In this document: one piece after another, positions 1 to 64,000 of the stretch
How positions within the stretch are numbered: position 1 is the stretch's first letter
Layout of the letters: each line of letters starts with the position of its first letter
Origin: Microbispora bryophytorum
Lineage (GTDB): Bacteria > Actinomycetota > Actinomycetes > Streptosporangiales > Streptosporangiaceae
Reading direction: 5' to 3'
Length of the DNA: 64,000 bases
Assembly: GCF_006874465.1 (NCBI RefSeq)
Contig: NZ_VIRL01000025.1
Span: 1-64,000, forward strand
Notes under the pieces: model-generated
The model's database searches: none
What the model saw: the letters and a program-made list of their open reading frames with translations, nothing else
What the model was told of the DNA's origin: nothing
Program-made: the position numbers and the translations under genes

Positions 1-62
1 ACGGTGAGACGCTGGCCGTCTACAAGACCGCTGCCGCCAACTGGTCCGGCAAGATCGTCTGA
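1..62 (+). CDS. C-terminal end of a secreted V8-like serine peptidase homologue (copy 0, cut by window edge)
   Basis: Only the last 19 codons are inside the window, with the first full codon at position 3. They encode GETLAVYKTAAANWSGKIV, nearly identical to the ends of the complete copies at 852, 4618 and 9227. This is therefore a fifth member of the local family. Its catalytic residues lie outside the window, so whether it keeps the nucleophilic serine cannot be said. It is followed by the same kind of GC-rich terminator as the other copies. Confidence 0.9.
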   Translation, partial: GETLAVYKTAAANWSGKIV

Positions 63-90
63 TCTTCCCCCCGGTAAAGCAGAGTCAAGG

Positions 91-120
91 AAAGGGCCCG
101 GCCTCCAGCCGGGCCCTTTT
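91..120 (+). terminator. Rho-independent terminator of copy 0
   Basis: An AAAGGGCCCGGC arm and its complement flank a short loop and end in a T run. The hairpin is almost identical to the one behind the copy at 852-2171, which fits duplication of whole transcription units. Confidence 0.85.
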
Positions 121-599
121 CCGTTGCCCGAAACACCCACACGCGCGCTTCATCGCGCGGCGGTCACGCCATCGAGCCGATCTCACGCCGGTCTCAGGGC
201 CGGTCTCACGGTCGATCACAGGCCCGATCACAGGGGTGTTCGCCCCGGCCCGCCCCTCTCCCCGCTCCACGGCCGCCGTCTCGCCGTAGCGGGCATCAGA
301 GGCCCGATCGGGCGCTTCGCGAGCGCGTGGAGCAGTCACCCCACACCCCGTAGGCCGCACCCCATATGCGCACGCTTGAGCCGTCCGCCGTCAGAGCCGT
401 ATGACGGGCCGACTCACCGCGCGGGCCTTACGTCGCCCCAGACGGACGGGAACGGCACGAGCCCCCCCACCCCATCAGGTCGCCGCAGACCGCCGGTCGA
501 GCCCTTTTGGGCGTCCGGAACGACACACTGAGAGCGTGGGCACCTTCCGCTGAAGGCCCTTTGGACGTTGCACCCCCTCTTCCGGTTTCATCCCTTCGG

Positions 600-615
600 T
601 GTGATTTACCTCACA
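600..615 (+). promoter_or_regulatory. CRP-type operator upstream of peptidase copy 1
   Basis: TGTGATTTACCTCACA is a perfect TGTGA-N6-TCACA palindrome, the CRP/cAMP-receptor consensus. Its end lies exactly 165 bp before the predicted -10 box at 780 and 237 bp before the start codon; copy 3 has the same spacing. The flanking TCATCCCTTC is also shared with copy 2. I see no gene in the rest of 121-779. Confidence 0.6.
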
Positions 616-779
616 TGCAGCCCCGCCTCGGAACGGTCGCACTGCGTGACAACGGACATCCGACACCGCTCGTGATCAGCACAGATGCCGCATACACCCA
701 CCAACCGGAGCGAAGCACGCGAGCCCGGAGGTGACCGGCAGACGTCGCGGTTCCACTTACACCACACCAACTTCTCCTA

Positions 780-785
780 TAACTT
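780..785 (+). promoter_or_regulatory. Predicted -10 box of peptidase copy 1
   Basis: TAACTT fits TAnnnT. It aligns with TAGTTT, TAGCTT and TAGCTT at the same place before the shared CCTTTACTGACG block of the other three copies. No convincing -35 was seen. Transcription would begin a few bases downstream, giving a leader of about 60 nt. Confidence 0.4.
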
Positions 786-795
786 TCTGACCGTT

Positions 796-851
796 CCTTT
801 ACTGACGCATGGGGCGCAGGAGTCGCCTCACGACAGACCAGGGAGAGAAAG
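796..851 (+). promoter_or_regulatory. Conserved leader with hairpin, peptidase copy 1
   Basis: The leader starts with CCTTTACTGACG. A 6-bp hairpin follows (GGGGCG 811-816 with CGCCTC 824-829, 7-nt loop), then AGACCAGGGAG, which supplies the ribosome-binding site, and then a TTG start at 852. The same order occurs before all four complete copies. Confidence 0.6.
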
Positions 852-2171
852 TTGAAGCGCACCCTCGCACTCGGTGGCGTTGCGGCCGGCCTGCTGGCCT
901 CCGCTGCGATCGCCGCCCCGGCTCACGCCGACTCGGTTCCGAGCACGAACCTGGCCAACACCAACCTCGCCGCTCAGCAGGTCGCCCAGTACTGGCTCGG
1001 CCAGGCCAAGGCCAACCTGGTCAACGCCACGCCGTACACCGCGGAGACCACGGTTTCCGCCAAGCACGTGTCGACCGGCGGCGTCTCCGCCGACGACAAG
1101 GCCGGCGTCGTGGGCTCCAGCGGTGACCAGAAGGCTTCCACCGGCACGTCGAAGAACGTGAACCTGCCGAAGACCACCGGCAAGGTGTTCTTCACCGGCG
1201 CCGACAACAAGCCGCACTGGTGCTCGGCGACCGCTCTGCAGTCGCAGTACAAGAACATCGTGGCGACCGCGGGTCACTGCGTCTACGACACCAAGTCGAA
1301 CGCGGCCACCCTGGACAACTGGGTCTTCGTCCCCGGCTACTACGAGGGCAAGACCCCCTGGGGCATCTACGTCGGCAAGACCGCTTACACGCACTACGAC
1401 TACAGCGTGTACGAGGACGGCGACCGCGACTACGCGTTCGTCGCGGTCTACAACGGCGTCATCCCCACCGAGGGTGACACCCACGGCGGCAAGTACGAGT
1501 CCCGGCTCTACAAGAACAAGTGGGACGCTTACAAGGCGCTGAAGAGCCTCCAGGCCGACAAGACCACGGGCTACTCCAAGCTCCAGGTCGTGCCGGTCTA
1601 CGAGCGCAGCTCGCACAACGGCGGCTGGAACAACAGCGGCTCGCACAACAGCGGCTGGAACAACCAGCACGACAGCCACTCGACGCCGGCCCCGGGCAAG
1701 GTCATCGGCTACAAGGTCGTCGGCTTCAAGGTCTCGATCGGCCTCAAGGACGTCGGCACCCTCGGCGCCAACGTCGGCGGTCAGGGCCTGGCCTACAACC
1801 AGAAGGTCGGCACCGCCGTCTTCGAGTTCGGCTACCCGAGCGGCTCGCACCCGGACGGCAACTACGCCTTCACCGGCAAGACCCAGAAGTGGGCCTACGG
1901 CAAGACCTTCAAGGCCTCTGCCCCGTCGATGAAGGCCGAGGAGCTCGTCGGCATCAAGTCCTCCTTCACCGGTGAGGGCGCCCTCGGCTCGTCCTGGCTG
2001 TACCGCTACAGCAGCGCCAAGCGGCTCGGCTACCTCAACGGTGTGACCATCGCGGTCTCCGACACCGATGGGAACGGCCGCATCGACACCAGCGTCTCCC
2101 CGTACTTCGACGGTGAGACCCTGGCCGTCTACAAGACCGCTCAGGCCAACTGGTCCGGCAAGATCGTCTGA
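852..2171 (+). CDS. Secreted V8/trypsin-like protein, copy 1, predicted catalytically dead
   Basis: The 439-residue protein belongs to the chymotrypsin-fold, V8-like (COG3591) serine peptidases and acts outside the cell. The TTG start at 852 is chosen because the ribosome-binding site and the MKRTL signal peptide are conserved in all copies; cleavage is expected after AHA (about residue 26). His142 (TAGHC) and Asp193 (DYAF) of the triad are present. The nucleophile motif, G-A-S-G-S in copy 2, reads G-A-L-G-S here, with Leu378 in the serine position. Residues about 255-280 form a low-complexity His/Asn/Gly/Trp insert containing SHNGGWNN and SHNSGWNN repeats. The C-terminus YFDGETLAVYKTA is shared by all copies. 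Family and fold are confident. Loss of activity is inferred from the missing Ser; a binding or decoy role is possible. Confidence 0.88.
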   Translation: MKRTLALGGVAAGLLASAAIAAPAHADSVPSTNLANTNLAAQQVAQYWLGQAKANLVNATPYTAETTVSAKHVSTGGVSADDKAGVVGSSGDQKASTGTSKNVNLPKTTGKVFFTGADNKPHWCSATALQSQYKNIVATAGHCVYDTKSNAATLDNWVFVPGYYEGKTPWGIYVGKTAYTHYDYSVYEDGDRDYAFVAVYNGVIPTEGDTHGGKYESRLYKNKWDAYKALKSLQADKTTGYSKLQVVPVYERSSHNGGWNNSGSHNSGWNNQHDSHSTPAPGKVIGYKVVGFKVSIGLKDVGTLGANVGGQGLAYNQKVGTAVFEFGYPSGSHPDGNYAFTGKTQKWAYGKTFKASAPSMKAEELVGIKSSFTGEGALGSSWLYRYSSAKRLGYLNGVTIAVSDTDGNGRIDTSVSPYFDGETLAVYKTAQANWSGKIV

Positions 2172-2194
2172 TCTTTTCTCCAGTCGGTGAGATG

Positions 2195-2230
2195 AAGAAA
2201 AGGGCCCGGCCTCCAGCCGGGCCCTTTTCT
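2195..2230 (+). terminator. Terminator of peptidase copy 1
   Basis: AAAAGGGCCCGGC pairs with GCCGGGCCCTTTT, with a short loop and T-rich end. Confidence 0.85.
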
Positions 2231-2392
2231 TTCGCATTTCGCGGGCGACGAGACGGACGACGAGAAAAGGAACGGCGCCGTCAATTCATCCTGCCCTTCT
2301 TTCCTTCCCGGACCGCTCGGCCGATCGCGCGCAGGCGCCCCCGCCCCAGGCGTCCCGGCGGACTCTCCGTCCACACGGCCAGCGAGGACCTC

Positions 2393-2420
2393 TCATCCCT
2401 TCAGGGCCTGGTGCGGCCCG
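2393..2420 (+). promoter_or_regulatory. Degenerate counterpart of the CRP-site region upstream of copy 2
   Basis: TCATCCCTTCAG at 2393-2404 matches the sequence that directly precedes the CRP palindrome of copy 1. Here it is followed by GGCCTGGTGCGGCCCG instead of TGTGA-N6-TCACA. Copy 2 therefore kept the flank but has no recognisable CRP site. I see no gene elsewhere in 2231-2575. Confidence 0.4.
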
Positions 2421-2575
2421 TCCGGCCACACGTCCTCCGTGGAAGCGCTGCGCCACCGGCTCAATTCCGGAGTGAAGCGCCCGGCAGCGCCGGGGTGCAA
2501 TGGCATATCGAGATTGAAGATCACGAGGTGATACCCATCGGTTCTCCTCTCTTACGCCATCAGCTATCAATCCGG

Positions 2576-2645
2576 TAGTTTTTGCGCATCCTTTACTGAC
2601 GCATGAGGCGAAAGCCGCGCCTCACGACAGACCATGGAGAGCACT
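2576..2645 (+). promoter_or_regulatory. Predicted -10 box and conserved leader of peptidase copy 2
   Basis: TAGTTT at 2576-2581 is the predicted -10 box. CCTTTACTGACG follows at 2590-2601, then a perfect 6-bp hairpin (GAGGCG 2605-2610 with CGCCTC 2618-2623, 7-nt loop), then AGACCATGGAG and TTG at 2646. The ATG at 2634 lies inside the ribosome-binding site block, so TTG is the better start. Confidence 0.55.
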
Positions 2646-4136
2646 TTGAAGCGCACCCTCGCGTTCGGCGGCGTCGCGGTCGGCCTGCTGGCCACCGCCC
2701 TCGTCGCCTCCCCGGCGCACGCCGACCGCGGCCACGGCAAGCCCAAGGCCAAGCCGCTGGCCGAGACCAATTTCGCCGCCAAGCAGGTCGCCGCCTTCTG
2801 GTTCGGCGAGAAGATGGCGAACCTGGTCAACGCCACGCCGTACGGCACCGAGACCAAGGTCACCGCCAAGCACGTCTCGACGATGCCCAAGGAGATCACC
2901 GACACCAAGCCCGGTGTCGTCTCGTCGAGCGGCGACAAGAAGACCACCAGCACGTCGAAGAACGTCAACCTGCCCCGCACCACGGGCAAGGTGTTCTTCA
3001 TCGGCACCGACAACAAGCCGCACTGGTGCACCGCGACCGCCCTGCAGTCGCTGCACAAGAACCTGGTGGCCACTGCCGGTCACTGTGTCTACGACACGGT
3101 GAAGGACAAGGACCTGATGGACAAGTGGGTCTTCGTCCCGGGTTACTACAACGGCAAGACGCCGTACGGCATCTACGTCGGCAAGATGGCGTTCACCCAC
3201 TTCGACTACACCACGTACGGTGACGGCGACTTCGACTACGCGTTCGTCGCCGTCTACAACGGCGTCACCCCGACCGACGCCGGCGCCAGCGGCAAGTACG
3301 AGTCGCAGGTCTACAAGACCAAGTGGGAAGCCGAGCGGGCCAAGGCCAAGCTCGCCGCCGACAAGACCACCGCTCTCTCCAAGCTCGGCGTCGTGGAGAT
3401 CAGCACTCTCTCGAGTCGCGCCCCCGAGGTTCCGGTCACCGTCGCCGAGTTCCAGGCCTGGAACAAGGGCAAGAACCTGACCGGAAACGGCCCGTGGGCT
3501 CCTCTGACGTCCGCCGGCGCGATCAACGACAGGGTCCGGTCGTACGACTACAGGTCGGACAAGGACTCCTACGTCAGCAGGGACGGGAAGACCCTGTTCT
3601 GGCGGGTGAAGCAGCAGAGCAGCCACGAGTACAAGTACTACAGCCGGACGTTCAAGGCGAAGGCCTTCAAGGGCTACAAGGTCGTCGGCGCGAAGCTGAC
3701 GGTCGGCCTGAAGGACGTCGGCAAGCTCGGGGACAACGTCGGCGGCCAGGGCCTGGCCTACAACCAGAAGGTGGGCCAGCCGACCTTCGTGTTCGGCTAC
3801 CCGAGCGGGTCGCACCCGGACGGCAACTACGCCTTCTCCGGCAAGACCCTCAAGTACAGCTACGGCAAGACCTTCCCCGCCACCGCTTCGGCTCTGAAGG
3901 GCGAGGCCCTCCAGGGCATCAAGTCGTCGTTCACCGGCGAGGGCGCTTCCGGCTCCGCCTGGCTGTACAAGTACAACAACTCGACGCGGTTCGGCTACCT
4001 GAACGGCGTCACCATCGGCGTCTCCGACACCGACGGCAACAACCGGTACGACACCAGCGTCTCGCCGTACTTCGACGGTGAGACCCTGGCCGTCTACAAG
4101 GCCGCGGCCGCCACCCCCTCGGCCAACATCGTCTGA
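2646..4136 (+). CDS. Secreted V8/trypsin-like serine peptidase, copy 2, catalytic triad intact
   Basis: The 496-residue protein is a secreted chymotrypsin-fold (V8-like) peptidase. The signal peptide MKRTLAFGG... ends near PAHA (residue 26). The triad is complete: His146 (TAGHC), Asp197 (DYAF) and Ser435 in G-A-S-G-S-A-W, the local version of the V8 GNSGSP motif. It is the only complete copy here that keeps the nucleophile. Residues about 245-330 carry an insert rich in Lys, Arg, Tyr and Ser that differs from copies 3 and 4. An ATG 12 bases upstream is in frame but would overlap the ribosome-binding site. Unlike its relatives it lacks an upstream CRP-type site. Substrate preference cannot be read from sequence. 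Confidence 0.9.
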   Translation: MKRTLAFGGVAVGLLATALVASPAHADRGHGKPKAKPLAETNFAAKQVAAFWFGEKMANLVNATPYGTETKVTAKHVSTMPKEITDTKPGVVSSSGDKKTTSTSKNVNLPRTTGKVFFIGTDNKPHWCTATALQSLHKNLVATAGHCVYDTVKDKDLMDKWVFVPGYYNGKTPYGIYVGKMAFTHFDYTTYGDGDFDYAFVAVYNGVTPTDAGASGKYESQVYKTKWEAERAKAKLAADKTTALSKLGVVEISTLSSRAPEVPVTVAEFQAWNKGKNLTGNGPWAPLTSAGAINDRVRSYDYRSDKDSYVSRDGKTLFWRVKQQSSHEYKYYSRTFKAKAFKGYKVVGAKLTVGLKDVGKLGDNVGGQGLAYNQKVGQPTFVFGYPSGSHPDGNYAFSGKTLKYSYGKTFPATASALKGEALQGIKSSFTGEGASGSAWLYKYNNSTRFGYLNGVTIGVSDTDGNNRYDTSVSPYFDGETLAVYKAAAATPSANIV

Positions 4137-4159
4137 CGCCTCGTGAGGCCCAGCTGAGC

Positions 4160-4195
4160 AAGGGCCCGGCCGCGTGCGGCCGGGCCCTTCTCTGT
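4160..4195 (+). terminator. Terminator of peptidase copy 2
   Basis: AAGGGCCCGGCCGC pairs with GCGGCCGGGCCCTT and is followed by a pyrimidine-rich tract. Confidence 0.85.
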
Positions 4196-4365
4196 TTTCC
4201 GGCTCCTGCGTGTCCGTCTGCTCCCACGCGCGCTCTCCCGCGCCCCACATCCCCTCAGGGCCGTCTCCCGTGCCGCTCCTGGGCCAACTCTCGTGGCCGC
4301 CGGCGCGACGCGCGCACGGGCGGAATCAGACGTGATCACACGGTCGCGCGGTTCCATCCCTTTAA

Positions 4366-4381
4366 TGTGATTTACCTCACA
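4366..4381 (+). promoter_or_regulatory. CRP-type operator upstream of peptidase copy 3
   Basis: TGTGATTTACCTCACA is identical to the site at 600-615. It is again 165 bp before the predicted -10 box (4546) and 237 bp before the start codon. The rest of 4196-4545 shows no gene. Confidence 0.6.
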
Positions 4382-4545
4382 ATAATCACTTGAACGATCA
4401 GTCACGCAGCGTGCTCACGAGCTCTCAAAATCAGCATCTCATCAGCGGAAACACAGCAACCTTTCAGGTTCGGAGCCGGTTCTGAGCAAACGCGGGGGCG
4501 CGGACGGGACGGTTTGCGGCGCTACTTTGCGCCTTCCTCCTCCGA

Positions 4546-4617
4546 TAGCTTGCTTACCGTCCCTTTACTGACGAGTGGGCGTACTTTGTGCCCCCGACAG
4601 ACCAAGGAGAACAACCC
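4546..4617 (+). promoter_or_regulatory. Predicted -10 box and conserved leader of peptidase copy 3
   Basis: TAGCTT (4546-4551) is followed by CCTTTACTGACG (4562-4573) and a weaker hairpin, GGGC 4577-4580 with GCCC 4590-4593, extended by two G-T pairs. AGACCAAGGAG and TTG at 4618 come next. Confidence 0.5.
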
Positions 4618-6072
4618 TTGAAGCGCACCCTCACCCTCGGCGGCATCGCGGTCGGCCTGCTGGCCTCCGCGGTCGTCGCCGCCCCCGCACAGGCGGATTC
4701 CGTACCGCACGACACCCTGGCCAGCTCCAACTTCGCCGCCAAGCAGGTCGCCGCCTTCTGGTTCGGCGAGCGTATGGCCAACCTCCGCAACGCCAAGCCG
4801 TACAACGTGGAGACGCAGGTCTCGGCCAAGCACGTGTCTACCGGCGGGGCCTCCGCGGACAGCAAGGCCGGCGTGGTCGGCTCCAGCGGCGACAAGAAGG
4901 CGACCACCAGCACGAAGAACGTCAACCTGCCCAAGACCACGGGCAAGGTGTTCTTCATCGGCGCGGACAAGAAGCCGCACTGGTGCACCGCGACCGCGGT
5001 CCAGTCGCGTTACAAGAACCTGGTGGCGACCGCCGGCCATTGCGTGTACGACACCAAGAGCAACAAGGCGACCCTCGACAAGTGGGTCTTCGTCCCCGGT
5101 TACTACCAGGGCAAGACCCCGTGGGGCATCTACGTCGGCAAGACCGCGTACACCCACTACGACTTCGACGTCTACGAGGACGGCGACCGCGACTACGCGT
5201 TCGTCACCGTCTACAACGGCGTCCTGCCCACCAGCGGCTCCAGCAAGAGCTACGCCCACACCTACGAGACCTCTTTCCAGGCGAAGTGGGCCAAGGCCAA
5301 GCTCGACAAGGACAACGCCTACTCCCACCTCCGTATCCAGTCCGTGGTCGACACGCGCCACGTGGTCAAGGAGGGCACCCGCGACTCGCAGAAGGTCTAC
5401 GTCAAGCGGGACGACTGGAAGAAGCTCAACCCCGAGGGCACTCCGGCCGACGGGCCCTTCAAGGAGGGCACCGGCGTCACGGACAAGGAATACCGCTTCA
5501 AGCCGCGCGGCTGGGACGAGGGCAAGGCGTCCCGCGACGGCAGGGCGTTCTACCTCAAGAAGGGCGACAAGTACGTCGTCCGCACCTACTGGATCAACTA
5601 CGACGTCGACTACCGCCTGACCGGCCGGACGCTGTCCATCGGTCTCAAGGACGTCGGCACCCTCGGCTCCAACGTGGGCGGTCAGGGTCTGGCCTACAAC
5701 CAGAAGATCGGCACGGGCATCTTCGTGTTCGGTTACCCGAGCGGCTCGCACCCGGACGGCAACCACGCCTTCTCCGGCAACACCCTCAAGTGGTCGTACG
5801 GCAAGACCTTCAAGGCCAGCTCCCCCACCATCAAGGCGCAGGAGCTCGTCGGCATCAAGTCGTCGTTCACCGGTGAGGGCGCGCTCGGCTCGGCGTGGCT
5901 GTACCGCTACAGCAGCACCAAGCGGCTCGGCTACCTGAACGGCGTGACCATCGGCGTCGCCGACCGCGACGGCAACAAGCGCTACGACACCAGCGTCTCC
6001 CCGTACTTCGACGGTGAGACCTACGGCGTGTACAAGACCGCCGCGAACAACTGGTCCGGCAAGATCGTCTGA
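4618..6072 (+). CDS. Secreted V8/trypsin-like protein, copy 3, predicted catalytically dead
   Basis: The 484-residue secreted paralogue has a signal peptide ending near PAQA. His141 and Asp192 of the triad are present. Leu423 replaces the nucleophilic Ser in G-A-L-G-S-A-W. Its central insert (about residues 240-335, with RHVVKEGTRDS, DDWKKLNPEGTP and YWINYDVDYRLTGR) is nearly the same as that of copy 4 and unlike copies 1 and 2. Copies 3 and 4 are thus the closest pair even though they lie on opposite strands 3 kb apart. The start is TTG behind a conserved AAGGAG. Confidence 0.88.
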   Translation: MKRTLTLGGIAVGLLASAVVAAPAQADSVPHDTLASSNFAAKQVAAFWFGERMANLRNAKPYNVETQVSAKHVSTGGASADSKAGVVGSSGDKKATTSTKNVNLPKTTGKVFFIGADKKPHWCTATAVQSRYKNLVATAGHCVYDTKSNKATLDKWVFVPGYYQGKTPWGIYVGKTAYTHYDFDVYEDGDRDYAFVTVYNGVLPTSGSSKSYAHTYETSFQAKWAKAKLDKDNAYSHLRIQSVVDTRHVVKEGTRDSQKVYVKRDDWKKLNPEGTPADGPFKEGTGVTDKEYRFKPRGWDEGKASRDGRAFYLKKGDKYVVRTYWINYDVDYRLTGRTLSIGLKDVGTLGSNVGGQGLAYNQKIGTGIFVFGYPSGSHPDGNHAFSGNTLKWSYGKTFKASSPTIKAQELVGIKSSFTGEGALGSAWLYRYSSTKRLGYLNGVTIGVADRDGNKRYDTSVSPYFDGETYGVYKTAANNWSGKIV

Positions 6073-6090
6073 CCTGTCACCGCGCACGCG

Positions 6091-6122
6091 AAGGGGCCCG
6101 GCACCGCGCCGGGCCCCTTTCC
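6091..6122 (+). terminator. Terminator of peptidase copy 3
   Basis: AAGGGGCCCGGC pairs with GCCGGGCCCCTTT around a short loop. Confidence 0.85.
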
Positions 6123-6129
6123 GTTCCTC

Positions 6130-6270
6130 ACCGCGCGGGCGACACCCTCACCACGCGGGCGACACCCTCATCCCAGCGGCGGCGGCTCCACCGCGCCGGC
6201 CGGCGTCGCGCCCGTGGCCGACCGTGGTCGCCCGTGGCCGACATTGGCCGACATTGGCCGACGGTGGCCG
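6130..6270. repeat. Short direct repeats between convergent genes
   Basis: CGCGGGCGACACCCTCA occurs twice in a row at 6134-6170, and TGGCCGAC-like units recur at 6213-6270. The stretch lies between the 3' ends of copy 3 and the ABC-F gene and has no gene of its own. Confidence 0.5.
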
Positions 6271-6282
6271 GCCGATCTGGCC

Positions 6283-8091
6283 CTACTGCCCTTCGAGGCG
6301 CTCGGCCGCCGTCATCCACTCGAACTCGGCCGACTCCTTCTGCGCGGCGATCTCCCGCAGCTCGGCGTCGAGCTTGGCCAGGCGCTCGAAGTCGCTCGCC
6401 GCATCGGCCATCTCGGCGTGCAGCTTCGCCTCACGCTCGCCGAGCTTGTCGATCTGCCGTTCCAGCCGGTTGAGCTCCTTCTGCAGCTCCCGCAGCTCCT
6501 TGGCGGTCGGCCCGCCCACCGGCGCCGGCTGATCGTCCTGGCCGCCCCGCTCGGGAGCGCTCGCGGCAGAGGCCGCCCGCGCCGACAGGGCCGCGCCCGC
6601 CGCACGGCGTTCGAGGTATTCGTCCACTCCGCCGGGCAGCATCGACAACCTGCCGTCTCCGAGGAGCGCGACGCAGCGGTCCGCCACCCTCTCCAGGAAG
6701 TACCGGTCGTGGCTCACCACCACCAGCGTGCCCGGCCAGCCGTCGAGGAGGTCCTCCAGCTCGGTGAGCGTCTCGATGTCGAGGTCGTTGGTCGGCTCGT
6801 CGAGCAGCAGCACGTTCGGCTCGTTCATGATCAGCCGGAGGAACTGCAAGCGCCGCCGCTCGCCGCCCGACAGGTCGCCGACGACCTTCCACTGGGCCTC
6901 GCCCCGGAAGCCGAGGCGTTCGAGCAGCTGGGAGGCCGACCACTCCTTCTTGCCCACCTGGACGTACTTGCGGATCTCCTCGACCGTCTCCAGCACCCGC
7001 CGCGTGGGGTCCAGCTCGGCCAGCTCCTGCGACAGGTGCGCGAGCCGCACCGTCCTGCCGCGCACGAGGCGGCCGGAGTCGGGCTCGACCGTGCCGGACA
7101 GCAGGCGCAGCACCGACGACTTGCCCGAGCCGTTCACCCCGATCAGGCCGATCCGGTCCCCCGGGCCGAACTGGTACGTGCACTGGTCGAGCACCAGCGG
7201 ACCCGATGCCGGGCCTCCCGCGTGGAGCGTCACGTCCTCCAGGTCCGCGACGGTCTTGCCGAGCCGCGCCGAGGCGAAGCTGAGCAGCTCGACGGCCTCC
7301 CGCGGCGGCGGCTCGTTCGCGATCAGCGCCTCGGCCGCGTTGATCCGGAACTTGGGCTTGGAAGTCCGGGCCGGCGGTCCGCGCCGCAGCCAGGCGATCT
7401 CCTTGCGCATGAGGTTCTGCCGGCGCTCCTCCGCCGCCTGCGCGATCCGCGCCCGCTCGGCCTTGGCCAGCACGTACGCCGCGTAGCCGCCCTCGTATCG
7501 CTCGACGGAGCCGTCCACGACCTCCCACGTGCGGGTGGAGACCGCGTCGAGGAACCAGCGGTCGTGGGTGACGACCAGCAGCGCGGACTTGCGCTGGACG
7601 AGATGCCCGGCGAGCCAGGCGATGGCCTCGATGTCGAGGTGGTTCGTGGGCTCGTCGAGGATCAGCAGGTCGTGCTCCTCGATCAGCAGCCGCGCCAGGG
7701 CCGTACGGCGACGCTCCCCGCCCGACAGCGCGCCCGCGGGGGCCGCGAGGTCGATGTCGGCGAGCAGGTTGGCGAGGATCTCCCTGATCGCGGCGTCGCC
7801 GGCCCACTCGTGCTCGGCCCGGCCGGCCAGGACGATGTCCTTCACCGCGACGTCCGGGTCGAACTGGTCACGCTGGGAGAGCGCGCCGACCCGCAGTCCG
7901 CGGGTGTGGGTGACTCGGCCGCTGTCGGGTTTCAGCGCTCCGGCGATGATCGAGATGAGCGTTGTCTTGCCTCCGCCGTTGCGGCCGACGACGCCGATCC
8001 GGTCACCCTCCTCTAGTCCGAGAGAGACGTCGGCGAGCAGGGGCTTGGGCCCGAAGGCGTGGGAGACGGACTCCAGATTGACCAGATTCAT
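6283..8091 (-). CDS. ABC-F family ATPase (Uup-like)
   Basis: The 602-residue soluble protein has two ABC ATPase domains and no membrane segments. Walker A motifs are GRNGGGKTT (residues 36-44) and GVNGSGKSS (about 320); both halves have LSGGERRR signatures and DEPTNxLD Walker B motifs. ABC-F proteins act on the ribosome; some rescue stalled ribosomes and others protect against antibiotics. The C-terminal coiled coil (LRELQKELNRLERQIDKLGE and on to the end) is typical of the Uup branch and argues against a dedicated resistance protein. Its start is 12 bp after the ispE stop, so the two are probably cotranscribed. Confidence 0.9.
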   Translation of the reverse strand: MNLVNLESVSHAFGPKPLLADVSLGLEEGDRIGVVGRNGGGKTTLISIIAGALKPDSGRVTHTRGLRVGALSQRDQFDPDVAVKDIVLAGRAEHEWAGDAAIREILANLLADIDLAAPAGALSGGERRRTALARLLIEEHDLLILDEPTNHLDIEAIAWLAGHLVQRKSALLVVTHDRWFLDAVSTRTWEVVDGSVERYEGGYAAYVLAKAERARIAQAAEERRQNLMRKEIAWLRRGPPARTSKPKFRINAAEALIANEPPPREAVELLSFASARLGKTVADLEDVTLHAGGPASGPLVLDQCTYQFGPGDRIGLIGVNGSGKSSVLRLLSGTVEPDSGRLVRGRTVRLAHLSQELAELDPTRRVLETVEEIRKYVQVGKKEWSASQLLERLGFRGEAQWKVVGDLSGGERRRLQFLRLIMNEPNVLLLDEPTNDLDIETLTELEDLLDGWPGTLVVVSHDRYFLERVADRCVALLGDGRLSMLPGGVDEYLERRAAGAALSARAASAASAPERGGQDDQPAPVGGPTAKELRELQKELNRLERQIDKLGEREAKLHAEMADAASDFERLAKLDAELREIAAQKESAEFEWMTAAERLEGQ

Positions 8092-8103
8092 CGCCCGTAA
8101 AGC

Positions 8104-9042
8104 TTATCCGGCCACAGTGGCCCCGGGGACGGGCCCGGAGGCGGTGACGACGGACCTGCATCCGTCCACGTCCTTGATCAGAGCGGCCAGCTCGTGCGCC
8201 CGCTCCGCCGACTCTGCGAGGAACGCGCAGGTGGGACCGGACCCGGAGACGAGCGCGCCGAGCGCCCCGTGCTCACGGCCGGCGGCGAGCGTGTTCGCGA
8301 GCGAGGGACGCAGGGCCAGCGCGGCGGGCTGGAGGTCGTTGGACAGCGCCTGCCCGAGCGCCCTGACGTCGCCCTCGCGCAGGGCGGCGAGCAGAGCCTC
8401 GCTCACTGCCGGCGTGGGCGCGGCCACCCCCGCCTCCTCGCGCAGCCGGTCGCACTCGCCGTACACCCTGGGGGTCGACAGGCCGCCGTCGGCGAGCGCG
8501 AAGACCCAGTGGAAGACCCCGGCGGTCTCCAGCGGGGCGAGCCGCTCGCCGCGTCCGGTCCCCACCGCGGTGCCGCCGAGCAGCGCGAACGGCACGTCGC
8601 TGCCGATGTCGGCGGCGATCTCCATCAGGTCCTCACGGGGCAGGCCGAGGCCCCACAGTTCGTTGCAGGCCACCAGCGCCGCGGCCGCGTCGGCGCTTCC
8701 TCCGGCCATGCCGCCCGCCACGGGGATCGACTTGCGGATCAGCAGATCGGCCCGGTACGAGCGGCCCGTCCGGTCGGCCAGCGCCCTGGCGGCCCGGACC
8801 GCGAGGTTGTCGTCGCTCACCGGAACCTCTCCGGCCAGGTCCCCCTCGACCCTGACCACGAGCGGGGCGGCGGAGGGGTCCCGCCCAGGGGCAGGGTCGA
8901 ACGGCTCGGCGGCCGTGACCTCGTCGAACAGCGAGACCGCGTGGAAGACGTTCACCAGGTCGTGGTAGCCGTCCTCGCGCAGCGGGCCGACCGCGAGCTG
9001 GAGGTTGACCTTCGCCGGCACGCGCACCGTGATCGCACTCAT
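8104..9042 (-). CDS. ispE: 4-diphosphocytidyl-2-C-methyl-D-erythritol kinase
   Basis: This 312-residue GHMP kinase catalyses the ATP-dependent phosphorylation step of the non-mevalonate (MEP) isoprenoid pathway. PAKVNLQL at residues 9-16 and the glycine-rich ATP loop GGMAGGSADAA near 110-120 are clear, with the C-terminal GSGPTCAFL motif. Length is normal. In mycobacteria ispE directly follows rsmA; here 2.5 kb with a peptidase copy and gene debris separates them. It is followed closely by the ABC-F gene. Confidence 0.95.
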   Translation of the reverse strand: MSAITVRVPAKVNLQLAVGPLREDGYHDLVNVFHAVSLFDEVTAAEPFDPAPGRDPSAAPLVVRVEGDLAGEVPVSDDNLAVRAARALADRTGRSYRADLLIRKSIPVAGGMAGGSADAAAALVACNELWGLGLPREDLMEIAADIGSDVPFALLGGTAVGTGRGERLAPLETAGVFHWVFALADGGLSTPRVYGECDRLREEAGVAAPTPAVSEALLAALREGDVRALGQALSNDLQPAALALRPSLANTLAAGREHGALGALVSGSGPTCAFLAESAERAHELAALIKDVDGCRSVVTASGPVPGATVAG

Positions 9043-9176
9043 CGCCCGCTCGCCGCCTCATGTCGTCGCCGTGCCCGGGGCCGCTCTTCGCATGCTCCTG
9101 TTCCTGGCATGGGACCCGAGCTTAGCGTCACCACGCGTCCCGGGAGATTCCACAGGCCGGTCCCTGTCAGGGCAGC

Positions 9177-9210
9177 GGAAAGGGGCCCGGCGCGGTGCCG
9201 AGCCCCTTCG
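9177..9210 (-). terminator. Terminator of peptidase copy 4
   Basis: Read on the minus strand, GAAGGGGCTCGGC pairs with GCCGGGCCCCTTTC. It has the same form as the other family terminators and ends the inverted copy before ispE. Confidence 0.8.
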
Positions 9211-9226
9211 CGTGCGCGGTGACGGA

Positions 9227-10684
9227 TCAGACGATCTTGCCCGACCAGTTGGCCTGAGCGGTCTTGTAGACGGCCAGGGTCTCACCGTCGAAGTACGGGG
9301 AGACGCTGGTGTCGATGCGCTTGTTGCCGTCGGTGTCGGAGACCGCGATGGTCACACCGTTGAGGTAGCCGAGCCGCTTGGCGCTGCTGTAGCGGTAGAG
9401 CCAGGACGAGCCGATGGCGCCCTCACCGGTGAAGGAGGACTTGATGCCGACGAGCTCCTCGGCCTTCATCGACGGCGCGGCCGCCTTGAAGGTCTTGCCG
9501 TACGACCACTTGAGGGTCTTGCCGGAGAAGGCGTAGTTGCCGTCCGGGTGCGAGCCGCTCGGGTAACCGAACACGAACATGCCCGTGCCGATCTTCTGGT
9601 TGTAGGCCAGACCCTGACCGCCCACGTTGGAGCCGAGGGTGCCGACGTCCTTGAGACCGATCGACAGAGCGCGGCCGGTCAGGCGGTAGTCGACGTCGTA
9701 GTTGATCCAGTAGGTGCGGACGACGTACTTGTCGCCCTTCTTGAGGTAGAACGCCCTGCCGTCGCGGGACGCCTTGCCCTCGTCCCAGCCGCGCGGCTTG
9801 AAGGGGTACGCCTTGTCCGTGACGCCGGTGCCCTCCTTGAAGGGCCCGTCGGCCGGAGTGCCCTCGGGGTTGAGCTTCTTCCAGTCGTCCCGCTTGACAT
9901 AGACCTTCCGCGAGTCGCGGGTGCCCTCCTTGACCACGTGGCGCGTGTCGACCACGGACTGGATGGTCACGTGCGAGTAGGCCTTGTCCTTGTCGAGCTT
10001 GGCCTTGGCCCACTTCGCCTGCAGAGAGGTCTCGTAGGTGTGGGCGTAGCTCTTGCCGGAGGCGCTGGTGGGCAGGACGCCGTTGTAGACGGTGACGAAC
10101 GCGTAGTCGCGGTCGCCGTCCTCGTAGACGTCGAAGTCGTAGTGGGTGTACGCGGTCTTGCCGACGTAGATGCCCCACGGGGTCTTGCCCTGGTAGTAAC
10201 CGGGAACGAAGACCCACTTGTCGAGGGTCGCCTTGTTGCTCTTGGTGTCGTACACGCAATGGCCGGCGGTCGCCACCAGGTTCTTGTACTGGCTCTGCAC
10301 GGCGGTCGCCGAGCACCAGTGCGGCTTCTTGTCCGCGCCGATGAAGAACACCTTGCCGGTGGTCTTCGGCAGGTTCACGTTCTTCGACGTGCCGGAGGAA
10401 GCCGACTTGTCACCGCTGGAGCCGACAACGCCGGCCTTGCTGTCCGCGGAGGCGCCGCCCGAGGAGACGTGCTTGGTGGGCAGCGTGGTCTCCACCGCGT
10501 ACGGGGTGGCGTTGACCAGGTTGGCCTTGTTCTGGCCGTACCAGAACGCGGCGACCTGCTTGGCGGCGAAGTTGGTGCTGGCCAGGGTGTCGTGCGGAAC
10601 GGAGTCCGCGTGTGCGGGGGCGGCGACGGCCGCAGAGGCCAGCAGGCCGACCGCGATGCCGCCGAGGGTGAGGGTGCGCTTCAA
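9227..10684 (-). CDS. Secreted V8/trypsin-like protein, copy 4, predicted catalytically dead
   Basis: The 485-residue paralogue is most like copy 3. The TTG start at 10684 follows a conserved AGACCAGGGAG. The signal peptide ends near PAHA. His142 and Asp193 are in place, while Ile424 occupies the Ser position (G-A-I-G-S-S-W). The gene interrupts the usual rsmA-ispE order and lies on the opposite strand to its relatives, so it probably arrived by duplication into this locus together with its promoter, leader and terminator. Confidence 0.88.
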   Translation of the reverse strand: MKRTLTLGGIAVGLLASAAVAAPAHADSVPHDTLASTNFAAKQVAAFWYGQNKANLVNATPYAVETTLPTKHVSSGGASADSKAGVVGSSGDKSASSGTSKNVNLPKTTGKVFFIGADKKPHWCSATAVQSQYKNLVATAGHCVYDTKSNKATLDKWVFVPGYYQGKTPWGIYVGKTAYTHYDFDVYEDGDRDYAFVTVYNGVLPTSASGKSYAHTYETSLQAKWAKAKLDKDKAYSHVTIQSVVDTRHVVKEGTRDSRKVYVKRDDWKKLNPEGTPADGPFKEGTGVTDKAYPFKPRGWDEGKASRDGRAFYLKKGDKYVVRTYWINYDVDYRLTGRALSIGLKDVGTLGSNVGGQGLAYNQKIGTGMFVFGYPSGSHPDGNYAFSGKTLKWSYGKTFKAAAPSMKAEELVGIKSSFTGEGAIGSSWLYRYSSAKRLGYLNGVTIAVSDTDGNKRIDTSVSPYFDGETLAVYKTAQANWSGKIV

Positions 10685-10756
10685 GTTACTACTCCCTGGT
10701 CTGATCGTCGGGCGCCGCTTGCGCCCCAACCGTCAGTAAAGGTCGGCTAAAAGCTA
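10685..10756 (-). promoter_or_regulatory. Predicted -10 box and conserved leader of peptidase copy 4
   Basis: Read on the minus strand, TAGCTT (10756-10751) is followed by CCTTTACTGACG (10742-10731), a 6-bp hairpin GGGCGC/GCGCCC (10726-10710) and AGACCAGGGAG before TTG. The stem sequence differs from copies 1-3 but the pairing is kept. Confidence 0.5.
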
Positions 10757-10930
10757 TCCGAGGATTTGGGAGAAGTGACCGCCTCAGTGGTTATCAGTCT
10801 GATCGCCACGTCAAGATCGCGGCTACCGGCGCCGCCCGCGCCTTCTCCGCGGCCGTCGCGTTTTCGCTGATCACAAGTGCCGCCATCGCCACCCCGTCAC
10901 CCGGTGTCACCGATCGACACAAGGGCTGTA

Positions 10931-10946
10931 TGTGATGCAAATCACA
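10931..10946 (-). promoter_or_regulatory. CRP-type operator upstream of peptidase copy 4
   Basis: In gene sense the site reads TGTGATTTGCATCACA, a perfect TGTGA-N6-TCACA palindrome. It ends 175 bp before the predicted -10 box, one helical turn further than in copies 1 and 3. The flanking GTTCCATC and TACAGCC also match copies 1 and 3. The rest of 10757-11020 shows no gene. Confidence 0.6.
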
Positions 10947-11020
10947 CTTTGTCGATGGAACGGATCACCAGCCGATCACGTCCAACTCGGCCCGCCGGCG
11001 CACTCGCGGAGCCCATCCGG

Positions 11021-11250
11021 CTACCCCGACCGCCGCCACCGCCAGTTCAGCTCCCCGGGCTCCGGAGGCGGACCGGGGAGAGCGTCCGCATCGTCGCCGG
11101 TCACGCCGGCTCCCGCGACACCGTCGAGCACCATGGACAGGAAGCGCCGCCGCAGCTCCCGCGTACGCTCCGGGTCCGGCACGCGGACGGCGGCGCACCC
11201 CTCCAGCACGAGACCGAAGTCGTCGGCGACGACGTCACCGCGCAACCACG
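11021..11250 (-). pseudogene. C-terminal remnant of a TetR-like regulator
   Basis: The minus-strand frame reads LRGDVVADDFGLVLEGCAAV, then PDPERTRELRRRFLSMVLDG, and stops at 11021. This resembles the end of the TetR ligand-binding domain. No DNA-binding N-terminus exists upstream; the similarity stops at about 11250, exactly where the oppositely oriented TIGR03086 remnant begins. The assignment rests on recognition of this tail pattern, not a search. Confidence 0.45.
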
Positions 11251-11577
11251 GGGCTGGACGCTTCGGCCCGCGCCTGGGCGACGGTGGACGACGACGCCGA
11301 GCAGGGGCCGGTGCCGCTTCCCCAGGGCCCCATGCCCGCATCGCTCGCGGCCGGCGCGTGCGCGCTCGACGCGGCGGTGCACGCCTGGGACATCGCCGTG
11401 GCCACGGGGCAGCCCTCGCCGCTCACCCCGGAGATGGCCCTGCCGCTGATGGAGGTCGCCACCCAGATCGTCGAACCGCTGCGGGCCTACGGCGCGTACG
11501 CTCCCGCGCTGGAGACCGGCGACGACGCCGACGAAGTGACCGTGCTGCTGGCCTACCTCGGCCGCCGGCCGGTCTGA
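11251..11577 (+). pseudogene. C-terminal half of a TIGR03086/DinB-like (mycothiol-type) protein
   Basis: The frame reads LDASARAWATV, then SLAAGACALDAAVHAWDIAVATGQ, to a stop at 11577. This is the second half of the TIGR03086 family, relatives of the mycothiol-dependent maleylpyruvate isomerase; full members are about 190 residues. The N-terminal half, with its metal-binding His, is absent. A GTG at 11284 could start a 97-residue product, but there is no ribosome-binding site and half a domain is unlikely to fold. It overlaps the convergent rsmA end by 25 bp. Confidence 0.6.
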
Positions 11578-12440
11578 CCCGGCTGGTGCGCCGCCGCCGG
11601 GGCCCGCTGTTCGGCGATTCGGGCGAAGTCCTCGACCCTCAGCTGCTCCCCACGCGCCGAGGGGTCGATCCCGGCCCCGAGCAGCGCCTTCTCCGCGGCG
11701 GCCGCCGTTCCGGCCCAGGAGGCGAGCGCGGCGCGCAGCGTCTTGCGGCGCTGGGCGAACGCCGCGTCGATGGCGGCGAACACCTCCTCGCGGGTCGCCG
11801 TCGTCACCGGCGGCTCCCGCCGTACGAGCGAGACCAGGCCGGAGTCGACGTTCGGCGCGGGCCAGAAGACGTTGCGCCCGACCGGACCGGCCCGGCGCAC
11901 GTCGGCATACCAGGCGGCCTTCACCGAGGGAACGCCGTAGATGCGCGACCCCGGCGCCGCGGCGAGCCGGTCGGCGACCTCCGACTGCACCATCACCAGC
12001 CCGCGCCGCAGCGACGGCAGCACCTCCAGCAGGTGCAGCACGACCGGCACGGACACGTTGTACGGCAGGTTGGCGACCAGCGCGGTCGGCTCGGTCCCGA
12101 GCTCGGCGGGCCCGACCTTGAGCGCGTCGGCGTGCACCACGGTCAGCCGGCCGGCCACCTCGGGGGCCCGCTCGGCGACCGTCAGCGGCAACTGCTGCGC
12201 CAGCACCGGGTCGATCTCCACGGCGACGACCTCGGCGACCTCGGGGAGCAGGGCGAGGGTGAGCGAGCCGAGCCCCGGCCCGACCTCGATCGCCACGTCG
12301 TGCGGTGCGACCCCGGAGAGCCGGACGATACGGCGGACGGTGCCGCCGTCGATCACGAAGTTCTGCCCCAGCTTCTTCGTCGGCCGGATGTTCAGCCTCT
12401 CCGCGAGCGAACGCACTTCGACCGGCCCGAGCAGACTCAT
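11553..12440 (-). CDS. rsmA: 16S rRNA (adenine1518/1519-N6) dimethyltransferase
   Basis: The 295-residue RsmA/KsgA protein dimethylates two adjacent adenines near the 3' end of 16S rRNA during 30S maturation. KKLGQNF near residue 23, the SAM motif VGPGLGSLT, the acidic VEIDP and the catalytic NLPYNVS are all present. The start is 19 bp behind the tatD stop, in line with a metG-tatD-rsmA operon. The rpfB gene that separates tatD and rsmA in mycobacteria is missing here. Confidence 0.96.
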
Positions 12441-12459
12441 GCCTCCAGTGTCCCCCGCG

Positions 12460-13326
12460 CTACCAGGCGCCGAAGACGGTCTGGCCGTTGGCCGCGATCC
12501 GCGTGGCGAGGTCGGCGACGTCCATGCCCTTGACCTCCGCGAGGCAGCGCAGCGTGAGCGGGATCAGGTAGGGCGCGTTTGGCCTGCCCCGATGCGGCGT
12601 CGGCGGCAGGTAGGGCGCGTCGGTCTCGACCAGCATCAGCTCGGGCGGGGCCACCGCCGCAGCCTCACGCAGATATCCGGCGTTCTTGTACGTCACCGGG
12701 CCGGAGAACGACATGAAGTAACCGGCGTCCACACACCGCTTGGCCATCTCGGCGTCGCCGGAGAAGCTGTGGAAGACCACCACGCCGGGGGCGCCCTGGT
12801 CGGCGAGCACGGCGAGCACGTCGTCGTGCGCGTCGCGGTCGTGGATCACCAGGGCCTTGCCGGTCCGCTTGGCGATCTCGATGTGCGCGCCGAAGCTGGC
12901 GTGCTGGTCGTCCTTCGACGCCCAGTCGCGGAAGTAGTCGAGACCGGTCTCCCCCACCGCCCGCACGTGTGGCCGCCGCGCGAGGTCCTCGATCTCGGCG
13001 AGGACCTCGGGCGTGGAGGCGTGCGCCTCGTTGGGGTGGATGGCCACGGCCGCGTAGACGTCCCGGTGCTCGCCGGCCACCTCGGCGTTCCACCGCGAGG
13101 AGGGCAGGTCGTATCCCACCGTCACCAGGCGCGTCACACCGACCGACTTCGCCTCGGCGAGGATCGACGCGACGCTCGCCCCGGCCGCCTGGGCCGCCAG
13201 CGCGACGGGATCACCCGACGACGCCTGCCGGTTGCCGACCATGATGTCCAGGTGGCAGTGGCTGTCGAACACCTCCGCCGGCAGCGCCTCGGGCGGCGCG
13301 GGCGGCGCGGGACGCTCACGCGACAT
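12460..13326 (-). CDS. tatD: TatD family metal-dependent hydrolase (DNase)
   Basis: The 288-residue TIM-barrel metallohydrolase carries the metal ligands SHCHLD near the N-terminus, [32 protein letters not shown] and VETDAPYL. TatD proteins have 3'-5' exonuclease activity and are implicated in DNA or RNA quality control. The ATG at 13326 is only 2 bp after the metG stop, indicating tight coupling. A longer frame upstream overlaps metG and is not used. Confidence 0.93.
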
Positions 13327-13328
13327 GA

Positions 13329-14918
13329 TCAGGCGTTCTCCAGCCGCGGGAAGAGGATCTCGCCCTTGACGACCTGGGCCCCGGCGGGCAGCCTGCCCCA
13401 GGTGGCGACGTCGGCGATCCGCTGGCCGGCGAGCGCGCCCAGATGCGGCTCCGCCCCGATGGACGCCCACAGCTTGGCGCTCGTGGTGGGCATGATCGGG
13501 TGGAGCAGGACCGCGATCGCGCGCAGCGACTCGGCCGCCGTGTAGAGAATCGTGGCGAGCCGCGCCTGCCCCTCGGGCGAGTCGTCCTTGGCCACCTTCC
13601 ACGGCGCCTGCTCGCTCAGGTAACCGTTGACCTGCTTGACGAAGTCGAAGACGGCGCCGATGCCGCCCGCGAAGTCCAGGTTGTCACCGATCAAGGTGTC
13701 CGCCCGGGCCACCGCCGTGGCCAGGCCGTCCGCGATCGCCCGCTCGGCGGGACCCGCGTCCGTCGCCTCGGGAAGGGTTCCGTCGAAGTACTTGCCGACC
13801 ATGGCCGCGACCCGGGACGCCAGATTGCCGAAGTCGTTGGCGAGCTCGGAGGTGTAGCGGGCGGAGAAGTCCTCCCAGGAGAACGAGCCGTCCTGGCCGA
13901 ACGGAATCGCCCGCAGGAAGTAGTAGCGGTAGGCGTCCACGCCGAAGTGGCTCGTCAGTTCGCGGGGCGAGATGCCGGTGAGGTTGGACTTGCTCATCTT
14001 CTCGCCGCCGGCCAGAAGCCAGCCGTTGGCGAACACCTTGCGCGGCAGCGGCAGGTCGTTCGCCATAAGCATGGCCGGCCAGATCGCCGCGTGGAACCGG
14101 AGGATGTCCTTGCCGACCAGGTGGACGTTCGCCGGCCAGGTGGCGTCGAACTTCGCCTGGTCCGAGCCGTACCCGACCGCGGTCGCGTAGTTGAGCAGCG
14201 CGTCGATCCAGACGTAGATGACGTGCTTGGAATCCCACGGGATCGGGACGCCCCAGTCGAACGTCGAGCGCGAGATCGACAGGTCCTGCAGGCCCTGCTT
14301 CACGAGCTGCACGATCTCGTTGCGGGCGGAGGCGGGCTGGATGAAGTCCGGGTTCTGCTCGTAGTGCTCCAGCAGGCGCGGGCCGTACGCGGAGAGCCTG
14401 AAGAAGTAGTTCTCCTCCTTCAGCCACTCGACCGGGCGCTTGTGGATCGGGCACAGGTCGCCCTCCAGCAGATCGCCGGGCGACTTGTACTCCTCGCAGC
14501 CGACGCAGTAGGGGCCCTCGTACTCGCCCCGGTAGATCTCGCCCTTGTCGTACAGGTCCTGCACGAACTCCTGCACGCGGTCGGTGTGGCGCGGCTCGGT
14601 CGTGCGAATGAAGTCGTCGTTGGCGATCTGAAGGTGCTCCCAGAGCGGCTTCCAGGCGTCCTCGACGAGCTTGTCGCACCACTCCTGGGGCGTCATGCCG
14701 TTCGCCTCGGCCGTACGCATGATCTTCTGACCATGCTCGTCCGTGCCCGTGAGGTACCACACCTTCTCGCCGCGCTGACGGTGCCAGCGGGTGAGCACGT
14801 CGCCCGCGACGGTCGTGTAGGCGTGGCCCAGGTGCGGGGCGTCGTTGACGTAGTAGATCGGCGTCGTCACGTAGAACGCCGACTCCCCGGATGATGCAGT
14901 CGTTCCTGTAGCCGCCAT
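13329..14918 (-). CDS. metG: Methionyl-tRNA synthetase
   Basis: This 529-residue class I synthetase charges tRNA-Met. The HLGH signature (HIGH-type) lies near residue 33, the single zinc knuckle CVGCEEYKSPGDL...CPIH in the connective peptide, and KMSKS near 310. The C-terminal anticodon-binding helices are intact and there is no EMAP/Trbp111-like extension, as usual for the actinobacterial form. It is first in the metG-tatD-rsmA set. Confidence 0.96.
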   Translation of the reverse strand: MAATGTTASSGESAFYVTTPIYYVNDAPHLGHAYTTVAGDVLTRWHRQRGEKVWYLTGTDEHGQKIMRTAEANGMTPQEWCDKLVEDAWKPLWEHLQIANDDFIRTTEPRHTDRVQEFVQDLYDKGEIYRGEYEGPYCVGCEEYKSPGDLLEGDLCPIHKRPVEWLKEENYFFRLSAYGPRLLEHYEQNPDFIQPASARNEIVQLVKQGLQDLSISRSTFDWGVPIPWDSKHVIYVWIDALLNYATAVGYGSDQAKFDATWPANVHLVGKDILRFHAAIWPAMLMANDLPLPRKVFANGWLLAGGEKMSKSNLTGISPRELTSHFGVDAYRYYFLRAIPFGQDGSFSWEDFSARYTSELANDFGNLASRVAAMVGKYFDGTLPEATDAGPAERAIADGLATAVARADTLIGDNLDFAGGIGAVFDFVKQVNGYLSEQAPWKVAKDDSPEGQARLATILYTAAESLRAIAVLLHPIMPTTSAKLWASIGAEPHLGALAGQRIADVATWGRLPAGAQVVKGEILFPRLENA

Positions 14919-15005
14919 GTGCGAATCCTATCGGCCCCGGGGAGATGACTCCCCGGGATAAAACGCCGGTGGCGTCGTCAGGGACGCGGCCCAGCAGACA
15001 CGGTT

Positions 15006-16223
15006 CTAGGCCACGGACTCGCGGGTGACGGCCTCGGCGGCCTCCTCGGCGGCGGACGCCGCGATGTCGACCGGGTTCTCCCGCGTACGGCGGATGCCGA
15101 GGATGCTGATGAACAGCGACGCGAAGATCGTCTGGAAGCTCATGACGAACGCGGTCGCCGACGGCACGACCAGGCGCAGCGACTCGGCCGGGATCAGCTC
15201 GCCGAAGCCGCGGCCGCCCCAGTGGGCGAGCGAGGCCACCAGGCCGGCGAGACCGGCCACCGCCAGGGCACCACCGGCGAGCAGGCCCTTCTCCAGCGTG
15301 ACGACGTCCACCAGCCTGCGGATGCGCCGGTCCTCGGGGAGGAAGCCCTCCTCCGCCGCGTACACCTTGGTGAACAACGCGAACAGCACGGCCTGGAAGC
15401 CGATGATCACCATCGCGGACGCGCCCACCAGCGTGTCGACGTCGAAGGCGAGCTTGCCGATGTAGACCGGGCCGAACGACAGCGTGGCCCCGGCGACGAG
15501 GCCGAGGCTCATCAGCACCAGGCCCGGGATGAAGAACAGCCAGCGCGGGCTGTAGAGCAGCAGGAAGCGCAGGTGGCGCCAGCCGTCCCGCCAGGAGCGC
15601 AGGTGCGGCGGGCGGGAGCGGCCGTCGGGCGACAGGGTGGTGGGCACCTCGCGGACGTCGAGCCCCTGCAGGGTCGCCTTCACGACCATCTCGGAGGCGA
15701 ACTCCATGCCACCGGTCTGGAGCCCCAGCCGCAGGATCGAGTCGCGGCGGAAGCCGCGCAGGCCGCAGTGGAAGTCACCGATCTCGCTGGGGAAGAACAG
15801 CCGGCCGACGAACGACAGGACCGGGTTGCCCAGGTAACGGTGGAGCGGGGGCATGGCGCCCGGGGCGATGCCGCCGCGGAACCGGTTGCCCATGACCAGC
15901 TCGGCGCCGTCCCGAAGCTGCTCGATGAAGGGCACCAGGCTGGTGAAGTCGTAGGAGTCGTCGGCGTCGCCCATGATGACGTACTTGCCGCGGGCGGCGC
16001 GGACGCCGCCGATCAGGGCATTGCCGTAACCCTTCTCGTCAATATGGACAACCCGGGCGCCCGCGTCACGGGCCAGCTGTTGCGAACCGTCGGTGCTGCC
16101 GTTGTCGGCGATGACCACCTCACCGTCGATCCCGTTTTCGCGCATGCAGGTGAGAGCCTTGCGAACACAGATCTCAACGGTCTCGGCCTCATTGAGGCAT
16201 GGCATGACAACGGTAAGTTCCAC
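15006..16223 (-). CDS. Family 2 glycosyltransferase with membrane anchor (polyprenol-phosphate sugar synthase-like)
   Basis: The 405-residue protein has an N-terminal GT2 catalytic domain (VVMPCLNEAETV at the start, GDADDSYD as the metal-binding DxD near residue 90, GNRF and FHCGLRGFRR) and four likely membrane helices after residue 215. The layout is that of dolichol/polyprenol-phosphate mannose or glucose synthases, which load a lipid carrier for membrane glycosyltransferases. Its divergent neighbour is a GT-C-like membrane protein and pmt lies 3 kb away, so it may supply their donor. The sugar is not known. The start is GTG at 16223. Confidence 0.85.
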   Translation of the reverse strand: MELTVVMPCLNEAETVEICVRKALTCMRENGIDGEVVIADNGSTDGSQQLARDAGARVVHIDEKGYGNALIGGVRAARGKYVIMGDADDSYDFTSLVPFIEQLRDGAELVMGNRFRGGIAPGAMPPLHRYLGNPVLSFVGRLFFPSEIGDFHCGLRGFRRDSILRLGLQTGGMEFASEMVVKATLQGLDVREVPTTLSPDGRSRPPHLRSWRDGWRHLRFLLLYSPRWLFFIPGLVLMSLGLVAGATLSFGPVYIGKLAFDVDTLVGASAMVIIGFQAVLFALFTKVYAAEEGFLPEDRRIRRLVDVVTLEKGLLAGGALAVAGLAGLVASLAHWGGRGFGELIPAESLRLVVPSATAFVMSFQTIFASLFISILGIRRTRENPVDIAASAAEEAAEAVTRESVA

Positions 16224-16594
16224 GTCGCAACTCCTCGCATATGACGGCAGGACACCAATGATGCCCGCTTCCCAGTAGCGTCCGAGTCAAGTCCGCGAAA
16301 CGGCTGGCATTCTGTAACCGTGACTCCACCCACCGCTGGAGCGGCGGGCTTCCCGCGTCGCCGGCCGAGCGGCGACGCAGAGGACGAGCCCGGCCCGGAC
16401 AGTTCCCAGCACGCCGGCCACGCCGGCGCGCACGGTATGTCCGCAGGTGAGGCGGCGGAACTCCGCCCAGGTGGCGGAGCTCTCCTTCGCCACGCGCCCG
16501 CGGATGTGCACTGGAAGGCACCGGCGAGATTCGAGGGGAGGAAGCGCGGACTCACCCGCCTGCCGAAGCAGGCGGTCGAATCCGCGCGACTTTG
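16224..16594. other. Divergent intergenic region, no feature recognised
   Basis: These 371 bp separate two divergent glycosyltransferase genes and probably hold both promoters. I see no convincing -35/-10 pair, repeat or RNA. The frames present look like GC-driven shadows. Confidence 0.5.
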
Positions 16595-18058
16595 ATGGTC
16601 GCGATCGCGGATCCTCCGTCAGTGGACGCCTCCCCGGCCGGCGGCCGGGGCCGTCCACTCGCCCTGCTGCGCCGCCACCGGGTCTTCGCGGTCACGCTCG
16701 GCGTCGCCTTCGTGCTGCGGATCGTCACGATGCTGGGCTTCGGCCCGGCCATGTGGTTCAACGACTCCTACGACTACGTGTCCGTGGCGCTGCGCCCGCG
16801 TCCGCACCCGATCCGGCCGGACGGGTACAGCTTCTGGCTGCTGCTGCTCAAGCCGTTCCACAGTTTCTCGCTCGTGGTTTTGACCCAGCACCTCATGGGC
16901 CTGGCGGCGGCGTTCCTTATCTATGCGCTGCTGACCAGAAGATTTGGGATGCCAGGCTGGGGGGCGACGCTGGCCGCCGCCCCCGTGATGTTCGACGCCT
17001 ACCAGATCCAGCTCGAACAGCTGATCATGTCGGACACCATGTTCATCCTGCTCGTCGTGGGCGTGGTGACGCTCGTGCTGTGGCGGGAGTCGATGACCTG
17101 GCGGGGCGGGACCGTGGTCGGCCTGCTGCTCGCGCTGACGGCGCTGACCCGGAGCATCGGCCTGCCCATCCTCGCCCTGGTCGTGGTCTATCTGGTGATC
17201 AAGCGGGCGGGCTGGAAACCGATCGCCGCCATGATCACCGCGTGCGCGCTGCCCGTGCTCGCCTACATGGGCTGGTTCAAGGCGGTGAACGGCCAGTTCG
17301 CGATGACCAACAGCGACGGGGTGATCCTCTACATGAGGACGTCGCTGTTCGCCGACTGCCACAAGATGAACGTCGACGAGCGCCGCGAGCTTGAGCTGGC
17401 GCTGCTGTGCATCAACGTCGCGCCCAAGGACCGCGGCCTGTCCGCGCAGGCGTACCTGTGGTGGGACGACCAGAACCAGCTCCACGTGTTCGGCTCGGGC
17501 ATGAAGTTCACCCCGGAGATCAACGCGAACGCGAGCACGTTCGCGAAGAAGGCGATCCTGTCCCAGCCGGGCGACTACGTGGCCGCGGTGGCCAAGGACT
17601 TCTTCCGCGCCTTCCAGTGGGGCCGGCCGCGGTTCCCCGACGCCAAGACCTTCCTGCAGTACGAGTTCGACAACGAGTACACCCGCAAGCTGCCCAAGTG
17701 GAGCTCCTACCACAGCACCACCGACAAGGACGCCGAGGCGTACGAGAACGGCCCGGCCGCCACGCACGTGGTCTCGCCGTGGTCGGACATCATGATCGGC
17801 TACCAGAAGGTCGTACGACTGCCGGGCATCGTGCTGGGCCTGCTGCTGCTGTTCGGCCTGTACGGCGTGGCGCGGCGCTGGCGCGACCTCGGCGGGCCCG
17901 AGCTGCTGCCCTGGCTGGGGGCGGTGGGACTGATCCTGGCCCCGGCGGCGACCGCAGAGTTCGACTACCGCTACCTGCTGCCCGCCGCCCCCCTCGCCTG
18001 CCTCGCCGCCGCCCTCACCGCGCGTGATCTTGTAGTTAGTCGCAGACATGGCCGCTGA
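16595..18058 (+). CDS. Polytopic membrane glycosyltransferase, GT-C-like
   Basis: The 487-residue protein has roughly ten hydrophobic helices. FNDSYDYVSVAL, an acidic motif after the first helix, is like the catalytic Asp loop of GT-C enzymes that use polyprenol-linked sugars. A soluble stretch of about 130 residues (about 245-375) precedes the last helices, and the tail holds DYRYLLP. It is not close enough to Pmt to name the acceptor. The divergent GT2 gene could make its donor. The last codons (RDLVVSR) are encoded by copy 1 of the repeat array that follows, so the array overlaps the gene's 3' end. Start is taken as ATG 16595; no strong ribosome-binding site is visible. Confidence 0.75.
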   Translation: MVAIADPPSVDASPAGGRGRPLALLRRHRVFAVTLGVAFVLRIVTMLGFGPAMWFNDSYDYVSVALRPRPHPIRPDGYSFWLLLLKPFHSFSLVVLTQHLMGLAAAFLIYALLTRRFGMPGWGATLAAAPVMFDAYQIQLEQLIMSDTMFILLVVGVVTLVLWRESMTWRGGTVVGLLLALTALTRSIGLPILALVVVYLVIKRAGWKPIAAMITACALPVLAYMGWFKAVNGQFAMTNSDGVILYMRTSLFADCHKMNVDERRELELALLCINVAPKDRGLSAQAYLWWDDQNQLHVFGSGMKFTPEINANASTFAKKAILSQPGDYVAAVAKDFFRAFQWGRPRFPDAKTFLQYEFDNEYTRKLPKWSSYHSTTDKDAEAYENGPAATHVVSPWSDIMIGYQKVVRLPGIVLGLLLLFGLYGVARRWRDLGGPELLPWLGAVGLILAPAATAEFDYRYLLPAAPLACLAAALTARDLVVSRRHGR

Positions 18059-18299
18059 CCTGGGCGGCCAGACTCTGTGATCATGCAGTCTCACCCCGAC
18101 GCACGGCGCGACCTGTGGCTTTCCACTTCGTGATCTTGCAGTCTTCGATGCAAGAGGTACGACCGGACAGCCCACGACTTCTGCATGATCACGGAACGCG
18201 TACGGCCAGGCCGACGGGGCCCCGCCCCGTCTCACTGCATGATCACAAAGGATGCCGACCCGGGTCAGCCCACATTGGTGCCACAAACTACAAGATCAC
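18024..18299. repeat. Mirror-symmetric array of six GTGATC(A/T)TG(C/T)AG repeats
   Basis: Three direct copies begin at 18024, 18077 and 18130. Three inverted copies begin (minus strand) at 18192, 18246 and 18299. Within each half the spacing is 53-54 bp. The outermost pair both read GTGATCTTGTAGTT. The array lies between convergent genes: the first copy is read as the last codons of the GT-C gene, and the last supplies the TGA stop of rsmI. Unit and spacing are seen directly; function is unknown. Confidence 0.85.
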
Positions 18300-19123
18300 G
18301 ACGGTGGGGTGGTGTGGACGGCGTTGTAGAGGTCGCGCTTGGGGACGCCGGCCGACTTGGCCACCTCGACAATGGCCTGCTTGCGCGGCACGCCGGCGCC
18401 CTCGCGCCTGGCCACCTCCTCGACCAGTTCCTCGATGCCCGGCGCGTCCTGCGCGGTCCGTCCCGCCACCACCAGCGTGATCTCGCCCCTGACCTCGCCC
18501 GCGGCCCATTCGGCCAGTTCGCCGAGGCCGCCGCGCCGCACCTCCTCGTAGGTCTTGGTGAGCTCCCGGCAGACGGCGGCCGGCCGCTCCGCGCCGAAGG
18601 CCTCCGCCATGGCCTCCAGGGTCGCCTGCAGGCGGTGCGGCGCCTCGAAGAACACCATCGTTCGCTCCTCGTCCGCCAACGTCGCCAGCCGCCTGGCCCG
18701 CTCCCCCGGCTTTCGCGGCGGGAACCCCTCGAAGCAGAACCGGTCGCTCGGCAGGCCGGAGACGACGAGGGCGGTCGTCACCGCCGACGGGCCGGGCAGC
18801 GCCGTCACGGGCAGGCCGGCCTCGACCGCGAGGCGGGTGAGCCGATAGCCGGGGTCGGAGACACCTGGCATCCCCGCGTCGGTGATCACGACGACGGTCC
18901 GGCCCTCGCGCAGCGCCTCCAGCAACTCGGCGGCCCTGGCACTCTCGTTGGCGTCGTAGTAGGACACCACGCGGCCGCCGATGGCGATCTCCAGGTCGGA
19001 CGCGAGCCGCCGCAGCCGGCGGGTGTCCTCCGCGGCGATCACGTCGGCCGCGGCGAGCACCTCCCGCAGCCGTGGGGACGCGTCTTTGGGCTGGCCGATC
19101 GGGGCTGCGGCGAGAACGAGCAC
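18296..19123 (-). CDS. rsmI: 16S rRNA (cytidine1402-2'-O) methyltransferase
   Basis: The 275-residue RsmI, a tetrapyrrole-methylase-fold enzyme, methylates C1402 of 16S rRNA in the decoding centre. AAAPIGQPKD, AEDTRR, ITDAGMPGVSDPG, LPGPSAVTTAL and the FEGFPP motif are all present. Start is GTG at 19123. The stop codon comes from a repeat of the adjoining array, so the extreme C-terminus (VHTTPPS) was probably altered by it. Divergent from pmt, as in mycobacteria (Rv1003/Rv1002c). Confidence 0.95.
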   Translation of the reverse strand: MLVLAAAPIGQPKDASPRLREVLAAADVIAAEDTRRLRRLASDLEIAIGGRVVSYYDANESARAAELLEALREGRTVVVITDAGMPGVSDPGYRLTRLAVEAGLPVTALPGPSAVTTALVVSGLPSDRFCFEGFPPRKPGERARRLATLADEERTMVFFEAPHRLQATLEAMAEAFGAERPAAVCRELTKTYEEVRRGGLGELAEWAAGEVRGEITLVVAGRTAQDAPGIEELVEEVARREGAGVPRKQAIVEVAKSAGVPKRDLYNAVHTTPPS

Positions 19124-19229
19124 CCGTCCACCCTATGGCGGGCGTGAAACATTCATCGACGAACGGCCGGATGGCCCAATACACGCGCGACCCATGTCCT
19201 TGGCGGGGACTCACCAGTAATCTGTCCGC

Positions 19230-20837
19230 GTGGCCGTGACCGACTATTCTCACAAGGCGTTCGAGCAGCCGGAAGAGGGACCACAGGACAGTGCTCCCGC
19301 GGTTTCCCTGCGCGACCGGCTCGTGCCGCCCATGCCCGGCAGCGCCATGTGGGGCTGGCTCGGCCCCATCCTGGTCGCCCTCTTCGGCGGGTTCCTCCGG
19401 TTCTACCGGCTGGGCACCCCGCACTCCGTCGTCTTCGACGAGACGTACTACGCCAAGGACGCCTTCGCCACCATCAGGTACGGCGTCGAACGGCAGTTCG
19501 TGGACGGCGCGGACAAGCTCCTGCTCGCCGGCAACGACAACATCTTCAAGCAGTGCGGCTCGGTGAGCGAGTGCGCCTCCTACGTGGTGCACCCGCCGGT
19601 CGGCAAGTGGCTGATCGGCCTCGGCGAGCTGATCTTCGGAGCGAACCCGTTCGGCTGGCGCTTCGTCGCCGCGCTGCTCGGCACGCTGTCCATCCTGATC
19701 CTCGCCCGCACGGCCCGCAGGATGACCCGCTCGACGCTGCTCGGCTGCGTGGCCGGCCTGCTGCTGTGCCTCGACGCCCTCCACTTCGTGCTGTCCCGTA
19801 CGGCGCTGCTGGACATCTTCCTGATGTTCTGGGTGCTCGCCGGCTTCGCCTGCCTCGTGGTCGACCGGGACTGGTCCCGCCGGCGGCTCGCCGAGTGGCA
19901 CGAGGCGGGGTCGCCCGCGGACGGTCCGCGGCTGGGCCTGCGGCCCTGGCGCCTGGCCGCCGGGGTGCTCCTCGGCCTGGCCGTGGCCACCAAGTGGACC
20001 GGCGGCTTCTACATCGCCGCCTTCGCGATCATGACGCTGCTGTGGGACGCGGGCGCCCGGCGGGCCGTCGGGACGCCCCGGCCGTACGGCACGGTCGTCC
20101 GCCGCGACCTGCCGCTCGCCGCGGCGTGGATGGCGGTCGTCCCGATCGTCACCTACGCGGTGTCGTTCACGGGGTGGTTCGTCACCGACAAGGGATATGG
20201 CCGCAACTGGGACCAGGCCACGTCGAGCGGCCCGGTCTACTTCGTCATCGACTCGCTCCGCTCGTGGCTCGACTACCAGAAGCAGGTGCTCACCTTCCAC
20301 ACCGGCCTGGAGTCGAGCCACCCCTACCAGTCCGAGCCGTGGCAGTGGCCGATGCTGCTGCGTCCCGTCGCGTTCTTCTACGAGTCGCCGAAGAACTGCG
20401 GCGCCGACTCCTGCTCCTGGGCGGTCCTCGGCACCGGGACCCCGGTCATCTGGTTCGCCGGTCTGCTCGCGCTGATCGGCATGATCGCCTGGTACGTCGC
20501 GACCCGCGACTGGCGGGCCGGCGGGGTGCTGCTCGGCTACGCCGCCGGATGGCTGCCGTGGTTCTACTTCGCCATCGCGGACAACCGGACGATGTTCATG
20601 TTCTACGCGATGCCGATGGTGCCGTTCATGATCCTGGCAATCGTGCTGGCCTGCGGGCTGATCATCGGGAAGGAGAGCCCGGCCCGGCCCAACCGGCGCG
20701 TGACCGGCACCGCTGTGGTCGGCGCGTTCGTGCTCCTGGCTCTGGTCAACTTCTGGTGGCTTTATCCCGTGATCGCCGCCGAACCCATCCCGTACGACTC
20801 CTGGCACGCGAGGATGCTGTTCGACTCGTGGATCTGA
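19230..20837 (+). CDS. pmt: Polyprenol-phosphate-mannose-protein mannosyltransferase
   Basis: The 535-residue GT39 membrane enzyme transfers mannose from polyprenol phosphate to Ser/Thr of proteins during Sec export. FDETYYAKD is the catalytic acidic loop after the first helix; about ten membrane helices follow, with a large extracytoplasmic loop containing WLDYQKQVLTFHTGLESSHPYQ. The start is GTG at 19230. The numerous secreted proteins in this window (peptidase family, phosphoesterase, VanY) are possible targets, which is inference. Confidence 0.93.
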   Translation: MAVTDYSHKAFEQPEEGPQDSAPAVSLRDRLVPPMPGSAMWGWLGPILVALFGGFLRFYRLGTPHSVVFDETYYAKDAFATIRYGVERQFVDGADKLLLAGNDNIFKQCGSVSECASYVVHPPVGKWLIGLGELIFGANPFGWRFVAALLGTLSILILARTARRMTRSTLLGCVAGLLLCLDALHFVLSRTALLDIFLMFWVLAGFACLVVDRDWSRRRLAEWHEAGSPADGPRLGLRPWRLAAGVLLGLAVATKWTGGFYIAAFAIMTLLWDAGARRAVGTPRPYGTVVRRDLPLAAAWMAVVPIVTYAVSFTGWFVTDKGYGRNWDQATSSGPVYFVIDSLRSWLDYQKQVLTFHTGLESSHPYQSEPWQWPMLLRPVAFFYESPKNCGADSCSWAVLGTGTPVIWFAGLLALIGMIAWYVATRDWRAGGVLLGYAAGWLPWFYFAIADNRTMFMFYAMPMVPFMILAIVLACGLIIGKESPARPNRRVTGTAVVGAFVLLALVNFWWLYPVIAAEPIPYDSWHARMLFDSWI

Positions 20838-20953
20838 CACCCCCGTATCGTTGGGCGCGTACGTCGCGCCCTAGGGTGCACCCAGAGGGGGGGTGGTCGC
20901 GAGTGATGCAGGGTCGTCGTCAACGATGGGGTCGATACGGCAGACTGCGGGTC

Positions 20954-22270
20954 ATGCCCGCACCTGACGTCGCCGCGCTCCTCGCCCAGCTGGAGCGCTC
21001 CGAGCCGGACGTCGCCGAGCTCGCCCGCGTCGCGGTCGAGTGGCTCGCCGGCGGCGAGGCGCTGGAGACCATCAGCCAGTTCGACGTGTGCGAGTTCCTC
21101 TGGTACACGCTGCCGATCAAGGTGCCGGGCGACCAGGCGACGATCGCCAGGGCGCTCGGCCGGCTGCTCAGGCTCGCGGGCATGGAGCGTTACGCCGCCC
21201 TGTGCGACTCCCCTGCCACCACCCGGATCCTGCTGACGTACGCCAGGGAGGGCGAGGAGGCCGGGGCCGCGGCCTACCACCGTGAGCTCGAGGCCACCGG
21301 GGTGCTGCCTCCGGACATCGCCGAGCTCTCGTGGAGCTCGATCATGGGGCCGGAGGAGCTCGGGGCGCACGTCGCGTGCGCCGCCGCCCTGGAGCTGGCC
21401 ATCGTCACCGGCGACCCGGTGGACCGTGAGGAGCTGACCCGCCGCTGGCTCACCGCGCCCCGCGCGGAGCTGGGCGGCGACTGCTGGCTGCACCGGGTGC
21501 ACGGCGAGCGGCTGAACCGCTGGGTGCTCGGGCGTGGCAGCGCCCGCCGCGAGCTCGCCCAGCCCTTCGAGGTGCGGCTGCACGCCCCCATCGCGGCTCC
21601 GGACGAGCCGCATCTGGAGCCGCTGCGCTGGCTGCTCGGCCTGGCCCGCACCGGGGTCCGTCTGACCGAGCGGCTCAACGTCGGGCGCGCCGTGGCCACC
21701 GAGGCGGCCGACCGCTTCGGCTGGGGCAGTCGGACCAGGTCCGGGGTGGTGCGCGGTGAGGCCGACGTGCCCGCTCTCACCGAGCTGCGGCAGATCGCCG
21801 TACACGAACTCGGGGCGCTGCGGCGCAGCGGCCGGAGGCTGGTGCTCACCACCACGGGCAGGAACCTGCTGGACGACCGTGCCGCAATGTGGGAGGCGGC
21901 CGCGCCCACGCTGCTCGTCGCCGCCCCCGGGGAGCACGACTTCGAGGTCTCGATCCGCGAGTCGGCGCTGATGATCCTGGTGGACCGCGACGTGGTGCGG
22001 GACGACGACCTGCGCGACCGGGTCGCCGAGGTGGTCAACGGCGAGGGCTGGCGCGCCACGGACGGCGGCCGGGTCGGCGGCGCCGACCTCATCGGCCCGC
22101 TCGCCCGGCTCCGGCACCGCCTCGACGCCCTCGGGCTGGGGACCGCGGCCCACCGGCCGGAGGCGGCGGACGCCCCGCCGTGGCGGCTCACCAATGCCGG
22201 GCGGCGCGCCGCGCTGGCCGCGCTGCGCGCCCAGGCCCTGCGGCCGCGTCAGTACGCCGGCCTCGGCTAG
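20954..22270 (+). CDS. Uncharacterised protein with two winged-helix-like segments
   Basis: The 438-residue soluble, Leu/Ala/Arg-rich protein is not one I can name. Two segments resemble the wing of a small DNA-binding fold: RRSGRRLVLTTTGRNLLDD near residue 300 and PPWRLTNAGRRAALAALR near the end. Such tails also occur beside pRiA4b ORF-3-like domains, which may be a hint. No membrane segment or signal peptide. The ATG at 20906, behind a G-rich tract, would add 16 residues; I prefer 20954 because the protein-like composition starts there. Confidence 0.65.
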   Translation: MPAPDVAALLAQLERSEPDVAELARVAVEWLAGGEALETISQFDVCEFLWYTLPIKVPGDQATIARALGRLLRLAGMERYAALCDSPATTRILLTYAREGEEAGAAAYHRELEATGVLPPDIAELSWSSIMGPEELGAHVACAAALELAIVTGDPVDREELTRRWLTAPRAELGGDCWLHRVHGERLNRWVLGRGSARRELAQPFEVRLHAPIAAPDEPHLEPLRWLLGLARTGVRLTERLNVGRAVATEAADRFGWGSRTRSGVVRGEADVPALTELRQIAVHELGALRRSGRRLVLTTTGRNLLDDRAAMWEAAAPTLLVAAPGEHDFEVSIRESALMILVDRDVVRDDDLRDRVAEVVNGEGWRATDGGRVGGADLIGPLARLRHRLDALGLGTAAHRPEAADAPPWRLTNAGRRAALAALRAQALRPRQYAGLG

Positions 22271-22337
22271 AACGCAGTACGCCGACCCCGGCTGAACACG
22301 CCGGGCTTCCCCCTGCCGCGCGGGGCGCCCGCGACCT

Positions 22338-22748
22338 TCAGCCGCGGCCTTCGAGGACCTCCAGGTAGTGGGCGTTGTACATGATCCCGAGGATGTTGCC
22401 GAACGGGTCGGCGACCGAGGCGGTGACGAACCCGGGGCCGCGCTCCGTCGGCGCCTCGTGCTGTTTCGCGCCCATCGTGAGCAGTCTGTCCAGCACCGTC
22501 GTAAGGTCGTCCACGTGCCAGTAGACGACGGCCCCGGCCGGTTCGGCCGTCGGGTGCGGCGCATAGCGCCGGTCGATGAAACCGAGTTCGTGCCGATGGT
22601 CACCGAGGCGGAACTCGGCGTAGGCGAGCCGCCCGTCCGGCCCCCTGCGCTCGAAGTACGCCTCCACGCCGAGCACCTCGGCGTACCACCGCGTCGCCTC
22701 CTCGACGTCGTCGGCCCAGAAGTTCACGGTCGTCAGTCCACGCAACAT
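22338..22748 (-). CDS. VOC family (glyoxalase/bleomycin-resistance fold) protein
   Basis: The 136-residue single-domain VOC protein has paired beta-alpha-beta-beta-beta modules: LTTVNFWADDVEEATRWYAEVLG, then VYWHVDDLTTVLDRLLTMGA and FVTASVADPFGNILGIM. Substrate is unknown; relatives bind metals or small electrophiles. It is divergently arranged with a WYL regulator 80 bp away, a common regulator-target pair. Confidence 0.88.
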   Translation of the reverse strand: MLRGLTTVNFWADDVEEATRWYAEVLGVEAYFERRGPDGRLAYAEFRLGDHRHELGFIDRRYAPHPTAEPAGAVVYWHVDDLTTVLDRLLTMGAKQHEAPTERGPGFVTASVADPFGNILGIMYNAHYLEVLEGRG

Positions 22749-22790
22749 CTCGTGCTCCCTTCCTCGGAGACAAACGCTAGGAGGGCTTGA

Positions 22791-22805
22791 GGAACGTACG
22801 GTTCC
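22791..22805. promoter_or_regulatory. Inverted repeat GGAAC-N5-GTTCC between VOC and WYL genes
   Basis: A short palindrome in the 80-bp divergent gap is placed where a regulator could control both promoters. This is the likely operator of the adjacent WYL protein, by position only. Confidence 0.35.
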
Positions 22806-22828
22806 GCAATGCGCGGGAGACTGTGAGC

Positions 22829-23785
22829 ATGCTGGAAACCTCCGTACGGCTGCTGCGGTTGCTGGCGCTGCTCCAGACCCGGCCCGGATGGTCCGGCGCC
22901 GACCTCGCGGACCGGCTCGGCGTGACCACCAGGACCGTGCGCAACGACGTCGAACGGCTGCGCCACCTTGGATACGAGATCCGCTCGGCCACCGGCACGG
23001 CCGGCGGATACCGGCTGGGCGCGGGGTCCTCGCTGCCCCCGCTGCTGCTGGACGACGAGGAGGTCGTCGCGGTGGTCGTCAGTTTGCAGGCCGCCGCGGG
23101 CAGCACCGTGACCGGCATCGAGGAGACCTCGCTGCGCGCGCTCGCCAAGCTCCAGCGGATGCTGCCGTCCCGGCTGCGCCACCGGATCGAGGCCGTGCGC
23201 GCCGCGACGGTCGCGGTGCCGGGGCACGGTCCCACGGTGGACCCCGAGACGCTGACCGCGATCGCCGCGGCCGTCCGCGACCACGAGACGCTGCGGTTCG
23301 ACTACCTCGACCACCGGGGGCACGAGGGACGCCGCACCGCCGAGCCGCACCGGCTCGTCTTCACCGGCCGGCGCTGGTATCTGCTGGCCTGGGACGCCGA
23401 CCGCGGTGACTGGCGGACCTTCCGCGCCGACCGCGTGCGGCTCCGCGTCCCGAACGGCCCCCGCTTCACCCCGCGTGAACCGCCCGAGGGCGACGCCGCC
23501 GCCCACGTCGTACGCGGGGCGGGCTCGGCCGCCTGGAGACACCGGGCGGTCGTACGGCTGCACGCCCCCGTCGAGGTCGTGGGCGCGCGGCTCACCCCCG
23601 CGGCCGGGCTGCTGCGCGCCGAGGGCGCGGACGCCTGTGTGCTGGAGACCGGCGGCGACTCGCTCCACAACCTGACGGCCTTCCTCACGGCGCTCGACGT
23701 GCCCTTCACCGTGCTCGACCCGCCCGAGCTGCGCGCCCACCTGCGTGCGCTGGCCGCGCGCTACCTCGCCGCGGGAGGCGGGTAG
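22829..23785 (+). CDS. YafY-type HTH/WYL-domain transcriptional regulator
   Basis: The 318-residue protein has an N-terminal winged HTH (SGADLADRLGVTTRTVRNDVERLRHLGY, residues about 23-50) and a WYL domain (RLVFTGRRWYLLAWDADRGDWRTFRADRV). The regulators respond to a ligand or nucleic acid bound by the WYL domain. The ATG at 22829 follows a GGGAGA ribosome-binding site; the frame extends 14 codons further up but into the promoter. It probably controls the divergent VOC gene. Confidence 0.9.
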   Translation: MLETSVRLLRLLALLQTRPGWSGADLADRLGVTTRTVRNDVERLRHLGYEIRSATGTAGGYRLGAGSSLPPLLLDDEEVVAVVVSLQAAAGSTVTGIEETSLRALAKLQRMLPSRLRHRIEAVRAATVAVPGHGPTVDPETLTAIAAAVRDHETLRFDYLDHRGHEGRRTAEPHRLVFTGRRWYLLAWDADRGDWRTFRADRVRLRVPNGPRFTPREPPEGDAAAHVVRGAGSAAWRHRAVVRLHAPVEVVGARLTPAAGLLRAEGADACVLETGGDSLHNLTAFLTALDVPFTVLDPPELRAHLRALAARYLAAGGG

Positions 23786-23796
23786 CGTCTGAGGTC

Positions 23797-24729
23797 ATGC
23801 CGGAGGAGACACTTGCCGCGGACGACGACATCCGACACGTGAACGCGTTCTGGCGGCGGCTGGGCCTGCCCGGTCTGATCGACATCCACACCCATTTCAT
23901 GCCGGAACGCGTCCTGACGAAGGTGTGGGCCTACTTCGACTCCGCCGGGCCGCTCGTCGGCCGGACCTGGCCGATCACCTACCGGCTGCCCGAGGACGAC
24001 CGCGTCGAACGGCTCAGAGCCTTCGGCGTGCGGGCGTTCACCTCCATGCTCTACCCCCACAAACCCGGCATGGCCGAGTGGCTGAACGACTGGGCCGCCG
24101 CTTTCGCCGCCCGGGTGCCCGACTGCCTGCACACGGCGACGTTCTTCCCCGAACCCGGCGCCGCGCGGTATGTCGCGCGGGCGATCGAGGCGGGCGCCCG
24201 GGTGTTCAAGGCGCACCTCCAGGTCGGCGGGTACGACCCGAACGACCCGTTGCTCGACGAGGTCTGGGGGCTGCTGGAGGACCACGGCATCCCGGTGGTG
24301 ACGCACTGCGGATCAGGCCCGGCCCCCGGCCCGCACACCGGGCCGGAGCCGATCGCGGCCCTGCTCGCCCGGCACCCCCGGCTGCCGCTCGTGATCGCCC
24401 ACATGGGCAGTCCCGAGTACGCCGAGTTCCTCGCCCTGGCCCTGCGCTACCCGAAGGTCTGCCTGGACACGACGATGGCCTTCACCGGCTTCACCGAGAA
24501 GACCGCGCCCTTCCCCCGGGAGGCCGTCCCGCTGCTGCTGGAGCTTCAGGACCGCGTCCTGCTCGGCACCGACTTCCCCAACATCCCCTACCCGTACGCG
24601 GAGGCGCTGTCGGCCCTGGCCCGCCTGGAACTTCCCTCCGCTGGACGGAAAGACGAGTGGCTGCGCGCCGTCTGTCACGACAACGCCGCCAGGATCTTCG
24701 GTCTGTACGAGACGGACCGCCGGAGGTGA
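23797..24729 (+). CDS. Amidohydrolase family protein (COG2159-like)
   Basis: The 310-residue TIM-barrel metal-dependent hydrolase or decarboxylase has IDIHTHF (His31, His33) near the start, VVTHCGSG and VIAHMGSPE in the middle, and LLGTDFPN with the catalytic Asp near the end. The closest pattern is the amidohydrolase-2 group, which includes aminocarboxymuconate-semialdehyde decarboxylase-like enzymes. Start is 11 bp after the WYL regulator, so the two may be cotranscribed. Substrate unknown. Confidence 0.85.
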   Translation: MPEETLAADDDIRHVNAFWRRLGLPGLIDIHTHFMPERVLTKVWAYFDSAGPLVGRTWPITYRLPEDDRVERLRAFGVRAFTSMLYPHKPGMAEWLNDWAAAFAARVPDCLHTATFFPEPGAARYVARAIEAGARVFKAHLQVGGYDPNDPLLDEVWGLLEDHGIPVVTHCGSGPAPGPHTGPEPIAALLARHPRLPLVIAHMGSPEYAEFLALALRYPKVCLDTTMAFTGFTEKTAPFPREAVPLLLELQDRVLLGTDFPNIPYPYAEALSALARLELPSAGRKDEWLRAVCHDNAARIFGLYETDRRR

Positions 24730-24777
24730 GAGGCGACCGCCGTGATCCGCGTGGGAGGTTTCCCTGCGGATCGGGGT

Positions 24778-26196
24778 TCAGGAAGACACGCTGTCGTCGG
24801 CGGGTGCCGTCACGTCGGCACGAGCGGACGGGAGGCACAGGACGAAGCAGGCGCCGATGGGGTTGTCCTCGATCGTCAGGCTGCCTCCGTGGCTCTCCGC
24901 GATCTGCCTGGCGATCGCCAGCCCCAGCCCCGCGCCTCCGGCGTCCCTGCTGCGAGCCGAGTCCAACCGGGTGAACCGGTCGAACACCATCTCGCGCTTG
25001 TCCCGTGCGATGCCGGGCCCGTCGTCGACGACTTCAAGCACCACGCTGCCCTGCGGAAAGCGCCGATCGCCGCAGTCGCCGCCCGGCTCGTGCCGTACGG
25101 ACACGGTGATCGTCGAGCAGGCGTGCCGTTCGGCGTTGTCGAGGAGATTGGTCAGCAGGCGGGACAGATTCACCCTGTCGCCGAGCACGAGCGCCCCCGG
25201 CTGGAGGGCGCATTCGATTCGCTTGACCGGATGACGGCGGGTGCGCACCTCGGCGGCCGCGACCTCGGCCAGATCGAACCGGTCCTGCTCGCCGCGCATG
25301 CCATGGTCGAGTCGTTCGAGGATGAGCAGGTCGTGCACGATCGCCTGCAGCCGCTCGATGCTGGGCAGAAGGACCGAACCCAGCTCACACACACTGGTCT
25401 CCTCCGGCGCGAGAAGCCCGTCCTCCACCTCCGCACGCATGGCGGCTATCGGAGTGCGCAGGTCGTGGGAGGCGTTGGAGACGAACTCGCGCTGTTTTCG
25501 CAGCGCGTCGTCCAACCGGCTGAGCGTGTGGTTCACGCTTTCGGCCATCCTGTTGATCTCGTCGTCCGTGGCCGGCACCGGTACACGGCGACTCGGGCAC
25601 TCCTCGTTGATCTCGTCGAGCTCCGCCCGGATGGCGTTCACCGGCTTGAGCGACGCCCGTACGTTCCGGTAGCCGAGATAGGTGATGGCCGCGGCCAGCG
25701 CCACCGCGCCCAGCCCCACCAGCGTGGCCAGGCGGGGGTCGACCGACAGGGGCACCACCGGGGAAGCGCTGTAGACCATCCACCTCTCGCCCGCTCGGTG
25801 CGCCCACTGTCCCACGACGATGTAGCAGTCGGCAGCCGGGAAGATGCCGCCGCACACCACGCAGGTCGCGCTGTTCGCGCTGTCGTGCGGGGTGAAGGGC
25901 GCCATCCTCGGCAAGCCCCGGATATCGGAGGTCGAAGCGACCACACGGCCGGATGGGTCGACCACCTGAAGGTGGCGGAACTTGCGCTCGGCAAGGGGAT
26001 AAACCAGCTGTCCCCGCTCCATCTGGACGGCCACCCGACCGCCCGCCGCCGCGGTCTCCTTGGTGACGCTTTCGCTGGCGTATTGGTGCACGGCCATCAT
26101 GAGGAGCAGGGCCAGCAGCGCACACAGCAGTGTGGCCACCACCCCGGTGAACAGGGTGATGCGGCTGGTGATGGAGAAACGGCCCTGCAGGTTCAT
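24778..26196 (-). CDS. Orphan sensor histidine kinase with periplasmic cysteines
   Basis: The 472-residue protein has a membrane helix (about 14-36), an extracytoplasmic domain (about 37-155), a second helix (about 156-175), HAMP (about 178-232), the HisKA box FVSNASHDLRTPI with His244, and HATPase motifs NLLDNAERH, DDGPGIARDK and GGAGLGLAIA. The sensor domain contains C112-V-V-C115 and C124, an arrangement suited to a disulfide or metal site. No response regulator gene adjoins it on either side, which is unusual for this class. Confidence 0.92.
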   Translation of the reverse strand: MNLQGRFSITSRITLFTGVVATLLCALLALLLMMAVHQYASESVTKETAAAGGRVAVQMERGQLVYPLAERKFRHLQVVDPSGRVVASTSDIRGLPRMAPFTPHDSANSATCVVCGGIFPAADCYIVVGQWAHRAGERWMVYSASPVVPLSVDPRLATLVGLGAVALAAAITYLGYRNVRASLKPVNAIRAELDEINEECPSRRVPVPATDDEINRMAESVNHTLSRLDDALRKQREFVSNASHDLRTPIAAMRAEVEDGLLAPEETSVCELGSVLLPSIERLQAIVHDLLILERLDHGMRGEQDRFDLAEVAAAEVRTRRHPVKRIECALQPGALVLGDRVNLSRLLTNLLDNAERHACSTITVSVRHEPGGDCGDRRFPQGSVVLEVVDDGPGIARDKREMVFDRFTRLDSARSRDAGGAGLGLAIARQIAESHGGSLTIEDNPIGACFVLCLPSARADVTAPADDSVSS

Positions 26197-26393
26197 CCTG
26201 TCCCCTTCGGACAGTGGACCACATGGGGCGAAAAGGGCCGGAAAAGAGGCACCCCGTCAATTTCCATGGAGTGTAAAGGCCCTGGCCGTATCTCCTGCAG
26301 AACGCCGGATTTCTTCCGCGTCTCCTCCACCTGACAGCACGTGGGGACAGCCGCCGGCCACGGGATCCGCCCTCCTCGACGGCCGGCAGGACG

Positions 26394-26545
26394 TCACCCC
26401 TCGGCGAGCCAGGGTTCGAGGTCACGGAGCCAGCCTGCTGTCGCGACAGACCGAATGCAGTACTCATCGTCCGCTGCACCCCAACCGTCGGCGAACAGGA
26501 GGAACTGCCGGTAGCTCGGCGGCAGTTCGCGGGACCTTCGGTCAG
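26394..26545 (-). pseudogene. SUKH (SMI1/KNR4)-like domain fragment
   Basis: The minus strand encodes RRSRELPPSYRQFLLFADGW, then WLRDLEPWLAEG and a stop. The LPPSYRxFLLxADGW pattern is typical of the start of SUKH domains, found in toxin-immunity proteins. Normal domains are 120-150 residues; only about 45 remain and no start is apparent. Probably a relic. Confidence 0.35.
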
Positions 26546-26664
26546 GGGGGCCGCTGCCGGAAAGAGAACAGACCATGCGTACGGGGCACGCATAGTGGGC
26601 GAAGGTATTCATCACGACTGACACTTCCGCACCTTTACCGAGCATTACGACTCTGAGCAGTGAA

Positions 26665-26692
26665 AAGGCCCGTGGATCACCCGACGGGCCTT
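26665..26692. terminator. Hairpin terminator beside tRNA-like remnant
   Basis: AAGGCCCGT (26665-26673) pairs with ACGGGCCTT (26684-26692). It is placed relative to the tRNA-like remnant as the hairpin at 27864-27894 is to tRNA-Ala. Confidence 0.6.
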
Positions 26693-26696
26693 CGTC

Positions 26697-26760
26697 GTGG
26701 TGAAGCCATGAGAATTCGACCCCCAGAACCTTGGTGTGAAGCCAATTCGCGGGTGATTCG
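26697..26760 (-). pseudogene. Decayed tRNA-like sequence
   Basis: GTCGTGGTGAAGCCATGAGA and on matches the 3' part of tRNA-Ala and its downstream flank (27894-27931) at about 25 of 30 positions, mostly differing by transitions. A TCGAATT T-loop and an anticodon-like arm (TTGG, loop CTTCACA, CCAA) can be drawn. No matching 5' acceptor strand is present. Probably an inactive relic of a duplicated tRNA-terminator module. Confidence 0.45.
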
Positions 26761-26828
26761 ACAGGAGGGCGTGGCGGGCGGCTGAAAACCGGATGTCGGC
26801 GACGGGACAGAGCCTCTACCCTCCCTGG

Positions 26829-27377
26829 ATGGAGCTTCGAGAAGAGCGGCCGGGCGACGCCAGCGCCGTGCGACACGTCCATCGCCGAGCGTTCGGTGAC
26901 CACGGCGAAGCGGTGGCCGACCTGGTCGACAGCCTGCGCGACGGAATGCGGTCCGGCGGGGGGTTCGCCCTCGTGGCCGAGGACGCCGGGCAAATCGTCG
27001 GGCACGTGATGTTCACCCGCAGCCTGCTGGACGCCCCGCGGCGGCTGGTCGACGTGCAGGTGCTCAGCCCGCTGGGCGTGCTGCCCGAGTGTCAGCGGCA
27101 GGGCATCGGCTCGGCCCTGGTCCGGGCTGGGCTCGCGACTGCGCACGAAGGGACGAGCCCCCTCGTCTTCCTGGAAGGCGACCCCGGCTACTACTCCCGC
27201 TTCGGCTTCACCCCGGGGGCCGAGCTGGGCTTCCGCAAGCCGTCCCTGCGTATCTCCGACGCCGCGTTCCAGGTGATCAGGCTTCCGGCGTATGAGCCGT
27301 GGATGACGGGGACGCTGGTCTACTCCGAGCCGTTCTGGCGTCACGACACCGTCGGGTTCCGCGACCCCGACGCCTGA
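26829..27377 (+). CDS. GNAT family N-acetyltransferase
   Basis: The 182-residue single-domain GNAT of the YhbS/COG3153 type shows the acetyl-CoA loop VLPECQRQGIGSALVRAGL near residues 90-108 and the C-terminal FLEGDPGYYSRFGFTPG. The acceptor is unknown. The ATG at 26829 begins the domain; the in-frame ATG at 26793 would add 12 unconserved-looking residues. Confidence 0.88.
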   Translation: MELREERPGDASAVRHVHRRAFGDHGEAVADLVDSLRDGMRSGGGFALVAEDAGQIVGHVMFTRSLLDAPRRLVDVQVLSPLGVLPECQRQGIGSALVRAGLATAHEGTSPLVFLEGDPGYYSRFGFTPGAELGFRKPSLRISDAAFQVIRLPAYEPWMTGTLVYSEPFWRHDTVGFRDPDA

Positions 27378-27460
27378 CGCGTCGGCGACGTAGGGTCAAA
27401 AGCCGGCGGCCGACGGTCCGCGGCAGCACGCTCCTGCCCTTCACCTTCAGCGCCGCACCT

Positions 27461-27539
27461 TGACCGCGGAACACCATGACCGCGGAACACCATGACCGCG
27501 GAACACCATGACGCGGAACACCGTGACCGAGGAGCATCA
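27461..27539 (+). repeat. Five tandem 16-bp copies of a ribosome-binding-site/start-codon unit
   Basis: TGACCGCGGAACACCA repeats three times (27461, 27477, 27493). A 15-bp variant TGACGCGGAACACCG (27509) and a diverged last unit TGACCGAGGAGCATCA (27524) follow; the last contains the GAGGAG ribosome-binding site and abuts the ATG of the next gene at 27539. Several units thus carry a GGAA-N4-ATG-like element. Confidence 0.85.
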
Positions 27540-27802
27540 TGACCAAGGAGAAGGCGCGAGACGACCCCGACGACTTCTCGGGGACCAGCCTCGGCGGTGC
27601 GGCCTTCATGGTGACCGTCATGGCCCTGAGACACCCGCGGCAGTCGCTCAAGGGACTGCTCACGGTGGTCCGTCGACTGGGCCGCTGGACGACCAGGCTC
27701 GTAGTGGCCCCTGCCGCGCTGGTGGGCGTGATCGTGTGGTGGTACCGCAGGGATCGACGCCCCACCTTCGAGGACTACCTGCACAGCCGCGACGAGGAAT
27801 GA
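27539..27802 (+). CDS. Small single-pass membrane protein, function unknown
   Basis: The 87-residue protein has a charged N-terminus, hydrophobic segments SLGGAAFMVTVMAL and VVAPAALVGVIVWWY (about residues 55-68), and an acidic tail FEDYLHSRDEE. Not recognised. GAGGAG lies 5-6 bases before the ATG. It is followed by a strong bidirectional terminator shared with tRNA-Ala. Confidence 0.7.
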   Translation: MTKEKARDDPDDFSGTSLGGAAFMVTVMALRHPRQSLKGLLTVVRRLGRWTTRLVVAPAALVGVIVWWYRRDRRPTFEDYLHSRDEE

Positions 27803-27863
27803 GACCACTCGCCCCCAGTGGGGTCGTCCCGTAGTCACTCGGTCGGTCACGCGGAAGATCAAA

Positions 27864-27894
27864 GAGGCCGGTCCCGCTGAGCGGAACCGGCCTC
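27864..27894. terminator. Bidirectional terminator between small membrane protein and tRNA-Ala
   Basis: GAGGCCGGT, inner CCGC/GCGG and ACCGGCCTC form a nearly perfect stem with a TGA loop. It can end both converging transcripts. Confidence 0.75.
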
Positions 27895-27902
27895 TGTCGT
27901 GG

Positions 27903-27976
27903 TGGAGCTATGGGGATTTGAACCCCAGACCCCTTCGATGCGAACGAAGTGCGCTACCGGACTGCGCTATAGCCCC
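27903..27976 (-). tRNA. tRNA-Ala (anticodon CGC)
   Basis: The minus strand reads GGGGCTATAGCGCAGTCCGG and on. The acceptor stem GGGGCTA/TAGCTCC has 7 pairs, the anticodon arm is CTTCG-TTCGCAT-CGAAG, and the T-arm loop is GTTCAAAT. CCA is not encoded. 74 nt. Confidence 0.93.
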
Positions 27977-28026
27977 AACGACCTCGACTAGATTAGCAAA
28001 CTCTCCGGGGTGTTCGCGCCACCGAC

Positions 28027-28731
28027 TCAGTCTCCGGACGCGCGGCGCCCGTCGGAGTACTGGTCGAAGACCTGGACGCGCCTGCGCGCCTCGAACTTGA
28101 TGATCTCCGCCTCGCGGGCCGCCTCGGCCAGGGCGCGGCGGCGCTCGCGCTGACGGCGCAGGTGCTCGGCCCGTGCGCGGGCGGCCTTCTCCCGCTGCTC
28201 CCTGTCCGCGCGTACGGCCACGCGCAGCACGGCGAGGTAGCCCACAAGGAGCACGCCCGAGGGCGCGACGGCCCACCAGGGCATCACGCGGACGGCGGCG
28301 GTGACCACGGAGGCCAGCACGAGCAGGATGCTCCACAGCAGCCGGCGCCGGCGCCGGGCGAGGATCCGGGCGCGGCGGTGGGCGGCGACACGGCGGGCCC
28401 GCGCGTGCCGCTCCGCCGCGATCTCGTCCGCGGTGACGGCCTCGGCAGCCGGCGCCGCAGTGGGAGAGACGGCGAGATCGGCGGAGTCCGCGGCCACGAC
28501 CGGCGGGGTGACGACCGTGTCGGCGTCGCCGCCGTCCGCGTCACCGATGCCGTCGGAGTCGCCGGAGGCGGCGTAGGAGGCGGCGTCGGCGGGCGGCTCG
28601 GACAGCGTGAACGCCTCCGCCTGCTCCTCGAGCAGCTCGTCGTCCACGTGCCGGTCCCGGCGCAGCCACATGGGCAGCAGAACGCTGAGCCACATGACGA
28701 CGATGGCGAGGTAGAGCAGGGCGCTACCCAT
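28027..28731 (-). CDS. sepX: Division membrane protein SepX/GlpR-like
   Basis: The 234-residue protein has an N-terminal helix in MGSALLYLAIVVMWLSVLLPMWLRRDRH, an acidic disordered region, an Arg-rich basic stretch (AERHARARRVAAHRRARILARRRRRLLW), and two further helices. This architecture and the position next to the rimJ/glp/galU genes match SepX of Streptomyces and GlpR of corynebacteria, which work at the FtsZ ring and bind the gephyrin-like protein Glp. The start at 28731 follows a GGAGGTGG ribosome-binding site; a longer frame starting at 28782 is not used. Confidence 0.82.
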   Translation of the reverse strand: MGSALLYLAIVVMWLSVLLPMWLRRDRHVDDELLEEQAEAFTLSEPPADAASYAASGDSDGIGDADGGDADTVVTPPVVAADSADLAVSPTAAPAAEAVTADEIAAERHARARRVAAHRRARILARRRRRLLWSILLVLASVVTAAVRVMPWWAVAPSGVLLVGYLAVLRVAVRADREQREKAARARAEHLRRQRERRRALAEAAREAEIIKFEARRRVQVFDQYSDGRRASGD

Positions 28732-28971
28732 GCGGCCACCTCCGTACCGCCGTACGGAAGTGCCCCAGGGCATGGTGAACACATCCGTGGCCCTGTGTCG
28801 GCGGAGAGGTGTTCACGTCACGCACCGTAGGACTGTGTGTCACTGAATGACGAGCATTCAGTCCGGTGTGTCGCGAGATCGTCAAAGCTCTTCATGTAAT
28901 TCGATCCCGTGCGAGCGCTGGTTCCCACAGGCCACGCCCGTCGCTCGCCCGAGGACCTCGATGGGGCGGCC

Positions 28972-29040
28972 GGGGTGCGGTGGCGGCGGGGTGCGGTGGC
29001 GGCGGCGTGCGGTGGTCGGGTGCGGTGGCCGGGGTGGGCC
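28972..29040. repeat. G-rich tandem repeat, GGGGTGCGGTGGCGGC units
   Basis: Two perfect 16-bp units (28972, 28988) are followed by diverged units at 29004 and 29018. Strand-biased G runs could form a quadruplex. The repeat fills the gap between the rimJ-like stop and the sepX promoter; 28732-29065 otherwise shows no gene. Confidence 0.7.
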
Positions 29041-29065
29041 GTCGCAGCCGGCCGCGTGCCGTCTT

Positions 29066-29707
29066 CTAACCGGGGCTGGACTCGCTGCGGCGGGCCGCCG
29101 AGTTCATGGTGCGGCGCCACTGAACCAGCAGTCCGCGCGGCACGTCCTCGACGGTCAGCGCGTAGCAGATGTGGTCGCGCCAGGCGCCGTCGATGTGCAG
29201 TTGACGTCGGCGGATGCCCTCCTCGCGAAAACCGAGCTTCTCCACGACCCTGCGGCTGGCGTGGTTCTCCGGCCGGATGTTGGCCTCGATCCGGTGTAAA
29301 CCGGTCGTGAAGAAGCAGTGGTCCACCGCCATGGCGAGCGCGGTCGGGACGATGCCCCGCCCGGCGAGCGCGCCGTCCACCCAGTAGCCCACCTGCGCGG
29401 AGCGGGCCGACCCCCAGACGATCGCCCCCACCGTGAGCTGCCCGGCGAATCGTCCCTCGTACGTGAGGACCCAGGGCATGGCGAGCCCCTGACGGGCCTC
29501 GCGGCGCAGCGTGCCGACCATCGAGACGTACGGCCCGAGACCGGTGCGAAACAGCGGGGTCTCCGGGTTGCTCGGTTCCCAGGGACGGAGCCATTCGGCG
29601 TTGCGCAGCCGGGTGTCGCGCCAGTCCCGCACGTCACGCAGGCGCAGCGGCCGCAGCCCGACGGGCCCTTCGGCCATGGATGCCGGCCAGCCGCGAAGTC
29701 GATCCAT
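29066..29707 (-). CDS. rimJ: RimJ-like GNAT acetyltransferase
   Basis: The 213-residue GNAT of the RimJ/RimL group has VGLRPLRLRDVRDW at the start, VGYWVDGALAGRGIVPTALA as the acetyl-CoA loop and HRIEANIRPENHASRRVVEKLGF, the family signature. Homologues acetylate N-termini of ribosomal or other proteins; the true substrate here is unknown. Same strand and order as in mycobacteria (Rv0995) between glp and sepX. Confidence 0.85.
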   Translation of the reverse strand: MDRLRGWPASMAEGPVGLRPLRLRDVRDWRDTRLRNAEWLRPWEPSNPETPLFRTGLGPYVSMVGTLRREARQGLAMPWVLTYEGRFAGQLTVGAIVWGSARSAQVGYWVDGALAGRGIVPTALAMAVDHCFFTTGLHRIEANIRPENHASRRVVEKLGFREEGIRRRQLHIDGAWRDHICYALTVEDVPRGLLVQWRRTMNSAARRSESSPG

Positions 29708-29787
29708 TCGTCAATCATCCACCGGAAGACGGTCAACGCGCCACGCAGGACGCGCCCGCGGTCTCGGGGGGCTCCTCAGGGGACTCC

Positions 29788-30264
29788 TCAGCGGGCATGG
29801 TCGCCGCCGTGGATCTGGTCGACGACGTGGCCCAGGATCGGGGTCAGCACGGCCATGCCGTCCCGTACGCCGCCGGAGGACCCGGGCAGGTTGACCACCA
29901 GCGTCGTGCCGGCCTGCCCCGCGAGGCCCCGGGACAGGATCGACGTCGGCACCTTCTCCCGGTTGACCTGGCGTACGGCCTCGGCGATGCCGGGGATCTC
30001 CCGGTCCAGCACCCGGCGGGTCATCTCCGGGGTGAGGTCGAGAGGCGTCACCCCGGTGCCGCCCGTGGTGACGATCACGTCGTAGCCCTCGGCGACGCCC
30101 TCGCGCAGCGCGGCCTCGACGGCGTCCCCGTCGGGGACGACGAGGGGCCCGTCCACCCGGTCGCAGCCCGCCTCCTTCAGGAGGGAGGCCAGCAGCGGCC
30201 CGGAGCGGTCCTCGTAAACGCCCGCGGACGCCCTGTTGGACACCGTCACCACCAACGCGCGCAC
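29788..30264 (-). CDS. Molybdenum cofactor biosynthesis protein MoaB/Mog family
   Basis: The 158-residue MPT-adenylyltransferase-fold protein shows ALVVTVSNRASAG near the start, VTTGGTGVTPLDLTPE in the middle and VNLPGSSGGVRDGM, the molybdopterin-binding signature. It activates molybdopterin for metal insertion. The GTG at 30264 is 4 bp after the moaC stop, so it is translationally close to moaC; a longer frame overlaps moaC. Confidence 0.9.
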   Translation of the reverse strand: MRALVVTVSNRASAGVYEDRSGPLLASLLKEAGCDRVDGPLVVPDGDAVEAALREGVAEGYDVIVTTGGTGVTPLDLTPEMTRRVLDREIPGIAEAVRQVNREKVPTSILSRGLAGQAGTTLVVNLPGSSGGVRDGMAVLTPILGHVVDQIHGGDHAR

Positions 30265-30268
30265 GCCC

Positions 30269-30745
30269 TCACTCCTGTCCGGACCGGGTCCAGTGGCCCG
30301 TCTTGCCACCCGTCTTCTCCTCGACCCGGACATCGGTGATCACCGCCGCCGGGTCCACCGCCTTGACCATGTCCACCAGCGCGAGCGCCGCGACGGTGAC
30401 GGCCGTGAGCGCCTCCATCTCGACGCCGGTCCTGTCGGCCGTACGGACCCGGGCGGTGATCTCCACCCCCTCGTCCACGACGGCCAGGTCCACCTTCACG
30501 CCGGTCAGGGCGATCGGGTGGCACAGCGGCACGAGGTCGGGAGTGCGCTTGGCGCCCATGATCCCAGCGATCCGCGCCACGCCGAGCGCGTCGCCCTTGG
30601 GCACGTCGCCCGCGCGGAGCACGGCCACCGCCTCCGGCGACAGCAGCACCCGGCCCGTCGCGACGGACGTACGCGCGCTGACGTCCTTTTCGGAGACGTC
30701 CACCATCCGCGCGGCGCCCGACTCGTCCACATGAGTCAACTTCAT
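30269..30745 (-). CDS. moaC: Cyclic pyranopterin monophosphate synthase
   Basis: The 158-residue MoaC completes conversion of GTP-derived intermediate to cPMP in molybdenum cofactor synthesis. LTHVDESGAARMVDVSEKD, KGDALGVARIAGIMGAKRT, LCHPIALTGV and GVEMEALTAVTVAALALVDM are classic motifs. The ATG overlaps the upstream glp/moeA stop as ATGA (30742-30745). Confidence 0.95.
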   Translation of the reverse strand: MKLTHVDESGAARMVDVSEKDVSARTSVATGRVLLSPEAVAVLRAGDVPKGDALGVARIAGIMGAKRTPDLVPLCHPIALTGVKVDLAVVDEGVEITARVRTADRTGVEMEALTAVTVAALALVDMVKAVDPAAVITDVRVEEKTGGKTGHWTRSGQE

Positions 30746-31926
30746 AGCGGTATCACCTCCACCTCGGCGCCCTCGGGCAGCGAGGTCACGTCCTCCGGCA
30801 CCACGATCAACGCGTTCGCCCCGGCCAGCGCCGCGAGCTGGTGCGAGCCCTGCCGGGTCACCGGCGCGACGGTCTGTCCGTTCAGCATGGACCGCAGATA
30901 TGACCGCTTTCCCTCGGGAGAGCGCAGCGGCGCGGTCACCACGGCCCGTACGGTCGGGGGCGGCCCGGCCGGGAGACCCTGCATCGCCCGCAGTGCGGGC
31001 TTGACGAAGAGCACGAACGAGACGAACGACGAGACCGGATTGCCCGGCAGCGTGAAGATCGGCACGCGGTCGGGCCCCACGACGCCGAAGCCCTGCGGCA
31101 TGCCCGGCTGCATGGCGACCTTCTCGAAGGTCACCGTGCCCAGTGGGGACAGGGCCTCCTTGACCGGCTCGTACGCCCCCATCGAGACGCCGCCACTGGT
31201 GATCACGGCGTCGGCCCGCACGAGCTGGGCGTCCAGCGTGTCCATGAACTCCTTGGGATCGTCGGTCACCGAACCGGCCCGGAACCCCTCCGCCCCGGCC
31301 TCGCGTACGGCCGCGGCGAGCATGAAGCTGTTGGACTCCCAGATGCGGCCCGCGCCCAGCGGGGTGCCGGGCTCGGTGAGCTCGGCGCCCGTGGACAGCA
31401 CGACCACCCTCGGTTTGGGGCGCACCAGCACCCGGCGCCGGCCGACCCCGGCGAGGATCCCGATCTGGGCGGGCCCGATCCTGGCGCCTTCGCGGAGCAC
31501 CACGTCGCCCGCCCGCACGTCCTCGCCCGCCCGCCGGATCGCGTTGCCCGGCGACGCCGGCCTGTCGATCCGTACGCGGGCGGTGCCGCCGTCGGTCCAC
31601 TCCACCGGGACGACGGCGTCGGCGCCGGCGGGCATCGGCGCCCCGGTCATGATCCGGGTGACCAGGCCGGGGCCGATGGCGTTCAGCCCGCCGTCCCCCG
31701 CCGCCACGTCCCCGATCACCGGCAGTGTGACGGGGGCGGCGGCCACGTCCTCGGCCCGTACGGCGTAGCCGTCCATCGCCGAGTTGTCGAACGGCGGGAG
31801 CGGGACGGGCGAGGCGACGTCCTCGGCCAGCACGGCGCCGAGGGCGGCCTCGATCTCGACCTCCAGCGGTGCGAGCGGGCGCACCGCGGCGAGGATGCCG
31901 GCGAGATGGCGGTCGACGGACTTCAT
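30742..31926 (-). CDS. glp: MoeA-family molybdotransferase, probably gephyrin-like Glp
   Basis: The 394-residue MoeA/gephyrin-E protein has domains I-II (PLPPFDNSAMDGYAVRAEDV, the VIGDVAAGD stretch), domain III with TGAELTEPG and TSGGVSMGAYE, and domain IV at the C-terminus (VEVIPL). MoeA inserts molybdate into adenylylated molybdopterin. The linkage to sepX and galU is that of corynebacterial/mycobacterial Glp (MoeA1), which binds FtsZ and the membrane receptor GlpR. Whether this copy also keeps molybdotransferase activity is open, though moaC and mog follow directly. Confidence 0.82.
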   Translation of the reverse strand: MKSVDRHLAGILAAVRPLAPLEVEIEAALGAVLAEDVASPVPLPPFDNSAMDGYAVRAEDVAAAPVTLPVIGDVAAGDGGLNAIGPGLVTRIMTGAPMPAGADAVVPVEWTDGGTARVRIDRPASPGNAIRRAGEDVRAGDVVLREGARIGPAQIGILAGVGRRRVLVRPKPRVVVLSTGAELTEPGTPLGAGRIWESNSFMLAAAVREAGAEGFRAGSVTDDPKEFMDTLDAQLVRADAVITSGGVSMGAYEPVKEALSPLGTVTFEKVAMQPGMPQGFGVVGPDRVPIFTLPGNPVSSFVSFVLFVKPALRAMQGLPAGPPPTVRAVVTAPLRSPEGKRSYLRSMLNGQTVAPVTRQGSHQLAALAGANALIVVPEDVTSLPEGAEVEVIPL

Positions 31927-31930
31927 CGGC

Positions 31931-32836
31931 TCACTGTCCGGTCTTGTCGAGGAACTCCCGCAGCCAGGGCAGGAACTCGGGGGCGAGGTCGTCCCGGTTC
32001 GCGGCGAACTGCACCATGGTCTGCAGATACTCCAGCTTGTTGCCGGTGTCGTAGCGACGGCCGCGGAACAGCACGCCGTGCACCGGACCGCCCTCCTCCG
32101 GGCCCGTCGAGGCCAGGGTGCGCAGGGCGTCGGTGAGCTGGATCTCACCGCCGCGCCCGGGCGGGGTGCGCTCCAGCACGCCGAACACGGCGGGGTCGAT
32201 CACGTAGCGGCCGATGATGGCCCAGTTCGAGGGCGCCTCGTCGGCCGGGGGCTTCTCCACGAGGTCGGTGACCCGGACGACGTCGTCCTCGTCGGTCGGC
32301 TCGATGGCGGCGGCGCCGTACAGGGAGATGTGCTCGCGCGGCACCTCCAAGAGTGCGACGACGCTGCCGCCGTAGGTCGCGCGCACCTCGATCATGCGCT
32401 TGAGCAGCGGGTCGCGGGGGTCGATGATGTCGTCGCCGAGCAGGCAGGCGAACGGCTCGTGGCCGACGTGCTGCTTGGCGCACAGGACGGCATGGCCGAG
32501 ACCCTTGGGCTCGCCCTGCCGCACGTAGTGCATGGTGGCGAGGTCGACGGGCTCCTTCACCTGGTTGAGCCGCTCCTCGTCGCCCTTGGCGCGCAGAGCG
32601 TCCTCCAACTCGTACGCTACGTCGAAGTGGTCCTCGATCGAGCGCTTGTTGCGGCCGGTCACCATGAGGACGTCGAGCAGCCCGGCGGAGACGGCCTCCT
32701 CCACCACGTACTGGATGGCCGGCTTGTCGACGATGGGCAGCATCTCCTTGGGGGTCGCCTTCGTCGCGGGAAGGAAGCGGGTGCCGAGACCCGCGGCGGG
32801 CACGACGGCTTTGGTCACGGGATCGAAGTCAGCCAT
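31931..32836 (-). CDS. galU: UTP-glucose-1-phosphate uridylyltransferase
   Basis: The 301-residue GalU makes UDP-glucose for cell envelope glycans and trehalose. VVPAAGLGTRFLPATKATPKEMLP, the nucleotide loop and Lys, is at the N-terminus; LGDDI, VEKP and NTGNKLEYLQ-like motifs (YDTGNKLEY) are present. It is first in galU-glp-moaC-mog-rimJ-sepX with gaps of 4 bp or overlaps up to mog. Confidence 0.95.
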   Translation of the reverse strand: MADFDPVTKAVVPAAGLGTRFLPATKATPKEMLPIVDKPAIQYVVEEAVSAGLLDVLMVTGRNKRSIEDHFDVAYELEDALRAKGDEERLNQVKEPVDLATMHYVRQGEPKGLGHAVLCAKQHVGHEPFACLLGDDIIDPRDPLLKRMIEVRATYGGSVVALLEVPREHISLYGAAAIEPTDEDDVVRVTDLVEKPPADEAPSNWAIIGRYVIDPAVFGVLERTPPGRGGEIQLTDALRTLASTGPEEGGPVHGVLFRGRRYDTGNKLEYLQTMVQFAANRDDLAPEFLPWLREFLDKTGQ

Positions 32837-32869
32837 GAGTAGACACTAACGGAGCAGTCTTTGGACAAG

Positions 32870-33436
32870 ATGAACCTGCGTCGGCGTATCCTGCGCGACC
32901 GGTCGGAACTCGATCCGGGGACGCTGCGCGAGTCGTCGGCGGCCATCAGGGAGTTACTTCTCGACCAGCCGTGGGTGCAGATGGCGGGGCTGGTGGCCTG
33001 CTACTGGTCCACCGGCGCCGAGCCGGCCACGCAGGGGCTGATCCTCGCCCTGTGGAAGCACGGCACCACGGTGATGCTGCCGGTGCAGCGCCCCGACGGC
33101 GACCTCGACTGGGCGGTGTACGACGGCCCGGACTCGCTGGCGCCCGGCCCCAACGGGATCATGGAACCGGTGGACGTCCGGCGCGGCGTCGACGCGATCC
33201 GCACCGCCGCGCTGGTCATCGCGCCGGCCCTGGCCGTGGACCGGGTCACCGGCGTGCGGCTCGGCCGCGGCGGCGGCTTCTACGACCGAGCGCTCGCCCG
33301 CGTCGGGCCGAACGTGCCGACGGTGGCACTTCTGCACGAGGGCGAGCTGATGGAAGGGGTTCCCGCAGAGCCCCACGACCAGCGCGTACGCTTCGCCGCC
33401 CTCCCGAGCGGAATCGCCCGATTAGTGCAGATATGA
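32870..33436 (+). CDS. 5-formyltetrahydrofolate cyclo-ligase
   Basis: The 188-residue enzyme returns 5-formyl-THF to the folate pool as methenyl-THF using ATP. LRRRILRDRSEL at the start, PVQRPDGDLDW, the GRGGGFYDRAL phosphate loop and VPAEPHDQRV are conserved. It is divergent from galU by about 30 bp, as in mycobacteria (Rv0992c/Rv0993). An in-frame TTG at 32861 would add three residues. Confidence 0.92.
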   Translation: MNLRRRILRDRSELDPGTLRESSAAIRELLLDQPWVQMAGLVACYWSTGAEPATQGLILALWKHGTTVMLPVQRPDGDLDWAVYDGPDSLAPGPNGIMEPVDVRRGVDAIRTAALVIAPALAVDRVTGVRLGRGGGFYDRALARVGPNVPTVALLHEGELMEGVPAEPHDQRVRFAALPSGIARLVQI

Positions 33437-33483
33437 CAAGATTGTTTGCGTCGATCGCAGGATAACGACGACGAAGGGAGCGG

Positions 33484-34989
33484 ATGGGTCTGAACATCTG
33501 GCTGCTCCTGTCCGCCGCCGTCGTCATCGCGGCCATCGCATCCGTACGGATCGCGCACCGCACCGGCCTTCCCTCGCTGCTCCTCTATCTCGGCCTCGGC
33601 CTGCTGCTCGGCGAGGGCGGCATCGTCGGCATCAACTTCGACAACGCCCAGACGGCCCAGCAGCTCGGCATGATCGCTCTCGCCGTGATCCTCGCCGAGG
33701 GCGGTCTCACCACCAACTGGAAGCACGTACGCGACGGCGTGCCGACCGCGCTCGTGCTCGCCACGGTCGGGATCGCGGTCAGCGTCGTCGTGCTCGCGGC
33801 GACCGTCGCCGTCCTGCTCGGCATGGAGTGGCGGATGGCGCTGCTGCTCGGCGCGTTCCTGGCGTCGACCGACGCGGCGGCCGTGTTCTCCGTGCTGAGA
33901 CGGCTGCCGCTGCCGCCCCGGCTCGCCGGGATCCTGGAGGCCGAGTCGGGCTTCAACGACGCCCCGACCGTCATCCTCGTGATCATGCTGAGCGCCGGCT
34001 CGTCGCTGACCCTCTCGCTGCCGCACATCCTGCTGGAGACCGCCGTCGAGCTGGCCATCGGCACGGCCGTCGGCCTCGCCGTGGGCCCGGCGGGGGTGTA
34101 CGCGCTGCGCCGGGTCGCGCTGCCCGCCTCCGGCCTCTACCCGATCGCGGTGCTGGCGCTGGCGTTCGTCACCTACAGCGGGGCCACGCTGCTGCACGGC
34201 AGCGGCTTCCTCGCGGTCTACCTGACCACGCTGATCCTGGGCAACGCCAAGCTCCCCCACCGCGCCGCCACGCGCGGCTTCGCGGAGGGCGCCGCCTGGC
34301 TCGCCCAGATCGGGCTGTTCGTCATGCTCGGCATGCTCGCGGATCCGAGCGAACTGCCCGGCGTGCTCGTCCCGGCCCTGGTGTCGGGCCTGCTGCTGGT
34401 CCTGCTCGCCCGCCCGGCGTCCGTGCTGGTGTCCGGCGCGGTGGTGCGCCTCCTGCGGCTCGGCTCGCTGTCGTGGCGCGAGCAGGCGTTCCTGTCCTGG
34501 GCCGGGCTGCGCGGCGCGGTGCCCATCGTGCTGGCCGCGATCCCCTGGGCCGCCGGCCTGCCGGGGGCGAAGGGCCTGTTCAACGACGTCTTCATCATCG
34601 TCATCGTGTTCACGATCCTCCAGGGGCCCACGCTGCCGTACCTCGCCAGGCTGCTCGGCCTGGCGGCGGAGGGCGAGGCCCGCGACCTCGACGTGGAGGC
34701 CGCGCCGCTGGAGGAGCTGAACGCCGACCTGCTCCAGGTCCGCATTCCGACCGGCTCGCTCATGCACGGCGTGGAGATCTTCGAGCTCCGGTTGCCCGCG
34801 AACGCCATGGTCACGCTCGTCGTGCGCAACGAGCAGTCGTTCGTACCCACGCAGACGACCCGGCTGCTGGCGGGCGACCAGCTCCTCGTGGTCACCACGG
34901 CCGCCCAGCGCGAGACGGTCGAACGCCGCCTGCGCGCCATCAGCCGCCGCGGCAAGCTGGCAGGCTGGTACGGCGAACGCGGCGGCTGA
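33484..34989 (+). CDS. CPA1-type K+/H+ antiporter with C-terminal TrkA-C domain
   Basis: The 501-residue protein has about 12 membrane helices in residues 1-385, with the ion-site motifs STDAAAVFS and ESGFNDAP, and a cytoplasmic TrkA-C/RCK-C regulatory domain at about 400-490 (GVEIFELRLPANAMVTLVVRNEQSFVP). This combination matches NhaP2/CvrA-type potassium-proton antiporters that adjust cytoplasmic K+ and pH. RCK-C domains often bind nucleotides such as c-di-AMP, which is only a possibility here. Confidence 0.9.
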   Translation: MGLNIWLLLSAAVVIAAIASVRIAHRTGLPSLLLYLGLGLLLGEGGIVGINFDNAQTAQQLGMIALAVILAEGGLTTNWKHVRDGVPTALVLATVGIAVSVVVLAATVAVLLGMEWRMALLLGAFLASTDAAAVFSVLRRLPLPPRLAGILEAESGFNDAPTVILVIMLSAGSSLTLSLPHILLETAVELAIGTAVGLAVGPAGVYALRRVALPASGLYPIAVLALAFVTYSGATLLHGSGFLAVYLTTLILGNAKLPHRAATRGFAEGAAWLAQIGLFVMLGMLADPSELPGVLVPALVSGLLLVLLARPASVLVSGAVVRLLRLGSLSWREQAFLSWAGLRGAVPIVLAAIPWAAGLPGAKGLFNDVFIIVIVFTILQGPTLPYLARLLGLAAEGEARDLDVEAAPLEELNADLLQVRIPTGSLMHGVEIFELRLPANAMVTLVVRNEQSFVPTQTTRLLAGDQLLVVTTAAQRETVERRLRAISRRGKLAGWYGERGG

Positions 34990-35008
34990 CCGCCGTCCCC
35001 CGTGGTCG

Positions 35009-35120
35009 CGCGCCATCGTCGTTTTGAGGTCGCGCGCGTCGTGGTCCAGTGGTCGCGCGCGTCGCTGTCCTGAGGCAGGCCGCCGGGCGGTTGTCCTGAG
35101 GCCAGCCAGCCGGCCGGGCG
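35009..35120. repeat. Short direct repeats before the FmdB gene
   Basis: GGTCGCGCGCGTCG-like units recur at about 35009, 35028 and 35051, and GTCCTGAGGC occurs at 35078 and 35093. Low-complexity intergenic sequence with no gene. Confidence 0.5.
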
Positions 35121-35242
35121 GATCGCGGGGTGAGCGAATGGGACGGCACGGGGCAATAAACCGGGCTGGAGTGGCGTTTGGGCTTGTTGACTGCTTACCA
35201 TTAGCAATCGACCCGGTCGAGTGCCAGTCTCAGGAGGAGCGA

Positions 35243-35578
35243 GTGCCTACCTACCAGTACGCCTGTACCGCTTGCGGTGAGCAGCTGGAGGCCGTCCAGA
35301 AGTTCTCTGACGACCCGCTCACGGAGTGCCCGGCCTGTCAGGGCAAGCTGCGCAAGGTCTTCTCCGCCGTTGGCATCGTGTTCAAGGGCTCTGGCTTCTA
35401 CCGGACCGACAGCCGTTCGTCGACCTCGTCGACGACCACGTCCACCACGACGACGTCCTCGAAGTCGTCCGGCGACTCGGGGAAGAAGGAGCCCGCGACC
35501 TCCACGAGCTCGTCGAGCACCTCCTCGCCGAGCACGTCGCCGAGCACGTCGTCGTCCGGCTCCACCGCCGCCGCCTGA
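35243..35578 (+). CDS. FmdB-type zinc ribbon protein with Ser/Thr-rich tail
   Basis: The 111-residue protein begins PTYQYACTACGEQLEAVQKF and carries CxxC pairs (CTAC, CPAC) forming a zinc ribbon in residues 1-55, then a disordered tail of mostly Ser and Thr. Function of the family is unsettled. GTG start at 35243 behind AGGAGG; a longer frame upstream runs through the repeat-rich spacer and is not used. Confidence 0.9.
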   Translation: MPTYQYACTACGEQLEAVQKFSDDPLTECPACQGKLRKVFSAVGIVFKGSGFYRTDSRSSTSSTTTSTTTTSSKSSGDSGKKEPATSTSSSSTSSPSTSPSTSSSGSTAAA

Positions 35579-35640
35579 GGTTATCCACAGGGGTCGGCGG
35601 CACGCGGCGGGTGTGCGGCGCCGTTCGCTAGTGTCGGCCC

Positions 35641-36447
35641 ATGGTCAATCACGCAGACATCGGGGTCATCGGCGGTTCGGGGTTCTACTCCCTGCTGGAG
35701 GACGCCGAAGAGATCGACGTGACGACGCCGTACGGCCCGCCGAGTGACTCGATCACCGTGGGCCGCATCGGCGAGCGGACCGTCGCGTTCGTCCCACGGC
35801 ACGGCCGCGGCCACACCTTTCCTCCGCACCGCATCCCCTATCGGGCGAACATGTGGGCCCTGCGTTCTCTCGGCGTCCGCCAGGTGCTCGCGCCCAGTGC
35901 GGTCGGGTCACTGCGCACGGAGATCGGCCCCGGCGCCCTCGTGATCCCCGACCAGCTCGTGGACCGCACGCAGAGCCGCGAGCAGACCTACTACGACGCG
36001 GGCGGGGCCGTGCACGTGTCGTTCTCCGACCCCTACTGCCCCTCCGGCCGGGCGGCCGCCGTGGCCACGGCGGGCGAGACGGGCTGGGACACGGTCGACG
36101 GCGGCACTCTGGTCGTGGTCGAGGGACCCCGCTTCTCCACCCGGGCCGAGTCGAAGTGGTTCGCGGGCGCGGGCTGGTCGATCATCGGCATGACCGGGCA
36201 CCCCGAGGCCGTGCTCGCCCGCGAGCTCGCCCTCTGCTACACGACGCTCGCCCTCGTGACCGACCACGACGCCGGCGTGGAGGCCGGTGAGGGGGTCACC
36301 CACGACGAGGTCCTCGCCTTCTTCGCCGCCAACGTGGAGCGGATGCGCACTCTGGTCGCACAGGTCGTCGAGGCCCTTCCGGAGGAGCGCCCCTGCTCCT
36401 GCGGCAACGCCCTCGACGGGATCAAGCTGCCGATCGAGCTCCCCTGA
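35641..36447 (+). CDS. mtnP: S-methyl-5'-thioadenosine phosphorylase family protein
   Basis: The 268-residue purine nucleoside phosphorylase-fold enzyme has the phosphate loops IGGSGFYSL and PRHGRGHTFPPHRIPYRANM, SAVGSLR, and the substrate segment IGMTGHPEAVLARELALCYTTLALVTDHDAG. It probably cleaves methylthioadenosine to adenine and methylthioribose-1-phosphate in methionine salvage. Purine specificity depends on a few residues not settled by reading; other purine nucleosides are possible. Confidence 0.88.
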   Translation: MVNHADIGVIGGSGFYSLLEDAEEIDVTTPYGPPSDSITVGRIGERTVAFVPRHGRGHTFPPHRIPYRANMWALRSLGVRQVLAPSAVGSLRTEIGPGALVIPDQLVDRTQSREQTYYDAGGAVHVSFSDPYCPSGRAAAVATAGETGWDTVDGGTLVVVEGPRFSTRAESKWFAGAGWSIIGMTGHPEAVLARELALCYTTLALVTDHDAGVEAGEGVTHDEVLAFFAANVERMRTLVAQVVEALPEERPCSCGNALDGIKLPIELP

Positions 36448-36453
36448 CGCGAG

Positions 36454-37080
36454 ATGGTCACGCGTGATCTGAGGCGGCTGGCGGCGCGCCGTCGCCGCCC
36501 GATCGCCGCCGTCCTCGCCGGTCTGGCGGTGGCCTGCGTGCTGCTGGCCGTCCGTACCCCTGACGGGGTGGAGGTCCTCGCCGCCGCCCGCGACCTCGCC
36601 GGAGGCCGACTGACCGCCTCCGACGTGGTGGTCGTGCGGCTTCCGCCCGACACGGTGCCCGCCGGGGCGTACGTGCCCGGCGCTCCCGTCTCGGGCCGTC
36701 TGCTCGCCGGTCCGTTGCGCCGAGGCGAACCTCTCACCGACGCACGGCTGCTCGGCCCGGGCCTGTTCCGCCAGACCTTGACCGGGCAGGCGGGGGTTTC
36801 GGCCGCTGAGCCGGGGATGGTCGCGACGCCGGTCAGGATCACCGATCCCGACGCCGCCCGCCTCCTGTCGCCTGGAGACGTGATCGACATCCTGGCGGCC
36901 TTCGAGGACGGCCCTTTCCAGGCCCGGCTGGTCGCGCAGGAGGTGCGGGTGATCGCCCGGCCACCGGGCCGTACGGACGGGGGCGCGCTGCTCGTGCTGG
37001 CCACGACCCCCGGGCAGGCGGCTCAGCTCGCCCAGGCCCAGGCACAGGGCAGGCTCTCCGTGACCATTCACCCGCACTGA
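36454..37080 (+). CDS. SAF-domain (CpaB/RcpC-like) membrane-anchored protein
   Basis: The 208-residue protein has an Arg-rich N-terminus, one membrane helix (PIAAVLAGLAVACVLLAV) and a periplasmic SAF domain (VEVLAAARDLAGGRLTASDVVVVRLP), followed by the RcpC/CpaB-type region LSPGDVIDILAAFEDG. CpaB proteins help assemble Flp/Tad pili, but no tad genes are nearby. It starts 6 bp after the mtnP stop and is likely cotranscribed. Confidence 0.85.
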   Translation: MVTRDLRRLAARRRRPIAAVLAGLAVACVLLAVRTPDGVEVLAAARDLAGGRLTASDVVVVRLPPDTVPAGAYVPGAPVSGRLLAGPLRRGEPLTDARLLGPGLFRQTLTGQAGVSAAEPGMVATPVRITDPDAARLLSPGDVIDILAAFEDGPFQARLVAQEVRVIARPPGRTDGGALLVLATTPGQAAQLAQAQAQGRLSVTIHPH

Positions 37081-37109
37081 TCGGCCTTGTCCACGGCGGA
37101 GGACGCTGA

Positions 37110-37598
37110 TCAGGCGGTGCTCGGCCCGGCCTGCCGCCAGGCCTGCTGGTCACGCGTGACCTGCTGGAGCATCTCCTTGAACCCCGCGTAGCGCTCGGCA
37201 CCGAGGCTTCGTTCGTGCCGCTCCTCGGCGGCGGTGAGGATGGCGCGCGCTTTGGCGATCTCGTCGATGCCGCGCTCGGTGGGGACGATGAGCTTGGCGC
37301 GGCGATCGGCGGGATCGGGCTCGCGGGTGACGTAGCCGAGCCTGACAAGCTCGTCGAGGATCGTGCCGATGATCTGCTTGTGCTGGCCCGACCGAGCCGC
37401 CAGGTCCGTCGCGCGCACGCCTTCCGGATCGAGGAACGCCAGCACCGTCTCGTGCCGGGGATGCACATCGGGGTGCCCCTGCTCGGCGAGGGTCTCGAAC
37501 AGCTCCTCCTGGACAGCACGCATCAACTGGCCGGCCAGCACGCCGATGTCAGGAACCTCCACGCTCCACCGTCTTCTCGCCAAATTAGTCACGATCAT
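37110..37598 (-). CDS. MarR family transcriptional regulator
   Basis: The 162-residue winged-helix protein shows recognition region GVRATDLAARSGQHKQIIGTILDELVRLGYVTREPDPADRRAKL, with the MarR wing DPADRRAK. Small phenolics are typical ligands. Its first ATG (37598) lies inside a palindrome, so translation might begin at GTG 37562 instead. It is divergent from a DUF1801 gene, the probable target. Confidence 0.88.
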   Translation of the reverse strand: MIVTNLARRRWSVEVPDIGVLAGQLMRAVQEELFETLAEQGHPDVHPRHETVLAFLDPEGVRATDLAARSGQHKQIIGTILDELVRLGYVTREPDPADRRAKLIVPTERGIDEIAKARAILTAAEERHERSLGAERYAGFKEMLQQVTRDQQAWRQAGPSTA

Positions 37599-37610
37599 TG
37601 ACTATCAATA
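37598..37610. promoter_or_regulatory. Palindrome ATTGACTATCAAT, likely MarR operator
   Basis: ATTGA-N3-TCAAT is a perfect short inverted repeat with AT-rich composition, set between the divergent marR and DUF1801 genes and touching the upstream marR start codon. It suits autoregulation. The binding protein is inferred from position. Confidence 0.45.
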
Positions 37611-37681
37611 ATCTTGATCATAGTGTGGCGCCAGCACGCGCACCCCCGCCCAGGAGAACGGGCAGCGAGGAGATCACGGCC

Positions 37682-38032
37682 ATGACCGGCAGCGAGATCG
37701 ACACCTATGTCGAGACGAAGCTCGATCCGAAATACCGCGAGATCGTTGCGGCCCTGCGCACCCTTGTGGCCGAAGAGGCGCCCGAGGCCGTCGAATGCCT
37801 CACGTACGGCTCGCCTGCCTGGCGGGGCAAGAAGATCCTCGCCGTCATCAGTCAGAGCAAGACCCATCTCACCTTCGCCTTCGAACGGGGCGCGGAGATG
37901 TCCGACGCTCACGGCCTCCTGGAGGGAGTGGGCAAGAAGACCCGCCACGTCAAGATCAAGACGCGGGACGGGATGAACGAGGCCGCGCTGCGCAACTACA
38001 TCGGTCAGGCCGTCCACCTCGACGCCAACTGA
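37682..38032 (+). CDS. DUF1801 (YdhG-like) protein
   Basis: The 116-residue protein has the DUF1801 pattern: YVETKLDPKYREIVAALRTLVAEEAPEAVECLTYGSPAW, KKILAVISQSKTHLTFAF, and KTRHVKIKTRDG. The fold resembles the frataxin/CyaY-like group; the function is not established. Start ATG at 37682 after GAGGAG. Confidence 0.85.
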   Translation: MTGSEIDTYVETKLDPKYREIVAALRTLVAEEAPEAVECLTYGSPAWRGKKILAVISQSKTHLTFAFERGAEMSDAHGLLEGVGKKTRHVKIKTRDGMNEAALRNYIGQAVHLDAN

Positions 38033-38095
38033 CGCGGCCCGTTCTCCTCACCCAGAGCGCGCGACGGGCCCCTCGGCCCGGCCCGCGCGTACCTG

Positions 38096-39223
38096 TCACA
38101 GGAGCGAGCCGAGCTGGGGGTCGTACTCCCAGTGCCAGGGCTCGAAGGGGCTGTGATACGACCAGTCGGGGTGGATCCAGCCATACCGCTTGCTGTTGGC
38201 CTCCAGCCAGTTGAACTGAACAGAGCGGAAGCTCTGCACTCCGCCGCACAGGTCGACGGCGAGCCCCAGACCGTGGTTGCTCTTGCCCGGAGTGGCCGCG
38301 AAACCGGGCCGCTGATAGTAGATCGACTGCTGCTCACCCAGGTTGCGATAGCTGTCGGAGATGCACATCGAGGCGCCGAAGCGCTTCTTGTAGGCGATGT
38401 TGAGATCGGCGAAGGCGATCGCCGCGTCCGCCCGCAGTTCCTCTCCGGCCTGCGGCAGGGGGCACAGGATGGTCTTGGGCAGCAGGCCGTTCGGGTACTG
38501 CGCCGCCTGACCGATCCTGGTGGGGTCACAGCCGCCCGCCCCCTTCGTTCCGTTGCCGATCTTCACGCCGAGCTTGATCAACGCCTTGGTCAGCGACCGG
38601 ACCAGGGTGGAGGAGCGTTTGCGCAGCGCGGTGACCTGGGCGCTCAGCTGCGCCTCCTGCAGGAGGCTGGCCGCCCGGAGTTCCTGCGCCTCCTGCGCGA
38701 GCTTCTGCTGCCGTTCCAGCAACTTCACCGCGTCGCCGAGCACATTGTTCCGCCCGGCGACAAGGTGATCGAGGTCGGCGATCCTCCGGAGCGTCTCCGT
38801 GCCGTTTCCCGCCCTGAAGAACGGGCTGAGTCCGTCGAGCGAGGGGTCCTGGTACATGGAGGAGGCGAGGTCGGACAGCGGCTTGCGTAGTTTGTTGAGC
38901 TCCGCCGTGGCCTGCTGGAGACTCTGCAGCTTGGTCGCCAGCTCCTTCTCGACGGTGCCGAACTTCTTCTGGCGCGCCACCAGTGCCCTGTTCGCGTCCT
39001 CGATGGACTTGTACGCCTTCTGTGCCTCTCGCCGCAGCTCGGTCAGCGTGGTGGGCTCCTTGCCGAGCACGCCCGTCTGGGCGCCTCCGGCGGCCTCCGT
39101 GCCGGCATTCGTGGTCGTGGTGTCGGCCAAGGCCGCCGCGACCGGTTCGTACGGCGCGGAGACGGCCAGCGAAGTCATCACCGTGACGACCGCGATCAGC
39201 CTGGCTGATCGAGGAGATGGCAC
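38096..39223 (-). CDS. Secreted coiled-coil VanY-type D,D-carboxypeptidase (M15)
   Basis: The 375-residue protein has a signal peptide (residues about 1-33), a long coiled coil with two arms (about 57-130 and 155-215) and a C-terminal M15B peptidase domain (about 240-375). Zinc and catalytic motifs are SNHGLGLAVDL (HxxxxxxD) and EPWHWEYD. It should trim D-Ala from peptidoglycan stem peptides. The coil resembles those of PcsB/RipC/EnvC-type hydrolases or activators that dock on FtsEX, suggesting control by a membrane partner; this is inference. GTG start at 39223. Confidence 0.9.
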   Translation of the reverse strand: MPSPRSARLIAVVTVMTSLAVSAPYEPVAAALADTTTTNAGTEAAGGAQTGVLGKEPTTLTELRREAQKAYKSIEDANRALVARQKKFGTVEKELATKLQSLQQATAELNKLRKPLSDLASSMYQDPSLDGLSPFFRAGNGTETLRRIADLDHLVAGRNNVLGDAVKLLERQQKLAQEAQELRAASLLQEAQLSAQVTALRKRSSTLVRSLTKALIKLGVKIGNGTKGAGGCDPTRIGQAAQYPNGLLPKTILCPLPQAGEELRADAAIAFADLNIAYKKRFGASMCISDSYRNLGEQQSIYYQRPGFAATPGKSNHGLGLAVDLCGGVQSFRSVQFNWLEANSKRYGWIHPDWSYHSPFEPWHWEYDPQLGSLL

Positions 39224-39352
39224 GTTTGACTCCCCCGTTTGCGAACTCGTGACCTGGGTCAGGGACGCACGTTACTACAGCGCCCTCTGTCCCCGAGCCC
39301 CGGTTCACTAAGTGCTATTGACCGGTCACGTCGCATTTGCGCGCTTCCGGGG

Positions 39353-39967
39353 TCATCGCCCGCCTTCGGGGTGGCCCTCACGTTCGCGGCAGAGCTCCCA
39401 CAGCCACGTGTCCTTCCACTCCGGCTCGCACCTGAAGGTCGTCACCTCGCGAGGCTCCGGCTTCTCCACCGGCCTGTTCACCTTCGGCGCGTCCCCGTGG
39501 ACGATCTCACGCACGGGTGGGGCGATCGGCAGGATCCGTACGAGGCCCTCGTAGAGACGCGCGGGGCCGGATGGCTCGGGCACCGGGGTCGGGTTCAGGA
39601 GGGGCTTGCGCACCGTCCCCACCATCGGAACCACGTCGGCCCTCCGGACCTCCCGGCCATCCGCGAGATTCGGCAGCACGGTCGGCCGCCCACTGGGAGT
39701 TTCAGCGAGAGTCCGGTCTCCCATGGTCCCGGGCGCTCCGGCGCCTTCTCCCGTGGTCCCGCGCTCTCCGGCGCCTTGCTCGTCCGCCGTCCCCGCCGCA
39801 GCCGCGCGTACGGCCGCATCGCGTGAGAAGTCGCTCCGCGCACGTTCCCCGTAGCCGGCGAAGTGGGCCATGAGCATGCCCGAGGCAAGGATCGCCGGCA
39901 CGAGCAGCGCCGCGACGAGCACCCCCGATCGCAGCCCGCGCGCGGATCCACGTCGCGTTACCGTCAC
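39353..39967 (-). CDS. Hypothetical membrane-anchored, Pro/Ala-rich protein
   Basis: The 204-residue protein has one N-terminal helix (GVLVAALLVPAILASGMLMAHF) followed by a Gly/Ala/Pro-rich extracytoplasmic stretch and a small C-terminal region with two Cys (FRCEPEWKDTWLWELCRE) that could form a disulfide. Not recognised. GTG start at 39967. Confidence 0.65.
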   Translation of the reverse strand: MTVTRRGSARGLRSGVLVAALLVPAILASGMLMAHFAGYGERARSDFSRDAAVRAAAAGTADEQGAGERGTTGEGAGAPGTMGDRTLAETPSGRPTVLPNLADGREVRRADVVPMVGTVRKPLLNPTPVPEPSGPARLYEGLVRILPIAPPVREIVHGDAPKVNRPVEKPEPREVTTFRCEPEWKDTWLWELCREREGHPEGGR

Positions 39968-40126
39968 GTCGAGCGACGGTAACCAGCCTCCCCAGGTCGC
40001 GTACGACCACTTGCCATGCCTTTACCGCAGGTCAGCCTGCTGATAACCGACTGCCTCGAAACGACACCCCCGGGGGAGGCGCGAGCGGGCCCAACCTTTC
40101 GCTAGGCTTACTGATGCACGTCGTGC

Positions 40127-40199
40127 GCCTCCGTAGCTCAGGGGATAGAGCACCGCTCTCCTAAAGCGGGTGCCGCAGGTTCGAATCCTGCCGGGGGCA
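40127..40199 (+). tRNA. tRNA-Arg (anticodon CCU)
   Basis: Acceptor GCCTCCG pairs with CGGGGGC (one G-T pair). D-arm, anticodon loop CTCCTAA and T-arm GCAGG-TTCGAAT-CCTGC are regular. CCA is not encoded. Downstream sequence changes abruptly to lower GC and orphan genes, so this tRNA may mark an island boundary. Confidence 0.95.
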
Positions 40200-40343
40200 C
40201 TCTTTGATCAGATCAAACAGCCCCTCACCTGGGGTTTCTCTGTAGCCGCCCGGCGATCATGCGCAGCGAGATGCAGCTGTAGGCAGCTGCATGTCAATGA
40301 TCGCGAAATATACGTGAAATGATCTCGCAGATGTTTCCCCCGG

Positions 40344-40952
40344 TCAGGCCGCGCATGCGAAGAGGCACGCTGTGCCCCGCCCGTTGAGCCACCTCGGCTG
40401 CCGAAACGCCAGCGTGCGACCACAGCGAGACGGCCGGCTGTCATGATCGGATGGGGCCGGGATATGCGCAGGTGGACAGGGGTCGTACCGCCAGAAGCGC
40501 AGCTTGAACAGCTCTACCCGAAAGATGTCAGGCGGGAAGTCCGGATCGACGTCGTTTCCTAGCGTCTTCGCGTGCACTTCGACCGACCACTCGACATCAG
40601 CGCATCCCAGGTCGAACGTCTTATGGTTGTCGCTCCCGAGGTACTCGCGAGCTTGCACCTTGCCTGATGGCACGCGCACCCGGCCGCTCCACGAGCGCTT
40701 CCAGGAGGGATCGACCTTCGGGGGCGGGCCGCTCCACAATTCGAACCGCACGTAGACGCCGCCTTCCCTATCCGCACTACGAAGGAAGAACTTCTCATCA
40801 GTCTCGATCCACCAGTAATCCTCTCGCGCTTCCGTCGGCGACGACACGGTCAGATCGTCACCGCTGTCGCCGTCCACGATGTCGAAGTTCCCGTAGAGAT
40901 CCTTGACCTCATCTACGAAACTCGTCAGACATTCAGTCACGCCGTACCTCAT
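40344..40952 (-). CDS. Hypothetical protein of the tRNA-Arg-linked island
   Basis: The 202-residue protein is rich in acidic and aromatic residues (REDYWWIETDEKFFLRSADREGGVYVRFELW), unlike the Ala-rich surroundings, and its DNA is of lower GC. The beta-rich pattern recalls small immunity-like or phage-associated proteins but no family is recognised. The last ~45 residues are basic and less protein-like, so the end may be altered. A GAGGGTGAG ribosome-binding site precedes ATG 40952. Confidence 0.6.
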   Translation of the reverse strand: MRYGVTECLTSFVDEVKDLYGNFDIVDGDSGDDLTVSSPTEAREDYWWIETDEKFFLRSADREGGVYVRFELWSGPPPKVDPSWKRSWSGRVRVPSGKVQAREYLGSDNHKTFDLGCADVEWSVEVHAKTLGNDVDPDFPPDIFRVELFKLRFWRYDPCPPAHIPAPSDHDSRPSRCGRTLAFRQPRWLNGRGTACLFACAA

Positions 40953-41295
40953 CTCACCCTCGGAGCCCGCCTCAGGGAGCTGACAGCAATGTAGCTAAAC
41001 CGATGATCTTCGTCACTTATGGTGATGAGTAGACGGGTTTAGGTCGTGACGATCGCCCACTTCGGTTCCCGCCGTAATAGTTGGGGCGGTCGCTGCCGCG
41101 CGGCTTCCGATCCTCGGGCCTGGCGGCCCTGCGGATCGGGCCGCTTGCCACCGGATGACTGACCCACGCTTGCCATTGGGCGGGTATCCACAGCCTCGAA
41201 GCCCATGATGAATCGAAATTTTGTGTGATGGATTTCTGAGACAGGATTCAGGCCTGCGGCTTACGATGCCTCTTTATAGAAACGGAGGGTACGAG
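40953..41295. other. Intergenic stretch, no gene recognised
   Basis: These 343 bp lie between two orphan island genes. A short minus-strand frame of 55 codons exists (about 41208-41041) but it has no ribosome-binding site or recognisable motif. No repeat or RNA seen. Confidence 0.4.
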
Positions 41296-41559
41296 ATGGC
41301 GTTTGACTATCCGGTTCGAGCGGAGGCGGCGGAGGAAAATCACTGCTTTGAGGACTTGCCGACCGAGTGGTCAGAAGACTGGGTGATCGAGGTAACACCT
41401 CGTGAAGTGGATGAGGAAGCGGACTCGGCGGTTATTGGTCCGATGAGTGCGAAGCAGGCTTGGGATTACGTTCACGAGCTTCTTGAGCTTCGCCCCTACT
41501 GGACCTACGTTCCGCAGCCGCTCTACGAACCTCACCCCCACTACACAAGGGCTCGTTGA
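41296..41559 (+). CDS. Small acidic hypothetical protein
   Basis: The 87-residue protein begins MAFDYPVRAEAAEENHCFED, is strongly acidic in its first half and aromatic at the end (ELRPYWTYVPQPLYEPHPHY). Not recognised. A good ribosome-binding site (GGAGGG, 7 bases before the ATG) supports expression. Lower GC than the core genome. Confidence 0.6.
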   Translation: MAFDYPVRAEAAEENHCFEDLPTEWSEDWVIEVTPREVDEEADSAVIGPMSAKQAWDYVHELLELRPYWTYVPQPLYEPHPHYTRAR

Positions 41560-41999
41560 CGCTCTGGACATCGGCCCTGTTGCTGAACTCTCAGAACCTA
41601 TGTAACGGCTCTTTTTTCTGCCGCGAGGAAGCTGCTTCAAGAGCGACCCGAGACGGAGGGCTTTACAGCAACACCGCCTCACACGATCAAACGCCATTGG
41701 CCTGCACCTACTGGCCAGGGCCGATGCGCTCGAAGCCTAGAAGCCAGTCATTGGAGCTGTCGACGAGGGTAAGTTGCCGAGATTGCCCCAACTTGCCCGT
41801 TCAGCCCGAGATGGGGTCGAGGTCGCCATGGGGTCTCGCGGCAACGACCAGTTGCTGCTCAACACTTACGCGTGCGACACCTCGGCGGACATGGCCCCGT
41901 ATTGGGCCTTGCGCAGGTCATCAGTGGTGACATGATCACCATCTACGTCGACAGCTACGGAAGGTATGGGACCAGGCCAGCCCGACAGGGTCCTGATCT
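41560..41999. other. Degenerate intergenic stretch
   Basis: No intact gene is seen. A minus-strand tail ending in LLGFERIGPGQ and a stop (about 41795-41709) looks protein-like and may be a decayed gene end, but it cannot be named. Confidence 0.35.
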
Positions 42000-42170
42000 A
42001 TGGCACGCCGGATCGACTGTTACGACGATCCTCGAGCCCCGAAGCCCGACAGTCTCGTCCCCTCGGTCAACGTCGTGGTCACCAAAGATGCCGGCGGCAT
42101 CCTCATGATCCGGCGCAGCGACAACGGCAAGGCTGAGCAGCCGAGTAACACCCGAATGAACATCTGTTGA
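42000..42170 (+). pseudogene. N-terminal fragment of a NUDIX hydrolase
   Basis: ATG at 42000 encodes MARRIDCYDDPRAPKPDSLV, then PSVNVVVTKDAGGILMIRRSDNGK, the usual beginning of an actinobacterial NUDIX protein. The NUDIX box that should follow (GX5EX7REUXEEXGU) is missing; 14 unrelated residues lead to a stop. Probably truncated by a deletion. Confidence 0.6.
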
Positions 42171-42297
42171 CACTCTGAGCAGTGTCGCTGAACTGAGCAT
42201 GAATCTCGCGGGAAGACTCTTGCGTCATGCGACTGTGCTGCTAAGCGTGGCCATAAGTTCGGTTCGTTAGCCGCTGTCTACCCTGCGAGTCCTTGCT

Positions 42298-43524
42298 GTG
42301 CGTTCTTCCGTTTTTGTCGTACCCGGCGGGCGGCGACTGTCGGTGGTTGTGGCCGTGATCGTTGCGGTCGTGATCGTTGCAGTGAGTGCGGTGTTCGTGT
42401 CGCGGACCTTCGGTTCAAGTCGGGAGCCCTCTTCGCCTTCGGCGGGCGCGATAGCGGTCGTGAACGGCTTCGATGCATGTGGTGACGGCTGGTCGGGTCC
42501 GGCCACCGGCGGCGCGTTCGATTTCGCGGTGTCGAATTCCACCATCGCCGGTGAAGCGGTCTACCTCGAAGGGGCCGATGACCGGAAGGTGTATGCCGAG
42601 GCTGAGGGTCTGGGCCCGAGCTCGGTCTACCACCTGCGGGTCACTCTCGCCGACGGCCGGTACCGGTTCGTGTGTATGCCGGCTGGTAACGATCCGATCG
42701 CCGGGCCGGTGGTGACGGTGCGTGACTCCCCGGCTGGGCTTGTCCCGACTCCTGGCATCGAGGTGGTGACCCGAGCGGATTTGCTTCCCGCCGCTCACAC
42801 TTACAACGAGTGGGTCGGCTCCCGTATCAAGGGACTGGCGAGAGACGCACAACGACTCGCCACAGCGATTGTGAGTGGCGACCGTGCTGTCTCACAGGCG
42901 GCTTGGCTGACGGCCCAGCAGGACTACTCGCGCCTCGGTGCGGCCTACGGGGCGTTCGGGGATCTGGCCGACGCTATTGATGGTGATCCAGCCGCCGGTA
43001 GCTCGGCGCTGGAGGACTCCGATCTGCATGGGCTGCGCAAGATCGAGGCGCTGTTGTGGAGCGATCGACCGATCGCGGACGCCGCGCCGGTTGCCTCGCG
43101 GCTCATCGCCGATATCGGATCGTTAACGGCGACGCTGGCCAAGACGCCGGTGAACGCCATCGACCTCGGTCTGCGCTCGCATGAGATCTTGGAAGACGCG
43201 ATCCAGTTCACCCTCACTGGTGCCGACGACGCCGGTTCGCACACCGGGTTGGCGGTGATTGCGGCCGATATCGAGGCGACCCGCGCGGTGCTCGACCCGA
43301 TCCGCCCCCTCGTGACACCCCGCTACGCCGGGCTGAGCGACGCGGACGCGTGGCTGGCCCGCACCGCGACCTTGGTTGCCTCCTACAAGACCGGCGGTAC
43401 CTGGCGGGCGTTGGATTCGCTGGACCGCGCCCAGCGCGAAGCGCTCGACGCCGACTTGGAGCGCACCGTGGAGCTGCTCGCCCCGATCGCCGCGGTCACC
43501 GACCCGAGGGTGGCCGACCAGTGA
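42298..43524 (+). CDS. efeO: Iron-uptake lipoprotein-like component EfeO
   Basis: The 408-residue secreted/anchored protein has an N-terminal helix (about residues 14-36), a cupredoxin-like domain (about 50-140, [20 protein letters not shown]) and a C-terminal imelysin/M75 domain with the metal motif SHEILED. EfeO captures iron for the EfeU permease together with the EfeB peroxidase. The usual efeU is not upstream; a truncated NUDIX gene is. GTG start at 42298 is tentative. It overlaps efeB by GTGA. Confidence 0.85.
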
Positions 43525-44807
43525 CCCGGAACCGGAACGCCAGCACGGGCGGAACCGGCCCCACGCGGACGGTGGGCCGGCGTGGGTTCTTGGGCGCGGT
43601 CGGCGCGAGCCTCGGCACCGCCGCCCTCGGCGCGGGGATAGGTGCGGCGGCCGTTCACGCCGACGCAGCGCCATCGGCTGCGGACTCGTCGGCCGCGCCT
43701 ACCGGTGGGCGGTTCGCCTTCCACGGCGAGCACCAGCAAGGTGTGCTCACTCCGCCCCAAGCCGCAGCGGCATTCCTGGCGCTCGATGTCACCGCAGCCG
43801 ATCGTGCCGAGCTGTCCGAGCTGTTCCAGGCGGTCACTAGCCGGGCACGATTTCTGGCTGCTGGTGGTGCGCCGCCGTCGGTCGGCATCACGGCGCCGCC
43901 GTCGGACTCTGGCGTCGTGGGGCCCGACATCAGCCCGGATGGTCTGACCGTGACGCTGTCGGTGGGCGCGAGCCTGTTCGATGACCGTTACGGGTTGGCG
44001 GATCGGAAACCGGCCCGGCTGGTGACGATGCCGGACTTCCCGAATGACGCGCTGCGCCGCGACATGTGTGACGGGGACCTCCTGCTGCAGTTGCGCGCCG
44101 ACCATGCCGACACCGTGATCCACGCCATGCGCGACATCACCCGCGCCACCCGCGGCGGCATGGCCGTCCGGTGGCGGACCGACGGGTTCATCTCCCCGCC
44201 TCGCCCGACCGGAACACCCCGCAACCTGATGGGGTTCAAGGACGGCACCGCGAACCCGAACATCGACGACCCGGCCGAGATGGCACGGCTGGTCTGGGCC
44301 GCGACCGACGGTAGCGAACCCGCCTGGACCGCGGGCGGCAGCTACCACGTCGTCCGGCTCATCCGCATGCTGGTCGAGTTCTGGGACCGGGTTCCGCTGC
44401 GTGAGCAGGAGAACATGATCGGCCGCTCCCGCGACGTCGGCGCGCCCCTGACCGGAGTCAACGAGACGGACACTCCGGACTACCTCAACGACCCGAACGG
44501 TGACGCGATCCCCACCGGCGCCCACATCCGGCTCGCCAACCCGCGCACGCCCGCGACGGACTCTTCGCGGTTGCTGCGTCGCGGCTACAACTACAACGCC
44601 GGCACCGACACCAACGGCCAGCTCGACATGGGCCTCATCTTCACGACCTTCAATCAGGACATCAAGCGGCAGTTCGCCGCCGTGCAGCAGCGGCTGGTCG
44701 ATGAAGCCCTGACCGACTACATATCCCCGTTCGGCGGCGGCTACTACTTCGCGCTGCCCGGTGCCCACGACTCCAACGACTGGCTCGGCCGGACCCTGAT
44801 GAACTGA
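43521..44807 (+). CDS. efeB: DyP-type heme peroxidase EfeB
   Basis: The 428-residue protein has a Tat signal ([13 protein letters not shown], residues 18-30) and a DyP domain with GFKDGTANP (catalytic GXXDG) and the following [20 protein letters not shown]. EfeB oxidises ferrous iron or takes iron from heme outside the membrane. It is translationally coupled to efeO. The frame extends further upstream but only inside efeO. Confidence 0.93.
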
Positions 44808-44856
44808 CCGGCCCGCCAAAGCACCCACCAAAAAGAAACCCGAAAGGCACCATGCA

Positions 44857-46500
44857 ATGCGCTCCATCGGTCACAAACGCGCCGCCGTCGCGGCCGCGTC
44901 GGTTGCCGCCCTGGCCGCGACCGTGTTCGGCGTCGCTAACCTCGCCACGTCAGCCGACGCCGCACCGAAGGCCGACAATTCCGCCAAGACTGCGACCCCG
45001 ATCAAGCACGTCGTGGTGATCTACGAGGAGAACAACTCCTTCGACCACTACTTCGGCACCTACCCGCATGCGGCCAACACCGACGGCACCACGTTCACCG
45101 CCAAGGCGGGAACGCCGATCCCGAACAACTACATCTCCCACCCGGACCTGCTCACCAACAACCCGAACGCGTTCAACCCGCAGCGTCTCGACGCGGCGCA
45201 CGCGCTCACTTGTGACCAGTCCCACTCCTACGGCAGTGAGCAGAAGGCCTTCGATGGCGGCCTGATGGACCGCTTCGTCGAGGAGACCGAGACCAGCAGT
45301 TGCAGCCCGTCCACCCTCTACGGCACCGACGGAATCGTCATGGACTACTACGACGGCAACACTGTGACCGCGCTGTGGACCCTGGCCCAGAACTACGCCA
45401 TGAGCGACAACAGCTTCAGCACCGGCTTCGGCCCGTCCACGCCGGGCGCTCTCAACCTGGTCTCGGGCAACACCTCCGGCGCACTCAGCGTGAACTCCGT
45501 CACCGGGGTCCCGACCTCAACCACCACGACGACCGTGACGAGCGACCCTGACCCGTTCTACGACGACTGCGCCGACAGCAACCACACCAAGACCGGCAAC
45601 CTCACCAAGATGACCGGCAAGAACATCGGCGACCTGCTCAACTCCCGCGGCGTCAGCTGGGGATGGTTCCAGGACGGCTTCACGCCGACCACGACCGCGG
45701 CCGACAGTCCGACCGGCTACGCCGTCTGCGGCGCCCAGGTTCCGATCACCGCGGAGAACGCGAACTTCCCGCTCGGCGCCTATGTGCCGCACCACGCGCC
45801 GTTCGCCTACTACGAGTCGACCTCCAACCCGCACCACCTCCTGCCCGCCTCGCTCGACGAGGTCGGCCACGACGGCCAGGCAAACCACAACTACGACGTC
45901 AGCTACTTCTACCAGGCGCTGGCCGCCAACAAGCTCCCCGCGGTCTCCTTCGTGAAGGCCGCGGCCGCCCAGGACGGACACCCCGGCAGCTCCAACCCGG
46001 TCGACGAGCAGATCTCCCTCGTCAAGGAAATCAACGCCATCGAGGCCTCGCCCGCTTGGGCCGACACCGCGATCGTGATCGCCTACGACGACTCCGACGG
46101 CTGGTACGACCACGTCGCCGCCACCATCACCAACGGCAGCGCCGCCAGCGGCAACTCCGCAATCTGCACCGACGCCGCCACTGTCGACATCGGCGGCCAG
46201 GTCAACCGCTGCGGCCCCGGCCCCCGCCAGCCGCTCCTGGTGATCTCGCCCTACGCGAAGAAGAACTTCATCGACCACACCCTGACCACCCAGTCCTCCA
46301 TCCTCAAGTTCATCGAGGACAACTGGAACACCGGAAGGGTCGGCGGTGTCTCCGCCGACGCCACCTCCGGAGACCTGGACAACATGTTCGACTTCAAGGC
46401 GCCCCCGGGACAGGCGATGCGCCTCACCCTCGCCGCCAACGGCACGGTCGCATCCGAGTCAAAGGTCCACGGTAACGGGAAGGGCAACCGCAAGAACTAG
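44857..46500 (+). CDS. Secreted phosphoesterase (phospholipase C/acid phosphatase family)
   Basis: The 547-residue secreted protein has a signal peptide (about 1-35, ending SADA). The phosphoesterase family (PF04185) motifs are IKHVVVIYEENNSFDHYFGTYP near the mature start, FSTGFGPSTPG, AYVPHHAPFAYY and IAYDDSDGWYDH. Members hydrolyse phospholipids or phosphate monoesters. It lies 49 bp behind efeB and may belong to the same operon, linking iron and phosphate acquisition. A strong terminator follows. Confidence 0.88.
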   Translation: MRSIGHKRAAVAAASVAALAATVFGVANLATSADAAPKADNSAKTATPIKHVVVIYEENNSFDHYFGTYPHAANTDGTTFTAKAGTPIPNNYISHPDLLTNNPNAFNPQRLDAAHALTCDQSHSYGSEQKAFDGGLMDRFVEETETSSCSPSTLYGTDGIVMDYYDGNTVTALWTLAQNYAMSDNSFSTGFGPSTPGALNLVSGNTSGALSVNSVTGVPTSTTTTTVTSDPDPFYDDCADSNHTKTGNLTKMTGKNIGDLLNSRGVSWGWFQDGFTPTTTAADSPTGYAVCGAQVPITAENANFPLGAYVPHHAPFAYYESTSNPHHLLPASLDEVGHDGQANHNYDVSYFYQALAANKLPAVSFVKAAAAQDGHPGSSNPVDEQISLVKEINAIEASPAWADTAIVIAYDDSDGWYDHVAATITNGSAASGNSAICTDAATVDIGGQVNRCGPGPRQPLLVISPYAKKNFIDHTLTTQSSILKFIEDNWNTGRVGGVSADATSGDLDNMFDFKAPPGQAMRLTLAANGTVASESKVHGNGKGNRKN

Positions 46501-46537
46501 CAGAACGCCTACGAACCACTAAATGAAACACCTCAAA

Positions 46538-46571
46538 GTGGGCGGGGTCAGCTTCTGCTGACCCCGCCCAC
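46538..46571 (+). terminator. Strong terminator after the phosphoesterase gene
   Basis: GTGGGCGGGGTCAGC and its perfect 15-bp complement flank a TTCT loop. The stem ends the efeO-efeB-phosphoesterase unit. Confidence 0.75.
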
Positions 46572-46667
46572 GGCGAATCTCCTTGTTCAGCCGCTCCTGA
46601 GGGTTGGTTCGAGGGACTGTACGGTCTTCGGCTCTGTCCCGTAATCGGTGGTGGCTTTTAGCGATCT

Positions 46668-46893
46668 TCATCGCAGCAGGATGCGGTGGCGCAGGAGGTC
46701 GAACCGGGCCCGGCCGTGCATCTGCCGCATGATTCTCTTTGTTCGGGTGTTGACGCCTTCGGTTCGGCCGTTGTGATACGGCAGGGTGATAGGGATCGAC
46801 GAGGGTGGGCCGGTAGCGCGGAGCGCGGCGCAGTGCCTCCGGCTGCCGGGTGCGGGCGTACCGCTTGACGGTGTTCAGGGACAGTCGTGGCAT
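46668..46893 (-). pseudogene. Internally deleted ISL3-family transposase remnant
   Basis: Two frames give pieces of one transposase. One reads LSLNTVKRYARTRQPEALRR and RYRPTLVDPY (about 46893-46790). The other reads ITLPYHNGRTEGVNTRTKRI and MRQMHGRARFDLLRHRILLR and stops at 46668. The second is the usual ISL3 C-terminus. The catalytic core between them is gone and the frames disagree, so it is dead. No terminal inverted repeats were identified. Confidence 0.65.
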
Positions 46894-47158
46894 CCCGCAA
46901 GGCCTCGGCGGGAAGGATGTCGCTGTAGGCGCCCATCACGCCCGTCGCGGCGAACGCGTCGCGTTCGCGTAGTCGATCGCACTCCGCCCACCACCGTGTC
47001 AGGCTCCCGTCCACAGCGGCCACCGCCTCCAGCAGCAGGCGTTCCGCACTCTCATCCGTGCCGTACAGGCCAGGGCGACGAAGCACATCGTTCACCCGCT
47101 TCAGGTGGTGCCGGCGAGCCGCACACAGAACGGGATCGGAGTTCCCCGCACTGCTCAT
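46894..47158 (-). pseudogene. Truncated hypothetical gene joined to ISL3 debris
   Basis: The frame from ATG 47158 reads protein-like for about 88 residues (CAARRHHLKRVNDVLRRPGL, ERLLLEAVAAVDGSLTRWW, ILPAEALRDA). It then runs into the transposase remnant in another frame at about 46895. Probably a conserved hypothetical gene cut by an insertion sequence. Function unknown. Confidence 0.5.
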
Positions 47159-47302
47159 CGTGCCCGATCATGACACACCGACGCGATCCGACGTATCGGC
47201 TCATCGGCATGAGCAGACGCATGCCGCTCCCTCACTGCCACGAGCCGTCAGCCGATGGTGAAGCGACTCCCGAACATGCGCCAACCACCGCAAATCCGCA
47301 CG

Positions 47303-48778
47303 TCATGCCCCTTCCCCACCTGTATGCCCTCGCACGATGTCGGGCTCGCTACGCAGTGCCTGCTTGACCGCGCGGACGACCACTGGGGCAGGATCGGCGA
47401 GCATTCCGGCGATCCTGGAGAGGGGTCCGCCCAGGCGGCGGACGGCGCGTACGGTCTCCGCCCGCACCCTGGGACTCGGGTGTTCCAGAAAAGGCAGGAG
47501 TACGTCCACATCCTGATGCGTGCCGCATTCGCCGAGGCCGGCGACCAACGCACGAGCCCGGCCCATCGGCGAATCCGCGGCCAGGGCGCTCCGGTAGATC
47601 GCGGCAGGACTGCGGCCCGTGCGGCGGACCCCCCACTGCGCGGTGGCGCGCATCATCCCCAATCGATCAGCCAGATGGGCCACACCGGTTTCGGGGCGGC
47701 CGAGCTTCACAAGGGCGGTGAGCGCCTCGATCCCGACCTTCGCGCTTCCCTCTGTCAGCAACCCTTCCAGCACGTCGACGCGCCGGTCTCGGACGGCACC
47801 GGCCACGAGCCATTCCGCGCACAGGAGCCGGCAGACCCAATCCTGTTCGCTCAGGGCGGCACGCATGATCTCCTCGTGCCGGGAACGGCCGGACTCCAGC
47901 CACAACCGGTACGCCAGACGCCGCACCCCGAGGTCCTGGGGCGTACGGGCCGAGGCCAGCACGCCGTCGGACGCCGCACGCAGTGCCCCCGCAACGGCTT
48001 CCACGGCATGCCCACCACGCGCCCACGATCCGATCGCCACAGCGACACTCGCCGCCGCCAACAACGCCGAGGCATCCGCCGACCTCAACACGGCGGTCAG
48101 CGACCTGCGTGCCCGCTCACGCACCTGCGGCACCCAATCGGCGGTCCGCAGCACCAGAACGGGCAGCAGCAACCCATCCGCGGCCGTAGCCAGGCCCGCG
48201 ACCGCCGACTCCCTTCGGCGCCCGTCCCGGGAACAGCCCGCCACCAGTGACGACAGCCCCTCGTCCGCCAGCAGCCCGGTTTTCGTCGCATTCTCGCCGT
48301 ACGTCACCGCGGGCGTGCGCAGCGCCCGGTCGAGCCCGATCCAGGTCTTCGCCCCGGCGACCGACAACATCGCCAGCACCTCGTCCGCCGGCTCCCGACC
48401 GGCAGCGGCTGCGGTGACCCGCATCGCCAGCCGGCCATATCCGGGAGCGTGAAACTCACGGACCACGTGGATCGTCCCCGCCAGATGAGCGTTGAACTCC
48501 TCCAGCTCCTCCGCCGGAACCCACAGCTCCACGATGGTCCGGCCGCCCGCCTGCCGCACCGGATAGCGGCGTGCGAAGTCCGCATCGAGCTCAAAACACG
48601 TCACAAAACCGGCTCCCGACGCCGGGACGTTCCAGTCACGAGCGATCTTCACCGCATACGCCTCGTTCAACACCGGATAGAAGATCGGCTGATCGGACAG
48701 CCGAGGCGGCCAGGCCCGCCACCCCGACGCACGCACCAATGCCAACTCCGCCGGTCCCACCGGGCGCCACAACCGCAT
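47303..48778 (-). CDS. HEAT-repeat protein with N-terminal uncharacterised domain
   Basis: The 491-residue soluble protein has an N-terminal domain of about 115 residues (LWRPVGPAELALVRASGWRA, PIFYPVLNEAYAVKIARDWN, FELDADFARRYPVRQ) that also occurs alone in other bacteria and is sometimes labelled ADP-ribosylation/crystallin J1; its activity is unknown. The rest, about 170-480, is Ala/Leu/Arg-rich helices of HEAT type (SPRVRAETVRAVRRLGG, PAPVVVRAVKQALRS). The fusion suggests a scaffold that recruits the N-domain to a partner. It ends near the ISL3 debris. Confidence 0.7.
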   Translation of the reverse strand: MRLWRPVGPAELALVRASGWRAWPPRLSDQPIFYPVLNEAYAVKIARDWNVPASGAGFVTCFELDADFARRYPVRQAGGRTIVELWVPAEELEEFNAHLAGTIHVVREFHAPGYGRLAMRVTAAAAGREPADEVLAMLSVAGAKTWIGLDRALRTPAVTYGENATKTGLLADEGLSSLVAGCSRDGRRRESAVAGLATAADGLLLPVLVLRTADWVPQVRERARRSLTAVLRSADASALLAAASVAVAIGSWARGGHAVEAVAGALRAASDGVLASARTPQDLGVRRLAYRLWLESGRSRHEEIMRAALSEQDWVCRLLCAEWLVAGAVRDRRVDVLEGLLTEGSAKVGIEALTALVKLGRPETGVAHLADRLGMMRATAQWGVRRTGRSPAAIYRSALAADSPMGRARALVAGLGECGTHQDVDVLLPFLEHPSPRVRAETVRAVRRLGGPLSRIAGMLADPAPVVVRAVKQALRSEPDIVRGHTGGEGA

Positions 48779-48969
48779 GGCGGCCCGCCCGCCCGCCCGT
48801 ACGCGCTCCGCTCTGCTCCTCGGTCACGAAACCCGAGTCTCGCGATCCTGTCAGGCTCTGACCACTGAATATCCCCGGCACCGCCTCGGGGCCGGCAGAC
48901 CCGCCGGGCGCCTCCCGAAACGCAGGAACCAGTGAGGCCATCGGCGGCGAATGAGGACGGCCATCGCTG

Positions 48970-49713
48970 CTACCGGTGGTGCTGACAGTACTCAATATGT
49001 AGTTCCGCCCACGGACGGCGGCGGTCCGGATACCCCATCCGCCTCCGGCCCAGGCTGATTTCAGCGCAGCAATGCGCGTCGGGACTCTTCGCGAGATGCC
49101 CCGGGCAATCTTCCGCCAGGGCACGCACCGCAGCTGCCTCCAGTTCGTACGCCTCGCGACTGCCGATCAGGAAGAGGGTGTCGGCGGCGATGTCCCAGCG
49201 GAGGTGATCACGGAAGCCCTGGTGGGTCCACCGTCGCTGATCAGCATGGGGGCGCCGGCGAAACGCCTGAGGGGGGAGTCTCACGCCATGCGGCGCACCC
49301 GCTCCCAGCAGGGCGCGGACCTGTTTCCAGCGGGAGACCGGAAACGCCAGGCGATGATGCAGCAGGACCAGATCCAGCAGCCGCTCCTGGTTGGCCGAGT
49401 CAGCCGGGCGGGCCGTGCGCAGCGGCAGATAGATCAAGCTGTGCGGGGAGCGGGCGGCCAGCCCCCAGGCCATCGCGAGCACCACGGCCGCTCGCTTGTC
49501 CACGCTGAGCTCCGCGCCGAGCCGGCCTTCGTACAGCATCGCGTGCCGCAGGGCCCGGGCCGGCCGGACCAGGCGGTACTCGTCGCGGCCAAGGCGAACC
49601 TTGCTGATCAACGTCGGCCATGTCTGCTCAGAAAGGCGCACTCCCACCCCGTCTCGTCCGGGAAAGCATGCTAGGAGCGACACGCCGGCTTTGACGAGCG
49701 GTTCTGTCCGCAC
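48970..49713 (-). CDS. Hypothetical protein upstream of the HEAT-repeat gene
   Basis: The 247-residue, Arg/Leu/His-rich soluble protein is unrecognised (SKVRLGRDEYRLVRPARALR, DKRAAVVLAMAWGLAARSPH). It is on the same strand as the HEAT gene and 191 bp before it. GTG at 49713 is chosen because the frame above it loses protein character and runs towards the IclR gene; other starts are possible. Confidence 0.55.
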   Translation of the reverse strand: MRTEPLVKAGVSLLACFPGRDGVGVRLSEQTWPTLISKVRLGRDEYRLVRPARALRHAMLYEGRLGAELSVDKRAAVVLAMAWGLAARSPHSLIYLPLRTARPADSANQERLLDLVLLHHRLAFPVSRWKQVRALLGAGAPHGVRLPPQAFRRRPHADQRRWTHQGFRDHLRWDIAADTLFLIGSREAYELEAAAVRALAEDCPGHLAKSPDAHCCAEISLGRRRMGYPDRRRPWAELHIEYCQHHR

Positions 49714-49741
49714 CGATTCGCCCTGATCACCACCACGGCGC

Positions 49742-50515
49742 TCAATGCAGCGGAGCCACGCCTCCTGCCTCGATGGCGCCGGCCGCACCGCGCAGCGTGG
49801 CGACCAGGCCGGGCAGCCGATGCCGGTCGTAGCGCACCGACGGCATGGAGACGGACAGCCCCGCGACCGCCCGGCCCTCCGCATCGCGGACCGGGACACC
49901 GACCGCGACGACCCCGCGCTCCGAGAGCTGGTCGTTCAACGCGAAACCGGACCGGCGGACCCGGGCCAGCTGCGTCCGGAGACTCGCCAGGTCGGGCCGC
50001 TCCTCCGGGCGCTCCGCGTAGCGCTCCGGGGCGTAGAGGGCGTCGACCTCGGACGGCGAGAGCTCGGCGAGCAGCACGAGTCCACCCGTGGTGCGGTACG
50101 CGGGGAACACCATCCCCTCACGAGAGCCCACCCGCAGCGCGTGCTGGCACTCGACGCTGGCGATGAACCGGCATCGGTCCCCCGTCCGGATCGCCAGGTT
50201 CGCCGACTCCCCCACGACGTCGACGAGGTGTTGCAGATGTCCCAGCGCCCGGCTGCGCAGGTGCGACACGCTCGACTGCGAGTACGTCGCCAGCTCCAGC
50301 ACCGGGCCGGGGTGGTACGTGCGGCGGTCATCCTGGACGGCGAAGTCGCGATAGACGAGCGTCTGCAGGAGCCGGTGGGCGGTCGAGCGGGCGACACCGA
50401 GCCGCTCGGCGACCTGGCTCACCGTGAGGCCGCCCTCCAGCTGCAGCATGACCGCGGCGCGCAGCGCGTGGTCGGCACTGGTCACCACGTAGGCCGGCGG
50501 GGTCTTCAGGTCCAC
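49742..50515 (-). CDS. IclR family regulator of the gentisate operon
   Basis: The 257-residue regulator has an N-terminal winged HTH (GGLTVSQVAERLGVARSTAHRLLQTLVYRDF) and the IclR effector domain (YRTTGGLVLLAELSPSEVDALY and VAVGVPVRDAEGRAVAGLSVSMP). GTG start at 50515 lies behind GGAGAAACAGC; a longer frame goes into the promoter. Divergent from the gentisate/3-hydroxybenzoate genes, which it most likely controls in response to a pathway aromatic. Confidence 0.92.
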   Translation of the reverse strand: MDLKTPPAYVVTSADHALRAAVMLQLEGGLTVSQVAERLGVARSTAHRLLQTLVYRDFAVQDDRRTYHPGPVLELATYSQSSVSHLRSRALGHLQHLVDVVGESANLAIRTGDRCRFIASVECQHALRVGSREGMVFPAYRTTGGLVLLAELSPSEVDALYAPERYAERPEERPDLASLRTQLARVRRSGFALNDQLSERGVVAVGVPVRDAEGRAVAGLSVSMPSVRYDRHRLPGLVATLRGAAGAIEAGGVAPLH

Positions 50516-50540
50516 GCTGTTTCTCCGATCGGTTCCGTAA

Positions 50541-50561
50541 TGCAGAATCTCAAGTTCTGCA
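50541..50561. promoter_or_regulatory. Perfect inverted repeat TGCAGAA-N7-TTCTGCA, likely IclR operator
   Basis: A 7-7-7 palindrome centred in the 73-bp gap between iclR and the gentisate dioxygenase gene. Placement suits control of both divergent promoters. Binding by the adjacent IclR protein is inferred. Confidence 0.6.
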
Positions 50562-50588
50562 CCGGCGACGCCTGCCACCGTAGACCAC

Positions 50589-51725
50589 ATGACGACGACA
50601 GACAGCCCGGTCCGTCTGCAGGCGGTCTCCTCGCCCGACCAGCCCGACGTGACGCCTGCCCTCGAGGAGCTCTACCGGGGCTTCGAGCAGGAGTTGCTGG
50701 TGCCCCTGTGGACCGAGATCGGCGACCTCATGCCCGCCCACCCGCGGTCGCGGGCCGTGCCGCACCTGTGGCGGTGGGAGAACCTGCTGCGGCTGGCCGC
50801 GCAGGCCGGCGACATCGTGCCGGTCGGACGTGGCGGCGAGCGGCGCGCGATCGCATTGGCGAACCCGGCCCTCGGAGGACGGCCGTTCGCCACGCCCACC
50901 CTGTGGGCGGCGATCCAGTACCTGATGCCCGGGGAGAACGCGCCGGAGCACCGGCACACCCAGCACGCGTTCCGGTTCGTCGTCGAGGGCTCGGGCGTCT
51001 GGACCGTCGTCGGCGGCGACGCCGTCCCGATGAACCGCGGCGACTTCCTGCCCCAGGCCGGCTGGAACTGGCACGCCCACCACAACGCCACGTCGGAGCC
51101 GATGGCCTGGATCGACGGGCTCGACATCCCGCTCCAGTACGTCACCGAGGCCCAGTTCTTCGAGTTCGGCCGCGACGAGATCTCCGACGCCGAGCGGATC
51201 ACCCCCGAGCGTTCCCGCTCCGAGCGGCTCTGGGCCCATCCGGGCCTGACGCCGGTCGCCGTCGCGCACACCACCCCCGGCTCGCCGCTGCTGTCCTACA
51301 AGTGGGAGTACACCGACCGTGCGCTGAGCGACCAGCTGCTCCTGGAGAAGGAGGGCTACGCCGGCACCGTCGAGCCCGGACACGCCGCGGTCCGCTACTC
51401 GAACCCCGCCGACGGCCGGGACGTGCTCCCGACCATCCGCGCGGAGGTCCACCGTGTCGCCCGCGGAAGTGAAACCGTACCCGTGCGCGAGACCGGCTCC
51501 AGCGTCTACCAGGTCTTCGACGGCTCGGGCACCGTGACCGTCGGCGACCGCACCTGGTCGGTGACCCGCGGCGACCTGTTCGTCGTCCCGTCCTGGGAGC
51601 CCTTCTCGGTCCGCTCCGAAGCCGGCGCCACCGACTCCGACTCGCAGGCCCTCGACCTCTTCCGATTCACTGACGCACCCGTTTTCGAAGCGCTTCGACT
51701 CAACCGCCAGGAGACCACCCGATGA
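50589..51725 (+). CDS. Gentisate 1,2-dioxygenase
   Basis: The 378-residue bicupin opens gentisate to maleylpyruvate with Fe(II) and O2. The first cupin holds the iron ligands in PEHRHTQHAFRFVVEG and WNWHAHHN; LWRWENLLRLA and LPQAGWNWH are typical of the family. The second cupin (SSVYQVFDGSGTVTVGDRTW) lacks a full ligand set, as is normal. First gene of the operon; its stop overlaps the next start (ATGA). Confidence 0.94.
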   Translation: MTTTDSPVRLQAVSSPDQPDVTPALEELYRGFEQELLVPLWTEIGDLMPAHPRSRAVPHLWRWENLLRLAAQAGDIVPVGRGGERRAIALANPALGGRPFATPTLWAAIQYLMPGENAPEHRHTQHAFRFVVEGSGVWTVVGGDAVPMNRGDFLPQAGWNWHAHHNATSEPMAWIDGLDIPLQYVTEAQFFEFGRDEISDAERITPERSRSERLWAHPGLTPVAVAHTTPGSPLLSYKWEYTDRALSDQLLLEKEGYAGTVEPGHAAVRYSNPADGRDVLPTIRAEVHRVARGSETVPVRETGSSVYQVFDGSGTVTVGDRTWSVTRGDLFVVPSWEPFSVRSEAGATDSDSQALDLFRFTDAPVFEALRLNRQETTR

Positions 51726-52552
51726 AGCTCGCAACCCTTCGTGTCGATGGCGGCACCCGCGCCGTCCGTGTCGAGGACGATCGGCTGGTCGACCTCGGCC
51801 ACGACGACCTCGGTGCGCTGTTCGCCCGCGAGGACTGGGAGCAGGTCGCCGCGGCGGCCGACGGTGAGTCCTGGCCGTTGGAAGGCGCTGACCTCGCCCC
51901 GGTGGTGCCGAACCCGTCGAAGGTGATCTGTGTCGGGCACAACTACACCAACCACATCAAGGAGATGGGCCGCGAGCTGCCGTCGTACCCGACCCTGTTC
52001 CCCAAGTTCGCCGACACGCTGATCGGGCCGAACGACCCGATCGTCAAGCCGGCCGAGACCGAAGCCCTCGACTGGGAGGTCGAGCTGGTCGTGGTCATCG
52101 GCAAGCAGGTGCGGCGTGCCACCGAGGACGAGGCGGCCGCCGCCATCGCGGGCTTCACCGTGATGAACGACGTCTCCGTGCGGGACTGGCAGTTCCGCAC
52201 CATTGAGTGGACCCAGGGCAAGATCTGGGACTCCTCCACCCCGGTCGGCCCCTACGTGGTCACCCCCGACGAGGTCGGCGGCGTCCGGCCCGCACTCGCC
52301 GTCCGAACCGTCGTCGACGGCCAGGTCATGCAGAGCGACGACACCGGCACCCTGCTCTTCGACCCGGTCCAGCTGGTGCGGTACATCTCCACCGTGGTCC
52401 GGCTCAACCCGGGCGACCTGATCGCGACCGGCACACCGGCCGGTGTCGGGCACGCCCGCGACCCGAAGGTCTACCTGGTCGGCGGCGAGACCGTCGTCAC
52501 CGAGATCGAAGCGCTCGGGGCCTGCACCAACCTCGTCGTCAAGGAGCTCTGA
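51722..52552 (+). CDS. Fumarylpyruvate hydrolase (FAH family)
   Basis: The 276-residue FAH-domain enzyme carries VICVGHNYTNHIKEMG, PTLFPKFADTLIGPNDPI, the metal ligands in WEVELVVVIGK and NDVSVRDWQ, and GDLIATGTPAGVGHARDP. In this operon its substrate should be fumarylpyruvate, cleaved to fumarate and pyruvate. Overlaps the dioxygenase gene by 4 bp. Confidence 0.93.
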   Translation: MKLATLRVDGGTRAVRVEDDRLVDLGHDDLGALFAREDWEQVAAAADGESWPLEGADLAPVVPNPSKVICVGHNYTNHIKEMGRELPSYPTLFPKFADTLIGPNDPIVKPAETEALDWEVELVVVIGKQVRRATEDEAAAAIAGFTVMNDVSVRDWQFRTIEWTQGKIWDSSTPVGPYVVTPDEVGGVRPALAVRTVVDGQVMQSDDTGTLLFDPVQLVRYISTVVRLNPGDLIATGTPAGVGHARDPKVYLVGGETVVTEIEALGACTNLVVKEL

Positions 52553-52553
52553 C

Positions 52554-53174
52554 ATGCGCACCCATGCCGACACTCTGGCCTGGGTCGCCCTCGGCACCGA
52601 GCTGCTCGTCGCCCAGGTCGCCGTGCTGGACGAGGCGGGGATGACCGAGCCGAGCCTGCTGCCCGGCTGGACGCGCAAGCACCTCCTCGCCCATGTCGCC
52701 GCCAACGCCGACGCCCTCGGCAACCTGGCGGCATGGGCCCGGACCGGTGTGCCGACGCCCATGTACGCCTCGATGGAGCAGCGCGACGCCGACATCCGCG
52801 ACGGCTCCCAGCGCCCGGCCGGCGAGCTCGCGACCTGGGTCGACGGATCGGCCCGGTCCCTGGCGGCGGCCATGGAGGCCCTCACCGCGGACCAGTGGTC
52901 CGCGGAGGTCGTCACCGCCCAGGGCCGCACCGTGCCGGCCACCGAGATCCCCTGGCTGCGGGCCCGCGAGGTGTGCGTGCACGTCGTCGACCTCGGGACC
53001 GGCCTGACCTTCGCCGATCTCCCCGAGGACTTCCTGACCGCGCTGGCCGCCGACATCAAGGCCAAGCGCGGCCTCGACGAGCTGCCCGACGGTCCCCTTC
53101 CCGACGTCGTGAGCTACCTCGCCGGACGTCCCCACGTCCTCGCCGGGGTCCCCGACCTCGGCCCCTGGCTCTGA
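52554..53174 (+). CDS. Mycothiol-dependent maleylpyruvate isomerase
   Basis: The 206-residue protein has a DinB-like four-helix N-terminal domain with the metal/His motif RKHLLAHVAANADAL and a C-terminal MDMPI domain (LRAREVCVHVVDLGTGLTFADLPEDF). It isomerises maleylpyruvate to fumarylpyruvate using mycothiol, the actinobacterial thiol. It starts 1 bp after the hydrolase stop. Its presence supports an actinobacterial source. Confidence 0.92.
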   Translation: MRTHADTLAWVALGTELLVAQVAVLDEAGMTEPSLLPGWTRKHLLAHVAANADALGNLAAWARTGVPTPMYASMEQRDADIRDGSQRPAGELATWVDGSARSLAAAMEALTADQWSAEVVTAQGRTVPATEIPWLRAREVCVHVVDLGTGLTFADLPEDFLTALAADIKAKRGLDELPDGPLPDVVSYLAGRPHVLAGVPDLGPWL

Positions 53175-53187
53175 GGAGGCCCGCACC

Positions 53188-54447
53188 ATGAGCAACGTGG
53201 ACGTGATCATCGTCGGCGGCGGCATCGGCGGACTGAGCACCGCCTTCGCCCTCACCCGGCTCGGCCTGAAGGTCCAGGTCCTGGAGCAGGCACCCGAGTT
53301 CGGGGAGGTCGGTGCCGGCCTGCAGCTCGCGCCGAACTGCACCCGGATCCTCGACGACTACGGCCTGCTCGACAAGGCGAAGTCTCTCGGCGTCGTTCCC
53401 GACCGGATGGTGATGCGTGACGCGCTCGACGGCAGCGAGCTGACCTCGCTCGACCTGCGCGACCTCGAACGGACCTACGGCTATCCCTACATGGTCATCC
53501 ACCGCAGCGACCTGCACGGCCTCTTCCTCGAGGCCTGCCGTACCGCCGGTGTCGAGCTGCTCACCGAGCAGCGGGTCACGGCGTACGCCCAGGCCGAGGG
53601 CGGCGCCACCGTCGTCACCGAGGACGGCACCACCCGGGCCGCCCCGCTCGTGGTCGCCGCCGACGGCCTGCACTCGGTCGCGCGAAAGCTGCTCGTCGAC
53701 GACGAGCCGGTCTCCTCCTCCTACGTCGCCTACCGCGGCACGGTCCCCATCCCCGAGCTCACCCGTCCAGTGGACCTCTCCGAGGTCGTTGTGTACGTGG
53801 GCCCGCGCTGCCATTTCGTGCACTACGGGCTGCGCGGCGGAGACCTCCTCAACCAGGTCGCCGTGTTCCAGTCGCCGAAGGCACTGGCCGGGCTCGAAGA
53901 CTGGGGCACGCCGGACGAGCTCGACACCGCGTTCGCGGCCACGTGCGACGACGTCCGCTCCGGAATGTCGCACATGTGGCGCGACAAGTGGTGGCGGATG
54001 TTCGACCGCGACCCGATCAGCACCTGGGTCCGGGGCCGAATCGCGTTGCTCGGCGATGCCGCCCACCCGCCGCTGCAGTACATGGCGCAGGGCGCGATCA
54101 TGGCGATCGAGGACGGCTGGGTGCTGACCGAGCACCTCAAGCGGCTGCGTGCGGGTGACGGCGCGCCGGACTGGGACGGTGCCCTCGCGGCGTACGAGGC
54201 CGTACGTCCCGAGCACTGCCGCCGCGTGGTGCTGACGGCCCGCGCCTGGGGCGAGTTGTGGCACCTCGACGGGCGTGCTCGCGAGCAGCGCAACCTTCTC
54301 CTCCGCCACCGGGCGATCGACGACTACTCGTTCACCGACTGGGTCTACGGGCCCACGGCCCTGTTCCCCGAGGACGAGCCGCCCATGTTCGAGCCGATCC
54401 CGCTGGCCGCGGCCGACCTGATCGTCAGCAGCTCCCAGGCCGGCTGA
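53188..54447 (+). CDS. 3-hydroxybenzoate 6-monooxygenase
   Basis: The 419-residue class A flavoprotein hydroxylase has the FAD motif VIIVGGGIGGLSTAF (residues 6-20), the DG motif AADGLHSVARKL and the GD motif ALLGDAAHPPLQYMAQGA. With gentisate genes upstream the expected reaction is 3-hydroxybenzoate to gentisate; salicylate hydroxylases look alike but give catechol or gentisate and cannot be fully excluded. It is last in the operon; a 20-bp-stem terminator follows. Confidence 0.9.
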   Translation: MSNVDVIIVGGGIGGLSTAFALTRLGLKVQVLEQAPEFGEVGAGLQLAPNCTRILDDYGLLDKAKSLGVVPDRMVMRDALDGSELTSLDLRDLERTYGYPYMVIHRSDLHGLFLEACRTAGVELLTEQRVTAYAQAEGGATVVTEDGTTRAAPLVVAADGLHSVARKLLVDDEPVSSSYVAYRGTVPIPELTRPVDLSEVVVYVGPRCHFVHYGLRGGDLLNQVAVFQSPKALAGLEDWGTPDELDTAFAATCDDVRSGMSHMWRDKWWRMFDRDPISTWVRGRIALLGDAAHPPLQYMAQGAIMAIEDGWVLTEHLKRLRAGDGAPDWDGALAAYEAVRPEHCRRVVLTARAWGELWHLDGRAREQRNLLLRHRAIDDYSFTDWVYGPTALFPEDEPPMFEPIPLAAADLIVSSSQAG

Positions 54448-54568
54448 GCCGGGCCGCCTGACAACCGCGCATCACCGGGAGTCCTGCCCCGGGTCCTGCC
54501 CGAGTCCTGTCCCGGGGCCGGCCCGCCGGCCGCCTGGCCGGCGGCTGAGCGGCCGCTCGCGGCAGCCA

Positions 54569-54614
54569 AAGGGCGTGCGGACGCCGTCGACGATGACGGC
54601 GTCCGCACGCCCTT
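54569..54614. terminator. Bidirectional terminator with a perfect 20-bp stem
   Basis: AAGGGCGTGCGGACGCCGTC pairs fully with the segment ending CGCACGCCCTT around a 6-base loop. It lies between convergent operons (3-hydroxybenzoate genes and an SDR gene). Confidence 0.85.
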
Positions 54615-54632
54615 CTGCTTCTTTCGTCGTGC

Positions 54633-55388
54633 TCAGGAGAGCTGGAGGGGGTAGCCGCCGGAGATCGACAGGGTCTGTCCGGTGACCATGCCGGCGGCGT
54701 CGGTGCACAGGTAGTTCATGGCGTTGACGATGTCGGCCATCCTTCCCATGCGGTGGATCAGCTGCATGTCGTCGATCAGCACCCGCAGCTGGCCGGACAG
54801 CTCGTCGATCGCGTTGTCCGAGCCGATCGCGCCCGGCGCGACGGCGTTGACCCGGATGCCGTCGGGCGCGAACTCCTCGGCGAGCGCGACGGTCAGGCCC
54901 CGGACGCCGAGCTTGGTGATCCCGTACACGGTGTTCGACAGGTAGCCGGCGATCGACGAGAGGTTGAGGATCGCCGGGCCCTTCCCCTGGGCGAGGTACG
55001 GCCGGGCAGACCTCGCGCAGTTGACAACGCCCACCACGTTGACGCCGAGGATCTGGTGCCACTGCTCGGCCGTGACCGAGGTGACCGGGACGTTCCACTT
55101 CATCAGGTGCAGGCCGGCATTGTTGACCAGGACGTCGATGCCGCCGAGCCTCTCGGCCGCGGCGTCGACCGCGGTCTGGACGGACTGCTCGTCGGCGACG
55201 TCGCAGAGCACCGCCATCGCGGCGTCGCCGAGCTCGGCCGCGGCGGCCTCGGCCGCGGCCAGGTCGACGTCGGCGATGGCCACCTTGCCGCCCTGGCGTA
55301 CGACGTCGCGCGCCATCTCCCTGCCGATGCCGTTGCCGGCGCCGGTCACGAACGCCACCCGGTTCTCGAATCCTCGTGCGTCAGTCAT
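54633..55388 (-). CDS. SDR family oxidoreductase
   Basis: The 251-residue classical short-chain dehydrogenase carries the cofactor loop VTGAGNGIGREMA, NNAG, catalytic Ser in NLSSIAGYLSN and the YGITK pair (Tyr and Lys), with ISGGYPLQLS at the C-terminus. The acidic residue DVD after beta-2 suggests NAD(H). ATG at 55388 behind GGAG. It lies downstream of, and in line with, the CrtI-like flavoprotein gene, which suggests a shared pathway. Confidence 0.9.
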   Translation of the reverse strand: MTDARGFENRVAFVTGAGNGIGREMARDVVRQGGKVAIADVDLAAAEAAAAELGDAAMAVLCDVADEQSVQTAVDAAAERLGGIDVLVNNAGLHLMKWNVPVTSVTAEQWHQILGVNVVGVVNCARSARPYLAQGKGPAILNLSSIAGYLSNTVYGITKLGVRGLTVALAEEFAPDGIRVNAVAPGAIGSDNAIDELSGQLRVLIDDMQLIHRMGRMADIVNAMNYLCTDAAGMVTGQTLSISGGYPLQLS

Positions 55389-55499
55389 CTTCTCGGTCTC
55401 CTTCTCGGGTGGGTCGGCCTTCAACCCCCCGCCGGGTCGCGTGGTGCGAGCGACAACCCGGCCACGGTCTGCGGCGGGGGCAGGTGCGTCAGGCGGCCG

Positions 55500-57131
55500 T
55501 CACACGGTCGGCGCGGCGGGCGACTGGCGGGCGGCCTCCTCCATGGCGGCGCGCACGTCGATCGGCGTCCACCAGGGCTTGAGACCGAGGTCCTCGGCGA
55601 TGATGCGGGACACGATGTAGCCGGCACCGCCGGAGATCGCACCGCCCGGGTGCGTGGGGGACCCGGCCATGTAGAGGTTCGAGATCGGTGTGCGGTAGCC
55701 GAAGTGGTTCCACATGCTCTGGTCGCCGCCGAACGAGCCCACGAAGATGTCACCCTCGACCATGTTGGTGATCTCCTTCGTGTAGTCGTTGGGCGTGTAG
55801 GTCCACGCGTGAACGATGTTGTCGTCGGTGAGGTTCGGGGCGTACTCGCGCCACTTGTCGATCACCTTGCGGGTGATCTCCTCCTTGACGGGCTCGATGT
55901 TCTCCGGGTCGCCGTCGGGCGCGTAGGGCATCGCGTACCAGGCGTACGCTGTCGAGCCGCCTTCCGGCGCCTGCGACGGGTCGAAGGCCGTGATGTTGCC
56001 GGTGCCGAACGACACGAGGTCGGGGATGCGGCCCTCGGCGACCTGCTGGTGCAGTCCGAACAGGTCCTCCATGGTCTCCGCGCCGACGTTGTACTTCAGC
56101 GACTTGTGGAGCGCGGGGTTGGCGTCCGAGCCGATGTAGCGCGGCGCCTCCTTGAGCGCGAGGTGGACGCCGAACAGGCCCCAGGCCGTCTGCTTGAAGT
56201 TGTCGATCTTTTCGAGGTAGTCGGCCGGCAACTGGTCACGGCCGACGAGCTTGTTCCAGGTCTGCGGGACGTCGATGCAGCTCGCCACGAACTGCCGGGC
56301 CTTGAGCGAGCGACCGTCGGTCAGCTCGATGCCGGTGGCGCGGCCGCCGTCGACGACGATGCGCGCCGCCTCGGCCTTGTTGATGAAGGTGCCGCCCGCG
56401 CGGATGAACTGCTCCATCAGGCCGCGGGCGAGGTTCCAGCTGCCGCCGACGCAGACCTGATAGCCGGCCGACAGGTCGAAGCCGCGGACGGCGGCGCCCA
56501 TCGGGCTCTTCTCCGAGACGGCGTCGTAGAGGACGGTGCCGAAGAGCGAGAGCTTGAACAGCATGAGGAGCTGGACCTTCTCGTTCTCGAACAGCTCCTT
56601 CACGAGGTCGAGCGGCTGGCGCTCGATGATCTGGAGGAAGTCGCGGCCGATCTCGCTCTTCTCCAGCAGCGCCACGCGCTCGGCCTCGGCCAGCGGCTCG
56701 GAGTAGCGCTCGGCCAGGAAGATCGCGTTGCTGATCTTCTCCGAGCGCAGGTTCCACTCGCGGAAGGTCTCGGCGTCCTTCTTCGAGAACTGCGCGATCG
56801 AGGCGATCGTCTCCTCCGCGTCGCGGGAGATGACCAGCGACGAGCCGTCGAGATGCGGCTGCGCGAACTCGTACTGCGGGGTCACGTAGTCGACCGTGGC
56901 CGAAAGACCCAGGTCCTTGTACCAGGGCGTCTCGGTGATGTTGAAGTGGTTGATCGAGTGCGGGTTCTGGTAGAAGCCCGGCGGGCCCGGCTCGATGGTG
57001 CTCAGTCCCCCGCCGAACTGCAGCCGGCGCTCCAGTACGGCGATCTTGAGCCCGAGCCTCGACAGGTAGGTGCCCAGGATCAGCCCGTGCTGGCCGGCGC
57101 CGATGATGAGGCCGTCGTAGGTGTCAGACAT
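55500..57131 (-). CDS. CrtI/phytoene-desaturase-like FAD oxidoreductase
   Basis: The 543-residue flavoprotein has the dinucleotide motif LIIGAGQHGLILGTYLSRLGL at the N-terminus, GGGLST, VGGSWNLARGLMEQFIRAGGTFI and a C-terminal FAD motif ISNLYMAGSPTHPGGAISGGAGY. It belongs to the carotenoid-desaturase-like group that also includes enzymes of unknown substrate in catabolic clusters. No crtB or other carotenoid genes are near, so a catabolic role is more likely. Confidence 0.85.
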   Translation of the reverse strand: MSDTYDGLIIGAGQHGLILGTYLSRLGLKIAVLERRLQFGGGLSTIEPGPPGFYQNPHSINHFNITETPWYKDLGLSATVDYVTPQYEFAQPHLDGSSLVISRDAEETIASIAQFSKKDAETFREWNLRSEKISNAIFLAERYSEPLAEAERVALLEKSEIGRDFLQIIERQPLDLVKELFENEKVQLLMLFKLSLFGTVLYDAVSEKSPMGAAVRGFDLSAGYQVCVGGSWNLARGLMEQFIRAGGTFINKAEAARIVVDGGRATGIELTDGRSLKARQFVASCIDVPQTWNKLVGRDQLPADYLEKIDNFKQTAWGLFGVHLALKEAPRYIGSDANPALHKSLKYNVGAETMEDLFGLHQQVAEGRIPDLVSFGTGNITAFDPSQAPEGGSTAYAWYAMPYAPDGDPENIEPVKEEITRKVIDKWREYAPNLTDDNIVHAWTYTPNDYTKEITNMVEGDIFVGSFGGDQSMWNHFGYRTPISNLYMAGSPTHPGGAISGGAGYIVSRIIAEDLGLKPWWTPIDVRAAMEEAARQSPAAPTV

Positions 57132-57171
57132 GGTGCGCTTCTCCTCATTGACTCCGCGGCCGGGCTGCGGT

Positions 57172-57187
57172 GAACATTCGATTGTTC
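57172..57187. promoter_or_regulatory. Inverted repeat GAACA-N6-TGTTC in divergent promoter region
   Basis: The palindrome lies in the 162-bp gap between the CrtI-like gene and the SDR gene at 57294. Possible operator for a distant regulator, since no regulator gene adjoins this cluster inside the window. Confidence 0.35.
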
Positions 57188-57293
57188 GGCTGAGCGGAAT
57201 GCTAGACCGCAGTGTCGAACGCCTGTCATGCTAGGTGTCGTCGCGAGAAGCGGTCAAGAAGCACGTCCGACTTCTCCATCTGGAAGGGATCCC

Positions 57294-58061
57294 ATGAGTC
57301 GAAGCGGAGTGCTCGCGGACCGGGTGGCTGTCATCACCGGGTCCGGCCAGGGCATCGGAAGAGAGTTCGCGCAGGCGTTCGCCGCGGCCGGCGCCGCCGT
57401 CGTGGTCGCCGACCTCGACGGCGAGAACGCCGAAAAGGTGGCGGCGCAGCTGCGCGAGGGGGGCGCTCAGGCGCTCGGGCTCGGGGTCGACGTCTCCGAC
57501 GAGACCGCCGTCACGCGCATGGTCGAGGCGACCGTCGCCGAGTTCGGGCGCATCGACGTGCTCGTCAACGGTGCGGCGATGTTCTCCACCCTCACCATGA
57601 AGCCGTTCGAGGAGATCGGCGCCGACGAGTGGCGCAAGGTGATCGACGTCAACATCAACGGCGTCTTCCTGTGCTGCCGCGCCGTCAGCGCGACGATGCG
57701 GGCCCAGGGCTCCGGCACGATCGTCAACATCTCCTCCTCGACCGTGCTCGGCGGGCGCCCGAACTACCTGCACTACGTGACGTCCAAGGCCGCGGTCGTC
57801 GGCATGACCCGCTCGCTCGCCCGCGAGCTCGGGCCCGCCGGGATCAACGTCAACGTGATCATGCCCGGCTCCGTGGAGACCGGGATCCCGCGGGACTCCG
57901 CCCGCCCCGAGGCCGTCGACCAGATCATCGGCAACCAGGCGCTGAAGCGCCGGATCGTCTCCGCCGACATCGCCGGTGCGGCCGTCTTCCTCGCCTCGGA
58001 CGCAGCCTCGATGATCACCGGCCAGAGCCTGGTCGTCGACGGAGGGATGAACTTCCTGTGA
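57294..58061 (+). CDS. SDR family oxidoreductase
   Basis: The 255-residue classical SDR has VITGSGQGIGREFA, the NGAAMF loop (NNAG variant), NISSSTVLGG, YVTSK (Tyr, Lys) and VVDGGMNFL at the C-terminus. ATG 57294 follows GGAAGGGA. Its stop overlaps the GTG start of the next gene (GTGA), indicating coupled translation with the decarboxylase-like protein. Confidence 0.9.
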   Translation: MSRSGVLADRVAVITGSGQGIGREFAQAFAAAGAAVVVADLDGENAEKVAAQLREGGAQALGLGVDVSDETAVTRMVEATVAEFGRIDVLVNGAAMFSTLTMKPFEEIGADEWRKVIDVNINGVFLCCRAVSATMRAQGSGTIVNISSSTVLGGRPNYLHYVTSKAAVVGMTRSLARELGPAGINVNVIMPGSVETGIPRDSARPEAVDQIIGNQALKRRIVSADIAGAAVFLASDAASMITGQSLVVDGGMNFL

Positions 58062-59050
58062 GCCGCAACATCGACCTGACCCTTGCCATCAACGACTCCG
58101 ACCAGGTCCGCGACCTGGCCTCGGGCAAGGTCACCGTCAACGGAGTGGACCTGCGGGTCACCTACCACGAGGTGGAGGAGATCTTCTTCCGCTTCACCAA
58201 GTTCCGCGAGTGGGAGATCAGCGAGATGTCGCTGGGCAAGTACTGCTCGCTGCGCGGCGCCGGAGACGACTCCGTCGTGGGCCTGCCCGTCTTCCCCTCC
58301 CGCTCGTTCCGCCACTCCGGCATCTACGTGCGCGCCGACGGTCCGGTCGACGACCCGACCGCGCTGGCGGGTGCGCGGATCGGCTTCCCGGAGTGGACCG
58401 TGACCGCCACGGTCTACCAGCGCGCGCTCCTGCAGCACGAGTTCGGCCTCGACCTCACCGCGATCGACTGGGTCCAGGGCGGCATCAACGAACCGGGCCG
58501 GATCGAGACCCTGCCGGTCGGGCTTCCCGACGGCATCACCGTGCGGGCGGAGCGCGAGCGCTCCCTCAACCAGATGCTGATCGACGGCGACCTGGACGCG
58601 GTGATCGTGCCGCACACCCCCGACGCCGCGGCCGACGGCTCCGGGCGGGTGGTCCAGCTCTTCTCCGACGTGTACTCCGTCGAGCGGGAGTACTACCGGC
58701 GGACGGGGATCTTCCCGATCATGCACGTGCTGGTCACCCGCAAGGACGTGTTCGAACGCCACCCGTGGATCGGGCCGAACCTGGTCACCGCCTTCACGCA
58801 GGCCAAGGACAACAGCATCGCCCGGATGCTCAGCGGCACCGCCCCGCACGTGCCGGTGCCGTGGGCGCCGATCACGGCCGCTATCGCGGCCGACGTCTTC
58901 GGCGGCGACATGTGGCCCTACGGGGTCGAGGCCAACCGCACGACACTCGAGGCCTTCACCACCTATGCCGCCGAGCAGAGCCTGACCCCCGCCAAGCTGG
59001 CGGTCGCGGACCTTTTCCCCGCCTCGGTGATGCAGAGCCACGTGATCTGA
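58058..59050 (+). CDS. 4,5-dihydroxyphthalate decarboxylase-like protein
   Basis: The 330-residue protein has the periplasmic-binding-protein-like fold of the Pht5 family: LTLAINDSDQVRDLASGKV, EEIFFRFTKFREWEISEMSL, FPSRSFRHSGIYV and the late HVLVTRKDVFERHPWI. Pht5 enzymes decarboxylate 4,5-dihydroxyphthalate to protocatechuate; many homologues are of unknown specificity. No signal peptide, so cytoplasmic. The coupling to an SDR makes a substrate other than phthalate possible. Confidence 0.78.
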   Translation: MSRNIDLTLAINDSDQVRDLASGKVTVNGVDLRVTYHEVEEIFFRFTKFREWEISEMSLGKYCSLRGAGDDSVVGLPVFPSRSFRHSGIYVRADGPVDDPTALAGARIGFPEWTVTATVYQRALLQHEFGLDLTAIDWVQGGINEPGRIETLPVGLPDGITVRAERERSLNQMLIDGDLDAVIVPHTPDAAADGSGRVVQLFSDVYSVEREYYRRTGIFPIMHVLVTRKDVFERHPWIGPNLVTAFTQAKDNSIARMLSGTAPHVPVPWAPITAAIAADVFGGDMWPYGVEANRTTLEAFTTYAAEQSLTPAKLAVADLFPASVMQSHVI

Positions 59051-59061
59051 TCGTTCGCGGG

Positions 59062-59099
59062 AACGACGACGGGGCCGCCCGAGGGGACCCGTCGTCGTT
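59062..59099. terminator. Bidirectional terminator
   Basis: AACGACGACGGG (59062-59073) pairs perfectly with CCCGTCGTCGTT (59088-59099) and ends in T/C. It separates the decarboxylase-like gene from the convergent old-yellow-enzyme gene. Confidence 0.75.
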
Positions 59100-59133
59100 T
59101 CCTGGGCGCGCGCCGAGGCGGAGGTCGCGCGGG

Positions 59134-61113
59134 TCAGATCATCGCGCCGAAGCGCCGGCCCTCCAGCACCGCGTGGGTGATCCGCCGCGGAGCCAGGGCG
59201 TCACCGATGACGTACGTCTCGCCCTCGTCGCCGGCCGGGACCGGGTTGGCCACCCGGCCGATCGCGGTGACGACCGCGCCGGCCGGGATCTCCCCGGCCG
59301 CGCCGCTGAAGACCTGCTCGGTGTGCACCACGCCCTTGCTCCACGCGGTCACCGCGGTCATCGACACGAACTCCACCCCCAGCTTCGAGAGCCGGGACAG
59401 CAGCCCGCTCAGCGAACGAGGCTCGACGTCCTCACCGTGCGCGTGACGCTCGGTGAGCAGCCACACCCGCCAGCCCTCACCGGCCAGCAGTTCTGCGGCG
59501 ATGAACGGCTCGAGATGCGTCTCGGGACCGCCCACGACGACCACGGGCCCGTCGGCCGCGGGCCGCCGGCCGGACAGCAGGTCGGAGGTCGTCAGCACCG
59601 GGGCGTCGGCCGGGAACGGCGCGGTCAGCGGCTCCGCGCCGACCGCCCAGATCACCTTGTCGGGGGCGAGCTCGGCGAGGGTCTCCTCGTTCACCTCCGT
59701 GCCCGGCCGGAAGTCGACACCGGCCGCCCGGACCCGGCGTTCGAGCTGGTCGACCAGCGCCGACCACTCCACCACCATGGGGGACGACACCAGGCGCCGC
59801 AGCGTGCCGCCCACGGCGTCCTCGCGGTCGAGGAGGATCACCTCGTGCCCGCGCTCGGCCGCCTTCGCCGCGGCGGTCGCCCCGGCAGGCCCGGCACCGA
59901 CCACGACGATCCGCTTGGGCGACTCCGGCACCGGGCCGTCGTGGAATCCCTCGCGGCCCGCGTCCGGGTTGACCGGGCACGACAGCGGGACCCGCACGCA
60001 CTCGTTGCAGCCGATGCAGGTGGCGATCTCCTCACCGCGACCCGAGATCGCCTTGGCGGCGAAGTCCGGGTCGGCGATATAGGCCCGCGCGGCGCCGATC
60101 AGGTCGGCGTCGCCCCGCTCGAGGATCTCCCGCGCGAACGCGGCGGTGGTGATCCGGCCGGTCACCAGGAGCGGCCGCTCGAGGCCGGCCTCGGCCAGCG
60201 CGGTGCGGATCGTCCGGGCACCGTCGACGGCGGGACCGTGCGCGGTGAGCCAGGGACTGGTGTACGGCGTGCTCGGCCGGCCGTTGCGCAGCCCGTTGTG
60301 GTTGCCGATCGAGACCGACAGATAGTCGAGGTACGGCGCGACGTCGCAGGCGATCCTCGCCGACATCTGCGCGGTGAGCCCGCCCTCGATCTCCTCGCTG
60401 ACCTGCAGCCGCAGCCCGAGCAGCGGCGCCGAGCCGATCCGCTCACGGATCCGTTCCAGCAGGCGCACCAGCAGGGCGGAGCCGGCGGCCCACTCGTCGG
60501 TGCGGCGGTTGTAGTACGGCGAGATGAAGCGGTTGAGCAGGTAGCCGTGACCGGCGTGCAGCTCGACCCCGTCGAACCCGTTGGCCGCGATGGAGCCCGC
60601 GTTGCCGACGTAGCCCTCGATCAGGTTGCCGATCTCGGTGCCGGTGAGCGCGTGCGGCACCGTGCCGAACTCGTCGCCGCGCAGGGCGGACGGTGCCAGC
60701 GCCGGGGAGAAGCTGTCCCAGGACCGCTCCGCGCCGGGGTGGTGGATCTGGCCGATCGCCACGGTGCCGTGCTGCCGGACCGTGTCGGCGAAGCCCGCGA
60801 AGACGTCACCGAGACCGGCGAGCAGCTTCGTCTCGTACCGCTCGTCGCGCGGGTGATACGACACGCCGTCCTGGTCACCGCGCGCGTCCTCAAGGCCCGC
60901 GACGATGTCGGGCGGGTAGACCGGCATGCTCATCACGCCCATGCCCGCGGGCAGGATGGCCATCGCGACAGCGGCCCCTGCGCGCCGGCTCAGGTACGCC
61001 GGCAGCCGCCCCGCACCCAGGCGTCCCAGGTGCGGGGTCATCACCATCCGGTTGCGGAGGGTGCGGGAGCCGATTCGCAGAGGCTGCGCGAGCAGGTCCG
61101 CGGACGTGCTCAA
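59134..61113 (-). CDS. Fe-S/FMN/FAD oxidoreductase (2,4-dienoyl-CoA reductase/old yellow enzyme family)
   Basis: The 659-residue protein has an N-terminal FMN TIM barrel (ELHAGHGYLLNRFISPYYNRR), a 4Fe-4S motif CIGCNECVRVPLSCPVNP near residue 370-388, and an FAD/NAD module (VVVGAGPAGATAAAKAAERG). The family covers dienoyl-CoA reductases, trimethylamine dehydrogenase and enzymes acting on steroid or aromatic enones. The TTG start at 61113 overlaps the upstream flavoprotein stop (TTGA), so the pair is coupled. Confidence 0.88.
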   Translation of the reverse strand: MSTSADLLAQPLRIGSRTLRNRMVMTPHLGRLGAGRLPAYLSRRAGAAVAMAILPAGMGVMSMPVYPPDIVAGLEDARGDQDGVSYHPRDERYETKLLAGLGDVFAGFADTVRQHGTVAIGQIHHPGAERSWDSFSPALAPSALRGDEFGTVPHALTGTEIGNLIEGYVGNAGSIAANGFDGVELHAGHGYLLNRFISPYYNRRTDEWAAGSALLVRLLERIRERIGSAPLLGLRLQVSEEIEGGLTAQMSARIACDVAPYLDYLSVSIGNHNGLRNGRPSTPYTSPWLTAHGPAVDGARTIRTALAEAGLERPLLVTGRITTAAFAREILERGDADLIGAARAYIADPDFAAKAISGRGEEIATCIGCNECVRVPLSCPVNPDAGREGFHDGPVPESPKRIVVVGAGPAGATAAAKAAERGHEVILLDREDAVGGTLRRLVSSPMVVEWSALVDQLERRVRAAGVDFRPGTEVNEETLAELAPDKVIWAVGAEPLTAPFPADAPVLTTSDLLSGRRPAADGPVVVVGGPETHLEPFIAAELLAGEGWRVWLLTERHAHGEDVEPRSLSGLLSRLSKLGVEFVSMTAVTAWSKGVVHTEQVFSGAAGEIPAGAVVTAIGRVANPVPAGDEGETYVIGDALAPRRITHAVLEGRRFGAMI

Positions 61114-62723
61114 CCGGCGAGCGCCTTCGCGCTGAGGTAGCCGTAGGTCATGCCGGCCGCCAGCGTCGCGCCGGCACCGGGGTAACCGGGACCGAACGGG
61201 CTCGCGGCCACATTGCCGGCGGCGTAGAGTCCCTTGATCGTGCCGCCGTCCGCCGCCAGCACGTTGCCCGTGGTGTCGGTCTGCGGGCCGCCGTTGGTGC
61301 CCAGCGCGCCGAGGAGCACCTCGACGGCGTAGTACGGACCGTCCTCCAGCGGGCGCAGGTTGCGGTGCGGCGTTACGCGGGCGTCACCGCGGTAGGAGTC
61401 GTAGGTCGACTCGCCGCGGTGGAACTCGATGTCGACGCCGGTGGCGGCGTAGTCGTTGTATCGCTTCATCTGGTCGAGGAAGCCGTCCTTGTCGATGCCC
61501 AGCTTGTCGGCCAGTTCCTCGTAGGAGTCCGCGACCGTGAACCAGGCCGGGGCCGGCGTCTCGGGGGTCACCGTGGCCACGGAGTAGGAGTCCCGGAAGC
61601 GCTGGTCGAAAATCAGCCAGCACGGCTGGTTCGCGTACGCGTAGGCCTGCGGGTCGAAGTTCGCCAGCGCCTTTCCCATGTCGTTGTAGTTCATCGCCTC
61701 GTCGACGAAGCGGCGGCCGGACCTGTTGACGATGATGCCGCCCGGCAGTGCCCGCAGGCTGCTGGTGGGCCGGTAGAGCGGGGCGTTGTCGTAGCTGTCG
61801 CCCATGACGTAGATCGAGGGGCTCCACCAGGCCTGATTCATGTTGCCGAGCATCGCGCCGGCGCCCATGGCCATGAGCAGGCCGTCACCGGTGTTGTGCG
61901 GCGGGCTGGACGGAGCGGTGAGCGGTGCGCCGAGGAACTGGTCGACCAGGGTCTTGTTCCACTCGAACCCACCGCTGGCGAGGATGACGCCGCGCCGGGC
62001 GCGTAGCTCCTGCTCGACGCCCTCGTGCTCGACGACGACGCCCGCGACGGAACCGTCCGCCCCGCGGATCAGCCGCCTCGCCGGGGTGTCGGTGTGAAGC
62101 GTGACGCCCTTGCGCTGGCAGCCGTGCAGCAGGGCGCCCACGAGCGCGGCGCCCATGCCGACGATGCCCTTGCCGACCCGGTCGGCGATCAGGGCCCAGT
62201 CCCAGCGGTCGAGGGTGTCCTGGCCCCACTCGTCGACCTCGAGGCGCGTGATCGGCACGCTGCTGTGCGCCTGACGCAGCTTGGGCTTCAGGTCGCCGAG
62301 CAGGGTGGTGTCGAACAGGTCGCCCTGCAGGGTCCGGCCGCCGCCGGACATGGCGCCGGCCATGTCGGGCTGGTAGTCGGGGTGGTGCGGGTTCGCCTCG
62401 AACGAGATGCCCGTGAGCGCGACGACCTCGTCGAGCATCGGGTTCACCGTGTCGACGAAGACCGTGTAGCGGTCCTCCTCGACGCGGCCCATCGTGATGG
62501 TCTTCAGGTACGCGAGCGCGTCCTCGCGGCTGTCCGTGCGACCGAGGTCGGCCAGCCAGCGGTTGCAGGGCGCCCAGATCGAGCCGCCGGAGACGACACT
62601 CGTGCCGCCGAAGACGCCCGCCTTCTCGACGACGGTGACGCTCAACCCGGCGTCGGCCGCGATCAGCGCGGCGGTCAGCCCGGAGGCACCGGAGCCCACG
62701 ACGACGACATCGGCTTCGTTCAT
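61110..62723 (-). CDS. FAD-dependent dehydrogenase, 3-ketosteroid-delta-1-dehydrogenase/fumarate-reductase-like
   Basis: The 537-residue flavoprotein has VVVGSGASGLTAALIAADAG at the N-terminus, VVSGGSIWAP, LASGGFEWN and the C-terminal GLYAAGNVAASPFGPGYPGAGATL with the FAD-binding GPGYPG typical of 3-ketosteroid dehydrogenases. It probably introduces or removes a double bond next to a carbonyl. Neighbours (Fe-S old yellow enzyme, transporter ATPases) point to import and oxidation of a cyclic or steroid-like compound. Confidence 0.85.
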   Translation of the reverse strand: MNEADVVVVGSGASGLTAALIAADAGLSVTVVEKAGVFGGTSVVSGGSIWAPCNRWLADLGRTDSREDALAYLKTITMGRVEEDRYTVFVDTVNPMLDEVVALTGISFEANPHHPDYQPDMAGAMSGGGRTLQGDLFDTTLLGDLKPKLRQAHSSVPITRLEVDEWGQDTLDRWDWALIADRVGKGIVGMGAALVGALLHGCQRKGVTLHTDTPARRLIRGADGSVAGVVVEHEGVEQELRARRGVILASGGFEWNKTLVDQFLGAPLTAPSSPPHNTGDGLLMAMGAGAMLGNMNQAWWSPSIYVMGDSYDNAPLYRPTSSLRALPGGIIVNRSGRRFVDEAMNYNDMGKALANFDPQAYAYANQPCWLIFDQRFRDSYSVATVTPETPAPAWFTVADSYEELADKLGIDKDGFLDQMKRYNDYAATGVDIEFHRGESTYDSYRGDARVTPHRNLRPLEDGPYYAVEVLLGALGTNGGPQTDTTGNVLAADGGTIKGLYAAGNVAASPFGPGYPGAGATLAAGMTYGYLSAKALAG

Positions 62724-62755
62724 GATGTTTCTCTTCTCCCTTGTGTCGCTGGCGG

Positions 62756-63751
62756 TCACGAGATGTGGTGGCAGGCGATGAACTGGCCGGGCCGCTTCTC
62801 CTCGAGCTGCGGTTCCTCCTGCGCGCACCGGTCGGTCGCCAGCGGGCAGCGGGTACGGAACCGGCATCCGCTCGGTGGGTTCAGCGGTGAGGGCAGGTCC
62901 TGGGCGGCCCCGTCCACGGAGGGCTTGATCCGCTCCCCCGTCACCCGGGGCACCGAGGCGAGGAGGAGCTGGGTGTAGGGGTGATGGACGGTCTCGCGGT
63001 CGAGCGCGTCCACCTCGAGCACCTCGGCGACCTTGCCGAGGTACATGACAAGGATCCGGTCGCTGATGTTCTTCACGACGCCGAGGTCGTGGGAGATGAA
63101 CATCATCGCCAGCCCGTGCTCGGCGCGGGTGCGCTTGAGCAGGTTGAGCATCTGGCTCTGGACCGAGACGTCGAGGCTGGCCAGGATCTCGTCGCAGATC
63201 AGGAGGCTGGGCCGCATCATCAGTGCCCGGGCGATCGAGACCCGCTGGCACTGGCCGCCGGACAGCTCGTGCGGGTAGCGGTTCCAGACCGTCGCGGAGT
63301 CGAGGCCGACGTCGTCGAGCAGCTCACGCGTCCGCTCCTCCAGCGCATGGCGGTCGCCGCCGCGGTGCCAGATCTCGACGCCTTCCTGGACGAGGTCCTT
63401 GACCTTGCGCCGCGGGTTCAGCGACGCCATCGGGTCCTGGAAGATCAGCTGCATCGCCACCCGGGTCTCGCGAAGCCGCTTCGCCGACAGGGTGCCGAGC
63501 TCGGTGTCGTCGAGGTTGACGACACCGCTGTTCGGGGCGGGCAGGTGCATCACGGCGCGTGCGACGGTGGACTTGCCGCAGCCGGACTCGCCGACGAACC
63601 CGACGGTCTCCCCCGGTGCGACGTCGAAGCTGACGCCGGACACGGCGTGGACGCGCCGGCCGCCCTTCGCGGGGAACTCGACCTGGAGGTCCTCGACCCG
63701 GAGCAGGGTGCTGCCGGCTTCGCGCAGGTGGGTCTTCCCTGTCCCTGCCAT
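62756..63751 (-). CDS. Oligopeptide/dipeptide-type ABC transporter ATPase (OppF-like)
   Basis: The 331-residue ATPase has Walker A GESGCGKST, the Q-loop, signature LSGGQCQRVSIARAL, Walker B LLICDEILASLD and the Opp-type C-terminal zinc or Cys region CRFRTRCPLATDRCAQEEP. It energises uptake of peptides or other solutes. ATG at 63751 overlaps the upstream partner stop (ATGA). The permease and binding-protein genes must lie beyond the right edge. Same strand as, and 32 bp before, the flavoprotein gene. Confidence 0.92.
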   Translation of the reverse strand: MAGTGKTHLREAGSTLLRVEDLQVEFPAKGGRRVHAVSGVSFDVAPGETVGFVGESGCGKSTVARAVMHLPAPNSGVVNLDDTELGTLSAKRLRETRVAMQLIFQDPMASLNPRRKVKDLVQEGVEIWHRGGDRHALEERTRELLDDVGLDSATVWNRYPHELSGGQCQRVSIARALMMRPSLLICDEILASLDVSVQSQMLNLLKRTRAEHGLAMMFISHDLGVVKNISDRILVMYLGKVAEVLEVDALDRETVHHPYTQLLLASVPRVTGERIKPSVDGAAQDLPSPLNPPSGCRFRTRCPLATDRCAQEEPQLEEKRPGQFIACHHIS

Positions 63752-64000
63752 CAGATGCTCACCTCCTGCGTGCTGCGGACCGCGTCGAGCGGGTAGAAGC
63801 AGGCGGCGCCATGGGACGGGATGCCGCCGCTCTCCAGGGAGGGCTCCTCCTCCCGGCACCGGCCCTGGACGAACCGGCAACGGGGGGCGAACCGGCATCC
63901 CGGGAACCGGTGGGCCGGGTCCGGTGGACGGCCGGGGATCGACACCAGCTCCGCCCGTGCCGGGTTCTCCAGGTGCGGTTTCGCGTCGAGCAGTGCCTGG
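63751..64000 (-). CDS. C-terminal part of OppD-like ABC transporter ATPase (cut by window edge)
   Basis: The last 82 codons of a second Opp-type ATPase are visible: SIPGRPPDPAHRFPGCRFAP and RCRFVQGRCREEEPSLE, the oligopeptide/dipeptide transporter C-terminal domain. The nucleotide-binding domain lies outside the window. Confidence 0.88.
   Translation of the reverse strand, partial: QALLDAKPHLENPARAELVSIPGRPPDPAHRFPGCRFAPRCRFVQGRCREEEPSLESGGIPSHGAACFYPLDAVRSTQEVSI

Follow-up and report, generated by a model that had tools for sequence, protein, structure and literature searches.

The window analysed here is a 64,000-nucleotide stretch from Microbispora bryophytorum, and four complete V8-like paralogues, designated copies A to D, lie near its start, with the residue numbers that an earlier sequence-only reading had assigned to them. 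Their translations retain the His and Asp of the catalytic triad in every copy, as that reading had also proposed, and the copies differ in the column of the nucleophile. Copy A (852–2171, forward strand; 439 aa, with a signal-like N terminus) carries His142, Asp193 and Leu378, the last encoded by CTC at 1983–1985 on the same strand. Copy B (2646–4136, forward; 496 aa) has a complete triad of His146, Asp197 and Ser435, with TCC as the Ser codon (3948–3950, forward), and it is nested in a clade of Leu- and Ile-bearing relatives. Copy C (4618–6072, forward; 484 aa) has His141, Asp192 and Leu423 (CTC, 5884–5886, forward), and copy D (9227–10684, reverse; 485 aa) has His142, Asp193 and Ile424 (ATC, 9413–9415, reverse). 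Judged by the His-Asp-Ser triad that defines an active serine protease, only B is complete, while A, C and D are without the Ser and are annotated as pseudoproteases. Signal peptides were assessed by eye, and export of A, C and D would be expected from their signal-like N termini. A scan restricted to sigma-70-type promoters found none (0 versus 0.6 in shuffled sequences), and 10 terminator-like sites were found versus 5.7 in shuffles, the strongest being 3′ of B, where a stem-loop of 13 pairs occupies 4160–4189 (forward). At the edge of the window, the C-terminal end of a further paralogue is found at 3–62 (forward; translation GETLAVYKTAAANWSGKIV, followed by a stop). The window starts partway through the array, and family genes likewise lie at the ends of C84 and C104, so that a count of four copies is an underestimate.

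The relationship of these proteins to known proteases is clearest in the half that carries His and Asp. No Pfam or NCBIfam model reached its cut-off for A, B, C or D; below threshold, the Pfam Trypsin model scored 16.2 bits for B and 14.5 bits for C (cut-off 20.6) and gave nothing for A, and Trypsin_2 scored 18.5 bits for D (cut-off 27.6). In phmmer searches B matched the PDB entries 3cp7 (AL20; E 1.2e-10) and 3wy8 (E 2e-10), with the signal coming from the His/Asp half. We take these AL20-type V8-like proteases to belong to family S1. The sequence-only reading had called for the Ser column to be confirmed against structures, and this was achieved weakly: phmmer paired Ser435 of B with the GSSGGPW Ser of 3cp7 and 3wy8 at 5.4 and 11.0 bits, and in a profile search against solved V8-like proteases the alignment ended before it reached the Ser of B. 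The AlphaFold model of copy C has a mean pLDDT of 33.6, too low for either the site or the fold to be read. The column is also placed by the family alignment, in which the Ser of 74 members outside the GEG clade (mostly in the motif G-x-S-G-G-P-W) falls in the Ser435 column of B. Members of the GEG clade resemble the AL20-type proteases in their trypsin-like sequence, the T-A-G-H-C motif, the Asp in DYAF and the position of the nucleophile column. Unlike them, GEG members have one additional residue ahead of the Gly of the nucleophile loop, an insert of 9–278 aa separating the two halves and, usually, no Ser, and the non-Ser members have just two Cys residues in 90 of 116 cases.

The family occupies tandem clusters in Streptosporangiaceae. 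We collected 239 full-length members from loci around the matches listed, a sample that is not a census, having dropped 16 of 255 family ORFs (at least 200 aa) that ran off the end of a locus or contig; 63 genes with an unrecognised start were omitted from one step of the analysis. Among the matches listed, Ser is missing in 144 of the 239 full-length members. The 137 collected GEG members divide into 21 with Ser and 116 without it (60 Leu, 55 Ile, 1 Val), a further 16 complete non-Ser GEG copies from other loci have only Ile, Leu or Met, and at least 12 I/L/V changes are required on the tree. Sequencing or assembly error as the source of the non-Ser column was rejected, many genomes showing the same state. 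Loss of Ser is accompanied in part of the set by loss of the other triad residues: His is lost in 10 and Asp in 23 of the 144 Ser-less members, compared with 0 and 1 of the 95 members with Ser, and the collected non-Ser GEG members keep His in 106 and Asp in 95 of 116. The highest count in one genome is 13 complete Ser-less GEG copies, in G130.

A structured RNA element lies immediately upstream of nearly all GEG genes. In the window it was found at 794–851 (forward) for A, where it pairs with the Shine-Dalgarno sequence of that gene (cmsearch 70.1 bits over 794–852, E 2e-17; fold z −2.22), at 2588–2645 (forward) for B (70.5 bits over 2588–2646, E 1.6e-17; z −2.40), at 4560–4617 (forward) for C (50.9 bits over 4560–4616, E 3.4e-12; z −2.30) and at 10685–10744 (reverse) for D (61.9 bits, E 3.5e-15; z −3.08). 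A covarying leader that pairs with the Shine-Dalgarno sequence precedes 132 of the 137 collected GEG genes; the model was built from the 44 of 122 leaders retained as non-redundant. Leader matches at E ≤ 3e-5 in a selected set of six whole genomes number 34, and every one of them sits upstream of a family gene. On five measures the leader helix scored above each of 500 shuffles, a ranking that is not a probability, and most of it was recovered independently by RNAalifold. In the outer helix, which includes the Shine-Dalgarno sequence (columns 1–6 with 49–54), both partners change in 3 of the 6 pairs and 83.7% of cells are paired. Rfam gave no match at the leaders in window positions 1–14000 (E up to 1), and none, at E up to 0.5, at those of L131 and L062. 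By pairing with the Shine-Dalgarno sequence, the 5′ CCUU of the leader could gate translation. A link between the leader and loss of Ser, suggested by raw counts (127 of 144 non-Ser versus 33 of 95 Ser members), was not supported by independent pairs (sign test, median p 1). Neither the hypervariable insert described below nor the structured leader had featured in the sequence-only reading.

That reading had described the array as one in which three of four copies lost Ser. The trees reverse this for B: on them the Leu/Ile state predates the array, and the Ser of B is most likely a regain inside a Leu/Ile clade, conditional on those trees. The N and C blocks, each used alone, place B inside the Leu clade, as does a tree of 86 of the 137 GEG members and 4 outgroups (SH-aLRT 99), and its parent node is reconstructed as non-Ser with P 0.93 and 0.99, again conditional on the trees. 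The node uniting B with its single nearest Leu relative has support of 6 and 10, and the next nodes have 99 and 100. Grouping every GEG-Ser copy in one clade is rejected by an AU test (p 0.0022). The alternative, that B kept the original Ser while the surrounding Leu and Ile lineages each lost it independently, would accord with the general view that losses are easier than gains and with the TCC codon of B being the commonest Ser codon in the nearest sister clades; when gain was fixed at 1% of loss, the probability of a non-Ser parent of B fell to 0.86 (IQ-TREE tree). It would, however, need 13 losses inside the GEG clade, every one of them to Ile, Leu or Val, and a model without gains was worse by 2 dlnL 43.6 (FastTree tree), and we regard retention as improbable. 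Codon class (AGC versus TCN) proved uninformative as evidence of regain, the nearest sister clades already using TCC or TCG. Gene conversion of B from a Ser-bearing paralogue was also considered, and no long tract was detected; a very short conversion tract of about 30 nt could still be the source of the Ser, and the gene that matches B best within 15 nt on either side of the Ser codon (31 of 33) itself bears Ser.

The Leu and Ile copies had been proposed to be maintained, with a dN/dS test in related genomes as the check, and selection on the core bears this out. Core omega is 0.15–0.28 for A, C, D and a fifth, Ile-bearing paralogue, compared with 0.22–0.24 for an intact canonical clade, so that Ser-less cores are under purifying selection similar to that on their intact relatives; across the Ser-less groups tested the range is 0.13–0.35. 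Among the 137 GEG members, columns conserved at 95% or more number 74 of 181 in the N block and 76 of 143 in the C block, compared with 3 of 144 in the insert. With respect to what defines a pseudoprotease, the catalytic residue is replaced, and core conservation together with selection suggests that the scaffold persists. Decay of functionless duplicates might be read from the tandem arrays and from the loss of Ser, joined by loss of Asp or His in some members, and one Ser-less copy in G130 (C8) is apparently frame-broken, so that some copies do decay. As a general account it is disfavoured by the low core omega, by a residue spectrum restricted to Ile, Leu, Val and Met, by the conserved leader and by the intact frames of all four window copies, and we consider it very improbable.

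A different possibility is that the Ser-less copies are still enzymes, with another conserved residue, for example Ser437 at position +2, serving as nucleophile in an altered chemistry. Ser437 is present in all 137 GEG members (116 of 116 without and 21 of 21 with the catalytic Ser), where 62 of the 74 other Ser members have Gly, and Asp and His are mostly retained. Because Ser437 is present even beside Ser435, it is not compensatory, and the losses of His and Asp noted above are concentrated in the Ser-less set; we therefore think residual catalysis unlikely to be the explanation.

In many cases the segment that separates the Asp half from the Ser half is hypervariable and has been shuffled among paralogues. 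In A it spans 91 aa (1467–1739, forward), with a pooled omega of 1.32 compared with 0.28 and 0.16 in the flanking core, and in B it spans 144 aa (3273–3704, forward; pooled omega 0.90). Against its G009 and G004 orthologues, the B insert is 51–52% identical with 56 gap columns, whereas the cores are 92–97% identical. The 137-aa insert of C (5230–5640, forward) is moderately constrained (pooled omega 0.42), and that of D, also 137 aa (9659–10069, reverse), resembles it (omega 0.44, from one pair). The GALGSGW group, like C and D, has a moderately conserved insert (omega 0.33–0.44 across the three), and hypervariability is thus not universal. In 46 of 88 genes the nearest gene by core is not the nearest by insert. 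In the B and C inserts no Pfam family scored high enough to reach its cut-off.

Taken together, we somewhat favour the reading that A, C and D belong to a family-wide repertoire of secreted, non-catalytic pseudoproteases that are maintained and bind targets, with B most likely representing a lineage that regained Ser. The V8/trypsin-like scaffold of A, C and D carries Leu or Ile in place of the nucleophilic Ser, and the site should therefore be unable to cut. The proteins would be exported and folded, and the former active-site cleft, the insert or both would engage a target without hydrolysing it, the insert being the likely target-recognition part. Because most copies share the leader that pairs with the Shine-Dalgarno sequence, the Ser-less copies would probably be produced together with a few Ser-bearing siblings, and B may supply cutting activity beside its dead siblings. 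Consistent with a partner role, one of the candidate roles in the sequence-only reading beside inhibitor trap and substrate binder, at least one Ser-bearing GEG copy accompanies the Ser-less GEG copies in 20 of the 21 genomes that have them; the closed genome G053, with three Ser-less and zero Ser-bearing GEG copies, runs against it. The same co-occurrence, the frequent retention of His and Asp in non-Ser GEG members and the high insert dN of several groups would also suit protease-inhibitor decoys, in which dead copies absorb the inhibitors of competitors or hosts while a Ser-bearing sibling stays active and the insert varies in an arms race. For a decoy, though, the residue at the site is bulky and hydrophobic and not a neutral one such as Ala, and G053 has no Ser partner to protect, so that we hold decoys to be a minor possibility, if a better one than residual catalysis. 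A broader extension of the binding reading, offered tentatively, is that Streptosporangiaceae may possess a secreted recognition repertoire of conserved dead-protease barrels bearing shuffled, fast-evolving cassettes for diverse targets, be they inhibitors, competitors, phage or substrates, with a private RNA leader switching the whole set at the level of translation and with catalysis lost and regained as the cutting role moves between loci.

Among the Csp proteases of Clostridioides, CspB is active and CspA and CspC are pseudoproteases (PMC6636752). The window family is like Csp in being a bacterial serine-protease family whose dead paralogues are retained alongside an active copy; the Csp proteins are described as having a subtilisin fold, acting in spores and including two dead copies with distinct roles (PMC6636752), whereas the window family is trypsin-like, has signal-like N termini and a variable insert, and reaches 13 complete Ser-less GEG copies in one genome (G130). 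A survey of prokaryotic serine protease homologues reported 42 of 966 without catalytic residues, in five families and 91 genomes (PMC2605481), compared with 144 of 239 collected members of one family here, in expanded clusters. Pseudo-orthocaspases are bacterial pseudoproteases conserved across taxa and, unlike the window family, are caspase-type (His-Cys) relatives; the abstract mentions neither a variable insert nor a private leader (PMC6426788). In Microbispora, the consecutively numbered proteins of unknown function ETK32012.1 and ETK32013.1 were assigned by Phyre2 as alkaline serine proteases and were over-represented at 90 h (PMC4709908). Among the literature matches listed, titles and abstract openings named no such family.

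Pseudoenzymes are usually portrayed as losses that are hard to reverse. Here, one bacterial family presents many losses of the nucleophile together with a well-placed candidate regain, and natural orthologues that share a locus, the second one, but differ in the residue (Ser in G000 and G007, Leu in G004 and G009) allow direct comparison. The variable insert and the family-restricted leader provide two testable handles on the role of dead proteases in secreting soil actinomycetes.

Within the 7.85 Mb genome, the window (C55:1-64000) holds four complete paralogues, A (852-2171, + strand), B (2646-4136, +), C (4618-6072, +) and D (9227-10684, –), and the contig start holds the end of a fifth. 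In phmmer alignments, Ser435 of B falls opposite the GSSGGPW Ser of 3cp7 and 3wy8, the second half being weak (5.4 and 11.0 bits), and the alignment of a ten-member profile with the structures stopped short of this Ser. The column is clear in the family's own alignment. Its residues in A, C and D are Leu (CTC), Leu (CTC) and Ile (ATC), codons that agree with the sequence-only reading, in which B alone among the four copies had Ser at the nucleophile position. More members of the family lie on contigs C84, C104, C59 and C65 of the same genome, and because C55, C84 and C104 each end inside family genes, the array extends beyond the window. The corresponding array of the closed genome G009 comprises eight genes, seven without Ser and one, the B orthologue, with it. 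Among named records, related copies occur in Microbispora rosea ATCC 12950 (96% to B), Microbispora hainanensis and Sphaerimonospora thailandensis. Beside the array, housekeeping genes (ABC-F ATPase, ispE, ksgA, tatD and metG) were read by eye at 6283-9042 and 11553-14918; the ABC-F gene adjoins the array also in Sphaerimonospora (L060) and G009 (L062).

Across 239 full-length members, drawn from 33 genomes or records, Ser occupied the column in 95 and was missing from 144. The main classes, given as residues at the His/Asp/Ser columns, were HDS (94), HDI (48), HDL (45), HDD (18), SNL (8), HNI (7) and HNL (5). His was lost in 10/144 Ser-less vs 0/95 Ser-bearing members, and Asp in 23/144 vs 1/95. 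The window copies belong to a clade that shares the FTG[EQ]G motif (GEG; n=137), made up of 116 non-Ser and 21 Ser members. The non-Ser residue was Leu in 60, Ile in 55 and Val in one, with at least 12 interchanges among the three required on a tree of these 116; 20 of the 28 Ser-less members outside the clade have Asp. Other loci of G075, G130, G097 and G053 supplied 16 extra complete non-Ser GEG members with Ile, Leu or Met; the Met occurs in G075 (L203, 1370-2950). A Ser-less GEG member of G130 (L206, 1203-2793) lacks the His half and has halves in different frames, and is apparently frame-broken or misassembled.

Nei-Gojobori omega was calculated for the core on either side of the insert (N block/C block). 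The Ser-less window copies gave 0.28/0.16 (A), 0.15/0.15 (C) and 0.17/0.18 (D), and B gave 0.31/0.08. Values were 0.18/0.26 for the fifth Ile paralogue, 0.18/0.19 for the GALGSGW group, 0.15/0.13 for GQGSIGSSW, 0.30-0.34/0.29 for the Asp types and 0.35/0.32 for the Ser-Asn-Leu type; the Ser clades gave 0.45/0.22 (second-locus copies), 0.24/0.22 (canonical intact clade) and 0.29/0.32 (another clade). The Ser-less copies would be secreted and folded, without hydrolysis.

The insert separates the Asp half from the Ser half and spans 9 to 278 aa in GEG members, with low-complexity sequence in some. Its omega, pooled over mutually non-independent pairs, was 1.32 (A), 0.90 (B), 0.42 (C) and 0.44 (D) in the window, 0.63 for the fifth Ile paralogue, 0.33 for GALGSGW, 0.76 for GQGSIGSSW, 0.20 for the canonical clade, 0.39 for the other Ser clade, 0.93 and 0.51 for the Asp types, 1.18 for Ser-Asn-Leu and 2.37 for the second-locus Ser copies, whose 40 aa insert carries few changes. 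On such divergent inserts, values near 1 reflect weak constraint, not positive selection. For the 88 GEG genes whose inserts reach 60 aa or more, core and insert pointed to the same nearest gene in 41 and to different ones in 46, one having no insert hit; at core identity of at least 0.88, inserts lacked any blastp match in 23/237 pairs. In the weak AlphaFold model of C, ten-residue blocks scored 43 to 74 in the insert, the least poor part, and <40 elsewhere. A minimal Ile-type member of G053 (L215, 5324-6541) is nearly insert-free, and the insert is therefore dispensable for the scaffold. Binding may occur through the cleft or the insert.

The triad columns were left out of tree building. In a FastTree tree of 239 members, B was nested among Leu and Ile members, as were its orthologues (G000, G004, G007 and G009). 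Separate N-block and C-block trees each placed B in a clade made up of Leu (six) and Ser (four) copies with support of 97, and IQ-TREE on 90 rows, a tree with many deeper forks unresolved, placed it in a clade of seven rows (Leu three, Ser four; SH-aLRT 99). Three groupings were rejected by AU tests: all GEG-Ser copies in one clade (p 0.0022), B joined to the short Ser copies (p 0.0054), and all GEG non-Ser copies in one clade (p 0.0175). A two-state model allowing gains outperformed one excluding them (2 dlnL 43.6). The parent node of B, itself poorly supported, was non-Ser with P 0.93 (IQ-TREE) and 0.987 (FastTree), or 0.86 and 0.97 with gains fixed at 1% of losses, and the well-supported node below it with 0.97 and 0.998; these values are conditional on the trees and could be upset by recombination among paralogues. 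The second-locus copy has Leu (CTG) in G004 and G009, two of the four genomes whose B has Ser, and Ser in its orthologues of other genus genomes where seen; as this is one shared change, the coincidence is suggestive only. These results suggest that the nucleophile of B was likely regained.

One or two GEG-Ser copies accompany the Ser-less ones in each of 14 genus genomes, a count that leaves out the partly seen Sphaerimonospora. G047, G052, G073, G075, G097 and G130 also have one or two each, the loci read from G012 hold no GEG copy, and the closed genome G053 has three Ser-less copies and no GEG-Ser copy. Where a genome is a draft or some of its loci were unread, these counts may be too low. 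The second locus of G009 holds a ninth GEG gene, likewise without Ser. At the second locus of the window's genome, a small ORF of 94 aa (L029, 9672-9956) separates the paralogues.

The leader, about 58-60 nt long, runs up to the start codon or stops next to it. In its helix, CCUU pairs with the Shine-Dalgarno AAGG, CUG with CAG and CG with CG, and the apical stem is variable; 91.1% of cells are paired, 0/500 shuffles reach any of five measures, and RNAalifold, given no structure, recovers 14 pairs from the same helices. The window's four leaders have fold z of –2.2 to –3.1. The leader would gate translation, or the element may be a DNA operator instead of an RNA switch. By nhmmer it precedes 132/137 GEG genes, 15/74 other Ser genes, 9/20 Asp types, 4/4 Ala, 0/3 Gly and 0/1 Thr types. 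In six whole genomes chosen for the purpose, all 34 matches at E ≤ 3e-5 lay upstream of family genes (own 9, G009 9, G013 9, G134 1, G053 4 and G026 2), the next-best matches having E ≥ 0.02. Weak leader-like matches at L157-L160 and window 51660-51720 (E 0.13 to 8) were taken as chance. No Rfam family matched the leaders tested. The leader was found in 29/80 genomes and 24/68 genera of the taxonomic family, and in 4/118 genomes of the class, all four in that same family.

The proteins were present in 15/15 genus genomes searched, the window's included, in 60/150 genomes and 24/68 genera of the taxonomic family (E ≤ 1e-20), and in 13/296 genomes of a class-wide draw (E ≤ 1e-15), 12 of them from the same taxonomic family. 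The plasmid collection gave one matching record, a Nonomuraea gerenzanensis replicon of 11.85 Mb. The stretch read there holds six members, and Asp occupies the nucleophile column in at least two; the same leader stands ahead of two of the six. At the level of sequence, the substitution, its conservation, selection, insert variability and the leader form the established part. Overall, the Ser-less members are best read as pseudoproteases, an already known kind, and what is unusual is their scale, the variable insert, the family-restricted leader and the likely regained nucleophile.
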